From a virus: 38,423 nucleotides of DNA. The notes under the pieces are model-generated. The model was given only the letters and a program-made list of their open reading frames with translations, searched no databases and was not told the DNA's origin. Both the position numbers and the translations under genes were made by a program. The DNA is taken from IMG/VR virus record IMGVR_UViG_3300010883_000119, positions 1-38,423 of that record. One strand, given 5' to 3'. Of this stretch, positions 1 to 38,423 are shown piece by piece. Numbering within the stretch: the stretch's first letter is position 1; every line of letters starts with the position of its first letter.

Positions 1-129
1 AGAAACGCAAGACTGCGAACAAGCAATAAGAACAAGATGACAGCACAGGGAGATGGCATGAATAGCAAATTCCCCCATAAGAAAGGCGGGAAGCTCTACA
101 GAAAACGCTACAAAGGCCAAGGTCGATAA
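1..129 (+). CDS. C-terminal fragment of a basic protein (5' partial)
   Basis: An open frame runs in from the left edge and stops at TAA 127-129, giving 42 residues. The tail is rich in Lys, Arg and Gly (it ends KRYKGQGR) and resembles a flexible nucleic-acid-binding C-terminus. No family can be named from this much. An internal ATG at 37 could also make it a tiny separate gene. The stop lies 6 nt before the -35 box of the next promoter. Confidence 0.45.
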   Translation, partial: RNARLRTSNKNKMTAQGDGMNSKFPHKKGGKLYRKRYKGQGR

Positions 130-134
130 CAGCA

Positions 135-163
135 TTGACGCTCACGCTGCTCTGTGATATAAT
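135..163 (+). promoter_or_regulatory. sigma70-type promoter ahead of the deaminase
   Basis: TTGACG (135-140), a 17-bp spacer and TATAAT (158-163), with a TG one base upstream of the -10 (CTGTGA-TATAATG, extended -10). It matches the other TATAATG promoters in this window. The expected start of transcription is near 170, which is right at the ATG at 171. Confidence 0.75.
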
Positions 164-170
164 GGACAGC

Positions 171-569
171 ATGAACAGGCCCTCAAAGCGAATACTGCGC
201 TACATGAAGCTGGCAGCAAAGGTTGCACAGGATTCAGTATACAACGATTATCGTCACGGAGCTTTGCTGATTCGTGGCGGTTCTGTTTTAAACTGGAGTG
301 AGAATAAGAACCAGTATTGTGGCTTTGGTAATCGCTTCAGACAATACAACACAGGATTGCCAACAGTTCACGCAGAGCTTGGTTGCATATTGGGCGTTGA
401 TAAGAGCAAGACAAAGAACGCAACGATCTACGTTGCACGCATTGGCAAAGCAGGCGATTGGCGCTTGAGCAAGCCGTGTGCGATGTGCATGGCAGCAGCT
501 AAGTTCGCAGGTGTCAGGCAGATTGTGTATACGATCGAAGATGGTGAAGTTGGAACGGCGAAGCTGTGA
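171..569 (+). CDS. cytidine/deoxycytidylate deaminase family protein
   Basis: Zinc-dependent deaminase of the CDA/dCMP deaminase fold. The zinc-site signature is present: HAE in the segment TVHAEL, and PCAMC about 40 residues later. In a phage it most likely turns dCMP into dUMP for thymidylate synthesis, which fits ThyX and a dUTPase in the same window; a free cytidine deaminase is an alternative. The frame is open from a TTG at 135, but 135-163 is a promoter, so ATG 171 (M-N-R-P) is preferred and gives 132 aa; ATG 162 and ATG 204 are other options. The first gene of a run coupled by overlaps: its stop overlaps the next GTG. Confidence 0.8.
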   Translation: MNRPSKRILRYMKLAAKVAQDSVYNDYRHGALLIRGGSVLNWSENKNQYCGFGNRFRQYNTGLPTVHAELGCILGVDKSKTKNATIYVARIGKAGDWRLSKPCAMCMAAAKFAGVRQIVYTIEDGEVGTAKL

Positions 570-742
570 TTGAGGTCGGAGATCTAGTGAAGGAAACTGC
601 AGCGCCATATCGAACACTAGGGATTGTGTTGGAAGCACAAAGGCACGTTTCTCAGGTTTGCTGGGTTAAGGCTTATCATAATATGATTTTGTTAGCCAGA
701 TGGGTTTTCAACGATGAGCTTGAGAAGATACACAATGATTAA
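566..742 (+). CDS. VGDL-family small protein 1
   Basis: 58-aa ORF with a GTG start overlapping the deaminase stop by 4 nt (GTGA). It opens with M-I-E-V-G-D-L-V, continues with a GIV strand and a VCWV strand, and ends acidic. This is the recurrent layout of about 20 small proteins in this window and resembles a KOW/SH3-like beta-barrel, although the fold is inferred. There is no enzymatic motif. Translation is probably coupled to the deaminase. Confidence 0.7.
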   Translation: MIEVGDLVKETAAPYRTLGIVLEAQRHVSQVCWVKAYHNMILLARWVFNDELEKIHND

Positions 743-959
743 GGAAGGCGATTTGGTAAGCAAGCTTGTGTCCCAGGGACAATTTGGCAGAGAAATGCCG
801 AAAGGGTTGGGGATCGTGATAGACACTCCGAAGCCAAGTCGCTGGACGTATGGAATCTATTGGATTGAGATCCCGGAAACAACGTTCATGTTCAAGATGG
901 CTAAGATAGCATTTGAGCATGTTGAACCTATAGTCAAATACGAAGAGGATAAGAAATGA
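735..959 (+). CDS. VGDL-family small protein 2
   Basis: 74-aa protein starting at ATG 735, inside the previous gene (8-nt overlap). The N-terminus reads M-I-K-E-G-D-L-V, a variant with E in place of V. A GLGIVID strand and an aromatic GIYWIE strand follow, matching the family pattern of motif, GIV, then x-W. The C-terminus is highly charged. The stop overlaps the exonuclease ATG (ATGA), so it is coupled to a replication gene. Function is unknown. Confidence 0.75.
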   Translation: MIKEGDLVSKLVSQGQFGREMPKGLGIVIDTPKPSRWTYGIYWIEIPETTFMFKMAKIAFEHVEPIVKYEEDKK

Positions 960-1903
960 AGAGAGTATTAATCATAGATGGGACCAATGCGTTCTACAGA
1001 GCACACATCGTTGACCCAAGCTTGTCAGCTAACGGCAATCCAATCGGAGGACTGAAGGGATTCCTTAAGATCTTCCAGAAGCTTTGCCGCGAGATGAAGC
1101 CAGACCGCATTGTGGTATGTTGGGACGGAGCAGGCGGTTCACAGAAGCGTAAGGCTATGGACAAAGGGTACAAAGCAGGCCGCAAGCCTCTGCGATTGAA
1201 CCGCAACCATTCGATGTTATCGCCAGATCAGGAACATCAGAACATGATCACTCAGCAACTGAGGCTGTTTGACTACATCGATGAGATGCCGGTGATTCAA
1301 CTGATAGCAGAGGGCGTTGAAGCAGATGATCTCATTGCAGTTGCTTGCCAGGAATATCCCGGACACCAAAAGATCATTGTTTCCTCAGACAAGGATTTCT
1401 ATCAGCTTCTGGACGATGAGACTGTGCTTTTCAGGCCAATCCAGAAGAAGGTGTACAACAAGCAGCGAATCATTGACGAGTTCGACATTCACCCTCGGAA
1501 CTTTGCACTTGCGAGGGCAACAGTTGGTGACAAGAGCGACAACATTGAGGGAGTGAAAGGAATAGGTCTTAAAACGATCGCAAAGCGAGTGCCGATTCTC
1601 AAGGAAGACAAAGACGTTACAGTTGCAGACCTGATTAGCTATTGCAAAGAGGTCGAATCTGATCTATCATGTTATACAAGCTTGATAGACGAAGAGGACA
1701 GGCTCAAACAGAACTACAAGATGATGCAGCTTTACAGTCCGTTAGTTTCCATACAGTTAAGGACCAAGATACAATCAATGATTGCAAGCTATCCGAAACA
1801 ACTGTCGAAGACTGAGGTCAAGAAGATGATGATTAAGGATGGCTTTCCAGAGATCCGAATGACTGATTTGTTTGCATGCATGAACAGGATAGCAAGTGAC
1901 TAA
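956..1903 (+). CDS. 5'-3' exonuclease / flap endonuclease
   Basis: 315-aa nuclease of the PIN/FEN family (as in PolI N-terminal domain, T5 D15, T4 RNase H). It would remove RNA primers and flaps during phage DNA replication. Visible motifs: metal-binding D8 in LIIDGTNAFYRA, the basic arch-like KAMDKGYKAGRK, the acidic GVEADDLIA, SSDKDFYQLL, and the helix-hairpin-helix region GDKSDNIEGVKGIGLKTI. The size matches stand-alone phage exonucleases, and no polymerase domain is attached; the phage polymerase is the separate Pol III alpha at 16.3 kb. It overlaps the genes on both sides by 4-8 nt. Confidence 0.93.
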   Translation: MKRVLIIDGTNAFYRAHIVDPSLSANGNPIGGLKGFLKIFQKLCREMKPDRIVVCWDGAGGSQKRKAMDKGYKAGRKPLRLNRNHSMLSPDQEHQNMITQQLRLFDYIDEMPVIQLIAEGVEADDLIAVACQEYPGHQKIIVSSDKDFYQLLDDETVLFRPIQKKVYNKQRIIDEFDIHPRNFALARATVGDKSDNIEGVKGIGLKTIAKRVPILKEDKDVTVADLISYCKEVESDLSCYTSLIDEEDRLKQNYKMMQLYSPLVSIQLRTKIQSMIASYPKQLSKTEVKKMMIKDGFPEIRMTDLFACMNRIASD

Positions 1904-2129
1904 GTTTGAAGTGGGGGACGTTGTTGAGGGCAGTTGGCCAGAAGCACACAGAGATGTTGGCCATAGCCATCGCGGAATTGTTGTGGGTCGCGAAGAGACA
2001 AGGCCAAAAGCCCTCCGCTGGCTACCGGGATGGGTTGTTCATCCCGCTTGGATAGTAATACGATGGCTTGGCAAGGCTCACATTGAATACTATACAGAGG
2101 ATAACAAAGGCTTGAGGAAGCTGTCATGA
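1896..2129 (+). CDS. VGDL-family small protein 3
   Basis: 77-aa protein with a GTG start that overlaps the exonuclease end by 8 nt. The N-terminal motif is K-F-E-V-G-D-V-V, followed by HRGIVVG and an Arg/Trp-rich middle (RWLPGW, WIVIRW) with the family's aromatic beta-strand pattern. It has more tryptophans than its paralogues. It ends in an ATGA overlap with the next family member. Role unknown. Confidence 0.75.
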   Translation: MTKFEVGDVVEGSWPEAHRDVGHSHRGIVVGREETRPKALRWLPGWVVHPAWIVIRWLGKAHIEYYTEDNKGLRKLS

Positions 2130-2341
2130 AGTTTGAAGTAGGTGATCTGTATCGAGCAGTTGAATGCTGCAATGAATATCGCACCGAAGAATCCATCAAG
2201 AAGGCGTGGGTTATTGTGATTGGTATCAATGAGGTAGCTTGCAAGCTTGATGGAAGAACCGATTGGAATATGTATGCAATTGATGTGTTACAAAGAGCCA
2301 TTGATGCACCGAATAGGGCAATAGTCGAGAAAGTATGTTAA
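2126..2341 (+). CDS. VGDL-family small protein 4
   Basis: 71-aa protein opening with M-K-F-E-V-G-D-L-Y. Its first 17 nt (ATGAAGTTTGAAGTAGG) are identical to those of the family genes at 34638 and 36721, although the rest has diverged. A predicted strand AWVIVIGI follows. The stop overlaps the helicase start by 7 nt, so the pair sits inside the replication operon. No known function. Confidence 0.75.
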   Translation: MKFEVGDLYRAVECCNEYRTEESIKKAWVIVIGINEVACKLDGRTDWNMYAIDVLQRAIDAPNRAIVEKVC

Positions 2342-3720
2342 ACGCACAAGATAAGGTAGATTTCAGTAAGTTCGGCATCAAGTTCCAGGAGAACCTCGTC
2401 AAACTCATCGTGCTTGATCGACAGTTCGCTGATCAGATCGGTGAAGTGCTTGATATGAGCTTCTTTGAGAGCAAGTCATTACAGGTTCTGTCAAACGTTG
2501 TCTACGAACACAAGATACAGTACAAGATGCATCCGTCATTACAGACGCTTGCCATAATCGTGAAAAGCAGCATCGAAACTGAGAATGACATCGTTCAGAA
2601 GCAGGTTCGTGACTTGCTTGTCAGGATCTATGCCAATCAGGATGTTGATGGCAGAGAATACATCAAAGACACAGCACTTGATTTCTGCAGGAAACAGAAG
2701 CTCAAGGAAGCCATCATTAAGTCAGTTGAACTATTGAACAAGTCATCCTTTGATGAAATCTCAGGTCTTATCAACAAAGCTCTGACGCTTGGTCAAGAGA
2801 ACAACTTTGGACATGATTACATTGCTGACTTTGAACAACGGTATACACTGAAGACACGCAACGCAGTGTCAACGGGCTGGGACGAGGTTGATGCTATCAC
2901 GAGAGGCGGATTGGGCAAAGGCGAGCTTGCCATCGTCATTGCAGCAACAGGAGGTGGCAAAAGCCATGTACTTGTTCACCTTGGAGCGACCGCAATCCAA
3001 AAGGGACTGAGCGTTGTTCATTATACATTGGAGATGTCAGCAGAAGATGTAGCTTTACGATATGACAGCTTGAACACAAAGACAAGCTTCGATGATTTGC
3101 ACGAGTTCAAGGATCTCGTTAAGGAGAACATCCAGAAGATCAAAGGCACTCTGACAGTCAAGAAGTATCCGCCACGACGAGCAACGACCAACACAATCAA
3201 GAATCATCTTGAAAAGCTCCGCAACAAAGGACAGAAGGTTGATTTGATCTTGGTTGATTATGCTGACTTGGTTAAACCAGTCAAGTATGGCTCAGAGAAG
3301 CGCCATGACCTTGAGATCATCAACGAAGAGTTGATTGCCATTGCAGAAGACTTTGAATGTCCGATAGTTAGCGCCAGCCAAACGAATAGATCCGGCCTGA
3401 ACGCTGAGTTAATCACTATGGAATCAATCGCAGAGGCTTACAGCAAATGCTGGCCAGCACATCTGATCTTCACACTATCGAGAACCATTGAGGATAAGAA
3501 GAACAAGACTGGAAGGTTGTTCATTGCAAAGAATCGCAGTGGCATCGACGGTTCGGTGTTCTCTATTTATATGGACACTGCGAAGAGTGAAATACGCATC
3601 ACAGCAGACACAACGGACGAGATCATCAACAAGGATCCAGCGAAGTCACAGTTGGACAACCTGAAGAAGCAATACAAAGAGTTGCAAGCAGAACAAAAGG
3701 CTGAGATCAAAGCAACTTGA
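2335..3720 (+). CDS. replicative DNA helicase, DnaB/gp41-like
   Basis: 461-aa RecA-fold helicase. The helical N-terminal domain covers roughly residues 1-150. The C-terminal domain opens with STGWDEVDAITRGGLGKGEL, the Walker A is AATGGGKS (about 203-210) and the Walker B is LILVDYAD (about 304-311). YTLEMSAEDVALRYDS and SASQTNRSG are typical DnaB motifs H2 and H3. The C-terminus is Lys/Glu-rich (KAEIKAT). It should form a hexamer unwinding DNA ahead of the phage polymerase. No primase is fused to it. The last gene before a terminator-like hairpin. Confidence 0.93.
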   Translation: MLNAQDKVDFSKFGIKFQENLVKLIVLDRQFADQIGEVLDMSFFESKSLQVLSNVVYEHKIQYKMHPSLQTLAIIVKSSIETENDIVQKQVRDLLVRIYANQDVDGREYIKDTALDFCRKQKLKEAIIKSVELLNKSSFDEISGLINKALTLGQENNFGHDYIADFEQRYTLKTRNAVSTGWDEVDAITRGGLGKGELAIVIAATGGGKSHVLVHLGATAIQKGLSVVHYTLEMSAEDVALRYDSLNTKTSFDDLHEFKDLVKENIQKIKGTLTVKKYPPRRATTNTIKNHLEKLRNKGQKVDLILVDYADLVKPVKYGSEKRHDLEIINEELIAIAEDFECPIVSASQTNRSGLNAELITMESIAEAYSKCWPAHLIFTLSRTIEDKKNKTGRLFIAKNRSGIDGSVFSIYMDTAKSEIRITADTTDEIINKDPAKSQLDNLKKQYKELQAEQKAEIKAT

Positions 3721-3727
3721 AAAGTAC

Positions 3728-3759
3728 GATCAGTCTGAAAATTCTGCTGGTCATTTTTT
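3728..3759 (+). terminator. probable weak intrinsic terminator after the helicase
   Basis: A 6-bp stem GATCAG (3728-3733) / CTGGTC (3747-3752, one G-U pair) encloses a 13-nt AT-rich loop and is followed one base later by TTTTTT. It lies in the 60-nt gap between the helicase and the protease gene. The stem is short, so termination is likely partial. Confidence 0.4.
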
Positions 3760-3780
3760 GAGATATTAGAAGGAGAGAGT

Positions 3781-4386
3781 ATGTTTGTTAAGAAAATCAT
3801 CAGCAACCTGCTAAACAAAGAGGCAGATCTCAAAGCAGATCCATTCATCGTTCGAGTGAACAACTTCACAGAGAAGGCGGCAGCACAGTTCGCTCTGGAG
3901 ATGGGCCATGCTCACAACACAGGCCAATCGGTGATTCCTGTTGTCATTGACAGTTATGGAGGCAACGTTTACTCGTTGATGGCAATGATATCAACAGTCC
4001 AGCAAGCACAAATGCCCGTTGCAATGATCGTTGAGGGCAAAGCTATGTCATGTGGTTCAATTCTCAGCACATTCGGCAATGAGGGAATGCGCTTCTGCGA
4101 TCCTAACGCCACGTTCATGATCCATGACGTTGCAGGCACGGGACGTGGAAAGACTGAGGAAGTGAAGATGTGCGCTAAGGAGATAGAGCGACTGAATGAA
4201 ATCGTGCATAAGATGATGGCACAGAACTGCGGTAAAGCAGATGATTACTTCCTTAAGATCGCTGATAAGAAGAAGCATGCAGACTGGTATTTCGATGCCA
4301 AAGAAGCAAAGAAACATGGCATAGTCAATCACATTCGAGTGCCAAAGATGACAGCAACGGTTGAAGTGAAGATTGAGTTTGAGTGA
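3781..4386 (+). CDS. ClpP-like serine protease
   Basis: 201-aa protein with the ClpP fold and a complete catalytic triad: Ser90 in GKAMSCGS, His115 in FMIHDV, and Asp168 in the segment ADWYFDAKEAKKHGIVNH. SYGGNVYSLMAM matches the ClpP oxyanion/handle region (usually S-x-G-G). In phages such proteins are either head-maturation proteases or auxiliary degradation subunits; no capsid gene is nearby, so the target is open. A strong AAGGAG site lies just upstream of ATG 3781. The Asn-rich, short N-terminus lacks the usual ClpP axial loop motif, so pairing with a host ClpX/ClpA cannot be assumed. Confidence 0.85.
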   Translation: MFVKKIISNLLNKEADLKADPFIVRVNNFTEKAAAQFALEMGHAHNTGQSVIPVVIDSYGGNVYSLMAMISTVQQAQMPVAMIVEGKAMSCGSILSTFGNEGMRFCDPNATFMIHDVAGTGRGKTEEVKMCAKEIERLNEIVHKMMAQNCGKADDYFLKIADKKKHADWYFDAKEAKKHGIVNHIRVPKMTATVEVKIEFE

Positions 4387-4391
4387 ACAAC

Positions 4392-4592
4392 ATGAATAAC
4401 GCAGCATATCTGTACAGTTTGGTTATGACAATGGCAACAACATATGAAAGATGTGGTACGACGATAAAGCCTTGTGGGTTTCACCACCCACTACGGCAGT
4501 TTCCGACGTTGAGAGTCGTTGGGAGTTCTAACATGCTAATGATGATGACTGTCGATGCATATAATGATGCAGTTTTGAAGGAGAATGAGTAA
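4392..4592 (+). CDS. hypothetical small protein
   Basis: 66-aa ORF between the protease and ribonucleotide reductase; a GTG at 4383 overlapping the protease stop is an alternative start. The ends look protein-like (NNAAYLYSLVMTMATTYE at the start, VDAYNDAVLKENE at the end), but the middle (Cys, His, Pro-rich) corresponds to a perfect RNA hairpin and is less convincing. It overlaps the reductase start by 8 nt, which suggests coupling. No family recognised. Confidence 0.5.
   Translation: MNNAAYLYSLVMTMATTYERCGTTIKPCGFHHPLRQFPTLRVVGSSNMLMMMTVDAYNDAVLKENE
4474..4491 (+). other. perfect 6-bp hairpin inside the small ORF before RNR
   Basis: GTGGGT (4474-4479), a 6-nt loop and ACCCAC (4486-4491), followed about 20 nt later by a second small stem CGAC/GTCG. 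It may be a structured mRNA element controlling the downstream reductase, or chance. No cobalamin-riboswitch box was recognised. Confidence 0.3.
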
Positions 4593-6453
4593 CATGGAAT
4601 TAGCTAGCAAGATCTTATCGGACATCACAGTCCACATGAAGTACGCAAAGTACATCCCGCACAAAAAGCGTAGGGAAACGTGGGATGAGATTGTCACTCG
4701 TAACCGAGACATGCATCTTAAGAAGTATCCCGAACTGAAAGGTGAGATCGAAGCTGCTTATGAGTTCGTTTATGATCGCAGGGTTTTGCCATCAATGCGA
4801 GCATTGCAGTTCGGCGGCAAACCTATCGAGATCAACCCAGCACGCCAGTACAATTGTGCTTTCGCGCCCATCAATGACTGGCGAGTGTTCAGTGAGGTCA
4901 TGTTTCTGCTGCTTTCGGGCTGCGGAGTGGGATTCTCGGTGCAAGCTCATGACATTGAGAGACTGCCGGAAATCAAGCGTCCGAACTCAAAGAGAACAAG
5001 ACGATATCTTGTTGCAGATAGCATTGAAGGTTGGGCAGATGCGCTTAAGGCACTGATGAAGAGCTATTTCTTTGGAGGTTCAACGCTGCGCTTTGATTAC
5101 GGTGCGATTCGGCAGAAGGGAGCGTTGCTTGTGACTTCAGGCGGTAAAGCGCCAGGGCCACAACCACTGAAGGAATGTATACTTAAAGTTGGAGGGATAT
5201 TAGATGAAAAAGAAGAAGGTGACAGTTTATCAACGATTGAAGTACATGACATTGTCTGCCATATCGCGGACGCTGTACTTGCTGGCGGAATCCGTAGAGC
5301 GGCGCTCTTAAGCTTGTTCGATGCTGATGACCCTGAGATGTTAGCAGCAAAGGCTGGCAATTGGTGGGAACAGAATCCACAAAGAGGCAGAGCCAACAAC
5401 TCTGTGAATCTCATGAGGCATATGATAACGAAAGATGTCTTTAAGGAGATTTGGGAGCGAGTTGAAGCTTCAGGTTGCGGAGAACCTGGGTTTTACCTGT
5501 CGAACGATATGTCATATGGAACGAACCCATGCGGGGAAATCGCATTGAAGCCGTTTCAGTTCTGCAACCTTGTTGAGATCAACGCCGCCATCATCAAGAC
5601 ACAACAGGAGCTAAATGACTGTGCAAAGGCAGCTTCGTTCATTGGCACGCTTCAAGCTGGCTATACGGACTTTCATTACCTTCGCGATGTTTGGAAGCGC
5701 ACAACAGAGCGCGATGCGCTGATTGGTGTCAGCATGACAGCCATTGCATCGGAATCAGTGTTAAAGCTAGACTCAGAAGAGGCTGCAAAGCTTGTGGTTG
5801 CTGAGAACGAGAGAGTCGCAAATAACATCGGGATCAATAAGGCTGCCCGCTGCACAACAGTCAAGCCGTCTGGAACCACAAGCCTTGTGCTTGGAACATC
5901 AAGCGGAATCCATGCTTGGTTCGATCAGTTTTACATTCGACGCATAAGAGTTGGGAAGAACGAGTCGATCTATCATTATCTTCTTCGGAATCATCCAGAG
6001 TTGGTTGAGGACGAGTATTTCAGGCCGCATGATACGGCAGTGATTTCAATTCCTCAGAAAGCTCCAGACGATGCGATTCTAAGAAGCGAGTCAGCATTAC
6101 ACTTCCTAAAACGCATCAAGAAGATCTTCTCAGAATGGGTTAAACCGGGACATAGAAAAGGCCAGAACACACACAACGTATCAGCAACAGTGTCAATCAA
6201 GGACAACGAATGGTTCGATGTCGGCGAATGGATGTGGGATAACCGGAAGTTCTATAATGGTTTGACTGTGTTACCAGATACAGACCATACATTTCGCCAG
6301 CCACCCTTTGAGTCTTGTTCTAAGGAGACATATGAGCATCTTGTTGAGAGCCTTAAGCTAGTCGATCTAACCAAGGTCGTTGAGGACCAAGACAACACAG
6401 ACTTGCAAGGCGAACTAGCTTGCGCTGGACCTGACGGCTGTGCTGTGCTATAA
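4585..6453 (+). CDS. nrdJ: adenosylcobalamin-dependent (class II) ribonucleoside-triphosphate reductase
   Basis: 622-aa glycyl-free, single-chain reductase that makes dNTPs from NTPs using a B12 cofactor. Features of the RTPR/NrdJ family: YNCAFAPI (first redox Cys), LLLSGCGVGFSV, the active-site loop GTNPCGEIALKPFQFCNL (thiyl Cys, catalytic Glu and second redox Cys), TTVKPSGTTSLVLG, and a C-terminal cysteine pair in ACAGPDGCAVL that regenerates the active site. There is no ATP-cone and no class I radical-subunit gene nearby. It is shorter than the roughly 740-aa Lactobacillus enzyme. It would supply dNTPs with the deaminase, dUTPase and ThyX of this window, in an oxygen-independent manner. 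Confidence 0.9.
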   Translation: MSNMELASKILSDITVHMKYAKYIPHKKRRETWDEIVTRNRDMHLKKYPELKGEIEAAYEFVYDRRVLPSMRALQFGGKPIEINPARQYNCAFAPINDWRVFSEVMFLLLSGCGVGFSVQAHDIERLPEIKRPNSKRTRRYLVADSIEGWADALKALMKSYFFGGSTLRFDYGAIRQKGALLVTSGGKAPGPQPLKECILKVGGILDEKEEGDSLSTIEVHDIVCHIADAVLAGGIRRAALLSLFDADDPEMLAAKAGNWWEQNPQRGRANNSVNLMRHMITKDVFKEIWERVEASGCGEPGFYLSNDMSYGTNPCGEIALKPFQFCNLVEINAAIIKTQQELNDCAKAASFIGTLQAGYTDFHYLRDVWKRTTERDALIGVSMTAIASESVLKLDSEEAAKLVVAENERVANNIGINKAARCTTVKPSGTTSLVLGTSSGIHAWFDQFYIRRIRVGKNESIYHYLLRNHPELVEDEYFRPHDTAVISIPQKAPDDAILRSESALHFLKRIKKIFSEWVKPGHRKGQNTHNVSATVSIKDNEWFDVGEWMWDNRKFYNGLTVLPDTDHTFRQPPFESCSKETYEHLVESLKLVDLTKVVEDQDNTDLQGELACAGPDGCAVL

Positions 6454-6454
6454 T
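6426..6454 (+). promoter_or_regulatory. sigma70-type promoter at the 3' end of RNR
   Basis: TGGACC (6426-6431, 4/6 match), a 17-bp spacer and TATAAT (6449-6454) with extended -10 CTGTGC-TATAATG. The -10 contains the RNR stop codon. The predicted transcript start falls on the next gene's ATG at 6461. Confidence 0.6.
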
Positions 6455-6460
6455 GTATGC

Positions 6461-7165
6461 ATGGAACGATGGGACAGGATAGTTTGGTCAGCGTGTGTGG
6501 TTGTCTCGATTCTGCTCATTGCAGAGCGTGTCAGAGCATCGCCGATTACGATTCAGGGCGTCAAGGTTCATGTGAAGTACGACAGGGACGTTTACTTTCC
6601 GCCGCACAAGCAGCAAAGCCCATTCAATGCGAGGTGTACGCAAGCGACGAGCAGAGAGATTAGGATTGCGACGAAAGACGTTAGAAGGTTCCTAAAGAAG
6701 TACAACCGACAAACGATAAGGAACAATCTCAAGCATGTGTTCGTTTGTGGAATGCTGAGGTTTCATGGAGTGCAATATGCCGGAACTTACATCGATAACG
6801 GTATCTACGTTGACAATGACGACCCGTATTTTCATATGCATCATGAATTCTCCAGCATTCTTATGAGAAACAGGAGCTTTGGCTTTCCGTGGACTGAGTG
6901 GGTAATGTTGAGGTCAGGACAGGGCAATAGAAGTCAAGATCCCTTCTTGACTAAGAAGATACCAGCTTACAAACAAACGAGAGCGTTGCTTCAAAAGGGA
7001 TTCTGGATTGCGTATGCTGCAACAGACTTAGAGAATGACTTCAACGTGGTTGCGACATATTACATGACGGACAGGACAAGACTCAAGAGGAAGTCAGCTA
7101 AGTACCCGAAGATGAAGGCGAAGTATGACATTGTTGACCGGATGTACAAAGGACTGATAAGATGA
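6461..7165 (+). CDS. predicted exported protein with HHEF/ENDF motifs
   Basis: 234-aa protein. Residues about 7-23 form a hydrophobic segment (IVWSACVVVSILLIAERV) followed by ASP, consistent with a signal peptide or N-terminal anchor, so it probably acts in the periplasm or membrane. Downstream lie YFHMHHEFSSIL and DLENDFNVVATYYM. The H-x-x-E-like and E-N-D-F pair in this order resembles a gluzincin metalloprotease (zinc histidines, then a later acidic ligand), but the second His of HExxH is absent, so catalysis is doubtful. The frame extends upstream to 6440, inside the promoter; ATG 6461 is the best start. The C-terminus is Lys/Arg-rich. Confidence 0.75.
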   Translation: MERWDRIVWSACVVVSILLIAERVRASPITIQGVKVHVKYDRDVYFPPHKQQSPFNARCTQATSREIRIATKDVRRFLKKYNRQTIRNNLKHVFVCGMLRFHGVQYAGTYIDNGIYVDNDDPYFHMHHEFSSILMRNRSFGFPWTEWVMLRSGQGNRSQDPFLTKKIPAYKQTRALLQKGFWIAYAATDLENDFNVVATYYMTDRTRLKRKSAKYPKMKAKYDIVDRMYKGLIR

Positions 7166-7296
7166 TAGACGAAGCTGAGATGTTACTGGAAACGATTGGC
7201 GGATATGTGGCTAGCATGATGTTGATGAACATGGGTTTGGTGTTGATTGGTGTGTTGATTGGTGTTGGGATTTGGTATAGGAGTTATAAGCGATGA
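7162..7296 (+). CDS. small membrane protein (44 aa)
   Basis: A 44-codon ORF overlapping the previous stop (ATGA at 7162). An acidic N-terminus (MIDEAEML) is followed by one long hydrophobic stretch of Met, Leu, Val, Gly and Ile (about residues 16-37) and a basic YRSYKR tail. This is a typical single-pass phage membrane peptide with N-out/C-in charge bias. No family known. Confidence 0.55.
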   Translation: MIDEAEMLLETIGGYVASMMLMNMGLVLIGVLIGVGIWYRSYKR

Positions 7297-7346
7297 GTGA
7301 AGAACAATTGAAGGAACTCAATGAGGACATGAATGATGAATCGTAA
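7293..7346 (+). CDS. possible tiny acidic peptide (17 aa)
   Basis: ATG 7293 overlaps the previous stop (ATGA) and reads MSEEQLKELNEDMNDES before TAA. It bridges the 36-nt gap to the next gene, so it may act as a translational relay rather than a functional product. Too short to assess by composition. Confidence 0.25.
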   Translation: MSEEQLKELNEDMNDES

Positions 7347-7527
7347 ATTCCAGATTTGGCTCAAATGCGAATCGCTCGTTGGTACTCGGATTGATATGAT
7401 TGATAGGATGACATTCGCCGAGGCTGCCAGCGAAGCTTATGGGTTGGTTCACGATATGCTTCAGAAGACAGGCAAGAACTGGCGAGTGGATCAGATCAAG
7501 GACATTGGGAAGGTTGAAGATGAATAA
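7333..7527 (+). CDS. hypothetical protein (64 aa)
   Basis: Starts at ATG 7333 (or 7336) overlapping the small peptide upstream. The sequence has a KFQIWLKCES strand followed by an amphipathic helix (FAEAASEAYGLVHDML) and a short charged tail, an alpha/beta mini-domain without a recognised family. It overlaps the next start by 8 nt. Confidence 0.6.
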   Translation: MMNRKFQIWLKCESLVGTRIDMIDRMTFAEAASEAYGLVHDMLQKTGKNWRVDQIKDIGKVEDE

Positions 7528-7690
7528 CAACGACATTAAGATATATCATGACGCTAAAATCAGGCTTTACCGATGTTTATTGGCGTCGCCAATTGATCTT
7601 TTGACAGAGGAAGAGGTTGATTTGATGTTCCGTTTGTCAAAAGACGCATCGATCCAGAAACAGCTAGAAAAGGATATCGAAGATGAGTAG
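7520..7690 (+). CDS. hypothetical helical protein (56 aa)
   Basis: ATG 7520 is chosen because the upstream part of this frame lies within the preceding gene. The product is MNNNDIKIYHDAK followed by leucine-rich helix and the acidic segment LTEEEVDLMF, ending in DIEDE. It looks like a small two- to three-helix protein. It overlaps the next gene by 8 nt. Confidence 0.6.
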   Translation: MNNNDIKIYHDAKIRLYRCLLASPIDLLTEEEVDLMFRLSKDASIQKQLEKDIEDE

Positions 7691-7940
7691 GTTCAGGTTT
7701 GAAAGCTTCAAGTATCTGTTTCATTCAGCGAACAAACGACAGAAGACCGCAGCAGCAATGTTCGTGGCAGCTAAATTCACAATGCCATTCACAGCGCTTG
7801 TTATGTGGACAAACAGAGATATGGCTCCAGCAATGATTGGACTGTACGCTTCGCTGGTTATGGGAACGTTCTGTTTGATGTTATATGATGGAATACAAAG
7901 GTATTGGTTTAAGGAGTTGACTGTCCCTGAAGTGAGGTGA
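7683..7940 (+). CDS. membrane protein with two predicted TM helices
   Basis: 85-aa protein. A basic N-terminus (SRFRFESFKYLFHSANKRQK) precedes two hydrophobic segments, around residues 24-41 and 49-68, joined by the short loop TNRDMA. The topology is likely N-in/C-in. Small two-TM phage proteins include holins and superinfection-exclusion factors, but nothing here identifies which; the lysis cassette lies 3 kb away. It is the last gene before a non-coding leader. Confidence 0.65.
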   Translation: MSRFRFESFKYLFHSANKRQKTAAAMFVAAKFTMPFTALVMWTNRDMAPAMIGLYASLVMGTFCLMLYDGIQRYWFKELTVPEVR

Positions 7941-7988
7941 TCTAAATAGGGGCAGAGCCGCAGGAAGGCACGGGCTTACAGGTGCCTT
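7917..7988 (+). promoter_or_regulatory. possible promoter and stable leader hairpin
   Basis: TTGACT (7917-7922) and TCTAAA (7941-7946) are 18 bp apart and could be a weak promoter overlapping the previous gene's end. In the resulting leader, AAGGCAC (7965-7971) pairs perfectly with GTGCCTT (7982-7988) around a 10-nt loop. No T-run follows, so it is not a terminator; it may protect or structure the mRNA of the gene at 8008. Confidence 0.35.
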
Positions 7989-8007
7989 AATAACGAGGAG
8001 AAGGGCG

Positions 8008-8211
8008 ATGAAAACTGAGGTGTACAAATCAATCATGAAGTTACAGATGAGGCTAACCAAGCTTGATGACGATAGTTATCATGATGATCTGTGCGACATC
8101 TTAGATGATTTATGGTATTATGAGTTAGAAGACGAACAATATGACGAGATTAACAAATGGTGTGAAGAGCTTAACAAGCTCAAGGAGTTTGGAGGAGATA
8201 AAGATGTATAA
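8008..8211 (+). CDS. hypothetical acidic protein (67 aa)
   Basis: Preceded by a clear GAGGAG ribosome site. After a basic first 20 residues (MKTEVYKSIMKLQMRLTKL) the protein is dominated by Asp and Glu (DDDSYHDDLCDILDDLWYYELEDEQYDE) and is probably all-helical. Such acidic mini-proteins can mimic DNA, but no specific family is recognised. It overlaps the next gene by 8 nt. Confidence 0.65.
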   Translation: MKTEVYKSIMKLQMRLTKLDDDSYHDDLCDILDDLWYYELEDEQYDEINKWCEELNKLKEFGGDKDV

Positions 8212-8461
8212 TTATGAAGCGGAGAAGCATAAGATATTCACAGAAGACGGACAAGTCATGTTTCTGAAGATCAGGGACAAGGCCGTTATTCTTCTGAAGT
8301 CTGCCGGAGCGTTCAGAACAGAGAGAGTCTTGAGCGGAGTCTGTGGTGATGGTTGGGAAATGCTCGCTTGCTTAGATCGGCTTGTCGAGATTGGAGAGCT
8401 TCGGAAGGTGAAGCAAGAAGGCCGTGTTGCAGGACAACATGAGATTTATGTGAGGGCTTAA
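8204..8461 (+). CDS. winged-helix-like small protein
   Basis: 85-aa protein with start at ATG 8204, behind GGAGG. The segment VLSGVCGDGWEMLACLDRLVEIGEL, followed by a strand-turn-strand (RKVKQEG...HEIYVRA), matches the helix-helix-wing layout of small phage winged-helix proteins. This points to DNA or protein binding, possibly regulation, but the assignment is by pattern only. It overlaps the next ATG by 1 nt (TAATG). Confidence 0.6.
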   Translation: MYNYEAEKHKIFTEDGQVMFLKIRDKAVILLKSAGAFRTERVLSGVCGDGWEMLACLDRLVEIGELRKVKQEGRVAGQHEIYVRA

Positions 8462-8595
8462 TGATTGAACTATGGAATCGCTTTGAGAAGATGGTATATC
8501 GTGAATGGGATTGGCAAGCTACGTTCTGTTCTGGAATGATAACGGGATCATCGTTTGCTTACTTAGTTATATGGCTAACAATGGAGCTATCATGA
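8461..8595 (+). CDS. small membrane protein (44 aa)
   Basis: A 44-codon ORF beginning at ATG 8461 and ending in TGA 8593-8595, overlapping thyX by 4 nt. The first half is aromatic and charged (MIELWNRFEKMVYREWDW), then a hydrophobic run with small residues (about residues 20-42: FCSGMITGSSFAYLVIWLTM) forms one TM helix. No family recognised. Confidence 0.55.
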   Translation: MIELWNRFEKMVYREWDWQATFCSGMITGSSFAYLVIWLTMELS

Positions 8596-9302
8596 TGAGT
8601 GATACAATCTATTTATACGACGATAACATCGGACGCGTTCAGTACATTCAACATGTCGGCACAGATAAGATGTTCGCCAATGCAGCCAGAGTCAGCTTCG
8701 GACAAGACAATGACAAACCACTGACGAACAAAGACAAAAAGCTTATCAAATACCTGCTGGAACACAAGCACACATCACCATTTGAGCATTCGAGTATTAC
8801 GTTCAAAGCTGTTGTTCCTTTATTTGTTAGGTCACAACATATGCGCCACAGAACGATGAGTTTCTCAGAAATTTCACGCAGATACACGAGCAAAAACATA
8901 GAGTTCTATGAACCACGACGGTTTAGAACGCAGCACGAGTCAAACAGGCAGGCAAGCAACGACGATGAGCTAATCAACCCAGCAGTTGAAACCGGCAATC
9001 TGTATTTGCCGTCCAAGATGAAAGCTTCAGCGCTGACAAAGGAACACAACAAGCATTGTATGAAGCTGTTTAACAGCATGTTGGAGAGCGGCATTTGCAG
9101 GGAGCAGGCCCGAATGGTTTTGCCACAGTCACTGTATACTGAGTTTTACTTCAGTTGTTCAGTTCACAACCTGCTGAAGTTCATTGAGCTTCGGACACAC
9201 GATGGAGCACAATGGGAGATCAGAAAGGCTGCTGAAGCTTGCCTTGAGATTGCGGAACAGCATTTCCCAGAAACGATTAGGATTTGGAAGGAGTTAAGAT
9301 GA
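8592..9302 (+). CDS. thyX: flavin-dependent thymidylate synthase
   Basis: 236-aa ThyX that makes dTMP from dUMP using FAD, NADPH and methylene-tetrahydrofolate. The signature RHRx7S is intact (RHRTMSFSEISRRY, residues 85-98), with the preceding HTSPFEH and the later CREQARMVLPQSLYTEFYFS, which contribute to the dUMP and FAD sites. HNLLKFIELRTHDGAQWEIR closes the conserved core. The frame extends upstream to 8505, but ATG 8592 (MMSDT) fits the family N-terminus. It works with the dCMP deaminase and dUTPase that supply dUMP. Confidence 0.95.
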   Translation: MMSDTIYLYDDNIGRVQYIQHVGTDKMFANAARVSFGQDNDKPLTNKDKKLIKYLLEHKHTSPFEHSSITFKAVVPLFVRSQHMRHRTMSFSEISRRYTSKNIEFYEPRRFRTQHESNRQASNDDELINPAVETGNLYLPSKMKASALTKEHNKHCMKLFNSMLESGICREQARMVLPQSLYTEFYFSCSVHNLLKFIELRTHDGAQWEIRKAAEACLEIAEQHFPETIRIWKELR

Positions 9303-9598
9303 TGATGATGAACGGACCAGAAACACACTACTTTGATTGCGAATGCGAATCAGTAGAACATACGATTCGCTTTGTTTGCGACGAGTACGAACCAGATGAC
9401 AAGGAATTGTTCGTTGAAGTACAGCTCATGCAGCATCGCTCATTTGTTAAGCGACTGTGGGTAGCTTTGAGATATGTCTTTGGCTATCAATGTAAGTATG
9501 GACATTGGGACACTACGACATTCAAGCAGGAAGACTTGGTTAAGCTCCAGGAACTGGCGGAGCGAGCAAAGCACGTTAAGAGTAAGGAATCGGTTTAA
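9299..9598 (+). CDS. conserved phage hypothetical protein
   Basis: 99-aa protein overlapping the thyX stop (start MMMMNGPE). The layout is YFDCECESVEHTIRF, a strand-rich acidic part, then SFVKRLWVALRYVFGYQCKYGHWD and a helical tail. The paired CxC and C-x-Y-G-H segments resemble small phage proteins seen in many large phages, although no function is known to me. It ends convergently with the reverse-strand protease, overlapping it by 23 nt. Confidence 0.7.
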   Translation: MMMMNGPETHYFDCECESVEHTIRFVCDEYEPDDKELFVEVQLMQHRSFVKRLWVALRYVFGYQCKYGHWDTTTFKQEDLVKLQELAERAKHVKSKESV

Positions 9599-10370
9599 AC
9601 ATCGTGCTTACCTTCATAATGATGTCTAACACTTGTTTGAAGAACAGCTTCTTTTCATGCTCTTGGATGGTTGACTCAACGAAGCTCTTAAGCACATCAT
9701 AATTTGGACCTCTTGAAAGGGCAGGGAATGCTCTGTAGACAGAGTGAATCATTCCAACGAGTTGGCCTTTGTAGTTGAAGACGGGAGAGCCAGACGAACC
9801 ACCAGTTGCGAGGATTGAATAGATGGCAGCTTCACCAAGAGTCCCGCTGTAATAGCCTTCGAGGATGGGAACCATTCCCTTCCCAAAGATGCCAGCAGGA
9901 GCAGCCAAGTTGAAGACCTTATCACCAATTGATGGAGCAGTCTGTGACATAGTTACAACAGGAGCCAAGAAGTCTTTTGACCATAACAGACACATGTCAT
10001 GTTTCTTATTGATACTAACGACTTCAACATCGTAATGAACCTTGTTGATATCAATCGCCGTGAACTTGAGGTTGAAGGTTTTGTTCTTGAAGGCTTTCAG
10101 GAAGTCGTTTGTGCAAACGTGGCCAGCAGTTAGAATGAAGACACCTTTGGAGTTACGCTTGACGACGACACCGCTAGCTGACGAACCGAACCTGCGAGTT
10201 ACACAGAGCTTCTTGACAGGATCACAATGCGATACGGAGAGAAGCTTGCTTATCTTAACGAATGACTTCCTTGGGAGAATGTGTCCCATCTTGATTTTCT
10301 GATGGGAAGCACATGACATTGTTGAGAGAATCAACAAGGTTACTAAGAGCAAACGACAAATGGGTTTCAT
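9576..10370 (-). CDS. exported trypsin-like serine protease, probable lipoprotein
   Basis: 264 aa, the only reverse-strand gene. A 20-residue hydrophobic signal ends in TMSCAS, a lipobox-like Cys. The body has a chymotrypsin-fold triad: His in ILTAGHVC, Asp in NKKHDMCLLW and Ser in TGGSSGSPVFN, so activity is plausible. It would act outside the cytoplasmic membrane, for example on envelope or surface proteins during infection or lysis. An accessory (moron-like) gene is a reasonable reading given its lone orientation next to the lysis genes. Its start faces an intergenic region that holds TATAAATA on its own strand, about 37 nt upstream. Confidence 0.85.
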   Translation of the reverse strand: MKPICRLLLVTLLILSTMSCASHQKIKMGHILPRKSFVKISKLLSVSHCDPVKKLCVTRRFGSSASGVVVKRNSKGVFILTAGHVCTNDFLKAFKNKTFNLKFTAIDINKVHYDVEVVSINKKHDMCLLWSKDFLAPVVTMSQTAPSIGDKVFNLAAPAGIFGKGMVPILEGYYSGTLGEAAIYSILATGGSSGSPVFNYKGQLVGMIHSVYRAFPALSRGPNYDVLKSFVESTIQEHEKKLFFKQVLDIIMKVSTMFKPIPYS

Positions 10371-10404
10371 AGCATAACTAGTTGTATTTTTACTCTTTGG
10401 AAGG

Positions 10405-10414
10405 ACTATTTATA
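10405..10414 (+). promoter_or_regulatory. candidate late promoter box ACTATTTATA (copy A), possibly bidirectional
   Basis: ACTATTTATA begins 40 nt before ATG 10445. The same box begins 42 and 41 nt before the starts at 19813 and 24323. Read on the reverse strand, TATTTATA (10407-10414) is TATAAATA, the T4 late-promoter sequence, positioned for the protease. TATAAT (10411-10416) also overlaps and could be a sigma70 -10, but no good -35 is present. Confidence 0.5.
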
Positions 10415-10444
10415 ATACACTGATATACAAGGGAGAAACGTTTA

Positions 10445-10621
10445 ATGGATAGCTTGATAGGATTATTGATTATTTGGGGAATCGTATTATCGCCGAATGT
10501 TACAACTGACAAAACACCAGAACAACCAAGTAAGGTTAAAGTATACAAGCGAAAGAGTTCAGGTTTCGTAAATTGTTATGGATGGAAACAAACAGGAGTT
10601 GAAGATGGGTTTAATCGCTGA
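10445..10621 (+). CDS. small membrane-anchored protein (58 aa) of the lysis region
   Basis: ATG 10445 preceded by GGGAGAAACG. The product starts with a hydrophobic helix (SLIGLLIIWGIVLSP, residues 3-17) and continues with a hydrophilic, Lys/Pro-containing tail. It could be an N-terminally anchored spanin- or holin-helper-type protein, or an export signal with a short mature part; the sequence does not decide. It heads a run ending in the endolysin and overlaps the next gene by 17 nt. Confidence 0.55.
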   Translation: MDSLIGLLIIWGIVLSPNVTTDKTPEQPSKVKVYKRKSSGFVNCYGWKQTGVEDGFNR

Positions 10622-10784
10622 GAAAGTAGATCAGATCTGTGCAAAGGAGAAGCTGACCTTTCCACAGTTCACTGCCAAATATCCTCACATGGTTGAGTTG
10701 CTTCTGAAGGAGCTTGAATCGCAGAAGGACACTAAGAACGAAAGATACAGTAGCTTGGACAAGCGCCAGCTTCTCAAAGGATAG
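10605..10784 (+). CDS. hypothetical protein (59 aa)
   Basis: The frame is open from 10578, but ATG 10605 (MGLIAEKVD) has AGGAG at the right distance. Helical, charged protein with TFPQFTAKYPHMVELLLKEL in the middle and a Lys-rich end. No motif. It sits between two membrane proteins in the lysis run. Confidence 0.55.
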   Translation: MGLIAEKVDQICAKEKLTFPQFTAKYPHMVELLLKELESQKDTKNERYSSLDKRQLLKG

Positions 10785-10790
10785 CAGTTA

Positions 10791-11228
10791 ATGATTGAAC
10801 CAATCGCTGTAGCAGTCAAGGAGAGTGTTCATGAGACACCGCCAACCAACGGAGAATCGCTTGATATGTATATGGTCGAGAAGCTGGTAACGCTAACAGA
10901 ACAGAGCGTGCAAGCACAGAACTCAACGGTCAACGAGATCAAAGAATTGAGGACAGACCTAACAAAACAATCAGTTCAGAACAGCACAGAACACGCAGAA
11001 CTAACCGAAGCAATCAAGAGAAACAATCGTTCTACAATCAGACAGGTCGCCGATTGGGTCGCCGGGAATCCCGGAACATCAGTCGGTATCTTCATGGGAA
11101 CATTGTTGACAGCAGTTATCATTGTGTTGATTTCTCAGACCATAAACGCTGACAGTCTCAACAGCTTGCGAAACAGCACAAGCGTTACACCAACACACAT
11201 TTATCATCCACATCCGAAAGGCGAATAA
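10791..11228 (+). CDS. single-TM protein next to the endolysin (holin or spanin candidate)
   Basis: 145-aa protein. Residues 25-80 are a predicted coiled-coil helix rich in Gln, Glu and Asn (EIKELRTDLTKQSVQNSTEH). A membrane segment follows at about 100-118 (GIFMGTLLTAVIIVLISQTI), then a short polar tail rich in His and Pro (HIYHPHPKGE). It ends 2 nt before the endolysin start, so a lysis role is suggested by position; the coiled coil plus one TM would suit a type-III-like holin or an anti-holin or spanin subunit. Homology is not recognised. Confidence 0.6.
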   Translation: MIEPIAVAVKESVHETPPTNGESLDMYMVEKLVTLTEQSVQAQNSTVNEIKELRTDLTKQSVQNSTEHAELTEAIKRNNRSTIRQVADWVAGNPGTSVGIFMGTLLTAVIIVLISQTINADSLNSLRNSTSVTPTHIYHPHPKGE

Positions 11229-11230
11229 CA

Positions 11231-12124
11231 ATGAACTTTGATCAGAAGGTATTTTACAACACCGCAAGCGCAGTTAAACTAGACTGGAAGCCCGAATGGT
11301 TCGGAGTGTCAGGCTTTGGACGGAAATTCATCAAAGCTGTCAAGGTATTCCAGAAGGAACACGATCTTAAAGCAGATGGTTTGGTTGGCCCAGTTACATT
11401 CAGGCGCATCTTCACACATCATATGGCTGACATTGAAATGCGTCACCCAGAAGACAAGTCAAACTACATTATATGTAACAAACAGAAGGTCGAGATTGAG
11501 TGGGATAAGGTGATATCAATCGATGTCGAAGCCTCACTCAAGCTACCGAAGTCGAACTACAGGGCATACAGCAAGCGCCGCAAACCATCAATGATTGCAA
11601 CGCATTGGGATGTTGCATTGTCCGCAGCAAGCTGTCATAGCATTCTATATAGGAAGGGAATCTCAACACACTTTGCCATCGACAATGATGGAACGATCTA
11701 TCAGTTTGTTGATACGAACCATGCTTGTTGGCACGCCGGAATCAGAAGTGTTAACAATAAGAGCATCGGCATTGACTTGAGCAATGCTTATTACATCAAG
11801 TACAACAAGCTGTATGAGAAGCGAGGCTTTGGACTCAGGCCAATCATCACAGACTCTGTTATCCATGGCCGGAAGCTTGGCGACCATCTGGGATTCTATG
11901 GAGTTCAGATCCAGGCATACTCAGCGCTCGTGGATGCGCTGTGTTCGCACTATGACATTCCTTTGATGTCTCCAGAGGATGAAGCTGGCAACGCGATGTA
12001 CGGCGTTCACAGGGCAGCCAGCAAGGCTAGGTTCAAGGGCGTCGTCAGCCACTTTCATTTGACACGTCGAAAGATTGATACAGCAGGGCTTGATATTCAA
12101 AGGGTATTGAACAACTTAAAGTGA
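11231..12124 (+). CDS. endolysin: N-acetylmuramoyl-L-alanine amidase with peptidoglycan-binding domain
   Basis: 297-aa lysin. Residues about 10-60 match a PG_binding_1 repeat (FIKAVKVFQKEHDLKADGLVGPVT). The catalytic amidase_2/PGRP-type domain runs from about 110: MIATHWDVA gives the first zinc His; ISTHFAIDNDGTIYQFVD, HAGIRSVNNKSIGIDLSN and VSHFHLTRRKIDTAGLD supply further ligands. It should cleave the amide bond between muramic acid and the stem peptide at lysis. No signal peptide is visible, so release likely needs a holin, perhaps the upstream TM proteins. Confidence 0.88.
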   Translation: MNFDQKVFYNTASAVKLDWKPEWFGVSGFGRKFIKAVKVFQKEHDLKADGLVGPVTFRRIFTHHMADIEMRHPEDKSNYIICNKQKVEIEWDKVISIDVEASLKLPKSNYRAYSKRRKPSMIATHWDVALSAASCHSILYRKGISTHFAIDNDGTIYQFVDTNHACWHAGIRSVNNKSIGIDLSNAYYIKYNKLYEKRGFGLRPIITDSVIHGRKLGDHLGFYGVQIQAYSALVDALCSHYDIPLMSPEDEAGNAMYGVHRAASKARFKGVVSHFHLTRRKIDTAGLDIQRVLNNLK

Positions 12125-13047
12125 TGATGAACAAACACTTCAAAGGCTGGCGCAGCTTTCTCGCTGAGGTCAATACTAACGATTGGGCTGGCGATGATTG
12201 GGGTGAGATGGCCAAGCGCGCAGTGCGTAAACCAACACCGCGCAATCGTGATACAGTTGGTCATGCAGATCCCAACATCGTGCAAGAGCTATTGAACACA
12301 TATGGAATGAATAGCACTCAGAACCACAATTTCAAGATGATGGCGAATACTGAAAGACTTAGAGAAATTGTGATTGAGAAGGGATCAATTGCAGACGCAG
12401 CCCGCAAGCTTGGTTCATTAACACACCAGATTGCTTTGATGACAAAGGAGAATAAGATCTTCTCAGAAACTAAGATGCTTGAGTTTTTAGGAGCGGGCAA
12501 CTTCGGCGCAGTGTTCACGCTTGACAACGGGCATGTCTTAAAGATATCATATGGTTCATTTGATCCAGAGTTTCGCGCAACAGATTATGGCGGGCATACT
12601 GACGCAAAGAAACATGAAAAAGCTCAAGCAGAAACGTTCAAGGACAAGTCAGCCTCAAAGAGTACTCTAATGATTTATGACTATGGTACATTGCAGTTCT
12701 CAAACACTGCAGAAGATCTGTATTACGTTGAGATGCCTGAGTTGATTCCGCTGGCGAAGTATTTTAGGCATATGGATAGGCTCTCTGTGTATAATGATGT
12801 CGCTTATGTCAAGATTGCTGTGCTAGAGCGTCTGTTCCCGCCAAACCAACCCTATGGAAATCCATACAAAGTCAAGGTGCTGAATCGAGGACAGGTGACG
12901 AGTTTGGTAAAAGAGCTTGTTAAGATCATCAAAGCTTCAGGCGCAAAAGGCTATGAAGCGGGTAGCAATGCTGTTGAAGATGTGAGGGCTCCGAACGTTG
13001 GTGTTCTCATCCAAGATCCAGACACGCTTGTCATATTTGACTACTAA
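12124..13047 (+). CDS. protein-kinase-like protein with possible head-packaging N-terminus
   Basis: 307 aa, start ATG 12124 overlapping the amidase stop. The first 15 residues, MMNKHFKGWRSFLAE, resemble the T4 capsid-targeting sequence (MKTYQEFIAE), which ends at an L/I-x-E protease site. The region from about 120 has a Gly-rich loop (LGAGNFGAVF), a Lys in HVLKIS, an E-M-P-E-L-like hinge, then DVRAPN (D with N five residues on, as in the kinase catalytic loop) and a terminal IFDY where kinases have DFG. The protein ends right after this, so it lacks a full C-lobe. It could be a kinase, or a fold relative, injected with the DNA; activity is unproven. Confidence 0.6.
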   Translation: MMNKHFKGWRSFLAEVNTNDWAGDDWGEMAKRAVRKPTPRNRDTVGHADPNIVQELLNTYGMNSTQNHNFKMMANTERLREIVIEKGSIADAARKLGSLTHQIALMTKENKIFSETKMLEFLGAGNFGAVFTLDNGHVLKISYGSFDPEFRATDYGGHTDAKKHEKAQAETFKDKSASKSTLMIYDYGTLQFSNTAEDLYYVEMPELIPLAKYFRHMDRLSVYNDVAYVKIAVLERLFPPNQPYGNPYKVKVLNRGQVTSLVKELVKIIKASGAKGYEAGSNAVEDVRAPNVGVLIQDPDTLVIFDY

Positions 13048-13048
13048 C

Positions 13049-13270
13049 ATGAAGCAATACAAAGTAGAAGTGGGCGATTTGGTTCAAATCCCCGGCAGCA
13101 AACATCCGACGCATGAAGGCCCTGAGATGTTTTACGGTATCGTTACAAAGGTATCAAAGGATGATGTCACAGCGACATGGCTGTTTGGCCACCGCGTGCA
13201 GCAATGCTGGGTCGAATCTATTGAATCCTTTGGGTATCGAGTTTCAAAGCAATACTACAATATTCTATAG
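13049..13270 (+). CDS. VGDL-family small protein 5
   Basis: 73-aa protein, ATG 13049 right after the kinase-like stop. It carries K-V-E-V-G-D-L-V-Q-I-P, then MFYGIVTKV and a TATWLF strand in the family layout, with a Tyr-rich C-terminus (GYRVSKQYYNIL). It is isolated from the other clusters, which suggests the family has been dispersed around the genome. Confidence 0.75.
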   Translation: MKQYKVEVGDLVQIPGSKHPTHEGPEMFYGIVTKVSKDDVTATWLFGHRVQQCWVESIESFGYRVSKQYYNIL

Positions 13271-13277
13271 AAGACGC

Positions 13278-13305
13278 TTGACGTTCATCGAGGCTGTGGT
13301 ATAAT
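13278..13305 (+). promoter_or_regulatory. sigma70-type promoter for the 13.3-kb cluster
   Basis: TTGACG (13278-13283), a 16-bp spacer and TATAAT (13300-13305), with extended -10 CTGTGG-TATAATG. An SD (GGAGGA, 13319-13324) and ATG 13330 follow about 12 and 25 nt after the -10. Confidence 0.75.
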
Positions 13306-13329
13306 GATATCACGTCACGGAGGACGGCA

Positions 13330-13521
13330 ATGGCAGAACGAATCGATGACATAATTGGGCTGATTGAAGAGCGCAGATATCTTGCCGCGAAAGCAAAGCT
13401 CTATGAACTGAAAGCGGAGTTAAAAGATGAACAAGGTGATAGAGAAGGTATTGATCCCAGTGGCAGCAACGATGATAGGGATCGTTCTAATGACCCAGAT
13501 TTCTTATGGAGCGCTGAATGA
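13330..13521 (+). CDS. hypothetical charged protein (63 aa)
   Basis: Good SD and promoter precede ATG 13330. The first 33 residues are a helix-turn-helix-like helical stretch (IIGLIEERRYLAAKAKLYELKAEL). The rest is an Asp/Asn/Ser/Arg-rich, probably disordered tail that coincides with the overlapping membrane ORF in another frame (13427-13576). Its C-terminal composition may therefore be a by-product of dual coding. Confidence 0.6.
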   Translation: MAERIDDIIGLIEERRYLAAKAKLYELKAELKDEQGDREGIDPSGSNDDRDRSNDPDFLWSAE

Positions 13522-13576
13522 CTTACTACGAAGTCTACGCACTAGAACCAAACAGCGATTTCGGAAAGGCAGTTGA
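13427..13576 (+). CDS. overlapping small membrane protein (49 aa)
   Basis: In a different frame, ATG 13427 follows a GGAG at 13416-13419 at ideal spacing. It encodes MNKVIEKV, a clean hydrophobic segment (LIPVAATMIGIVLMTQISYG, about residues 9-28) and a very basic tail (RSLRTRTKQRFRKGS). The charge pattern is N-out/C-in by the positive-inside rule. It overlaps the 3' part of one gene and the first 59 nt of the next. Candidate embedded gene; unrecognised family. Confidence 0.45.
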   Translation: MNKVIEKVLIPVAATMIGIVLMTQISYGALNDLLRSLRTRTKQRFRKGS

Positions 13577-13736
13577 AATGCTTGTGAGAGCAGGTCAGGA
13601 ACATCAACTCATCTTTGACAGACACACAATCGAGAACTTAGGAATTGATGAGTCGCCAGTGATTGCGGTTGTAATCGACAACAGACGATACTTAGTTGGA
13701 AACCTTGAAAGTCTCAAGGAACATTTGAAACAATAG
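13518..13736 (+). CDS. glutaredoxin-like protein lacking the redox cysteines
   Basis: 72-aa protein with a glutaredoxin/thioredoxin-fold layout: a first strand (YYEVYALE), then NSDFGKAVEMLVRAGQEHQL where glutaredoxins have CPYCxKAxxLL, a cis-Pro-like SPVIAVVID, and the closing YLVGNLESLKEHL (compare IGGYDELxxHL). No cysteine is present, so it cannot do dithiol chemistry; it may be a structural or binding relative. It overlaps the previous stop by 4 nt (ATGA). Confidence 0.6.
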   Translation: MTYYEVYALEPNSDFGKAVEMLVRAGQEHQLIFDRHTIENLGIDESPVIAVVIDNRRYLVGNLESLKEHLKQ

Positions 13737-13745
13737 GAGTTAACA

Positions 13746-13997
13746 ATGTCAAACGTTAAGAGTAAAGCTGATCACATCAGCGATTTTGTAAGGGCACAAG
13801 CCGAAGTTGAAGCTTGTATCCAACCATTCAAGGAAGATCTGAAGGATCTCAAGCGCAGCTATGTCGAGAATGACTGGTTGACGAAGGAAGAGATCAAGCT
13901 AGCGGTGAAAGCCTTCCGTTTGTTGAAGGATGATACGAACTTCGACATGCTTGGCGATTATTACAATCAGGTTGAGAAAGCGATTCGGGGTGAATAA
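13746..13997 (+). CDS. hypothetical helical protein (83 aa)
   Basis: AGGAG precedes ATG 13746. Largely helical with alternating charges (IQPFKEDLKDLKRSYVENDWLTKEEIKLAVKAFR at most partly coiled-coil). The order of an N-terminal coiled coil and a following short helical domain recalls small DNA-binding phage proteins of the DUF2312/GapR type, but this is only a weak resemblance. The stop shares one base with the next ATG (TAATG). Confidence 0.55.
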   Translation: MSNVKSKADHISDFVRAQAEVEACIQPFKEDLKDLKRSYVENDWLTKEEIKLAVKAFRLLKDDTNFDMLGDYYNQVEKAIRGE

Positions 13998-14296
13998 TGT
14001 CTTACGAAGTACACAGTTGCAATAGGCATTTGCTCGTTCGAAAGCTTAAGGCACCAGAAGAACTTAAGAAGTCAAGCACTTTCGTTGTGCCTGAGTCGAC
14101 AGCAGACCAAGGAACTAAGGTTTGGGTTGAGTTGCTAGTATCGATGATGAGTGGCAACAAGTTGGTGGATGAGGGCGCTCTTGTTTTGGTTGATGCTAGT
14201 ATGCTTGAGGAAGTGCCAAATCTTATTGAGACTGGCGATGATAATGTTTACGTTGTCCTTGAGAATTATGTATGTGCATACGCGAAGAAGAAATAA
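13997..14296 (+). CDS. GroES-like co-chaperonin
   Basis: 99-aa protein the size of GroES (97 aa). It starts with a first strand typical of Cpn10 (RHLLVRKLKAPEE), has a Ser/Thr/Pro-rich stretch (STFVVPESTADQG) in the place of the mobile loop, a central VELLVSMM barrel strand, and ends YVVLENYVCAYAKKK (compare the Cpn10 ending '...I..SDILA'). It would cap a chaperonin; the phage GroEL is encoded 11.5 kb downstream. T4 gp31 is the precedent for phage versions. The similarity is by pattern, so the call is moderate. Confidence 0.65.
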   Translation: MSYEVHSCNRHLLVRKLKAPEELKKSSTFVVPESTADQGTKVWVELLVSMMSGNKLVDEGALVLVDASMLEEVPNLIETGDDNVYVVLENYVCAYAKKK

Positions 14297-15159
14297 CGAT
14301 AGGTAACAATCTACAGTCATTGATATATGCTTATGTGTATAACACGCCAATCATATATTTCCACAGCCCGAAGCTCAACCGTTCCGAGCACTTACCAAGT
14401 GAGTTGAGCTTCGAACAGTTGCCCTTTGAAAACAAAGCGGTCGTCAAAAGTACGTCAAAGGGCGCTGTTCAATTTGGCTGTAACATAGCGGAGTTACAAG
14501 AGTACATAGCAGGTGTTTTGTCACTGTCCGGGATGTTATGGTCTGGAGAAGTCGTCAAGTCAGTGACTCTGAGGGAGAACAAGCGATTGGAGCTTGTCAT
14601 CAGAGGTGTGAGCGGCAAAACATTCATTGACTTCGAGGAGCTTAGAGTGTTTGACCCAGAACTGTTGTATGGACTGGAGATTGATCGTGTCAATCGATGG
14701 CGCTTGCTTGTTTATGATGAATGCGCTGTGACAACAAAGAAACATGACATGTTTATGCTGTTTTCCAAGGAAGATCTGGCAAACAAAGTGTACTTCGCAA
14801 AGCACAACAGACTGCTAGTTGAATCACGTATCTCTAAGAAGAACATTGATAAGTTTGATTACTCAGTCACCGCAATGAAGTACGCAGTCAAGGACATGAT
14901 CGAGCAAGCACAATTAGAACACTTCGTCAGAGGTTTGGTTGTGACACACGACAAACGAACGGTACACAATCAAGATGTGATTATATGCAAGCCAGTTGAC
15001 GGCGTTGTTTATGACAAACGAAAGATAGGAGAGTTATGCAAAGGAATCCAAGGGTATATTTCCCGAAATATCCATCAAGAAGGGACAAGAACGCAAAGTA
15101 TGTTGCAGGATGCATATCATTACCAGATGCATCAAACGATTACGGATTTGATTGGCTAG
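14272..15159 (+). CDS. hypothetical protein (295 aa)
   Basis: Starts at ATG 14272, inside the co-chaperonin gene (25-nt overlap). It seems mixed alpha/beta with no recognised domain; strand-rich parts include NTPIIYFHSP, RLELVIRGV and RWRLLVYDE. The C-terminal 40 residues overlap the next gene for 124 nt, longer than a usual phage overlap. It is probably functionally linked to the nucleotidyltransferase-like protein that follows. Confidence 0.7.
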   Translation: MCIREEEITIGNNLQSLIYAYVYNTPIIYFHSPKLNRSEHLPSELSFEQLPFENKAVVKSTSKGAVQFGCNIAELQEYIAGVLSLSGMLWSGEVVKSVTLRENKRLELVIRGVSGKTFIDFEELRVFDPELLYGLEIDRVNRWRLLVYDECAVTTKKHDMFMLFSKEDLANKVYFAKHNRLLVESRISKKNIDKFDYSVTAMKYAVKDMIEQAQLEHFVRGLVVTHDKRTVHNQDVIICKPVDGVVYDKRKIGELCKGIQGYISRNIHQEGTRTQSMLQDAYHYQMHQTITDLIG

Positions 15160-15884
15160 ATTGCTTGATGCCAATCGGCAAAGGCTATACACTGCTGGAC
15201 AGAGCCATAGCTGAGTGTGCTTACGCTGGTTGTCATACGATCTGGATAACAGTCAACGATAGCTGGCAGAACCTCATCAAGAAACGCATTGGCGATTATG
15301 TTATGGATCCGAAGTACAACAACCGGACAATGGATAGATTCCCAGAAGACAGCAAGCGAAGGGTTTATGTTTATTACGTTCCAGAGCTTGCGAAGTACAG
15401 AAAGGTCCGCTATGGTGAAGCCTGGGGAGTTATCAACTCAGCCATCTATGCAACGCGAGTGTCATTTGGAGTCGGATACTTCACAATGCCAAGCTCATAT
15501 TATGCAGCGTTTCCAATGTCACTATATGATCCGGTCATCGTTGGAGCGCACAGATCGGACATCAAAAACAACAAAGGCTTTTATCTTGAGCATGAAGGGC
15601 GAAGCATCAAGACTGGAGATCAGATGGGATTCTCGTTTGACTTCAAAGACTTCAAGAGGTCTAATCAGTCAATAGGCCAGCGCAAAATCCATGGCCGAAT
15701 GTCTTATAAAGACGTGTTCCACGGATTCAACTTCACAGACGTTGACCCGACGAGCTTAGAGTGGTATAATGAAGCTCACGATTGGGATGGATACACAGAT
15801 TACATTGCTTCAGAGCATCTGCTTGTCAAGCCTGATATCTTCATGAAGAAGCCAGTTGTGAGCAGGATAAGGAGTTGTGAATGA
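15036..15884 (+). CDS. nucleotidyltransferase-like protein
   Basis: 282 aa. Residues 25-75 hold CISLPDA, then LDCLMPIGKGYTLLDRAIAE and AGCHTIWIT, which follow the order of sugar-nucleotide pyrophosphorylases (GlmU/GalU): a strand, a glycine-containing nucleotide loop with conserved Leu, a helix, then a strand. The usual GxGTRL is replaced by IGKGYTLL. The rest includes YVYYVPELAKYRKVRYGEAWGVI and GVGYFTMPSSYYAAFP. It may make or modify an activated sugar, for instance for DNA or capsule modification, but the substrate is unknown. The C-terminus ends just before a promoter-linked small gene. Confidence 0.6.
   Translation: MQRNPRVYFPKYPSRRDKNAKYVAGCISLPDASNDYGFDWLDCLMPIGKGYTLLDRAIAECAYAGCHTIWITVNDSWQNLIKKRIGDYVMDPKYNNRTMDRFPEDSKRRVYVYYVPELAKYRKVRYGEAWGVINSAIYATRVSFGVGYFTMPSSYYAAFPMSLYDPVIVGAHRSDIKNNKGFYLEHEGRSIKTGDQMGFSFDFKDFKRSNQSIGQRKIHGRMSYKDVFHGFNFTDVDPTSLEWYNEAHDWDGYTDYIASEHLLVKPDIFMKKPVVSRIRSCE
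15742..15770 (+). promoter_or_regulatory. intragenic sigma70-type promoter ahead of DNA polymerase
   Basis: TTGACC (15742-15747), a 17-bp spacer and TATAAT (15765-15770) followed by G, inside the nucleotidyltransferase-like gene about 110 nt before the next start. It would drive 15881, 16105 and the Pol III alpha gene. Confidence 0.6.
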
Positions 15885-16108
15885 TTAAGAAACCAGTGAA
15901 TCAAAAGAGAGTGAGAGTCATCAAAGAACATTGTCAAGGACACTTCAAAGTGGGAATGGAAGGCGTTTGTACTGCAGATCTTCTTTATGAAGAGCCATAC
16001 AAAGAAGACATTTTTGCCGTTTGGTTTGATAGGAAAGTTCGAGGCGCGAATCTTCATACATTCCAGGAAGACAACACTAGAGAATATTACGAGGTGATCG
16101 GAGAATGA
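15881..16108 (+). CDS. SH3-like small protein (75 aa)
   Basis: Basic N-terminus (KKPVNQKRVRVIKEH), then HFKVGMEGVC and DIFAVWFDRKVRG, with a beta-strand pattern like the VGDL family (V-G-x-x, then x-V-W) but with the motif displaced downstream. It may be a distant member. The start overlaps the preceding stop by 4 nt and the stop overlaps the next ATG. Confidence 0.6.
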   Translation: MIKKPVNQKRVRVIKEHCQGHFKVGMEGVCTADLLYEEPYKEDIFAVWFDRKVRGANLHTFQEDNTREYYEVIGE

Positions 16109-16308
16109 CGAGTGACGAACTGTATAAGGACTTGCCAGTTAACCTGCTTGAAAGGCTTGGTTGGCAACGGAACTGGATTGAACTAGGCGACGATCAGAAG
16201 CTGCTTGTTGAAGCTGCGATGAGCGTTCATGAACGTGAGATTGCTGAGCTTAAGGCAGAATTGGAAGCTGCAGAAGCGCAGATACACCATTTCAGCGGCT
16301 GCCGCTGA
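16105..16308 (+). CDS. hypothetical coiled-coil protein (67 aa)
   Basis: The second half (EREIAELKAELEAAEAQIHH) is a clear heptad-like coiled coil; the first half has NLLERLGWQRNWIELGDDQK. It could be a small adaptor or dimer. It lies 15 nt ahead of the polymerase gene and is probably co-transcribed with it. Confidence 0.6.
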   Translation: MTSDELYKDLPVNLLERLGWQRNWIELGDDQKLLVEAAMSVHEREIAELKAELEAAEAQIHHFSGCR

Positions 16309-16323
16309 TTACTAGGAGAGAAT

Positions 16324-19300
16324 ATGAGTAACAAACGAACCAAATCAAGCATTCCATTTGTTGGATTGCATAACCACACAACCTTCAGTGTCTTCGACGC
16401 AATAGGATATCCAAGTGATCACATGAATTACGTTCACGAGAACGGCATGAACGCTTTGGCAATCACAGACCATGGCAACATGAATGCTATGGTTTATCAG
16501 TATTTACACGCCAAAAAGATGAACAAGGAAGGCAAGCAGTTCAAACCGATCTATGGTATTGAAGCTTACTTCGTTGATTCCGTCGAGGACTGGAAGAAGG
16601 ACTACGAAGAGATCAGCCTCAAAAAGAAGTTTAAGAAGCAATCAGTTGAGCTTGCAGTCGAGGACGAAGCAGAGTCCAAGAAGGCAACCAAGAACATCCT
16701 GAATAGACGTTCGCATATGATCTTGCTAGCTCAGAACGAGATTGGTCTGAAGAACATCTTCAAGCTTGTCTCGGAGTCATACAAGGGAGATAACTTTTAT
16801 CGTTATCCTCGAATGGACTTTGATATGTTGCGGAAGTACGGAGAAGGTGTGATCTGTACATCGGCGTGTTTAGGAGGTTTTTTGTCAAAAGAATACTGGA
16901 AAAACCGCGATAAGCCGGAAGCTGAAATACTCAGATCGGTCCAAAATTTAGCAGCGCAATTTTTTGAGATATTCGGAGATCGTTTCTATGGAGAGATTCA
17001 ATGGAACTCAATTCCGGAGCAACATGCAGTTAACAAGCTGATCATCAAAGCTTGCCAGAACTTAGGAATCGAAGTGGTTTCAACCGCTGATGCTCATTAC
17101 CCAAGACCGGAACTGTTCAAAAGCAGGGAGATGTACAGAAAGCTTGGTTGGATGGGGAAGAAGAAGGATTGGGAAGAAGATCCAATGCCTGAAACGCGAG
17201 CAGATCTCAAATATGAGCTATATCCAAAGAATGGCGATCAAATGTGGGAAGCTTACAAAAGCTACTCAAAGCAACGCGGTGTTGAATACGACGATGACTT
17301 CATCAAGGCAACGATCACAAGGACACACGATATCGCGTTCAATATCATCGAGGACTACGAGATTGCAACAGACATCAATCTTCCAAGCTTTGTATATGAC
17401 CAAGACCAATCACCCAACGATTTGCTTCAGAAGCACTGCGATGAAGCTATGCAAGCGAGAGGCATCACAAACAAGGTGTATGTAGATCGCCTGAAGATGG
17501 AGCTTGATACGATCTTTAACAGAGGTTTCTCAAAGTACTTCTTAACGATGAAGCAAATTAGCGATGAAGCACAGCAGCTTATGCTTGTTGGCCCATCGCG
17601 TGGATCAGCAGCGGCATCGTTGGTTGCGTACTTATTGGAGATTACACAGGTTGATCCGATCAAGCACAATCTGTTATTCAGCCGCTTTATGACCAAGGAC
17701 GAGACAAGCGGCTATCCAGACATTGATTATGATGTCTCAGATCGCATTGGATTGACTGAGTATTTCATCAAGAAGTGGGGAGAAGACAATGTTGTTCCGA
17801 TCTCAAATTATAACACTTTGCAGTTGAGATCACTAATTAAAGACATTTCGAAGTTCTATGGCATTTCGTATTCCGAGGTGAACAAGGTCACAAAGTCCAT
17901 GGTCTTCGAAGCAACGCCTAAAGCAAAGGCCGCGCATGGCATCAAAGCTGGAGTTTATACACCAACCTTTGAAGAGATCATGCAATATTCAAGCTCGTTG
18001 CAACAGTTCTTGAACAACCATCCCGAAGTCAAGGAGCATGTGAACGCATTGCAGGGACAAGTGCGCTCTGTGAGTCGCCACGCTGGCGGTGTTTTGATCG
18101 CTGACAGCCTCAACCATAACATGCCGTTGATCAACAGCGGAGGCACGATCCAGACGCCTTGGAGCGAAGGCCAGAACGTCAGGCATCTGGAACCATTGGG
18201 TTTCATCAAGTTCGACTTGCTTGGATTGTCAACTCTCCAAATGATTGACGAATGCATCAGGCACATTCTTAAGAGACACGAAGGCATTGAAGACCCAACG
18301 TTTGATGATGTCCGAAGCTTCTACGACGATCATTTGCATCCTGATGTGATTGACCTGAACGACAGATCCGTCTATAAGAACATCTTTCAGAAGGGCAAAT
18401 TCGCAGGCATTTTCCAATTCACTGAATCCGGAATGCAGAACTTCTGTAAGCTTGCCAAGCCCAACAATCTTGTTGACTTGTCAGCGGTGACATCAATATT
18501 TAGACCGTCTGCATTATCCGCAAAGGTCGACAGAGCATACGTGAAGGCAAAGAAAGACAAGACTAGCGTTACATATATTAGTAAGGAAGTCAAGAAGGTA
18601 ACGAAGGGAACATATGGACAGTTGATCTTTCAAGAGCAGATTGCTGAATTGGCACACGAGCTTGGCAAGGACATCTCACTAGATGAGGGTAACAAGCTGC
18701 GCAAGCTTCTGATCAAGAAGGGAACTGGAGAGAAGGAAGCACAGAAGAAGAAGATCAATGAGAAGTTCATAGCAGGATGCTTGGAGAAAGGTCTATCCAA
18801 GATTGATGCCGGATCGCTCTGGCAAACCATGGAGTTCTTCAGCGGCTATGGATTCAACCTTGCACACGCAACAGGTTATAGCATCATTTCATTCCAGTGC
18901 GCTTGGCTCGCTCACAGATTCGAAAGTGAATGGCTTGCCAGTTATTTGAGCGCAGTACCAGAGAAGCGCAAGGCAAAGGCAACGAACCTTGCAAAGAGCT
19001 TTGGCTACGATATCAAGAGGGTTGACGTAAACAGTTCCGAGCGAACATGGGGAATCTCAGAGGACGGTAAAACATTGATTCAACCATTGACAGCAATCAA
19101 GGGCTTGGGAGATAAGGCGATTGATCAGATCATTGCTAACAGGCCATTTAAGGACGCTGAGGATTTCCTGTTCAATGAGAACGTTGTGTATTCGAAGCTT
19201 AATAAGAAGGCTTTAGATGTTCTTTGTCGTTCTCAGGCATTGAACTGCTTGATGGACGAGCGCTTCACGGGACTCAAGGCATTCTGGTCAGCAGTCGCAG

Positions 19301-19743
19301 TTGATCGCCCAAAGACAAAGAAGAAGCTTGTTGAGAACATTGAGCTATACAAAGGAGATGGCGATTTCTCGTTGTCGGAGAAGATATGTTATCGGCCGGA
19401 TTTGACAGGAGTTTATCCGTTAGAGCTTGTTCTTCAGGACGATATGCTTGCCAAGTTCGATAAGCTTAAGATCCCGGCTTTGGGAGATTGGGACGATGCA
19501 CTGAAGATTGCATGGTTCATCCCGAAAGAGGTGATTGTCAAGGAAACCAAGTTCGGTAAAACCTATTGGATTCTAAAGGTTATTGATGCGACGAACAAAG
19601 AGAATGATATCAAATGTTGGGGGATCAGACCGCTGACAGACAAGATTCTATTGAATAAACCATACATCGCCAAACTGGAACACGATGACAAATGGGGCTT
19701 CTCTTCAAGATCCCTCAAACACAATTTCAAGTTACTGACTTAG
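16324..19743 (+). CDS. dnaE: DNA polymerase III alpha subunit (DnaE type)
   Basis: 1139-aa C-family replicative polymerase. The N-terminal PHP domain looks intact: LHNHTTFSVFD, ITDHGNMNA, GIEAYF, HMILLA, ACLGG and STADAHY. The palm has GPSRGSAAASLVAY, catalytic Asp residues in YPDIDYD (about 465-470), then the third Asp in IKFDLLGL (about 630) and GQLIFQEQIAELAH. A helix-hairpin-helix (AIKGLGDKAIDQII) follows at about 925, then an OB-like C-terminus. It should be the phage's main polymerase, loaded with the helicase and exonuclease of the first block. No clamp loader, sliding clamp or epsilon proofreading gene is seen here. SD TAGGAG precedes ATG 16324. Confidence 0.95.
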   Translation: MSNKRTKSSIPFVGLHNHTTFSVFDAIGYPSDHMNYVHENGMNALAITDHGNMNAMVYQYLHAKKMNKEGKQFKPIYGIEAYFVDSVEDWKKDYEEISLKKKFKKQSVELAVEDEAESKKATKNILNRRSHMILLAQNEIGLKNIFKLVSESYKGDNFYRYPRMDFDMLRKYGEGVICTSACLGGFLSKEYWKNRDKPEAEILRSVQNLAAQFFEIFGDRFYGEIQWNSIPEQHAVNKLIIKACQNLGIEVVSTADAHYPRPELFKSREMYRKLGWMGKKKDWEEDPMPETRADLKYELYPKNGDQMWEAYKSYSKQRGVEYDDDFIKATITRTHDIAFNIIEDYEIATDINLPSFVYDQDQSPNDLLQKHCDEAMQARGITNKVYVDRLKMELDTIFNRGFSKYFLTMKQISDEAQQLMLVGPSRGSAAASLVAYLLEITQVDPIKHNLLFSRFMTKDETSGYPDIDYDVSDRIGLTEYFIKKWGEDNVVPISNYNTLQLRSLIKDISKFYGISYSEVNKVTKSMVFEATPKAKAAHGIKAGVYTPTFEEIMQYSSSLQQFLNNHPEVKEHVNALQGQVRSVSRHAGGVLIADSLNHNMPLINSGGTIQTPWSEGQNVRHLEPLGFIKFDLLGLSTLQMIDECIRHILKRHEGIEDPTFDDVRSFYDDHLHPDVIDLNDRSVYKNIFQKGKFAGIFQFTESGMQNFCKLAKPNNLVDLSAVTSIFRPSALSAKVDRAYVKAKKDKTSVTYISKEVKKVTKGTYGQLIFQEQIAELAHELGKDISLDEGNKLRKLLIKKGTGEKEAQKKKINEKFIAGCLEKGLSKIDAGSLWQTMEFFSGYGFNLAHATGYSIISFQCAWLAHRFESEWLASYLSAVPEKRKAKATNLAKSFGYDIKRVDVNSSERTWGISEDGKTLIQPLTAIKGLGDKAIDQIIANRPFKDAEDFLFNENVVYSKLNKKALDVLCRSQALNCLMDERFTGLKAFWSAVAVDRPKTKKKLVENIELYKGDGDFSLSEKICYRPDLTGVYPLELVLQDDMLAKFDKLKIPALGDWDDALKIAWFIPKEVIVKETKFGKTYWILKVIDATNKENDIKCWGIRPLTDKILLNKPYIAKLEHDDKWGFSSRSLKHNFKLLT

Positions 19744-19770
19744 AGCATCTGGAGTTTTCATTCTGACAGC

Positions 19771-19780
19771 ACTATTTATA
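19771..19780 (+). promoter_or_regulatory. candidate late promoter box ACTATTTATA (copy B)
   Basis: Identical to copy A for 10 bp and beginning 42 nt upstream of ATG 19813. TTTATAGT is then repeated 14 nt downstream (19791-19798). The gene behind it looks structural. Confidence 0.5.
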
Positions 19781-19812
19781 GTAGCGTTGTTTATAGTGGG
19801 AGTTTTAATTGT

Positions 19813-20682
19813 ATGCCTAGTCCGAGAAAACGAAAAGTAAAGAAGAATATCAGGCGAGTATTAGATGATACTAGCTTAACAACCTTAACGGCAGCGACAA
19901 GCCTAACAGCTTCGCTAGAAGAGGCCCTGTTTTGGCAGGGCGTTAATAAGTCAGGCTCTATCTCAGCTTCATTCATCTCAGCCGAACTAGCTTTGGTGAG
20001 CGATAGTGACAGCGACAGCGGAAGCTATGGTCTGTGGTCAACAGGTGGCGCAGGCGAATATGCCTCTGGCGAATCTAGCGATCTTATGAATTTGGATTCA
20101 GCAGCCGGCGAAGGATTGGCATATCACTTTCATATGGGCAAGCTTGGCGAGGAAGACTTCGAGGTCACAGCAGCTTCAGGACAGGCCAGCCATCAACCGA
20201 CTGTGGGCATCATCTATGGTCATGAAGGCCCGCGAGGAGCTTACATTCCTTATTACCAGCGAGATGGAGACAACCCACACGGGACAGCTTCAATCCGCTT
20301 GCCTGCTGAAATCACAGGCTCAGCAACTGGTAATACTCACATAGTTTTCTATGTTGCGGGTGATTTGAATGACAATGATGATGGTAACATCGGCGACCGC
20401 ATTTCGTTCTTCACGGGATCCGCGTTGGGCAACATCGCGACCAGCGCAACTGATGCTAACCTTGGAGCAGCCAGCAAATCAGCAGGCGAAATCACAAGAG
20501 GTGTTGCAATCTTCTCAGGTTCTGATTCGTTTGCCTCTGCTTCATATTACTTTCCCTATGGAACACTAAGCGCTGGCATTCGTATTGAGTATTCTGCTTC
20601 AACATCTATTCGAGATGATAAACTATATGCAGGTTACATGATTGTTTGGACAGCGTCACAGGCAAGTAAAGCTATTACTTAA
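19813..20682 (+). CDS. probable virion structural protein
   Basis: 289 aa. A strongly basic N-terminus (PRKRKVKKNIRR) is followed by a Ser/Thr/Ala-rich linker, then a beta-rich, Gly/Ser/Asp-rich body (SDSDSDSGSYGLWSTGG) ending in aromatic strands (YAGYMIVW). The composition and low-complexity Ser/Asp stretches resemble tail-fibre, decoration or capsid-surface proteins, and no enzymatic motif is visible. It is monocistronic, with a candidate late promoter upstream and a strong terminator downstream, which fits a highly expressed late virion protein. Specific homology not recognised. Confidence 0.65.
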   Translation: MPSPRKRKVKKNIRRVLDDTSLTTLTAATSLTASLEEALFWQGVNKSGSISASFISAELALVSDSDSDSGSYGLWSTGGAGEYASGESSDLMNLDSAAGEGLAYHFHMGKLGEEDFEVTAASGQASHQPTVGIIYGHEGPRGAYIPYYQRDGDNPHGTASIRLPAEITGSATGNTHIVFYVAGDLNDNDDGNIGDRISFFTGSALGNIATSATDANLGAASKSAGEITRGVAIFSGSDSFASASYYFPYGTLSAGIRIEYSASTSIRDDKLYAGYMIVWTASQASKAIT

Positions 20683-20705
20683 AAGAAGTTACAACAACAT
20701 AACGC

Positions 20706-20732
20706 AAAAACCCAGCTTCGGTTGGGTTTTTT
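20706..20732 (+). terminator. strong intrinsic terminator with UUCG tetraloop
   Basis: AAAAACCCAGC pairs with GTTGGGTTTTT (about 11 bp, one G-U) around TTCG (20717-20720) closed by C-G, the most stable RNA tetraloop. The 3' arm runs into T6. It separates the structural gene from the dUTPase transcript, whose -35 begins 2 nt later. Confidence 0.9.
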
Positions 20733-20733
20733 G

Positions 20734-20762
20734 TTGACGATCGTCGCAAAACAGCGTATCAT
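20734..20762 (+). promoter_or_regulatory. sigma70-type promoter for dUTPase
   Basis: TTGACG (20734-20739), a 17-bp spacer and TATCAT (20757-20762, 5/6). It starts immediately after the terminator, giving a compact terminator-promoter junction 25 nt before ATG 20787 and its AAAGGAGAG site. Confidence 0.7.
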
Positions 20763-20786
20763 AGATGAGAGAGTCAAAGGAGAGAC

Positions 20787-21251
20787 ATGAAGGTTTACAA
20801 GATTAGGAAAGATGCCAAACTACCACAAAAGGCACACGCATTTGACGCGGGATATGATTTGTTTTACTGTCCAAATGGTTCCATGAAGAAGCTCTATGAC
20901 ACGTCAGACTTTCATATCCCAGCCGGAGAATCGCGGGTGTTGCCAACAGGACTCAAGGTTCAGATCCCACCAAACACAATGCTTGAGATCAAGAACAAGT
21001 CAGGAATCGCTTCAAAGAAACAATTGCTTGTCGGAGCTTGCGTGGTTGATCCGGGATATAACGGCGAGGTCTTTGTTAACTTGCATAACGTGGGCAAGAC
21101 TACGCAAGTGATTAAAGATGGCCAGAAGCTTGCTCAGTGCATGCTCGTTCCGTTGATGGACTTAGGCTTCGAAGAGGTGTTCGAAGACAACCTGAACGTC
21201 TCTAACAGTACAAGAGGCGATGGAGCTTTGGGCTCAACGGGGGAGTTCTAA
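20787..21251 (+). CDS. dut: dUTP diphosphatase (trimeric dUTPase)
   Basis: 154 aa with all five dUTPase motifs: DAGYDLFY (1), NKSGIASK (2), VDPGYNGEVFVNLHN (3), DGQKLAQCML (4) and STRGDGALGSTGEF (5, usually RGxxGFGSTG). It hydrolyses dUTP to dUMP and PPi, keeping uracil out of DNA and feeding ThyX. The C-terminal motif has Asp-Gly-Ala in place of Gly-Phe, so the Phe that stacks on uracil is missing; activity may differ. Strong SD. Confidence 0.93.
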   Translation: MKVYKIRKDAKLPQKAHAFDAGYDLFYCPNGSMKKLYDTSDFHIPAGESRVLPTGLKVQIPPNTMLEIKNKSGIASKKQLLVGACVVDPGYNGEVFVNLHNVGKTTQVIKDGQKLAQCMLVPLMDLGFEEVFEDNLNVSNSTRGDGALGSTGEF

Positions 21252-21752
21252 GTGGATAAGCATGCTAAAAAGGTCATACATTCGAGCGGCAAAGATGACT
21301 GGGAAACTCCCAAAGAACTCTTTAAGCAACTTAACGATGTTTACAGGTTCACGTTGGATCCCTGCGCAGAACCACGCAGTGCTAAGTGTCTGAAATACTG
21401 GACCGAAGAAGACAATGGACTCAAGAAATCGTGGAAGGGTGAGACAGTCTTTGTTAATCCGCCATACAGCAAGAGTGATGAATGGCTAGAGAAGTGCTAT
21501 CAAGAATCCCTTCAGCCAAATACGACAGTTGTTGCTTTGGTCGCTGCGAGGACAGACACCAAACGATGGGCTCGATATGCTATGAAAGCTGATGAGATTC
21601 ACTTCGTTAAAGGTCGTTTGAAGTTCTTAGACAACGGACAAGAGAAGGATGGAGCGCCATTTCCGTCAGCAGTTCTCATCTTCAGATCGGGAGTTGGATT
21701 GCTTAGTAACAGAGGTTATGGACCACGAGTTTATATGATGGAGCGGAAATGA
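21252..21752 (+). CDS. phage DNA N6-adenine methyltransferase (Dam-like)
   Basis: 166 aa, GTG start directly after the dUTPase stop. It matches the short phage Dam family: DDWETPKELF at the N-terminus, FTLDPCAEP (SAM-binding motif), and the catalytic VFVNPPYS (NPPY), then VVALVAARTDT and IHFVKGRLKF. It likely methylates adenine in host-type sites to shield phage DNA or control expression. There is no matching endonuclease nearby, so it is an orphan enzyme. The stop overlaps the next ATG by 4 nt. Confidence 0.88.
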   Translation: MDKHAKKVIHSSGKDDWETPKELFKQLNDVYRFTLDPCAEPRSAKCLKYWTEEDNGLKKSWKGETVFVNPPYSKSDEWLEKCYQESLQPNTTVVALVAARTDTKRWARYAMKADEIHFVKGRLKFLDNGQEKDGAPFPSAVLIFRSGVGLLSNRGYGPRVYMMERK

Positions 21753-22036
21753 GCAACCAACTAAGAAAGATCCGAAGGAACCAAACAAGGGAGCTTATTA
21801 AAGACTTCAAGAAGTCGATGAAGAACGAAATCAAAGAGAAGTTCAACATGTTTGAACGAATCCCAGAGAACTGCGAAGTCTGTAACACAGAGTTCGACAA
21901 GAAGGACAAAGAGATGGCATTTAGCTGGCGAGTGTTCGTCAAACAAGACGCCATCAAGCTTTACTGTCCAGAGTGTTTTGGGAAAGCTGAGAAACTGATC
22001 GAGAAACTATCAAAGGAGAAGGAAGATAATGTTTGA
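21749..22036 (+). CDS. zinc-ribbon protein (95 aa)
   Basis: Basic, helical N-terminal half (RKIRRNQTRELIKDFKKSMK) followed by two Cys pairs, CEVC and CPEC, about 36 residues apart, which would bind one zinc ion. A helix (KLIEKLSKEKED) ends the protein. Probably nucleic acid- or protein-binding. Overlaps the next start by 8 nt. Confidence 0.65.
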   Translation: MSNQLRKIRRNQTRELIKDFKKSMKNEIKEKFNMFERIPENCEVCNTEFDKKDKEMAFSWRVFVKQDAIKLYCPECFGKAEKLIEKLSKEKEDNV

Positions 22037-23123
22037 TTTGGATATGCACAGGGAACAATTGAAGTCGTTTGGAGTGAAGCGAGAACCATTAGGACGGGCG
22101 CTGAGGGACACATTTTGTTATGACGATGTTTCATTAGTTCCGAAGTACTCTGAAGTCCGAACTCGTTCTCAGATTAACACATCAAGCATCTTAGACCACA
22201 AGAGAGAGATCTTCTTTGATCTTCCAATCTTCGCAGCTTCGATGGACACAATCGCCGAGCTTGATATGGCACAGGCTATGTCCGAATCGGGCTGCGGAGC
22301 GATCATTCATCGATATAACACAGTCAAGGAACAATGTGATATTGTTGAGGAATACTCAAAGAAGTATCGCAATTGTATGGCTGCAGTCGGAGTGACAGGA
22401 GATTATGTCGAAAGGTCAAAGGCTTTGGTTAAAGCCGGATGCAGCGTGATCTGTATCGACATCGCACATGGACATCATGTTCTTATGAAAGAGGCGCTTA
22501 GAGACATTAGACAAGCAGTTGGTTATGACATTCATATTATGGCCGGAGCAGTTGCAACTGTGGAGGGATACAATGATTTGGCTGATTGGGGCGCTGATAG
22601 TGTTAGATGTGGTATTGGAGTTGGCAGTATTTGTTCTTCTATGTTACAAGCGGGATGCGGAATTCCGGGATTGGAAACAATTCTTCAATGTGCGAACTCT
22701 GGTAGAACAGCAAAGATTGTCGCTGATGGCGGTATTACAAATTCGGGCTGTATTGTTAAGGCTCTCGCTGCTGGCGCTGATTTTGTTATTCTGGGATCAC
22801 TTCTGTCTGGAAGTGATGAATGCCCTGGCGAGTTTGTGGTAAAGGACAACCGACAATACAAAGCATATCGAGGCATGGCAAGCAAGGAAGCGCAAGTTGA
22901 GTTCAAGGGTCATTATTCATCATATGAAGGAATCGCGACTGAAGTGCCTCGCAAAGGGCCAGTAGAAGATATCATTGCTGATTTAAATCGTGGCATCCGA
23001 AGCGGTTTTTCATATTGTGGAGCAAAGAACATTAAAGAGCTTCGCGAAAGGGCAGAGTTTGTCAGGCGATCGGCGATCGGCTCAGTTGAAAGCTCAACAC
23101 ACATTGTGAACAAACTATCATGA
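22029..23123 (+). CDS. IMP dehydrogenase / GMP reductase family enzyme
   Basis: 364-aa TIM-barrel enzyme without CBS domains. The catalytic loop [18 protein letters not shown] carries the active Cys (compare GPGSICTT); [33 protein letters not shown] and [14 protein letters not shown] are typical of the family, the latter nearer to IMPDH. The flap-like segment ([18 protein letters not shown]) has the short GMPR-like spacing and lacks the IMPDH Arg-Tyr pair. Either GMP to IMP (GuaC) or IMP to XMP (GuaB) is possible. It would shift purine pools for phage DNA synthesis. Confidence 0.9.
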
Positions 23124-23452
23124 TCGATCCCGAAGGACATAAGATCTTAAGGTTTGTCGTCAACAACATAACGCTGATGAGACTGAGAGCAAGGTTTCTA
23201 TATGATGACTTCAGGTCAGATCAGTTCTTCTCTGTGATGTCGAATATGTACGTCGAACAAGACGAGACTATGATGAAGTTCCTCGATGAACTAAAGAGGC
23301 GTTATAAGATACAGAAACATGCCAATCGGAAAGAGAACATACGCTTGAGGGCGAAAGGCATAGAAGTGGATGATCTGTTTGACATGAGTACAGATGATAT
23401 CAATGACATTTATGATATCCTAGAAGACAACAATATGGATTTTGAACTATGA
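23120..23452 (+). CDS. hypothetical protein (110 aa)
   Basis: ATGA overlap with the previous gene. Mostly helical and charged, with an N-terminal aromatic region (FLYDDFRSDQFFSVMSN), a basic middle (KRRYKIQKHANRKENIRLRAK) and an acidic end (MSTDDINDIYDILEDNNMDFEL). No family recognised. It overlaps the next ATG by 4 nt. Confidence 0.65.
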   Translation: MIDPEGHKILRFVVNNITLMRLRARFLYDDFRSDQFFSVMSNMYVEQDETMMKFLDELKRRYKIQKHANRKENIRLRAKGIEVDDLFDMSTDDINDIYDILEDNNMDFEL

Positions 23453-23679
23453 AGTGTATATACAAGGAAGGAAAGACTGGCAATTGCAGGCAGAAAGAGT
23501 GCAGACATTGGATGAAGTTCTCAGCCGATCAGAACTGCGCTTTGATATGTGTTGCGAAGCATGGAAACTTAACGCTAGAAGAGGTTGGAAAGCGTTTGAA
23601 GATCTCGCATGTTAGAGTGAAACAGATTCAAGATAAAGCTATAATCAAACTAGAGAGAAAGATGAGGGACGACCGATGA
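23449..23679 (+). CDS. sigma-70 region 4-like DNA-binding protein
   Basis: 76-aa protein. The C-terminal half (NLTLEEVGKRLKISHVRVKQIQ) has the exact cadence of sigma region 4.2 (TLEEIGxxLGxSRERVRQIE), followed by DKAIIKLERKM. The N-terminal third has Cys at 3, 13, 18 and others (CIYKEGKTGNCRQKEC) that could bind metal. It lacks regions 2 and 3, so it cannot melt a promoter alone; it may act with a partner or alter host RNA polymerase. It overlaps the next ATG. Confidence 0.75.
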   Translation: MKCIYKEGKTGNCRQKECRHWMKFSADQNCALICVAKHGNLTLEEVGKRLKISHVRVKQIQDKAIIKLERKMRDDR

Positions 23680-24062
23680 GAAAGTGTGCATATTGTGATT
23701 TCGAATGCGAACGAGAAGATTACTTCAAACATCTTAATGAAAGTCATGCCAAATGCGGCACTTGTTTCAAAGTCGTATTCGATACTGATGAGTTCGATGA
23801 TGAACTACTTATTTGTGGAGAATGCCGTCTGAAAGAGAATTTTGGACTTGAAGACGAAGAGGTTGTTGAAGTTGATAGTGTAAAGTATAAGTACGACCAG
23901 TTTTACAAGCATTTATCAAGAGTTACATCCAAAGGAGACCTCAATCCACCAATGATTATGTGCCCGAAATGTCACGCGACCACTTTCCAGATTTCATATG
24001 GTGATTATTCATGTTTGGCGAATTGTGAATGTGGCCATGTGACAGAAGTTTATGGAGGATGA
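23676..24062 (+). CDS. multi-zinc-finger protein
   Basis: 128 aa with several Cys/His clusters: CAYCDFECEREDYFKHLNESH (C2H2-like), then CGTC and CGEC, and a C-terminal ribbon CPKC with CECGH. That gives up to three zinc sites; between them is an acidic stretch. Likely a nucleic acid- or protein-interaction factor, adjacent to the sigma-like gene and overlapping it by 4 nt, so the two may work together in transcription. Confidence 0.7.
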   Translation: MRKCAYCDFECEREDYFKHLNESHAKCGTCFKVVFDTDEFDDELLICGECRLKENFGLEDEEVVEVDSVKYKYDQFYKHLSRVTSKGDLNPPMIMCPKCHATTFQISYGDYSCLANCECGHVTEVYGG

Positions 24063-24065
24063 CAA

Positions 24066-24263
24066 ATGATACACTTCAACGTTAACATATTCAAGGGTAA
24101 CAAGAAAGATCGCAATCTCTTTGTTAAGTTCGACAACAGAAAGCGCTTCTTTGAATGGCTTAACATATATGAACAGTTCGAAAGGGATCTAGATGAGACA
24201 GTAGGCGCGGTGTTATCAGTTTCATTCACAGAAGTGTCTGAGGAAATATTTGATAAACAATAG
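24066..24263 (+). CDS. hypothetical protein (65 aa)
   Basis: Small alpha/beta protein: FNVNIFKGNKKDRNLFVKF strands, then an amphipathic helix (RFFEWLNIYEQFERDL) and a closing strand AVLSVSF. No family recognised. It lies 3 nt after the zinc-finger gene and ends before the candidate late promoter. Confidence 0.6.
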   Translation: MIHFNVNIFKGNKKDRNLFVKFDNRKRFFEWLNIYEQFERDLDETVGAVLSVSFTEVSEEIFDKQ

Positions 24264-24269
24264 AGTTTT

Positions 24270-24301
24270 AGTGTTTCAGACACTATTTATTACTGAACAC
24301 T
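24270..24301 (+). promoter_or_regulatory. candidate late promoter box ACTATTTAT (copy C) within an inverted repeat
   Basis: ACTATTTAT (24282-24290) begins 41 nt before ATG 24323, matching copies A and B. It lies between AGTGTTTCAG (24270-24279) and CTGAACACT (24293-24301), which pair with one bulge. AGTGT/ACACT alone could instead form a small hairpin that overlaps the box. Confidence 0.5.
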
Positions 24302-24322
24302 GTTTTGCGGGAGTAATACAAC

Positions 24323-24949
24323 ATGAGTGACAAGAATAAGAAGCAACTTTTGGAAGAGGGCACAGTTCGAAGGTGGATGCAATATGCCGACATCGGACCA
24401 TCAACGTCTGAGAAGTTCCTAAGCGAGAACTATGGCGAGACTGAAGAGGCACAAGGTCCTTGCGATAAAGGTCAGACATACAACAAGGAGACCGGCAAGT
24501 GTGATGAGGGCGGTATGCCATACCAAGGACTTGACGAAGCTGGTGGAATGGAAGCGGAGATCGGCGATGAGCCCGCAGACATGGCCCCAGAAGGCGGCGA
24601 AGAGCTTGCCATGGACGACGAAGTGCCTGAAATGGCTGATGAGCTTCCCGAGCCAGATGTTGATGGCGAAGCTGCCGAAGCTGCCGAAGTCACGATCACT
24701 CCCGAAGAGCTTGAAGTGCTTACCAAGGTGCTTGGCGATCTAGTCGCTGCACAGGGTGGCGAAGGCGACATGGGCGACGAGCTTGACATGGGCGATGAAG
24801 ATGAGCTTCCGCCTGCCGAAGATGAGCTTGGTGGTGAAGAGTTGGGCGGTGAAGAGCTTCCCGAAGAAGAGCCCATGATGGAGAGTCTTGTTAATAAGAT
24901 TGCTCAACGAGTTGCTAAACGTTTGATGAAAGAACGAAAAAAGAAGTAA
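24323..24949 (+). CDS. very acidic probable head/virion-associated protein
   Basis: 208 aa. The N-terminus (QLLEEGTVRRWMQYADIGPS, then EKFL) resembles the E-x-T-V-R-R-F-M-K-L-A motif found at the start of several virion proteins of large T4-like marine phages. The centre (about 60-180) is extremely rich in Glu, Asp, Gly and Pro with repeated GGEEL and GDMGDELDMGDE units, and the C-terminus is basic (RVAKRLMKERKKK). The acidic middle and basic end suit a scaffold, core or internal head protein. It is the first gene behind the candidate late promoter and is SD-led (GGGAG). Confidence 0.6.
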   Translation: MSDKNKKQLLEEGTVRRWMQYADIGPSTSEKFLSENYGETEEAQGPCDKGQTYNKETGKCDEGGMPYQGLDEAGGMEAEIGDEPADMAPEGGEELAMDDEVPEMADELPEPDVDGEAAEAAEVTITPEELEVLTKVLGDLVAAQGGEGDMGDELDMGDEDELPPAEDELGGEELGGEELPEEEPMMESLVNKIAQRVAKRLMKERKKK

Positions 24950-24952
24950 TGA

Positions 24953-25207
24953 GTGAAAGCTAACCAAAAGCTATTTAAGTTCCTCAAAGAGCATTCCCTT
25001 TTGACAACAGAGGGGAATGTTTTTTATGCTGAGCGTGCTTTCAAAGTCAATTCAATATTCAATTGGTTTGATAAGCACAAGAACAAGGTCTCAAGAAACA
25101 AGATGATTTCTCTTTTAAGGGATTATCTCGACAATGAGATTGACATTATCATCAGAAATGATAAACTGATGATAGTCAGGAAGAGAGAACTTGCAGAGAA
25201 TGAATAA
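24953..25207 (+). CDS. hypothetical basic protein (84 aa)
   Basis: GTG start 3 nt after the acidic gene. The sequence (LFKFLKEHSLLTTEGNVFYA, then FNWFDKHKNKVSRNKM) has a helix-strand-helix look and reads as real coding sequence throughout, with ISLLRDYLDNEIDIII closing. Its first 25 codons contain a terminator-like hairpin. No family recognised. Confidence 0.6.
   Translation: MKANQKLFKFLKEHSLLTTEGNVFYAERAFKVNSIFNWFDKHKNKVSRNKMISLLRDYLDNEIDIIIRNDKLMIVRKRELAENE
24992..25025 (+). terminator. intragenic terminator-like hairpin
   Basis: CATTCCC (24992-24998) pairs with GGGAATG (25013-25019); two more pairs (T-G, T-A) make a 9-bp stem over a 10-nt loop, followed by TTTTTT (25020-25025). It sits about 40 nt into the ORF starting at 24953 and could end transcripts of the acidic virion gene. 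The loop contains TTGACA, a possible -35. Confidence 0.55.
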
Positions 25208-25520
25208 ACAACAGCTATACAAAATGTACTACAACATGCTTCTTATGATGAGCATGAAGACTGTAGGCTTTGCATCAGACGCGGCCAAGTCAGCAGACCA
25301 GCAATACGTTGAACTGCTTGCACAGGACATGAACGAAATGGCACAACTGATTGAACACATCAAAGACGAGCTTATCAAGCTATATGATGGCGATGTTGAA
25401 ACATACCTCAAAGATATGGAAAAGCACATTCAATCAGACCCTTTCTATCAGATTACCAAAGATCAATCGACGGAAGGCTACAATCCAAGTTTTGATATGA
25501 GCAAGCTTGACATTAACTAA
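25200..25520 (+). CDS. hypothetical helical protein (106 aa)
   Basis: ATG 25200 overlaps the previous stop by 8 nt. All-helical, Met-rich start (MNKQQLYKMYYNMLLMMSMK) and a long acidic amphipathic helix (MNEMAQLIEHIKDELIKLYD). The C-terminus is polar. It lies 18 nt before GroEL. No family known. Confidence 0.6.
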   Translation: MNKQQLYKMYYNMLLMMSMKTVGFASDAAKSADQQYVELLAQDMNEMAQLIEHIKDELIKLYDGDVETYLKDMEKHIQSDPFYQITKDQSTEGYNPSFDMSKLDIN

Positions 25521-25538
25521 CAACAACAAGGAACGCAT

Positions 25539-27107
25539 ATGAGCATCAAGTATATCAAAGGGACAGATCTGCATTCGGCATTGGCAGAAGGTATTGAAGA
25601 CCTATCTGAATATGTCTCAGCTACTTTGGGTCCAGCAGGCCGGAACGTGTTGCTCAAAAGCAAGGGACAGCCCGCAATGATTACGAAAGACGGAGTGACC
25701 ATTGCCAAGTTCATGGCGGTTCAAGGCCACTTCGAATCAGTTGGTGCTGAAGTCATCAAGGAAGTCGCAGCCTTAACAAACGAAGCAGTTGGCGACGGAA
25801 CAACCACATCAATTGTGTTAGCTGCTGCATTGTACAAGGAAGCTCAGAAGTACTTGAATTCAGGCATCAGGCCAATTCACCTCAAGAGAGGCATGGACGC
25901 AGCTTGTGACCAGTTGGTTGACATCTTAGAAGAAAGCTCAATTCCAATCGCCAGCAGAGAAGACATTGAGCATATCGCTGCCATTTCAGCCAATGGCGAC
26001 AAACGAATTGGGCAGCTTATCTCAGAGGCGATTGATAAGATTGGCAAAGACGGAGCAATCAGCGTCGAAGATTCACGAACCAACAAGACGTATTTAGATG
26101 TTGTCGAAGGCTTCTCATTTACCGCTGGATATGCTTCAGAATCATTCGTGACTGACGAGAGAAAGAAGCACATCAAGCATGAGGAATGCTTGCTGTTTGT
26201 AACAGACCGAAAGCTTGAACTTGAAGAGATGATGCCAATGCTTGAGCTTGTGTCGAGGGACAACAAACCATTCGTAATCATTGCAGAAGACTTTGATAAG
26301 AAGTTCTTAAGCGCTTTGATTCTCAACGCAGTTCGTGGAACAATGAAGGTTGTTGCCATCAAAGCTCCGAAGTATGGAGAAGAGCGCAGAAACATCTTAG
26401 CTGATTTAGCACTATCAGTTGGAGCTAAGTTCATCTCCAGAGAACATGGCGTAAAGCTTCGCGAGTTGAAACTAGAAGATCTCGGACGAGCAAAGACTAT
26501 CGAAGTAACAAAAGACAAGACAACAATCGCAGGTGGCAAATGTGATTACGACCTTATCGAAGAGCGTATTGAATATCTCAAAGAAGAAATCAGAGAAGAA
26601 GACAACATCACAATTTGTGAGAGGATTCAAGAGCGTATCACAAGCCTATCATCAGGAGTTGCTGTGATTCGTGTTGGTGCATATTCTCAGCTTGAGATGA
26701 CAGAGAAGAAACACCGCATTGAAGACGCGCTGGAGGCTGTTCACGCTGCCCAAGCTGGCGGGATTCATGGTGGCGGCGGGATTCCATTGTGTCGAGCAGG
26801 AGCGAACCTGAAGCCATTGGAGCCTATGTCCGAAAGCGAGACATTTGGGTTCAACATTGTGAAGCGAGCGTCTGAAACACCGATGAGGAAGATTACAGAG
26901 AATGCTGATATGTCAGCGGATCTGATCAAAGAGAAGATCCTTGAAATGGACGATGACACAGGCTATGATTTCTCAACTGGTGAAGCTGTTAACCTGATTG
27001 AAGCTGGCATTGTTGATCCAGTGAGCGTGACAACCACTGCGTTGAGGAATGCTGTGTCTGTTGTTGGAGCATTGATCAGCACAAACCATGCGATTGTGGA
27101 GGATTGA
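25539..27107 (+). CDS. groEL: GroEL-type chaperonin
   Basis: 522-aa group I chaperonin. The equatorial ATP site is intact: TLGPAGRNVLL, ITKDGVTIAK, and VGDGTTTSIVLA (normally A-G-D-G-T-T-T-A). An apical domain covers roughly residues 190-370 (KIGKDGAISVED, APKYGEERRNILADLA), and the ending GIVDPVSVTTTALRNA is typical. It is about 25 residues shorter than E. coli GroEL and lacks the GGM-rich tail. It likely folds a phage protein, such as capsid subunits, with the GroES-like protein of 14.0 kb. SD AAGGAACG upstream. Confidence 0.95.
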   Translation: MSIKYIKGTDLHSALAEGIEDLSEYVSATLGPAGRNVLLKSKGQPAMITKDGVTIAKFMAVQGHFESVGAEVIKEVAALTNEAVGDGTTTSIVLAAALYKEAQKYLNSGIRPIHLKRGMDAACDQLVDILEESSIPIASREDIEHIAAISANGDKRIGQLISEAIDKIGKDGAISVEDSRTNKTYLDVVEGFSFTAGYASESFVTDERKKHIKHEECLLFVTDRKLELEEMMPMLELVSRDNKPFVIIAEDFDKKFLSALILNAVRGTMKVVAIKAPKYGEERRNILADLALSVGAKFISREHGVKLRELKLEDLGRAKTIEVTKDKTTIAGGKCDYDLIEERIEYLKEEIREEDNITICERIQERITSLSSGVAVIRVGAYSQLEMTEKKHRIEDALEAVHAAQAGGIHGGGGIPLCRAGANLKPLEPMSESETFGFNIVKRASETPMRKITENADMSADLIKEKILEMDDDTGYDFSTGEAVNLIEAGIVDPVSVTTTALRNAVSVVGALISTNHAIVED

Positions 27108-27111
27108 TAAG

Positions 27112-27498
27112 ATGAACGACGTTAAGATTAGGTATTCATTTACTGTAGACGTTCATGAGATCCCAGAGATTGTTTGTCGGCGATTGATAGATGATCATGA
27201 AAGCTATTGTGCGAATGAGATTGAAAACATTGCAGTTGGTGTAAAGAATTGCAGAACAACAGAAACTGCAGATGAACTTTGTTTTAGAATGGAAATGTTT
27301 CAACAAGAACTTCAGAAAACATATGAAACTCTCGAAGAATCTAAAGCAATAATACAAGCTTATAAGCAGGCATTGACAGGCGACTACGAAACAGACAGTC
27401 CAGAAGATGTTCCGCCAGCTAGGCCAGATCCGATGGCAATTGTTGGTGAGCTTAAGAACCTTGCTGAATCTCTGAAGAAGAAAGATGCTAACAGTTAG
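27112..27498 (+). CDS. hypothetical protein (128 aa)
   Basis: ATG 27112 is preferred; the upstream part of the frame lies in groEL. A beta-type N-terminus (VKIRYSFTVDVHEIP) precedes a helix/coiled coil (MFQQELQKTYETLEESKAII) and a Pro/Asp-rich tail (DSPEDVPPARPDP). Cys residues are scattered. No family recognised. Overlaps the next gene by 14 nt. Confidence 0.6.
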   Translation: MNDVKIRYSFTVDVHEIPEIVCRRLIDDHESYCANEIENIAVGVKNCRTTETADELCFRMEMFQQELQKTYETLEESKAIIQAYKQALTGDYETDSPEDVPPARPDPMAIVGELKNLAESLKKKDANS

Positions 27499-27790
27499 CA
27501 CAAGCTTTCTGCTGATTTTGTACGTCACAACCGCAAGGAGCAGATCCAGAGCAATGCATTTGATTCAAGATCCAGCAGTTGAGACTGAACACGACATTGT
27601 TTTGCTGGCAAGGTACATAGCTGATTTGACATCGTTGAAGTCAGCAATTGATGACATGGCAGACGACCTGGAACTCACACAAGACGGCAATGTTGAGATT
27701 GATTACGACGTTCAAGCGCTGGTTGACTTATGCGCAGATGCTGAAGGTGAGATCAAGAAGATCTCAACGATATCAATAGAGTTACATTGA
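27485..27790 (+). CDS. hypothetical protein with possible signal-like N-terminus (101 aa)
   Basis: From ATG 27485, the first 20 residues (MLTVSTSFLLILYVTTARSR) look like a signal or TM anchor. ATG 27554 (MHLIQD) is an alternative start giving a 78-aa cytosolic protein; an AAGGAG lies upstream of it but is distant. The main body is acidic and helical (DLTSLKSAIDDMADDLELTQ). No family known. Confidence 0.5.
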   Translation: MLTVSTSFLLILYVTTARSRSRAMHLIQDPAVETEHDIVLLARYIADLTSLKSAIDDMADDLELTQDGNVEIDYDVQALVDLCADAEGEIKKISTISIELH

Positions 27791-27791
27791 C

Positions 27792-28136
27792 ATGACAGCA
27801 GTTCTTTTGGGATTTCTATTGTTCGTTGTTGCTCATGTGTTTGGCTGGTTGCAGGGATATATGCAGTTCGTTGACGAATCGTGGGCAGACAACCCAATAA
27901 TGTCTGTTATTTGCTTTGGCATTCCAGCAAGCATTCTATTTTGGTATGGCAACAAGGTGCTTTATGGACACTTCGAAGCTGCATGGTCGCTGAAGCTGAT
28001 TGGCTTTAGTGCTTCATTCGCTGTGTTTCCTGTATTGGCATACGCGATGCTTGGAGAGAGTCCATTCGAGACAAAAACAGTGATATCTATATTGTTATCA
28101 TTTTGCATCATTGGAATACAGCTATTTTGGAAGTAG
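27792..28136 (+). CDS. multi-pass membrane protein (114 aa)
   Basis: Four predicted TM helices (AVLLGFLLFVVAHVFGWL; IMSVICFGIPASILFWYG; FSASFAVFPVLAYAML; VISILLSFCIIGIQLFW) with short polar loops. It resembles the small four-helix proteins found in several large phages and the general size of SMR-type transporters, but no transport residue is recognised. Location: inner membrane. Confidence 0.7.
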   Translation: MTAVLLGFLLFVVAHVFGWLQGYMQFVDESWADNPIMSVICFGIPASILFWYGNKVLYGHFEAAWSLKLIGFSASFAVFPVLAYAMLGESPFETKTVISILLSFCIIGIQLFWK

Positions 28137-28152
28137 CGGAACTAATTAGAAT

Positions 28153-29838
28153 ATGAACAAAGAACAACTAATGAACGAATTGCTTGCGGATCTTCTAGAA
28201 AGGAAGATTACCATCAAAGAAGTAGAAGACCCTAAAGTAAATCCGATCAACTTCTCAGCTATTAAGATTACTGAAGAGTGGGGCAAAAGAGTTTCGGCAG
28301 ATCGTAGGGTTGTTGAGATGATCACAAAAAACCTCAAAGGAACGACCGTCGGAGAAAAGATTAATAATCTTCAGTCGTTTATTGACGCCGCTCTAGCGAA
28401 CAGTTTTTCTCAGAAGTATACAGTTGCTGAGATTTTATCACAATTAATGTATCTTGAATCATTTCGAAGCATTATTGTTGAGTTCAGTGCAGCAGTCACA
28501 GGCTTTTTGTTTGAAGCATTGCTCGCGGGAACGATGGAAGGTGAACAGATTGCCGATCCAGTTGATGGTTCATTACCGATCGAAGACATCTTAGTTGGAG
28601 AGAAGACGCCTTACAGTTTGAAGGTATTACGGAAAGGCGGCGTTGTCAAGGGAAGCTTCAAGAACCTTGTTGATTACTTCGCGCCACCCAAAGAAGGCGT
28701 CGAAGCTAGAGACAAGATTACCTATCTTATTGTTATCAAAGAAACAAACGATCTAGAAAAGGACGAGTTAAGACTTAGATTCTATGAGTTTGATATCACG
28801 ACTGAGAACTTCTTAGAGTGGATTGGACATAAGAACGTGAAAGACATGCAAGTTCGCTCACCATACGAATATCGCCCCGGACAAGAACTAGAAGATGTTC
28901 TTCAAAGGGACGGAATTAAGATGTCTAGTGATTTCTCCAGATCGAAGCTTGCAGTCGTCAAAACGGGAAGGCCATCAGATCTATTCACTAAGCGGCAGTT
29001 AAAGGTTCATGTTCCAGAACAGCCGCCAACCTTTAAGATCTCAAAGAACCTATGGAAGTCAGCAAAGATCCATATTGCTCCAGCACAAGTTGAGGGAGAT
29101 TATGAGGATTCCATTCTACCAATTGGGACAGTGTTAGATCCTGAACTAGAATACGTTGCGTTATCGCCTGGAGAAGAGCAGACATACTTGGTCACAGGAC
29201 CAATGGTTAAGGCTGGCATTCAGAACCAAGATGGTGAGTTCATGAGCAAGGGCGACAAGCTGGATGAAGATCAGGCGTATACAATGCAGATCCGCCAGGG
29301 GGAGGTTGAAGAACGAACGTCAGATACAAAAGAGTATCAAGATCTATATCACAATATCCTAAACGATAGTCCAGAGTTGCTTGATCCGAATCATCCTGAG
29401 TTTTTTCAGACACTTAAACAATCATCTGGATATCTTCGCAAATCTCAATGGCATATCAGCTCTGACTTCTATAGAAAAAGGGCTAATATGCTGGGCGAAT
29501 TGTCTCTGTCGCGCGAACATATTGACCATGCAGCTTGGACATATGTTTCTTCTTTGAGAAACGAGGTTGCAAAGATTTATAACTCATTGACAGCGTTGAT
29601 CGAAAATATCAATCTTTACTTTTTGGCCGACAATCAAAAAGCGGGGATGGACGCTGTACAGAACTCAGCGGACGTACACAAGTATACCAAGACTTCGCTT
29701 GGAATGGACAGACCATTCACAGGCCGTGAGCCATACTTCAGTAGCCAGCCAGTCGACAAACCATATGTGACAGAGGCTGTTGAACCATCTAAGATAACAC
29801 TAGATAGCTTCATCGATTCAATCATCAAACATTCTTAA
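28153..29838 (+). CDS. large hypothetical protein (561 aa), possible virion or nuclease-like protein
   Basis: Not recognised with confidence. The N-terminal 90 residues are helical; the region around 115-180 (GFLFEALLAGTMEGEQIADP, then TPYSLKVL, KGSFKNLVDYF) has an E...D...S-L-K arrangement reminiscent of PD-(D/E)xK nuclease folds. The centre (ITYLIVIKETNDLEKDELRLRF) is strand-rich. The C-terminal third has long helices, ending TLDSFIDSIIKHS. It precedes the Hsp20 promoter and is the second-longest gene here after the polymerase apart from RNR. A structural role is equally possible. Confidence 0.65.
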   Translation: MNKEQLMNELLADLLERKITIKEVEDPKVNPINFSAIKITEEWGKRVSADRRVVEMITKNLKGTTVGEKINNLQSFIDAALANSFSQKYTVAEILSQLMYLESFRSIIVEFSAAVTGFLFEALLAGTMEGEQIADPVDGSLPIEDILVGEKTPYSLKVLRKGGVVKGSFKNLVDYFAPPKEGVEARDKITYLIVIKETNDLEKDELRLRFYEFDITTENFLEWIGHKNVKDMQVRSPYEYRPGQELEDVLQRDGIKMSSDFSRSKLAVVKTGRPSDLFTKRQLKVHVPEQPPTFKISKNLWKSAKIHIAPAQVEGDYEDSILPIGTVLDPELEYVALSPGEEQTYLVTGPMVKAGIQNQDGEFMSKGDKLDEDQAYTMQIRQGEVEERTSDTKEYQDLYHNILNDSPELLDPNHPEFFQTLKQSSGYLRKSQWHISSDFYRKRANMLGELSLSREHIDHAAWTYVSSLRNEVAKIYNSLTALIENINLYFLADNQKAGMDAVQNSADVHKYTKTSLGMDRPFTGREPYFSSQPVDKPYVTEAVEPSKITLDSFIDSIIKHS

Positions 29839-29846
29839 CAAGTCAA

Positions 29847-29874
29847 TTGACACACAGCGTAGCTGTGCTATAAT
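29847..29874 (+). promoter_or_regulatory. sigma70-type promoter for Hsp20
   Basis: TTGACA (29847-29852, perfect), a 16-bp spacer and TATAAT (29869-29874) with extended -10 CTGTGC-TATAATG. The best match in the window. The 5' leader to ATG 29932 is about 50 nt with a purine-rich GAGAGAATAG site. Confidence 0.8.
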
Positions 29875-29931
29875 GGTTGTGCGCAGTCGATGATGGCTGT
29901 GGCACAAACACTACAATAGAGAGAATAGAAA

Positions 29932-30393
29932 ATGTTTATTAAAGGTATTGATTTTGGTCATGGAACGGCTGATTGGGCACGGGAATATGAGCGACTGGCA
30001 AAGCCTGTTCGAAAGGATGTGAAAGCTGTAGGTCAAGCTATGGATGAGTTGCTTGGATGGAATCCAAGTTGGAATAATGTTTCAGCAGTAAGTGTCAAAA
30101 GCGACGAGATCCTTGATTCAGAAGGTCATTGGCAGATCACAGTTCCGGTTGCTGGGATGAAGAAGGAAGACTTCGCGTTGACTCGCAAGGCTAACAAGCT
30201 AACGCTTTCAGTCCGCGACACTGTCAACGCTTTGGACACTAAGTGGCTTGCTAAGAAGTCATGGACATGGACTCTCAACAAGGACGTTGAAGATGATGGG
30301 ATCTCTGCAGAGTGCAAAGATGGTGTTATGACAATCACCATTGAAAAACCTGAGCAGATGAATCCGACCGAAGCCAGCATTAGCATTAACTAA
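29932..30393 (+). CDS. small heat-shock protein (Hsp20/alpha-crystallin family)
   Basis: 153-aa holdase chaperone. After a helical N-terminus (KAVGQAMDELLGWNPSW, which fits Hsp20 oligomerisation arms), the alpha-crystallin domain runs from about 60 to 145: HWQITVPVAGMKKEDFALTR, KLTLSV and DGVMTITIEKP (the conserved GVLxxxxPK-type end is replaced by GVMTITIEK). The C-terminal ISIN resembles the I-x-I tail motif that locks oligomers. It likely buffers aggregation during infection. Confidence 0.88.
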   Translation: MFIKGIDFGHGTADWAREYERLAKPVRKDVKAVGQAMDELLGWNPSWNNVSAVSVKSDEILDSEGHWQITVPVAGMKKEDFALTRKANKLTLSVRDTVNALDTKWLAKKSWTWTLNKDVEDDGISAECKDGVMTITIEKPEQMNPTEASISIN

Positions 30394-30403
30394 GGAGCAT
30401 ATC

Positions 30404-30583
30404 ATGGATAAGAAGCTTAGGGACAAATGTCCAATATGCAGGAAGAGAGGCGACTTGGAAAAGGGATCAGCCTTCATATTCGAACACATGTGCAATGGTC
30501 TGAAGATCAAGACATTGCGCAGATGGTCAGGGAACTCAGGCCGAATCATCCACGGTGATCACACCAGAGATACTGTTTGGTAG
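30404..30583 (+). CDS. small zinc-finger-like protein (59 aa)
   Basis: ATG 30404 follows AAGGAG, 10 nt after hsp20. The protein has CPIC near residue 9 and a later HMC, plus several Lys/Arg (KKLRDKCPICRKRG), so a treble-clef or ribbon-like zinc site is possible. The C-terminal half is basic and polar (TLRRWSGNSGRIIHGDHTRD). Family unknown. Confidence 0.6.
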   Translation: MDKKLRDKCPICRKRGDLEKGSAFIFEHMCNGLKIKTLRRWSGNSGRIIHGDHTRDTVW

Positions 30584-30628
30584 AGTTGTTGAGTCGTTTG
30601 AACAGCTTAATACGATCAGGGAGAATCA

Positions 30629-30928
30629 ATGTCGTTAGTTAGAGATGCAAAAGTGGGTGATTTATATCAGATAGCGAACAGGTCAGCAACAATTCCAGTG
30701 ATGCAACTCATGTTTGACAACAATGAATATTCTGTTGGCTGGAGAGATTACCCAATTGGCATCAGATACATAGACATGGAAAAGCACCTTTATACGGGAG
30801 CTTATTTGATATATGTTGGAGTTAGACACAAAGAAAGCGGGAAACACCACGCTTTCAAAACGTTTAAAGGGCCGGAAACGTTCTTGTTTAGGGGCAAAGC
30901 CTTTCGACACCTAAAGGAGATTAATTAG
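30629..30928 (+). CDS. VGDL-family small protein 6 (longer variant)
   Basis: 99 aa. D-A-K-V-G-D-L-Y-Q-I lies at residues 6-15, and AYLIYVGVRHKESG plus ETFLFRGKAFRHLKEI give the same beta order with an insertion in the middle (YIDMEKHLYTG). The largest clear member. GGGAG precedes the ATG. Function unknown. Confidence 0.65.
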   Translation: MSLVRDAKVGDLYQIANRSATIPVMQLMFDNNEYSVGWRDYPIGIRYIDMEKHLYTGAYLIYVGVRHKESGKHHAFKTFKGPETFLFRGKAFRHLKEIN

Positions 30929-30929
30929 G

Positions 30930-31958
30930 ATGATCGTCAAAAAAGACATCAGTTATTTGAGTGATAAGGTTAAGGACTTAGATTGGATCTTCGACAGGTT
31001 CGGAGAGATCTTTGATAATGGAGGGAAGCTTGGAGGCGGATTGCTTCGGAGGACTCTCTTCGATGGCAATGGCTCTCTTAAATCAACGTCGAGGAACTTT
31101 GTCTCAAGGACGGAGCTTGCCATCCCAAACATTCATGGCTTGCGAAAGCCGCTAGAGAAAAGAGCGGTTGATAAACACATGAATGAGAATCACACCAAGT
31201 TCGTTGACATTGACTTCTTCTTTGAGAGCAAAGAGGAGAACGTTGAATGCATGCACATCCTTGAAGAGTCCGCCAATTATGTCAATAGTTCAGGCTACGC
31301 GAACACATATGTTTTCGTTGAGGAAGAGAAGAAAGGCTTTGCCTTCACAAAGGTCCAGCTTGTCAAGCCAGAGATCTCGGTCTACCAAAAGATTGATAAG
31401 ATTCTCAGCGACTTTGATTTCATCAACTGTGCGATGGCAATTGACAAACACAGCGTTTGGTTCCATAAGGATTACTTCGAGAAGAACAACAAGAAGATTC
31501 TGTCATGCAGCATCAATCATAAACCGGAGGTCAACTTCTTCAGCAGGGTCGAGAAGTATCTTGAGTTCAATGACAGCGTTGAGAATCATGTCATTCCAAC
31601 GATCAGGACTTTGAAGGCACATTACCAAGAGCGCCAGCTCCTAAAGCTTCTCAGAACTGGCAAGTTCATGAACAAAGATGAGATGCTTTGTTTATATGGA
31701 ACGTGTGGAGATTATTCTAAGATCGTGAACAAGCTTGTCAGATTCTCGACAGACTGTGAAGACACTGTTGACTTTGTTGAGAAGTATGAGACTTACCAGA
31801 GAGAGACTCTAGAGCGGCAAAATCTAGCAATACAGCAGCAACTCGCAGCAGTATCTAAACAGCCAATGTATGTTAAAGGCAGACAAATGGGAAAATCAAT
31901 AACAAATGCCATGTTCAGTCAGTGGCAAGCAGCATTCAAGGGAGTTAACAATGTCTAA
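30930..31958 (+). CDS. hypothetical protein (342 aa) with GRQMGKS near the C-terminus
   Basis: AAAGGAG precedes ATG 30930. The N-terminus is charged and helical; the middle has FVDIDFFFESK and DKILSDFDFINCAMAI, with repeated acidic/aromatic strands, reminiscent of a nucleotidyltransferase- or nuclease-type alpha/beta core but not identified. A long Gln-rich coiled coil (YQRETLERQNLAIQQQLAAV) leads to YVKGRQMGKSITNAMFSQWQ 14 residues before the stop, a sequence like the start of a terminase-type Walker A. Ends overlapping the AAA+ gene by 8 nt. Confidence 0.6.
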   Translation: MIVKKDISYLSDKVKDLDWIFDRFGEIFDNGGKLGGGLLRRTLFDGNGSLKSTSRNFVSRTELAIPNIHGLRKPLEKRAVDKHMNENHTKFVDIDFFFESKEENVECMHILEESANYVNSSGYANTYVFVEEEKKGFAFTKVQLVKPEISVYQKIDKILSDFDFINCAMAIDKHSVWFHKDYFEKNNKKILSCSINHKPEVNFFSRVEKYLEFNDSVENHVIPTIRTLKAHYQERQLLKLLRTGKFMNKDEMLCLYGTCGDYSKIVNKLVRFSTDCEDTVDFVEKYETYQRETLERQNLAIQQQLAAVSKQPMYVKGRQMGKSITNAMFSQWQAAFKGVNNV

Positions 31959-32937
31959 TCGAACACCGCAACCGAGCTTGGATGAAGCCGCAGCGGCACC
32001 ATTTGACTTGTCAGAGATTTTGAACGATAAGATGCTTGTGAAAGATCCAGATCACGACGATGACGAAAACTGTAGTTCGTACATGGTTAAGTACGGCAAT
32101 CTGTTTTACCCAGTTCAACAAACCACAGCAGCCTTGCCAGCGGGATTTTATAGTCCGAACGAAGATCAAATTGGATATTATCTGGTGAAGAAGAGCTTCG
32201 ATATCTCTGAGTTTCTCAGGTTTGAGGGATCAGAATCAGAAGTAATCATCAAGGAGTTCAGTGAATTCTGGTCAAAGAAGGATCTATATGATCTACACGG
32301 CGAGGTTCACAAGCGAGGCTTCATGCTTTGGGGACCACCCGGAGGCGGAAAGACATCAACTGCTTTGATCATCATCAACGATTTCATCAAGAATGAAAAC
32401 GGCGTTGTGATTGAATACGCTCCAGATTATATCATGGGAGCTTACGAGTCATTTAGAAAGGTTGAACCCGAACGGAAGGTTCTCATCGTTGTGGAGGACA
32501 TTGACACATGGTGCGGACACCAGGGAATTGAGCATCAATTGCTGCAGTTCCTTGACGGCAACGTGAAGTGGTCAAACACCATCATCCTTGCAACGACCAA
32601 CTTCCCAGAACGATTGCCAGACAGGTTGATCAATCGTCCTTCGAGGTTCGACAGGGTGACGAAGATCGACATGCCATGTGAATCGCACAGAGAACAGTAC
32701 ATCGCAGGTAAATCAAAGAAGATGTCTGACGAACAAAAGAAGAAGATGGTCAAGGACACTAAGAACTTCACGTTCGCCCATATCAAAGAGATGATTCTGT
32801 CAGTTGAAATCTTTGATCTGGATTACGAAGAGACTCTCAAACGATTGATCAAGATGCGAAATAAGACTGACAATTCTAGCCAGTACGAAGAAGAACTGCG
32901 AGGGACAAAGAAGGCTGACAATGAATACATTCTATAA
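31951..32937 (+). CDS. AAA+ ATPase
   Basis: 328 aa, with the start at ATG 31951 (MSNRTPQPS) overlapping the previous gene. Walker A is GPPGGGKT (about residues 127-134), Walker B is VLIVVEDID, sensor 1 is LATTN and the arginine finger region is RPSRFDR. The N-terminal 110 residues are unique (YLVKKSFDISEFLRFEG). The domain order fits a clade of FtsH/BCS1-like AAA proteins; it lacks a protease domain. It could remodel proteins with the phage ClpP or chaperones, but this is inference. Ends in a Lys/Glu tail. Confidence 0.88.
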   Translation: MSNRTPQPSLDEAAAAPFDLSEILNDKMLVKDPDHDDDENCSSYMVKYGNLFYPVQQTTAALPAGFYSPNEDQIGYYLVKKSFDISEFLRFEGSESEVIIKEFSEFWSKKDLYDLHGEVHKRGFMLWGPPGGGKTSTALIIINDFIKNENGVVIEYAPDYIMGAYESFRKVEPERKVLIVVEDIDTWCGHQGIEHQLLQFLDGNVKWSNTIILATTNFPERLPDRLINRPSRFDRVTKIDMPCESHREQYIAGKSKKMSDEQKKKMVKDTKNFTFAHIKEMILSVEIFDLDYEETLKRLIKMRNKTDNSSQYEEELRGTKKADNEYIL

Positions 32938-33012
32938 CTCTACTACCAGTGAAGTACCACCCTACCACCAGTACCCCCTCCCCTTCGAGATCGTGGTGTT
33001 ATGAGGAAGAAG

Positions 33013-33216
33013 ATGGAAGTTGGAGACTTAGTATACTACGACGGTGTCACAGCCGATGTTAGTGGACAAATAAGGTTTTATGGTACTGTAGTTGAAGTGG
33101 TTGAATTATCAGATAAGTGTCGTATTTATTGGTATCATTTAGCAGGCAGCCGCCCAGGCCGACGATATATTAATGATATTAGCAGGCTTGTAATTGAGGA
33201 TGATGATGAAATTTGA
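33013..33216 (+). CDS. VGDL-family small protein 7
   Basis: M-E-V-G-D-L-V-Y start at 33013, behind GAGGAAG (an alternative ATG at 33001 adds MRKK). FYGTVVEVVE and CRIYWYH are the GxV and x-W strands. 67 aa, with an Arg-rich end segment (SRPGRRYIND). First of the main 33-37 kb array. Overlaps the next gene by 11 nt. Confidence 0.75.
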   Translation: MEVGDLVYYDGVTADVSGQIRFYGTVVEVVELSDKCRIYWYHLAGSRPGRRYINDISRLVIEDDDEI

Positions 33217-33412
33217 GGTTGGGGATTTGGTGAAGCGCGGAGGATCCAAAGTTATGTTTATTGGCCAGCGCATAGATGACGCAGGTATTATTATTAATTC
33301 TTTCCTTGCCTCTGTCCATCGCCACTCAGGCCACTATGTGTACAGAGTCCATTGGATTCGTTCAGGAAAACGTCACAGCCATTACAGCGACAGCTTGCGA
33401 CACTACGAATGA
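33206..33412 (+). CDS. VGDL-family small protein 8
   Basis: ATG 33206 (M-K-F-E-V-G-D-L-V-K) overlaps the previous gene. 68 aa, with GIIINSFL and YRVHWIRSGK as family strands and a His-rich C-terminus (RHSHYSDSLRHYE). It ends at the largest non-coding gap of the window. Confidence 0.75.
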   Translation: MKFEVGDLVKRGGSKVMFIGQRIDDAGIIINSFLASVHRHSGHYVYRVHWIRSGKRHSHYSDSLRHYE

Positions 33413-33700
33413 CTTACATCACTTAGCCAGCTAACGACCTCGAACGTCTGTCAACTGCCATTCATCAAGTACATTGTAACCTGTCTGTGGATGATTGTCA
33501 ACTCAACAACCAACCACAGCAAATCATTGAACAAATTTAAGGCACCAAAATGTGTTTGTAATAGACGTTCGTCAAGTGGATGGCTATGAATAGAACATCA
33601 TTGTCTTTCTCAGTTCCCGATCATAGGCTATGAACATATTGACCATACGCCCAAACCCGTGTATAATGTCCTCAGCAACGCAGCAATATGTCTGCTTGCC
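33413..33700 (+). other. 288-bp non-coding region
   Basis: No ORF of note. It contains an inverted repeat CGAACGTCT (33441-33449) / AGACGTTCG (33563-33571), a shorter one CTGTGG (33485-33490) / CCACAG (33514-33519), with ATGATT/AATCAT beside it, and the promoter at 33639. No T-run terminator is obvious. It could carry an operator, a small RNA or a replication or packaging site. Confidence 0.4.
33639..33667 (+). promoter_or_regulatory. sigma70-type promoter of the VGDL array
   Basis: TTGACC (33639-33644), a 17-bp spacer and TATAAT (33662-33667) followed by G, with GTG directly ahead of the -10. The leader to ATG 33701 is about 27 nt without a visible SD. Confidence 0.7.
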
Positions 33701-33880
33701 ATGGATCACACAATAATCAAAGATAAAGATGGACTTCCATTAGAAGTTGGTGACTTGACCGTAAAGGCCCGTTGGTTTGAATGCCCAAAGGAACATTGGC
33801 AATCTGAAACCACTCATTATAAACATAACTCTTTTAGTCATGAATTCCCATGGATTATGTTAGTTGACTATGACGTATAA
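33701..33880 (+). CDS. VGDL-family small protein 9
   Basis: 59 aa from ATG 33701. The motif is P-L-E-V-G-D-L-T at residues 13-20, thus displaced by an N-terminal extension (MDHTIIKDKDG). The W-containing strand KARWFECP follows at once, and the C-terminus is FPWIMLVDYDV. Overlaps the next start by 11 nt. Confidence 0.65.
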   Translation: MDHTIIKDKDGLPLEVGDLTVKARWFECPKEHWQSETTHYKHNSFSHEFPWIMLVDYDV

Positions 33881-34085
33881 CGACCTCAAAATAGGCGCTT
33901 TGATCTGGGCAAAAGCCAATGAATCATATGCGATTCTTACAGATCTCCGCTTTGATGTTCACGAATGTTTGGTAACTGTTCATTGGCTTGCTCCGCGAGC
34001 CGACGTTTCTATTCATCCTATCAAGAGCAATAGCACTTTCAACAACTGGAAGCTGATAAACGAAGGTATCGCAGATGACAGTTGA
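33870..34085 (+). CDS. VGDL-family small protein 10 (degenerate)
   Basis: ATG 33870. The motif is K-I-G-A-L-I (A for D), then YAILTDLR and LVTVHWLAPRAD. 71 aa. Its strands and length match the family although the GD is lost. Stop overlaps the next start. Confidence 0.6.
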   Translation: MTYNDLKIGALIWAKANESYAILTDLRFDVHECLVTVHWLAPRADVSIHPIKSNSTFNNWKLINEGIADDS

Positions 34086-34284
34086 AGTAGGCGAACTGTA
34101 TGAAATGGCTAACTTAGGAAGCGGTCAATGGTGTTGGAAATACTGCATATTGATAGACGAATCAATTGCGATATCATTTCACAGACTTCTTTCAGATCAA
34201 GACGCTGCAATTAACATGCACTTTTGTGTTGATCACTTTCAGCGCTATGTTAATACCGGAGACATCAAGAAGGTTGAACGGTGA
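34075..34284 (+). CDS. VGDL-family small protein 11
   Basis: M-T-V-E-V-G-E-L-Y (E for D) at 34075. 69 aa. TGACAGTTGAAGTAGGCGA at its start is repeated exactly at the start of the next gene, a direct DNA repeat and sign of duplication. WKYCILIDESIAISFH gives the later strands. Overlaps the next GTG by 4 nt. Confidence 0.7.
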   Translation: MTVEVGELYEMANLGSGQWCWKYCILIDESIAISFHRLLSDQDAAINMHFCVDHFQRYVNTGDIKKVER

Positions 34285-34469
34285 CAGTTGAAGTAGGCGA
34301 TTTGCTTGAGAGCTTGTTTGACCAGTCTCCATTGGAGTTTGCAATTGTCACTGAACTCGGCCCAGAAGGATTTCAGTTCCTTTGGCTTCCAAGCAGCGAG
34401 ACACCGAGATACGAAATCGGATACGTTTCACATGAGAAAGTCAGCAAGCAATTCAAGGCGATACAATGA
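34281..34469 (+). CDS. VGDL-family small protein 12
   Basis: GTG start, M-T-V-E-V-G-D-L-L. 62 aa, with EFAIVTEL and FQFLWLP strands. Shares its first 19 nt with the preceding paralogue. ATGA overlap with the next gene. Confidence 0.7.
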   Translation: MTVEVGDLLESLFDQSPLEFAIVTELGPEGFQFLWLPSSETPRYEIGYVSHEKVSKQFKAIQ

Positions 34470-34636
34470 AGAAGCTTGAAATCGGAGACTTAGTTCGCTG
34501 GGATTATGGTGAACGCTCTAAGAAACTAACATACGGAATCATAACGAAAGTTGAGGACGATTCTGTTCATGTTTATTGGCCAGACATCAGAGACACTTGT
34601 GAATACTACGATACGGCTCTAATCAAGGTAAACTAG
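34466..34636 (+). CDS. VGDL-family small protein 13
   Basis: 56 aa, short for the family: M-K-K-L-E-I-G-D-L-V-R-W, then LTYGIITKVEDDS and VHVYWPDI, the cleanest example of motif, GII, VxW. It lies one base from the next paralogue, which shares the LVRW coding sequence, suggesting tandem duplication. Confidence 0.7.
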   Translation: MKKLEIGDLVRWDYGERSKKLTYGIITKVEDDSVHVYWPDIRDTCEYYDTALIKVN

Positions 34637-34637
34637 C

Positions 34638-34865
34638 ATGAAGTTTGAAGTAGGAGATTTAGTTCGCTGGGCAATGCCCAGCGAATTTCGCTGGGCATTG
34701 CCCAAGCTTCGAATAGATGGTGATTATTTAATGATTTCAGGGATAATCGAGGGAGATTCTTCGTTTGACGCTAGATATGGTGTGATTCATATACGACATG
34801 GTAAATACTATAGAGAAAGGCTTGGCATAGATTACGTTGATGAGTATTTCTCAAGGATAAACTAA
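34638..34865 (+). CDS. VGDL-family small protein 14 with palindromic insert
   Basis: 75 aa: M-K-F-E-V-G-D-L-V-R-W, then a segment (AMPSEFRWALPKL) that repeats R-W-A-(M/L)-P and is encoded by a perfect 18+1+18 nt inverted repeat (34668-34704). Compared with paralogue 13, it is an in-frame insertion of about 14 residues after LVRW. The rest (MISGIIEGDSS, GVIHIRHGK) is family-like. Confidence 0.7.
   Translation: MKFEVGDLVRWAMPSEFRWALPKLRIDGDYLMISGIIEGDSSFDARYGVIHIRHGKYYRERLGIDYVDEYFSRIN
34668..34704 (+). repeat. perfect 37-bp palindrome (18+1+18)
   Basis: The left arm 34668-34685 (TGGGCAATGCCCAGCGAA) is the exact reverse complement of the right arm 34687-34704; each arm also contains its own TGGGCA/TGCCCA hairpin. 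In frame inside a VGDL gene. Confidence 0.85.
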
Positions 34866-34866
34866 C

Positions 34867-35961
34867 ATGGGCAAAACACAACTAAAGAACTACATCCGAA
34901 AGAACAAGAAGACACTGGAAACACTAGCCAAACAGGATATCCATGAGATTGAACGATTGATCTCGGAAGGCTTCATTTCCAAACGGAAACATGACGATTG
35001 CGATCTCTGGATTCTGAACTATACGAACAAGGCGCAGTTCGATGGCAAGTGGAACAAGTACACTCTGCAATGTCGAGGGCTTATCGTTGATAGTGACTGG
35101 AATATCATGTCACGTCCGTTCAAGAAGTTCTTCAATTACGGGGAGCTTTCTAACTACGGAGTACGATTGCCAAATGAACCGTTCAAGGTGTCTGAGAAGA
35201 TGGACGGCTCGCTTGGGATCTCATACTTCGTCAACGATGTGCCGTACATCGCAACCAGGGGTTCATTCCATTCACCGCAGGCAGAGAAAGCAAGCGAAAT
35301 GCTGGACAGCAAATACCAGAAATCAAAGAGCAAGCTCCGAAAAGATCGCACATACCTTTTTGAGATTATCTTCCCAGAAAACCGAATCGTTGTTGATTAC
35401 GGCAAGGTTGAAGAGTTGTGTCTTCTCGCCATTGTGGACAACGCAACTGGCAAGCTGTTGCCACTAGAGAAGCTTGGGTTTCCGCTGGTTAAGCAATATG
35501 ATGGTATCGATGATTATGATACGCTTGCTGCACTTGAGACAGACAACGCAGAGGGCTTTGTAATCACGTTCGAATCTGGTCTGATGATGAAGATCAAGTT
35601 TGAGAACTACATGCGATTACATAAGCTCATGACTGGATTGACTGAAAAGCACATTTGGGAGCTTTGTAAGGAAGGCGGTAAACTGACTGATATCCTTCAT
35701 AATGTGCCTGATGAGTTTTATGATTGGGCAATCGCAATTGAGTCTGACTTACAAAAACGATGGTCAATCACGTTTGCAGAATCAGTGCGTATTCATGGGA
35801 GAATCCTGAAGTATCTGAATGGCTTTGTTCCTGGCTGGAATCGTAAGAGCTATGCCTTGGAAGCAAAGAACTATCCAGAATACATGGGAATGCTGTTTCG
35901 CCAATTGGATGGCCAGCAGGACGAGCTTAAGGAGTTGGTATGGAACGCAATTCAACCATAA
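34867..35961 (+). CDS. T4 Rnl1-like RNA ligase
   Basis: 364 aa of the covalent nucleotidyltransferase superfamily: motif I KMDGS (nucleophilic Lys about residue 111), a following region GISYF, motif IIIa/III (YLFEIIFPENRIVVDY), motif IV AEGFVI and motif V MMKIKFENY. The C-terminal helical domain (WSITFAESVRIHGRILKYL) is typical of Rnl1, which repairs tRNA cut by host defences. No PNK or tRNA repair partner is seen in this window. The start is 1 nt after a VGDL gene; the stop overlaps the next VGDL gene by 22 nt. Confidence 0.88.
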   Translation: MGKTQLKNYIRKNKKTLETLAKQDIHEIERLISEGFISKRKHDDCDLWILNYTNKAQFDGKWNKYTLQCRGLIVDSDWNIMSRPFKKFFNYGELSNYGVRLPNEPFKVSEKMDGSLGISYFVNDVPYIATRGSFHSPQAEKASEMLDSKYQKSKSKLRKDRTYLFEIIFPENRIVVDYGKVEELCLLAIVDNATGKLLPLEKLGFPLVKQYDGIDDYDTLAALETDNAEGFVITFESGLMMKIKFENYMRLHKLMTGLTEKHIWELCKEGGKLTDILHNVPDEFYDWAIAIESDLQKRWSITFAESVRIHGRILKYLNGFVPGWNRKSYALEAKNYPEYMGMLFRQLDGQQDELKELVWNAIQP

Positions 35962-36122
35962 CGTTGGAGCTTGGGGACATCATTCGATACATCCCAGATG
36001 ATGTCATCGGTATTGTTTGTGACCAACGTGATGATATTAGACATGAAGTTCGATGGTTCGATGGTGATGTAACATTTGAAGATACTTGGTCAGATTCGGA
36101 AGCTTACGAGAAGGTATCATGA
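35940..36122 (+). CDS. VGDL-family small protein 15
   Basis: ATG 35940, inside the RNA ligase end. 60 aa: T-L-E-L-G-D-I-I-R-Y, then VIGIVCDQR and EVRWFDGD. A close relative of members 16 and 18 by layout; the ATGA overlap continues the array. Confidence 0.7.
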   Translation: MERNSTITLELGDIIRYIPDDVIGIVCDQRDDIRHEVRWFDGDVTFEDTWSDSEAYEKVS

Positions 36123-36301
36123 TATTAGAAGTAGGAGACTTGGTTTACGGTTGGGGAATGCCTGGAACGATTGGCGTTATCCTTGAGGATCCTAACCCAG
36201 AAGCGTCACATGTTTTGCTTTATTGGCTCAAGACGCCAGATGGTCTTTTCGATCGCACGGTTGAGGAAGGAACGGTTAGTTGTTTGGTCAAGGCGAGCTA
36301 G
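36119..36301 (+). CDS. VGDL-family small protein 16
   Basis: M-I-L-E-V-G-D-L-V-Y at 36119, then TIGVILEDPN and HVLLYWLKTPDG. 60 aa. The motif-GVI-LYW order is complete. One base separates its stop (36301) from the next ATG at 36303. Confidence 0.75.
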   Translation: MILEVGDLVYGWGMPGTIGVILEDPNPEASHVLLYWLKTPDGLFDRTVEEGTVSCLVKAS

Positions 36302-36302
36302 C

Positions 36303-36524
36303 ATGAAGCTTGAAGTCGGTGACATCATTAAGTATCGTAACACGAGTTACTTTGATAAATACTACTTCATTGTAGTTAGCGCTTACAAACGGAAAGGCGA
36401 CGATCTGTATGACTGCGTATTCATTGGAACAATCGCCAACGGTTACGGTCGCGCACGTTTTGGTGAGTTTTGCGGCGGATTGCGTGGTACAGAATTGCAT
36501 CGCTACGATAAGGTAACGGAATGA
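36303..36524 (+). CDS. VGDL-family small protein 17
   Basis: ATG 36303, M-K-L-E-V-G-D-I-I-K-Y. 73 aa, with YYFIVVSAY and DCVFIGTIANGYG and a Gly-rich end (EFCGGLRGTELHRYD). CTAGCATGAAG at the start is shared with member 14. Overlaps the next start by 4 nt. Confidence 0.7.
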   Translation: MKLEVGDIIKYRNTSYFDKYYFIVVSAYKRKGDDLYDCVFIGTIANGYGRARFGEFCGGLRGTELHRYDKVTE

Positions 36525-36724
36525 ACACAATGCAACCAGGAGATCTCGTTAAGCTTTCGAAGCATGGCAGGCGACAAGGATATTGGCGTTTGACTCACAG
36601 GCAGGGAATCCTTACGGAAATCGATGGTGCAAAATACCATGTTTACTGGATTGATCTCAATAGAGAAGAAAGACATCAGAGCTTAACTGTGTTTAGCAGG
36701 CAAGAACTTATGAGGATACAATGA
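36521..36724 (+). CDS. VGDL-family small protein 18
   Basis: 67 aa: M-Q-P-G-D-L-V-K-L at residues 4-12, then RQGILTEIDG and YHVYWIDLN. The C-terminus is charged. ATGA overlap with the next gene. Confidence 0.7.
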   Translation: MNTMQPGDLVKLSKHGRRQGYWRLTHRQGILTEIDGAKYHVYWIDLNREERHQSLTVFSRQELMRIQ

Positions 36725-36912
36725 AGTTTGAAGTAGGCGATCTAATCAAGAGCGAACTATGGTATGGATTTGTTATAAAAATCAAAGGTGAGCATATGCT
36801 TTGTTATTTTATACCGGACCAGCGCCAACTGGCGGGGACATGGCACCCGCCACCGGGGTCTAATTGGTTTTCGATGCAAACATACAAACGGAGTTATAAG
36901 AAAGTATCATGA
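36721..36912 (+). CDS. VGDL-family small protein 19
   Basis: 63 aa: M-K-F-E-V-G-D-L-I-K-S, then YGFVIKIKG and LCYFIPDQR. Its first 17 nt are identical to those of members 4 and 14. A Pro-rich loop (WHPPPGSN) is unique to it. ATGA overlap with the next gene. Confidence 0.75.
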   Translation: MKFEVGDLIKSELWYGFVIKIKGEHMLCYFIPDQRQLAGTWHPPPGSNWFSMQTYKRSYKKVS

Positions 36913-37151
36913 GCAGATCCCGCAGAAAAACGAAGGTGTTTGGAATCACAACTGCCGATTCTGAGAAGCAGGCAAAACGCAGAGCAAACAGGCGTTTCAG
37001 GCGCGTCTGTAAGCTCTATCTCGGCGATATCATGGATGATGACAGCGATTCAGCTTTTCCAGAAATGGACGAAGTTGCAGACGTTTGGGATCATGACAAG
37101 GATGGCAAGCGATATCGGACAGATGCAACTGATAAGGATATGAGGAAATGA
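36909..37151 (+). CDS. basic small protein with acidic tail (80 aa)
   Basis: Not a VGDL member. The N-terminus is strongly basic with MSRSRRKTKVFGITTADSEK, then KRRANRRFRRVC, and a late acidic stretch (MDDDSDSAFPEMDEV). The opening resembles small basic proteins seen in several phages and may bind nucleic acid, but the function is unknown. It is inserted within the array and coupled by 4-nt overlaps. Confidence 0.65.
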   Translation: MSRSRRKTKVFGITTADSEKQAKRRANRRFRRVCKLYLGDIMDDDSDSAFPEMDEVADVWDHDKDGKRYRTDATDKDMRK

Positions 37152-37357
37152 CCATCAAAGTCGGAACGTTAGTCCGCTCAACTAGGTGGCTGATGAACCA
37201 GCGACAAAGCAATGAGCGCCTTTATGGCATCGTCATGAAAGAGCCCGTAAAGTATCACAATGCAACCAACGTGTTGGTGAAAGTCCGATGGTTCTCAGAA
37301 CGCGGTTCATTTAGCTTCCCGACGTTGCTGGAAGAGTTTGAAATCGTTAGCGATTGA
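37148..37357 (+). CDS. VGDL-family small protein 20
   Basis: 69 aa: T-I-K-V-G-T-L-V-R (T for D), then LYGIVMKEP and VLVKVRWFSERG. The family's motif, GIV and VRW all appear. It is the last gene of the array; a promoter for the DNA ligase follows. Confidence 0.7.
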   Translation: MTIKVGTLVRSTRWLMNQRQSNERLYGIVMKEPVKYHNATNVLVKVRWFSERGSFSFPTLLEEFEIVSD

Positions 37358-37373
37358 GATAACAATACAGATG

Positions 37374-37402
37374 TTGACGAATAGGGCTGAGACGTGTATA
37401 AT
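37374..37402 (+). promoter_or_regulatory. sigma70-type promoter for DNA ligase, with leader hairpin
   Basis: TTGACG (37374-37379), a 17-bp spacer and TATAAT (37397-37402) followed by G. The leader then has GAGCG (37414-37418) / CGCTC (37425-37429), a small hairpin, and a GAGGG SD before ATG 37442. Confidence 0.75.
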
Positions 37403-37441
37403 GGACGGTGAACGAGCGATGATACGCTCAGAGGGTGAAAG

Positions 37442-38423
37442 ATGCAACGCAAAACATTGTATAAGAAGGATTCCAAGGGTAAATCGAGGGTTTGGACGAT
37501 TTGGACTGTTGGAGACACAATCTATACTGAACACGGCCTGTTAGACGGCGAAACTCAGATTGCAACCAAGCGAGCGATTGGAAAGAACGTTGGTAAAGCT
37601 AATGAAACTAGCCCAGAAGAACAGGCAGCATTGCAAGCGAAATCAATGCATTCCAAGAAGAAGGATAAAGGTTATTATGAAAACTTGCAAGATACCAACA
37701 AGTTCAGAGTGAGCCCAATGCTCGCTCACAAATGGGATCCAACCAAGCAATACAAATGGTCATATCCAATTGATGTTCAGCCAAAACTTGATGGGGTTCG
37801 ATGCTTGGCTTATTGGAACAATGATGGTGTGGTGTTGATGAGCAGAGGTGGAAAGCCTTACACGGCTCCTCATATTTCTGATGAGTTAAAGAGGCGTTTG
37901 CCAAAGACTGTTATTTTGGACGGCGAACTTTATGCTCATGATATTTCATTCCAATCATTTATGAGCTTGACAAAGAAGAACCGCAAAGAAAGCAGTGTGT
38001 TACAATATTGTGTGTATGATGCTTTGGACAAGACCAGCTTGATTGATTCATGGCAGGTACGAAAGGTTGATTTAGAAGGCTTATTCAAGAACGAGCTAGC
38101 AGTTGTCAGGAATACTGAGCTAGTTCCTTCGGTTGAAGCAAAGAATGATGCTGACGTTGAGCGATTGCATTCGGAGTTCGTTGCTAATGGTTATGAAGGC
38201 GTAATCATGAGAATTAGAACAGGTGTTTATCGTTTGGGACATCGAAGCCATGAGCTTCTGAAGGTAAAAAGCTTTGATGACGCCGAGTTCGAGATTGTCG
38301 ACTTTGCTGAAGGCGTTGGAAAAGACAAGGGCAGCGTTGTTTGGATTTGTAAGACAGCACACGGCCAGCGATTTAGTGTACGACCGAGAGGAACATATGA
38401 GCAACGACAGAAGTGGTTTGACA
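37442..38423 (+). CDS. ATP-dependent DNA ligase (3' partial)
   Basis: The frame is open through the right edge (about 327 residues seen). An N-terminal region of about 90 residues (KSRVWTIWTVGDTIYTEHG) resembles a WGR-like domain found in some phage ligases. The catalytic core has motif I PKLDGVR (Lys about residue 115), motif III LDGELYA, motif IV EGVIMR and motif V LLKVKSFDD. After that an OB-fold starts (GKDKGSVVWICKTAHG). It seals nicks in replication with the exonuclease and Pol III alpha. The true end lies outside the window. Confidence 0.9.
   Translation, partial: MQRKTLYKKDSKGKSRVWTIWTVGDTIYTEHGLLDGETQIATKRAIGKNVGKANETSPEEQAALQAKSMHSKKKDKGYYENLQDTNKFRVSPMLAHKWDPTKQYKWSYPIDVQPKLDGVRCLAYWNNDGVVLMSRGGKPYTAPHISDELKRRLPKTVILDGELYAHDISFQSFMSLTKKNRKESSVLQYCVYDALDKTSLIDSWQVRKVDLEGLFKNELAVVRNTELVPSVEAKNDADVERLHSEFVANGYEGVIMRIRTGVYRLGHRSHELLKVKSFDDAEFEIVDFAEGVGKDKGSVVWICKTAHGQRFSVRPRGTYEQRQKWFD

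What the first reader, a model, noticed from the sequence alone, without database searches (positions are those of the whole stretch)
12124..13047. Kinase-like protein with a T4-type head-packaging leader
The N-terminus (MMNKHFKGWRSFLAE) looks like the capsid-targeting sequence of T4 internal proteins and Alt, which ends in an L/I-x-E cleavage site. The body shows a Gly-rich loop, an ATP-binding Lys, a DxxxxN catalytic-loop pattern and a DFG-like end. A packaged, injected kinase-type effector acting at the start of infection would be notable.
Basis: inference. Interest (0 to 1): 0.65.

Follow-up and report, generated by a model that had tools for sequence, protein, structure and literature searches.

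The report
Phage kinase with head-packaging leader
A virus of bacteria encodes a small protein kinase whose first 14 amino acids match a tag that, in related viruses, sits on dozens of unrelated proteins and looks like the signal that packs proteins into the virus head, so the kinase is probably carried in the particle and injected into the host at the start of infection.

Summary
ORF 12124-13047(+) overlaps the upstream amidase gene by one base; one syntenic relative (54% identical) keeps leader and kinase residues. KINASE: G-loop, Lys140, Asp286-x4-Asn291, Asp306, then stop at FDY, so no C-terminal kinase lobe. Relatives hit the T7 gp0.7 kinase profile (E 3e-5 to 3e-6); a profile comparison gives E 2e-6; structure searches return kinases, from low-confidence models. 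LEADER: from the second ATG it reads M-N-K-H-F-K-G-W-R-S-F-L-A-E and fits the four mapped functional positions of the T4 capsid-targeting sequence. In G005, a 183-kb relative with T4-type capsid protein and gp21-type protease, 12 of 222 ORFs begin with such a leader (0.9 expected), one of them a kinase; a second kinase has a looser form. A strict version occurs on at least 120 viral contig stretches, on 91 unrelated protein bodies, with conservation ending at the Glu. Best reading: a modular capsid-targeting propeptide carrying a minimal T7-like kinase, pre-loaded and injected. Packaging, cleavage and kinase activity are inferred, not shown; the window itself is a fragment without detected head genes. 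New variant of a known kind.

The parts
12124..13047 (+). Kinase-like protein with leader, 307 aa (306 from the second ATG)
   Evidence: homologue L002:6001-7071 54% identical and syntenic
12127..12168 (+). 14-residue leader M-N-K-H-F-K-G-W-R-S-F-L-A-E, predicted capsid-targeting propeptide with L-A-E cleavage motif; predicted cut after E15 (E14 counted from the second ATG)
   Evidence: ranks 1 of 802 starts against the leader matrix; same register as the G005 kinase leader MNKLFKNWRGYIFE
12169..12468 (+). Fast-diverging spacer/helical region between leader and kinase core (residues 16-115)
   Evidence: large indels against L002; helices at low confidence in the model
12469..13044 (+). Minimal kinase domain (residues 116-307), no C-terminal lobe
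12490..12507 (+). Glycine-rich loop GAGNFG
12541..12543 (+). ATP-binding Lys140, invariant in the collected kinases
12979..12996 (+). Catalytic loop D286-V-R-A-P-N291
   Evidence: N invariant, D in most relatives
13036..13044 (+). DFG-equivalent F-D306-Y at the C-terminus; Asp invariant
11231..12124 (+). Upstream gene: N-acetylmuramoyl-L-alanine amidase with peptidoglycan-binding domain, overlapping the kinase start by one base
   Evidence: Amidase_2 E 6.9e-18; same neighbour in L002

Best explanation
The gene encodes a minimal protein kinase resembling T7 gp0.7 and the reduced kinases of phage polyvalent proteins, fused to a 14-residue capsid-targeting propeptide. During assembly the leader binds the prohead core and draws the protein into the head; the phage's gp21-type protease cuts after the L-A-E glutamate and the leader is lost; the kinase sits beside the DNA and is injected with it. 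In the new host it phosphorylates host proteins, most likely transcription/RNA-metabolism or anti-phage defence proteins, before any phage gene is expressed. Shown here: leader-like and kinase-like sequence, conservation of both, modular reuse of the leader, and T4-type head protein and protease genes in a relative. Inferred: packaging, cleavage, injection, activity, targets.
For: Leader: conserved in the orthologue and in a kinase of relative G005, MNKLFKNWRGYIFE. 12 G005 ORFs carry it against 0.92 expected, maximum 5 in 1000 shuffles. A strict form is on at least 120 viral contig stretches and 91 unrelated bodies. Among 75 starts not used for selection 53 have Glu at 14 and 68 at 14 or 15, and conservation stops there. 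G005 has Gp23 capsid protein E 3e-62 and Peptidase_S77 E 8e-27; 8 of 13 leader contigs over 90 kb have Peptidase_S77. T4 CTS residues 4 and 7 (targeting), 8 and 10 (processing) and the L/I-x-E motif (PMC9026906) match W9, F12, L13, E15. Kinase: PHROG 15752 (T7 kinase) E 3.1e-5, 3.1e-6, 6.6e-6 for three relatives; hhalign E 2e-6; kinase order of strands and helices; the 50 listed PDB hits of each model are kinases or kinase-fold phosphotransferases; viral hits include T7-like phage kinases. The kinase is 46% identical between sister phages whose DnaB, RNR and PolIII are 80-89%, as for an arms-race effector. T7-type kinases disarm several defence systems (PMC12345140).
Against: No virion data. 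The window is a 38-kb fragment in which neither Gp23 nor Peptidase_S77 is found, and only this one protein in it has the leader. The window's leader is an off-consensus member (matrix score -1.6 against 25-38 for strict members) and some shuffled sets exceed it. Structure models are weak (mean pLDDT about 50). No Pfam hit; the window protein alone does not hit the T7 kinase profile. The HRD His is missing. Leader-bearing bodies include an amidase and an M23 peptidase, odd cargo for a head. No T4-type late promoter was found upstream.
Confidence: 0.66

Rival explanations
1. The leader is a modular N-terminal tag with another role, for example recruitment to a replication or assembly compartment, the membrane or a chaperone, and is not cleaved; the kinase acts inside the producing cell.
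For: The same modularity would be seen. Bodies include Nudix, zeta-toxin-like, GNAT, amidase and M23 domains, not all obvious injected effectors. 5 of 13 large leader contigs lack a detected Peptidase_S77, though they may be fragments.
Against: Conservation ends abruptly at a Glu preceded by [FY][LIV]x, which is the gp21 L/I-x-E site. The leader co-occurs with T4-type protease and capsid protein in the relative.
Confidence: 0.2
2. The kinase is expressed early from the injected DNA, like T7 gp0.7, and the leader resemblance in this lineage is vestigial or coincidental.
For: Similarity to T7 gp0.7; the leader here is a weak member of the set; the gene lies among replication and nucleotide genes.
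Against: Leader residues are kept in both sister phages and in the G005 kinase while the region after it diverges with indels. The neighbour is a lysis-type amidase gene, usually late (general knowledge).
Confidence: 0.1
3. The protein is a pseudokinase or a small-molecule kinase (APH-like) rather than a protein kinase, with or without packaging.
For: HRD His absent, C-lobe absent; APH(2'')-Ia is among the best structure hits.
Against: Lys, Asn and the DFG-type Asp are invariant across divergent relatives. T7 gp0.7 and polyvalent-protein kinases are similarly reduced (PMC5512222).
Confidence: 0.15

Closest known systems
T4 internal head proteins IPI-III and Alt, with capsid-targeting sequences cut by gp21
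   Same: Short N-terminal leader, aromatic-x-x-F-[IL]-x-E layout, L/I-x-E end, unrelated cargo bodies on one leader; T4-type capsid protein and protease in relative G005
   Different: Cargo is a kinase; leader consensus MKLLxENWRx[FY]LNE differs from that of T4; many more cargo types; packaging not shown
T7 gp0.7 kinase family (including JSS1_004)
   Same: Reduced kinase core with G-loop, VLK/VIK Lys, DxxxxN and D; significant profile matches of relatives
   Different: No C-terminal basic shutoff domain; has a leader; predicted to be injected rather than expressed early
Polyvalent-protein kinases of phages (Iyer et al. 2017, PMC5512222)
   Same: [quoted passage not shown] delivery in the phage particle proposed
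   Different: Stand-alone protein with a short cleavable-looking leader, not part of a large multidomain protein
SPN3US head proteins with propeptides (PMC7411985, PMC10052503)
   Same: Protease-processed N-terminal propeptides on internal head proteins
   Different: Protease motif A-x-E and mostly long propeptides; no kinase described in the passages read

Membership tests
T4-type capsid-targeting sequence | 10-20-residue N-terminal leader ending in L/I-x-E | tested here: met
   L13-A14-E15; orthologue L-T-E; motif from PMC9026906
T4-type capsid-targeting sequence | Residues at IPIII positions 4 and 7 (targeting) and 8 and 10 (processing): aromatic, F, I/L, E | tested here: met
   W9, F12, L13, E15 in register, conserved in L002
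T4-type capsid-targeting sequence | Same leader on several unrelated proteins of one phage | tested here: inconclusive
   Met in relative G005, 12 observed against 0.92 expected; only one in the 38-kb window fragment
T4-type capsid-targeting sequence | Phage encodes gp21-type (S77) protease and gp23-type capsid protein | tested here: inconclusive
   Met in relative G005; neither found in the window fragment, which holds no head module
T4-type capsid-targeting sequence | Protein found in the head and cleaved at the site | not testable with these tools
   needs virion proteomics
Protein kinase-like fold | G-loop, ATP Lys, catalytic Asp-x4-Asn, metal-binding Asp | tested here: met
   G123-G128, K140, D286/N291, D306; K, N and last D invariant in distant relatives
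Protein kinase-like fold | Structure with N-lobe beta sheet and helix C | tested here: inconclusive
   Kinase order of elements and all listed hits kinase-fold, but pLDDT about 50 and low TM-scores
T7 gp0.7 kinase family | Significant profile match | tested here: met
   Relatives E 3.1e-5 to 3.1e-6; hhalign E 2e-6 over the N-lobe; the window protein alone gives no hit to that profile
T7 gp0.7 kinase family | C-terminal basic host-shutoff domain | tested here: not met
   Protein ends one residue after the DFG-type Asp, so it is not filed as a gp0.7 orthologue
Polyvalent-protein kinases | C-terminal kinase subdomain lost, active site kept | tested here: met
   description in PMC5512222
Polyvalent-protein kinases | Kinase embedded in a large multidomain protein (stand-alone versions also reported) | tested here: not met
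   307 aa, no other recognised domain
Polyvalent-protein kinases | Glu before strand 2, conserved Gln in the last N-lobe strand, insert between His and Asp | not tested
   described in PMC5512222; not compared residue by residue

The most novel reading that the evidence does not exclude
The MKLLxENWRx[FY]LxE leader family is a general head-loading code of T4-type phages of uncultured, mostly environmental lineages: one short tag loads many exchangeable effectors, among them ready-made minimal kinases that phosphorylate host defence or expression machinery at the moment of DNA entry, removing the expression delay that T7 gp0.7-type kinases face.
Probability: 0.55. Interest if true: 0.85.

Novelty: new variant of a known kind. 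Interest (0 to 1): 0.68.

Why it matters
T4 Alt and IPI show that head-packaged proteins act on the host before phage genes are read, but few such cargos are known. A sequence-readable head tag on 91 unrelated protein bodies would turn unknown genes of uncultured phages into a list of predicted injected effectors that can be tested one by one. A kinase in that list would be a pre-loaded version of the T7-type kinase that disarms several defence systems. My literature searches found no description of this leader, though the library held is not complete.

Tried and rejected
Pfam and PHROG scans of the window kinase alone gave nothing significant. Sequence search of the PDB gave none. tblastn against cultured phages gave only weak N-lobe hits to Bacillus and T7-like kinases; the hit in MT836271 lies in an unrelated regulator-like protein and was rejected. 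One viral scan was lost to a pattern I wrote one base too long. Alignment-based searches of viral and genome contigs found only L002 and the G005 lineage. A leader-only tblastn against cultured phages gave chance Microviridae hits. A T4-type late promoter (TATAAATA) as evidence for late expression: four in the window, all on the minus strand, none upstream of this gene. A chance origin of the leader: not excluded for the window alone, rejected on the comparative data. A wider alignment with L022 was dropped because its C-terminus misaligned.

Full report
WHAT IS THERE. The window is an IMG/VR virus record of 38,423 bases, a fragment with replication and nucleotide genes (DnaB-like helicase, ribonucleotide reductase, ThyX, DNA polymerase III alpha, GroEL). 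ORF 12124-13047(+) encodes 307 aa; its ATG overlaps the stop of an amidase gene. The second ATG (12127) is equally possible and puts the N-terminus into the exact register of the leader family described below.

RELATIVE. One syntenic relative was found (L002, contig IMGVR_UViG_3300008050_000080), again directly after the amidase gene and 54% identical. Leader and catalytic residues are kept, while the region after the leader differs by large insertions. Across the two contigs DnaB, ribonucleotide reductase and PolIII are 80-89% identical and the amidase 77%, but the kinase only 46% by local alignment, as expected for an effector in an arms race (inference).

KINASE. The body has GAGNFG, K140, D286-VRAP-N291 and D306, then stops. 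A scan for the G-loop/VLK pattern found 37 stretches in viral contigs; most encode kinase-like proteins with the same end, DxxxxN followed by FD. Three relatives match the T7 gp0.7 profile at E 3.1e-5 (L002), 3.1e-6 (L232, the G005 lineage) and 6.6e-6 (L043). Profile comparison of the window group with five T7-type kinases gives E 2e-6, probability 89%, over the N-lobe. AlphaFold models are weak (mean pLDDT 51 and 50), but the order of strands and helices is that of a kinase, the 50 listed PDB matches of each model are kinases or kinase-fold phosphotransferases, and viral matches include T7-like phage kinases. Iyer et al. 2017 describe phage polyvalent-protein kinases that have lost the whole C-terminal subdomain but keep the active site (PMC5512222); this protein has the same truncation.

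LEADER. T4 IPIII needs residues 4 and 7 for targeting and 8 and 10 for processing (PMC9026906), and gp21 cuts after L/I-x-E. Counting back from the Glu, the window has W, F, L, E at these places, and so has the relative. A single regex match in one contig is not significant. The comparative evidence is. PolIII relatives include G005, a 183-kb contig whose ends overlap (the same coding sequence is read at both ends), with Gp23 major capsid protein and Peptidase_S77, the gp21 family. In G005 12 of 222 ORFs begin with such a leader; 1000 shuffles gave a mean of 0.92 and at most 5. Most lie in a tandem cluster at 178-183 kb that continues over the join to 7.5 kb. Two kinases lie in it: one has the leader MNKLFKNWRGYIFE, nearly that of the window (MNKHFKGWRSFLAE); the other, the closer homologue of the window kinase, has a looser form, MSLLLKEWKTFTE.

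HOW WIDE. The 145 complete leader proteins fall into 91 clusters whose bodies show no similarity at E 1e-5. Recognised bodies include Nudix, zeta-toxin-like, GNAT, 5'-nucleotidase, P-loop, tRNA-ligase CPD, amidase and M23 domains; further kinases are L158 and L205. To limit circularity I looked at starts anchored only on MxxhxENW: conservation runs to position 14 and ends there; among 75 starts not used for selection 53 have Glu at 14 and 68 at 14 or 15. Eight of 13 leader contigs over 90 kb have Peptidase_S77. With a matrix from these leaders, the window kinase start ranks first of 802 starts and the orthologue's first of 994. For the window alone the score is modest and some shuffled sets exceed it; that both orthologues rank first is the stronger fact.

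MECHANISM. Best reading: the leader binds the prohead core, the protein is loaded, the protease cuts after the Glu, the kinase is injected with the DNA and phosphorylates host proteins at time zero. T7-type kinases act on DndFGH, CasD, HerA and QatABCD (PMC12345140), so defence proteins are plausible targets; the target here is unknown. Shown: sequence features, conservation, modularity, T4-type head genes in the relative. Inferred: every biochemical step.

LIMITS. No virion data; no complete genome for the window's own phage, and no Gp23 or Peptidase_S77 in the fragment held; low-confidence models; leader function rests on pattern and co-occurrence. Amidase and M23 bodies with the leader are not explained. 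Host unknown.

VERDICT. Observation confirmed; interpretation partly supported and widened. New variant of a known kind: T4-type internal-protein targeting with a minimal T7-like kinase as cargo, in a leader family that I did not find described.

Noticed in passing
G005 (IMGVR_UViG_3300030202_003733) 178058-183023 and 208-7462: Tandem cluster of leader-bearing genes of unrelated kinds, running over the contig join; includes two kinases and a HAD-like phosphatase-type protein (by eye).
   Followed up: partly
L011 (LR756508.1, 484-kb uncultured phage) 2044-2826 and 2827-3480: Two adjacent genes, a possible ADP-ribosyltransferase-like protein (by eye only) and a minimal kinase, begin MRLKSVIEEA and MVKLKDLLSEA: perhaps a second type of leader.
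   Followed up: partly
window 28153-29838: 561-aa protein without Pfam or PHROG match; its homologue L204:3093-4019(-) (BLASTP E 2e-27) carries the leader MKLLFENWKNYITE, while the window copy does not.
   Followed up: partly
window 24323-24949: Acidic protein starting MSDKNKKQLLEEGTVRRWMQYADIGPSTSEKFLSENY; the N-terminus is kept in the sister contig while the acidic body varies.
   Followed up: no
window 9576-10370 (-): Trypsin-like serine protease with a lipoprotein-like start (by eye), the only clear minus-strand gene; TATAAATA, the T4-type late promoter, lies 37-44 bases upstream, with a counterpart in G001 at 29932.
   Followed up: partly
window 33001-37357: Series of short ORFs beginning like MKFEVGDLV, apparently diverged paralogues in tandem.
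   Followed up: no
L013, L020, L021, L023, L027, L029, L037, L038, L040, L045, L047: Very large viral proteins (up to 1954 aa in the stretches held) with several reduced kinase-like domains in one chain.
   Followed up: no
L018, L035, L049: 836-aa protein with a reduced kinase followed by a region resembling an ADP-ribosyltransferase (by eye), start MNIRNIIRETFSVLFEEE.
   Followed up: no

Follow-up and report, generated by a model that had tools for sequence, protein, structure and literature searches.

Quasi-palindrome mutations are described by Ripley's model, which was first proposed in bacteriophages, and in-gene cases are known from T4 rII, from E. coli thyA and rpsL and from 39 yeast genes (PMC8604942). 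Template switching has been reported to make perfect stems in a single event (PMC8794818). Perfect inverted repeats inside translated genes also occur in the mitochondria of Nematomorpha, where they are numerous and long (up to 284 bp) and where both arms encode conserved residues (PMC6649704). Rickettsia palindromic elements (RPEs), of about 100-150 bp, are dispersed in Rickettsia and Wolbachia with copies in several genes, and can lie in frame within an open reading frame (PMC3767692).

Here we analyse a perfect palindrome inside a small phage gene. The DNA under study, called the window below, is the whole 38,423-nt stretch of IMG/VR virus record IMGVR_UViG_3300010883_000119. The palindrome probably goes back to one short template-switch (quasi-palindrome) error during replication of the gene. 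The locus adds a further case to a known mutational process and reveals no new element or system. As in the mutations that follow Ripley's model, an inverted copy of adjacent sequence would lie within a coding gene, the junction microhomology would stem from a small pre-existing hairpin and a perfect stem would be made in one step. Unlike those cases, which concern arm homogenisation or loss of function, the outcome here would be a net in-frame insertion of 24 nt in a natural phage consensus, relative to a reconstructed ancestral state. The Nematomorpha palindromes share with this locus a perfect inverted repeat in a translated gene, whereas the phage has one short repeat in a variable loop. 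With RPEs the locus has in common a palindromic sequence in frame within an ORF; however, it is a 37-nt palindrome in a phage contig, present once and undispersed. It would offer a clean natural case of one-step growth of a protein by a template switch that keeps the frame, within a phage gene family that evolves fast, and it illustrates how the loops of small phage proteins can lengthen.

Position and rarity of the palindrome

The inverted repeat (18+1+18 nt, 34668-34704, unstranded) consists of a left arm at 34668-34685, a 1-nt spacer and a right arm at 34687-34704. Its centre at 34686 is the first base of codon 17. The first-pass annotation had called the repeat perfect, and an exact reverse-complement check confirmed that the arms are 100% complementary. 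The palindrome is in frame and covers codons 11-23 of a 75-codon gene on the plus strand (34638-34865), the protein of which starts MKFEVGDLV-RWAMP-SEF-RWALP-KL. The annotation had placed RWAMP and RWALP units after a conserved LVRW; both units are present, but they do not both follow it, as the first R-W is that of LVRW itself.

No other short-loop inverted repeat in the 38.4-kb window comes close to this one in strength. The runner-up, with 11+1+11 nt (34663-34685), lies inside the same block and is followed by repeats with 9-nt arms. In 20 first-order Markov sequences of equal length, arms reached 12 nt at most, and the analytic chance expectation in the window for an arm of at least 18 nt with a spacer of up to 10 is ~6e-6. 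A set of 120 related-phage sequences (1.32 Mb, window included) contains one further perfect hairpin with 18-nt arms, in sequence L003, where it sits over a 69-aa ORF that is possibly no gene. The remaining hairpins of the set are mostly terminator-like, and the palindrome at 34668-34704 is the strongest that is clearly in a gene.

Anatomy of the repeated block

The palindrome belongs to an alternating block (34663-34704) of the form X-A-X'-T-X-T-x', in which X is TTCGCTGGGCA, X' its reverse complement and x' the first six bases of X'. The beginning of this block is the nested perfect inverted repeat of 11+1+11 nt (TTCGCTGGGCA A TGCCCAGCGAA; 34663-34685, unstranded). The two RWA-P units share one frame at a distance of 24 nt and agree in 17 of 18 bases. 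Their loop bases differ, with A at 34674 in the left unit and T at 34698 in the right. TGGGCA is common to both junction options. On the plus strand, TGGGCA at 34692-34697 pairs with TGCCCA at 34699-34704, and TGGGCA-T-TGCCCA forms a small hairpin (6+1+6), the putative quasi-palindrome of the gene before the event.

A probable template switch as the origin

The block fits one event in which an inverted copy of 18 nt and one extra nucleotide were added, with TGGGCA as a 6-nt microhomology and a gain of 24 nt (eight codons). A template-switch product had been among the options of the first-pass annotation, and the anatomy of the block supports it well. Before the event, the gene would have read ...TTAGTTCGC-TGGGCA-T-TGCCCA-AGC..., giving the protein VGDLVRWALPKL. 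The microhomology at the first switch would exist because TGGGCA-T-TGCCCA is itself a small hairpin. A nascent strand ending in TGGGCA would anneal to TGCCCA on the other strand and copy back, producing ATGCCCAGCGAA. Near TTCGC it would rejoin its own template, gaining one extra T, and copy the segment a second time. The net event would be one inverted copy of TTCGCTGGGCATTGCCCA put directly before TTCGCTGGGCATTGCCCA, plus one T.

One inverted copy explains all 18 nucleotides of the arm, including the A/T exchange in the loop, as expected when the opposite strand is copied. A switch between strands would give the observed A, whereas folding back of the nascent plus strand on itself would give T in the left unit as well as in the right. 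The opposite copying direction is also possible, and either arm could be the original. What speaks against a template switch is the return junction, which lacks microhomology and requires one untemplated T.

The candidate insert (34668-34691, plus strand) would comprise the 18-nt inverted copy, a T and TTCGC; a repetition of 11 nt allows its edges to shift by as many as 11 nt. Its length is a multiple of 3 and the reading frame is kept. The gene would have survived the gain, with eight residues (AMPSEFRW or a sliding equivalent) added to a tolerant β1-β2 loop. The event looks recent, since the arms are undiverged although the closest relative is ~27% different in DNA.

The VGDL family and its variable loop

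The gene at 34638-34865 is part of a tandem VGDL family found in the phage and in its closest relative. About 17 small VGDL-type paralogues (55-80 aa) are clustered in the phage, at 566-2341, 13052-13270 and 33001-37357. The 75-aa protein matches a family profile built from the other VGDL-type proteins (E=1.3e-5). An RNA-ligase-like gene lies directly downstream (34867-35961, plus strand). The neighbouring paralogue (34466-34636, plus strand; MKKLEIGDLVRWDYGERS...) has 'TTAGTTCGCTGGG' in common with the gene and then diverges, and sequence comparison of the two ORFs bears out the earlier observation that this neighbour lacks the palindrome. The paralogues are probably SH3/KOW-like, and among eight VGDL-type proteins scanned none matches a Pfam or PHROG family well. 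Two further matches to the family among the loci compared (L089 and L113) are very weak.

Between VGDL and the next conserved strand, the loop measures 26 residues here; in 22 of the 23 other members it has 7-20, and the remaining one, L17603, could not be scored for loop length. This β1-β2 loop, which is variable across the family and holds the extra residues, is the longest among the scorable members; it would have 18 residues without the putative eight. An AlphaFold2 model of the protein predicts a small β-barrel at moderate confidence (pLDDT 69.8); the extra residues lie between strands 8-11 and 30-37 in a low-confidence stretch, as would be expected for a variable loop. Structural neighbours are weak, the best being SH3-like/KOW proteins such as ribosomal L21e and NusG. 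As none falls below E=0.001, the SH3-like fold that the model probably represents is a lead and not a result.

Relatives and the putative form before the event

The closest relative, IMGVR_UViG_3300008050_000080, was located via DnaE and a second protein. Its DnaE is ~80% identical to that of the phage, and its DNA is ~73% identical over the most conserved core. Its syntenic VGDL cluster lies at 14629-17169 (14629-18313 for the whole listed set of VGDL-type genes). The positional counterpart of our gene, at 16126-16338, has diverged so far that the loop could not be aligned, and searching this relative directly with the 75-aa protein gave no match. The same protein has no relatives in IMG/VR, none that convince in phage genomes and no profile match in Pfam or PHROGs. 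The neighbourhood of the RNA ligase yielded no orthologue either, because relatives of that protein are at most ~47% identical, over part of its length only. The pre-event pattern has one match in IMG/VR, a chance match in an unrelated ORF.

IMG/VR, phage genomes and the closest relative yielded no close orthologue that lacks the insert, and for this reason we infer the insertion from the repeat structure. The RWAxP pair is absent from all 23 other family members. None of these is a close orthologue, so they answer only in part the earlier question whether the residues are conserved in all homologues.

The phage also encodes a PolIII-alpha-type polymerase, an IMP-dehydrogenase-like protein and a GroEL-like chaperonin (16324-19743, 22029-23123 and 25539-27107), the last two named from their translations only. 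In DnaE, identity to even the closest cultured relatives is only ~30%.

Alternative explanations

Hairpin chimeras of this form arise during amplification and library preparation, and the window is an IMG/VR-type virus record, available as consensus only. It is nevertheless unlikely that a fold-back chimera in a metagenome library entered the consensus, where a base needs majority support; moreover, the frame is kept, for which the odds by chance are 1 in 3, and 38 kb contain only one such block. The shared frame and near identity of the two RWA-P units would also suit a normal ancestral part of the protein, the DNA of which became palindromic by coding coincidence or short tandem duplication. 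We regard this as highly improbable in view of the chance expectation given above and of the missing RWAxP pair in the rest of the family. A tandem duplication accounts for 17 of 18 bases but for none of the six that come next, so that the GCGAA which completes the palindrome would be a coincidence, and it leaves the A/T loop swap unexplained. Least credible is a small mobile palindrome inserted in frame, as RPEs can be, which the first-pass annotation had considered. The window holds no second copy beyond the palindrome's own arms, even at up to 3 mismatches, IMG/VR does not contain the core, and bacterial matches are confined to a Rhodobacteraceae permease coding site and an unrelated Brevibacterium palindrome family. 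In addition, the arm sequence is accounted for by the gene's own LVRW codons, and the insert of ~24 nt is far below the size of RPEs.

The palindrome could also have a role. The predicted RNA hairpin begins 26 nt into the ORF. At -38.5 kcal/mol (z = -7.6) it is very stable, as any perfect 18-bp repeat would be. This stability, and the rank of the hairpin among the related phages, would suit a functional mRNA hairpin or a DNA dyad under selection, which might, for instance, slow down elongation at an early stage or be bound by a dimeric regulator. We consider such a function very unlikely: no relative carries the hairpin, it lies downstream of the initiation footprint, ribosomes unwind hairpins, and its origin would still be best explained by template switching. 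An intrinsic terminator was rejected, as no T run (U in the RNA) follows the hairpin (downstream AGCTTCGA, upstream TAGTTCGC), and so was a known RNA family, for which Rfam gave chance matches only, all well below gathering scores. The very stable fold leaves some room for the regulatory mRNA hairpin of the first-pass annotation, but nothing indicates such a role. Slightly more doubtful again is a selected in-gene control element, a phage-specific mRNA hairpin or DNA dyad, that was made by template switching and kept for tuning translation of the gene or of the downstream RNA-ligase-like gene. Most likely, the mRNA hairpin is a by-product.

Bacterial matches to the palindrome core

A search of 84,980 bacterial and archaeal genomes returned 15 matches to the palindrome core, in two unrelated groups. 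Both are unrelated to the phage palindrome, because the sequences differ just outside the searched core. Seven of the 15 are from Rhodobacteraceae and form an 11+1+11 palindrome with the same core. In the two loci that were read, the core is part of the N-terminal coding region of an ABC-transporter permease (LAQRISLG); the others have arms of 11 nt only and flanks that are mostly alike among themselves. The palindrome at the permease start is apparently a coding coincidence. The other eight matches are from Brevibacterium and belong to a palindrome family with the core ATGGTGCCCAGCGAA-N-TTCGCTGGGCACCAT, in which the arms are mostly longer (16-23 nt). One copy was checked and is intergenic. 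Two copies are found in one B. antiquum contig, so the Brevibacterium palindrome looks like a dispersed repeat.
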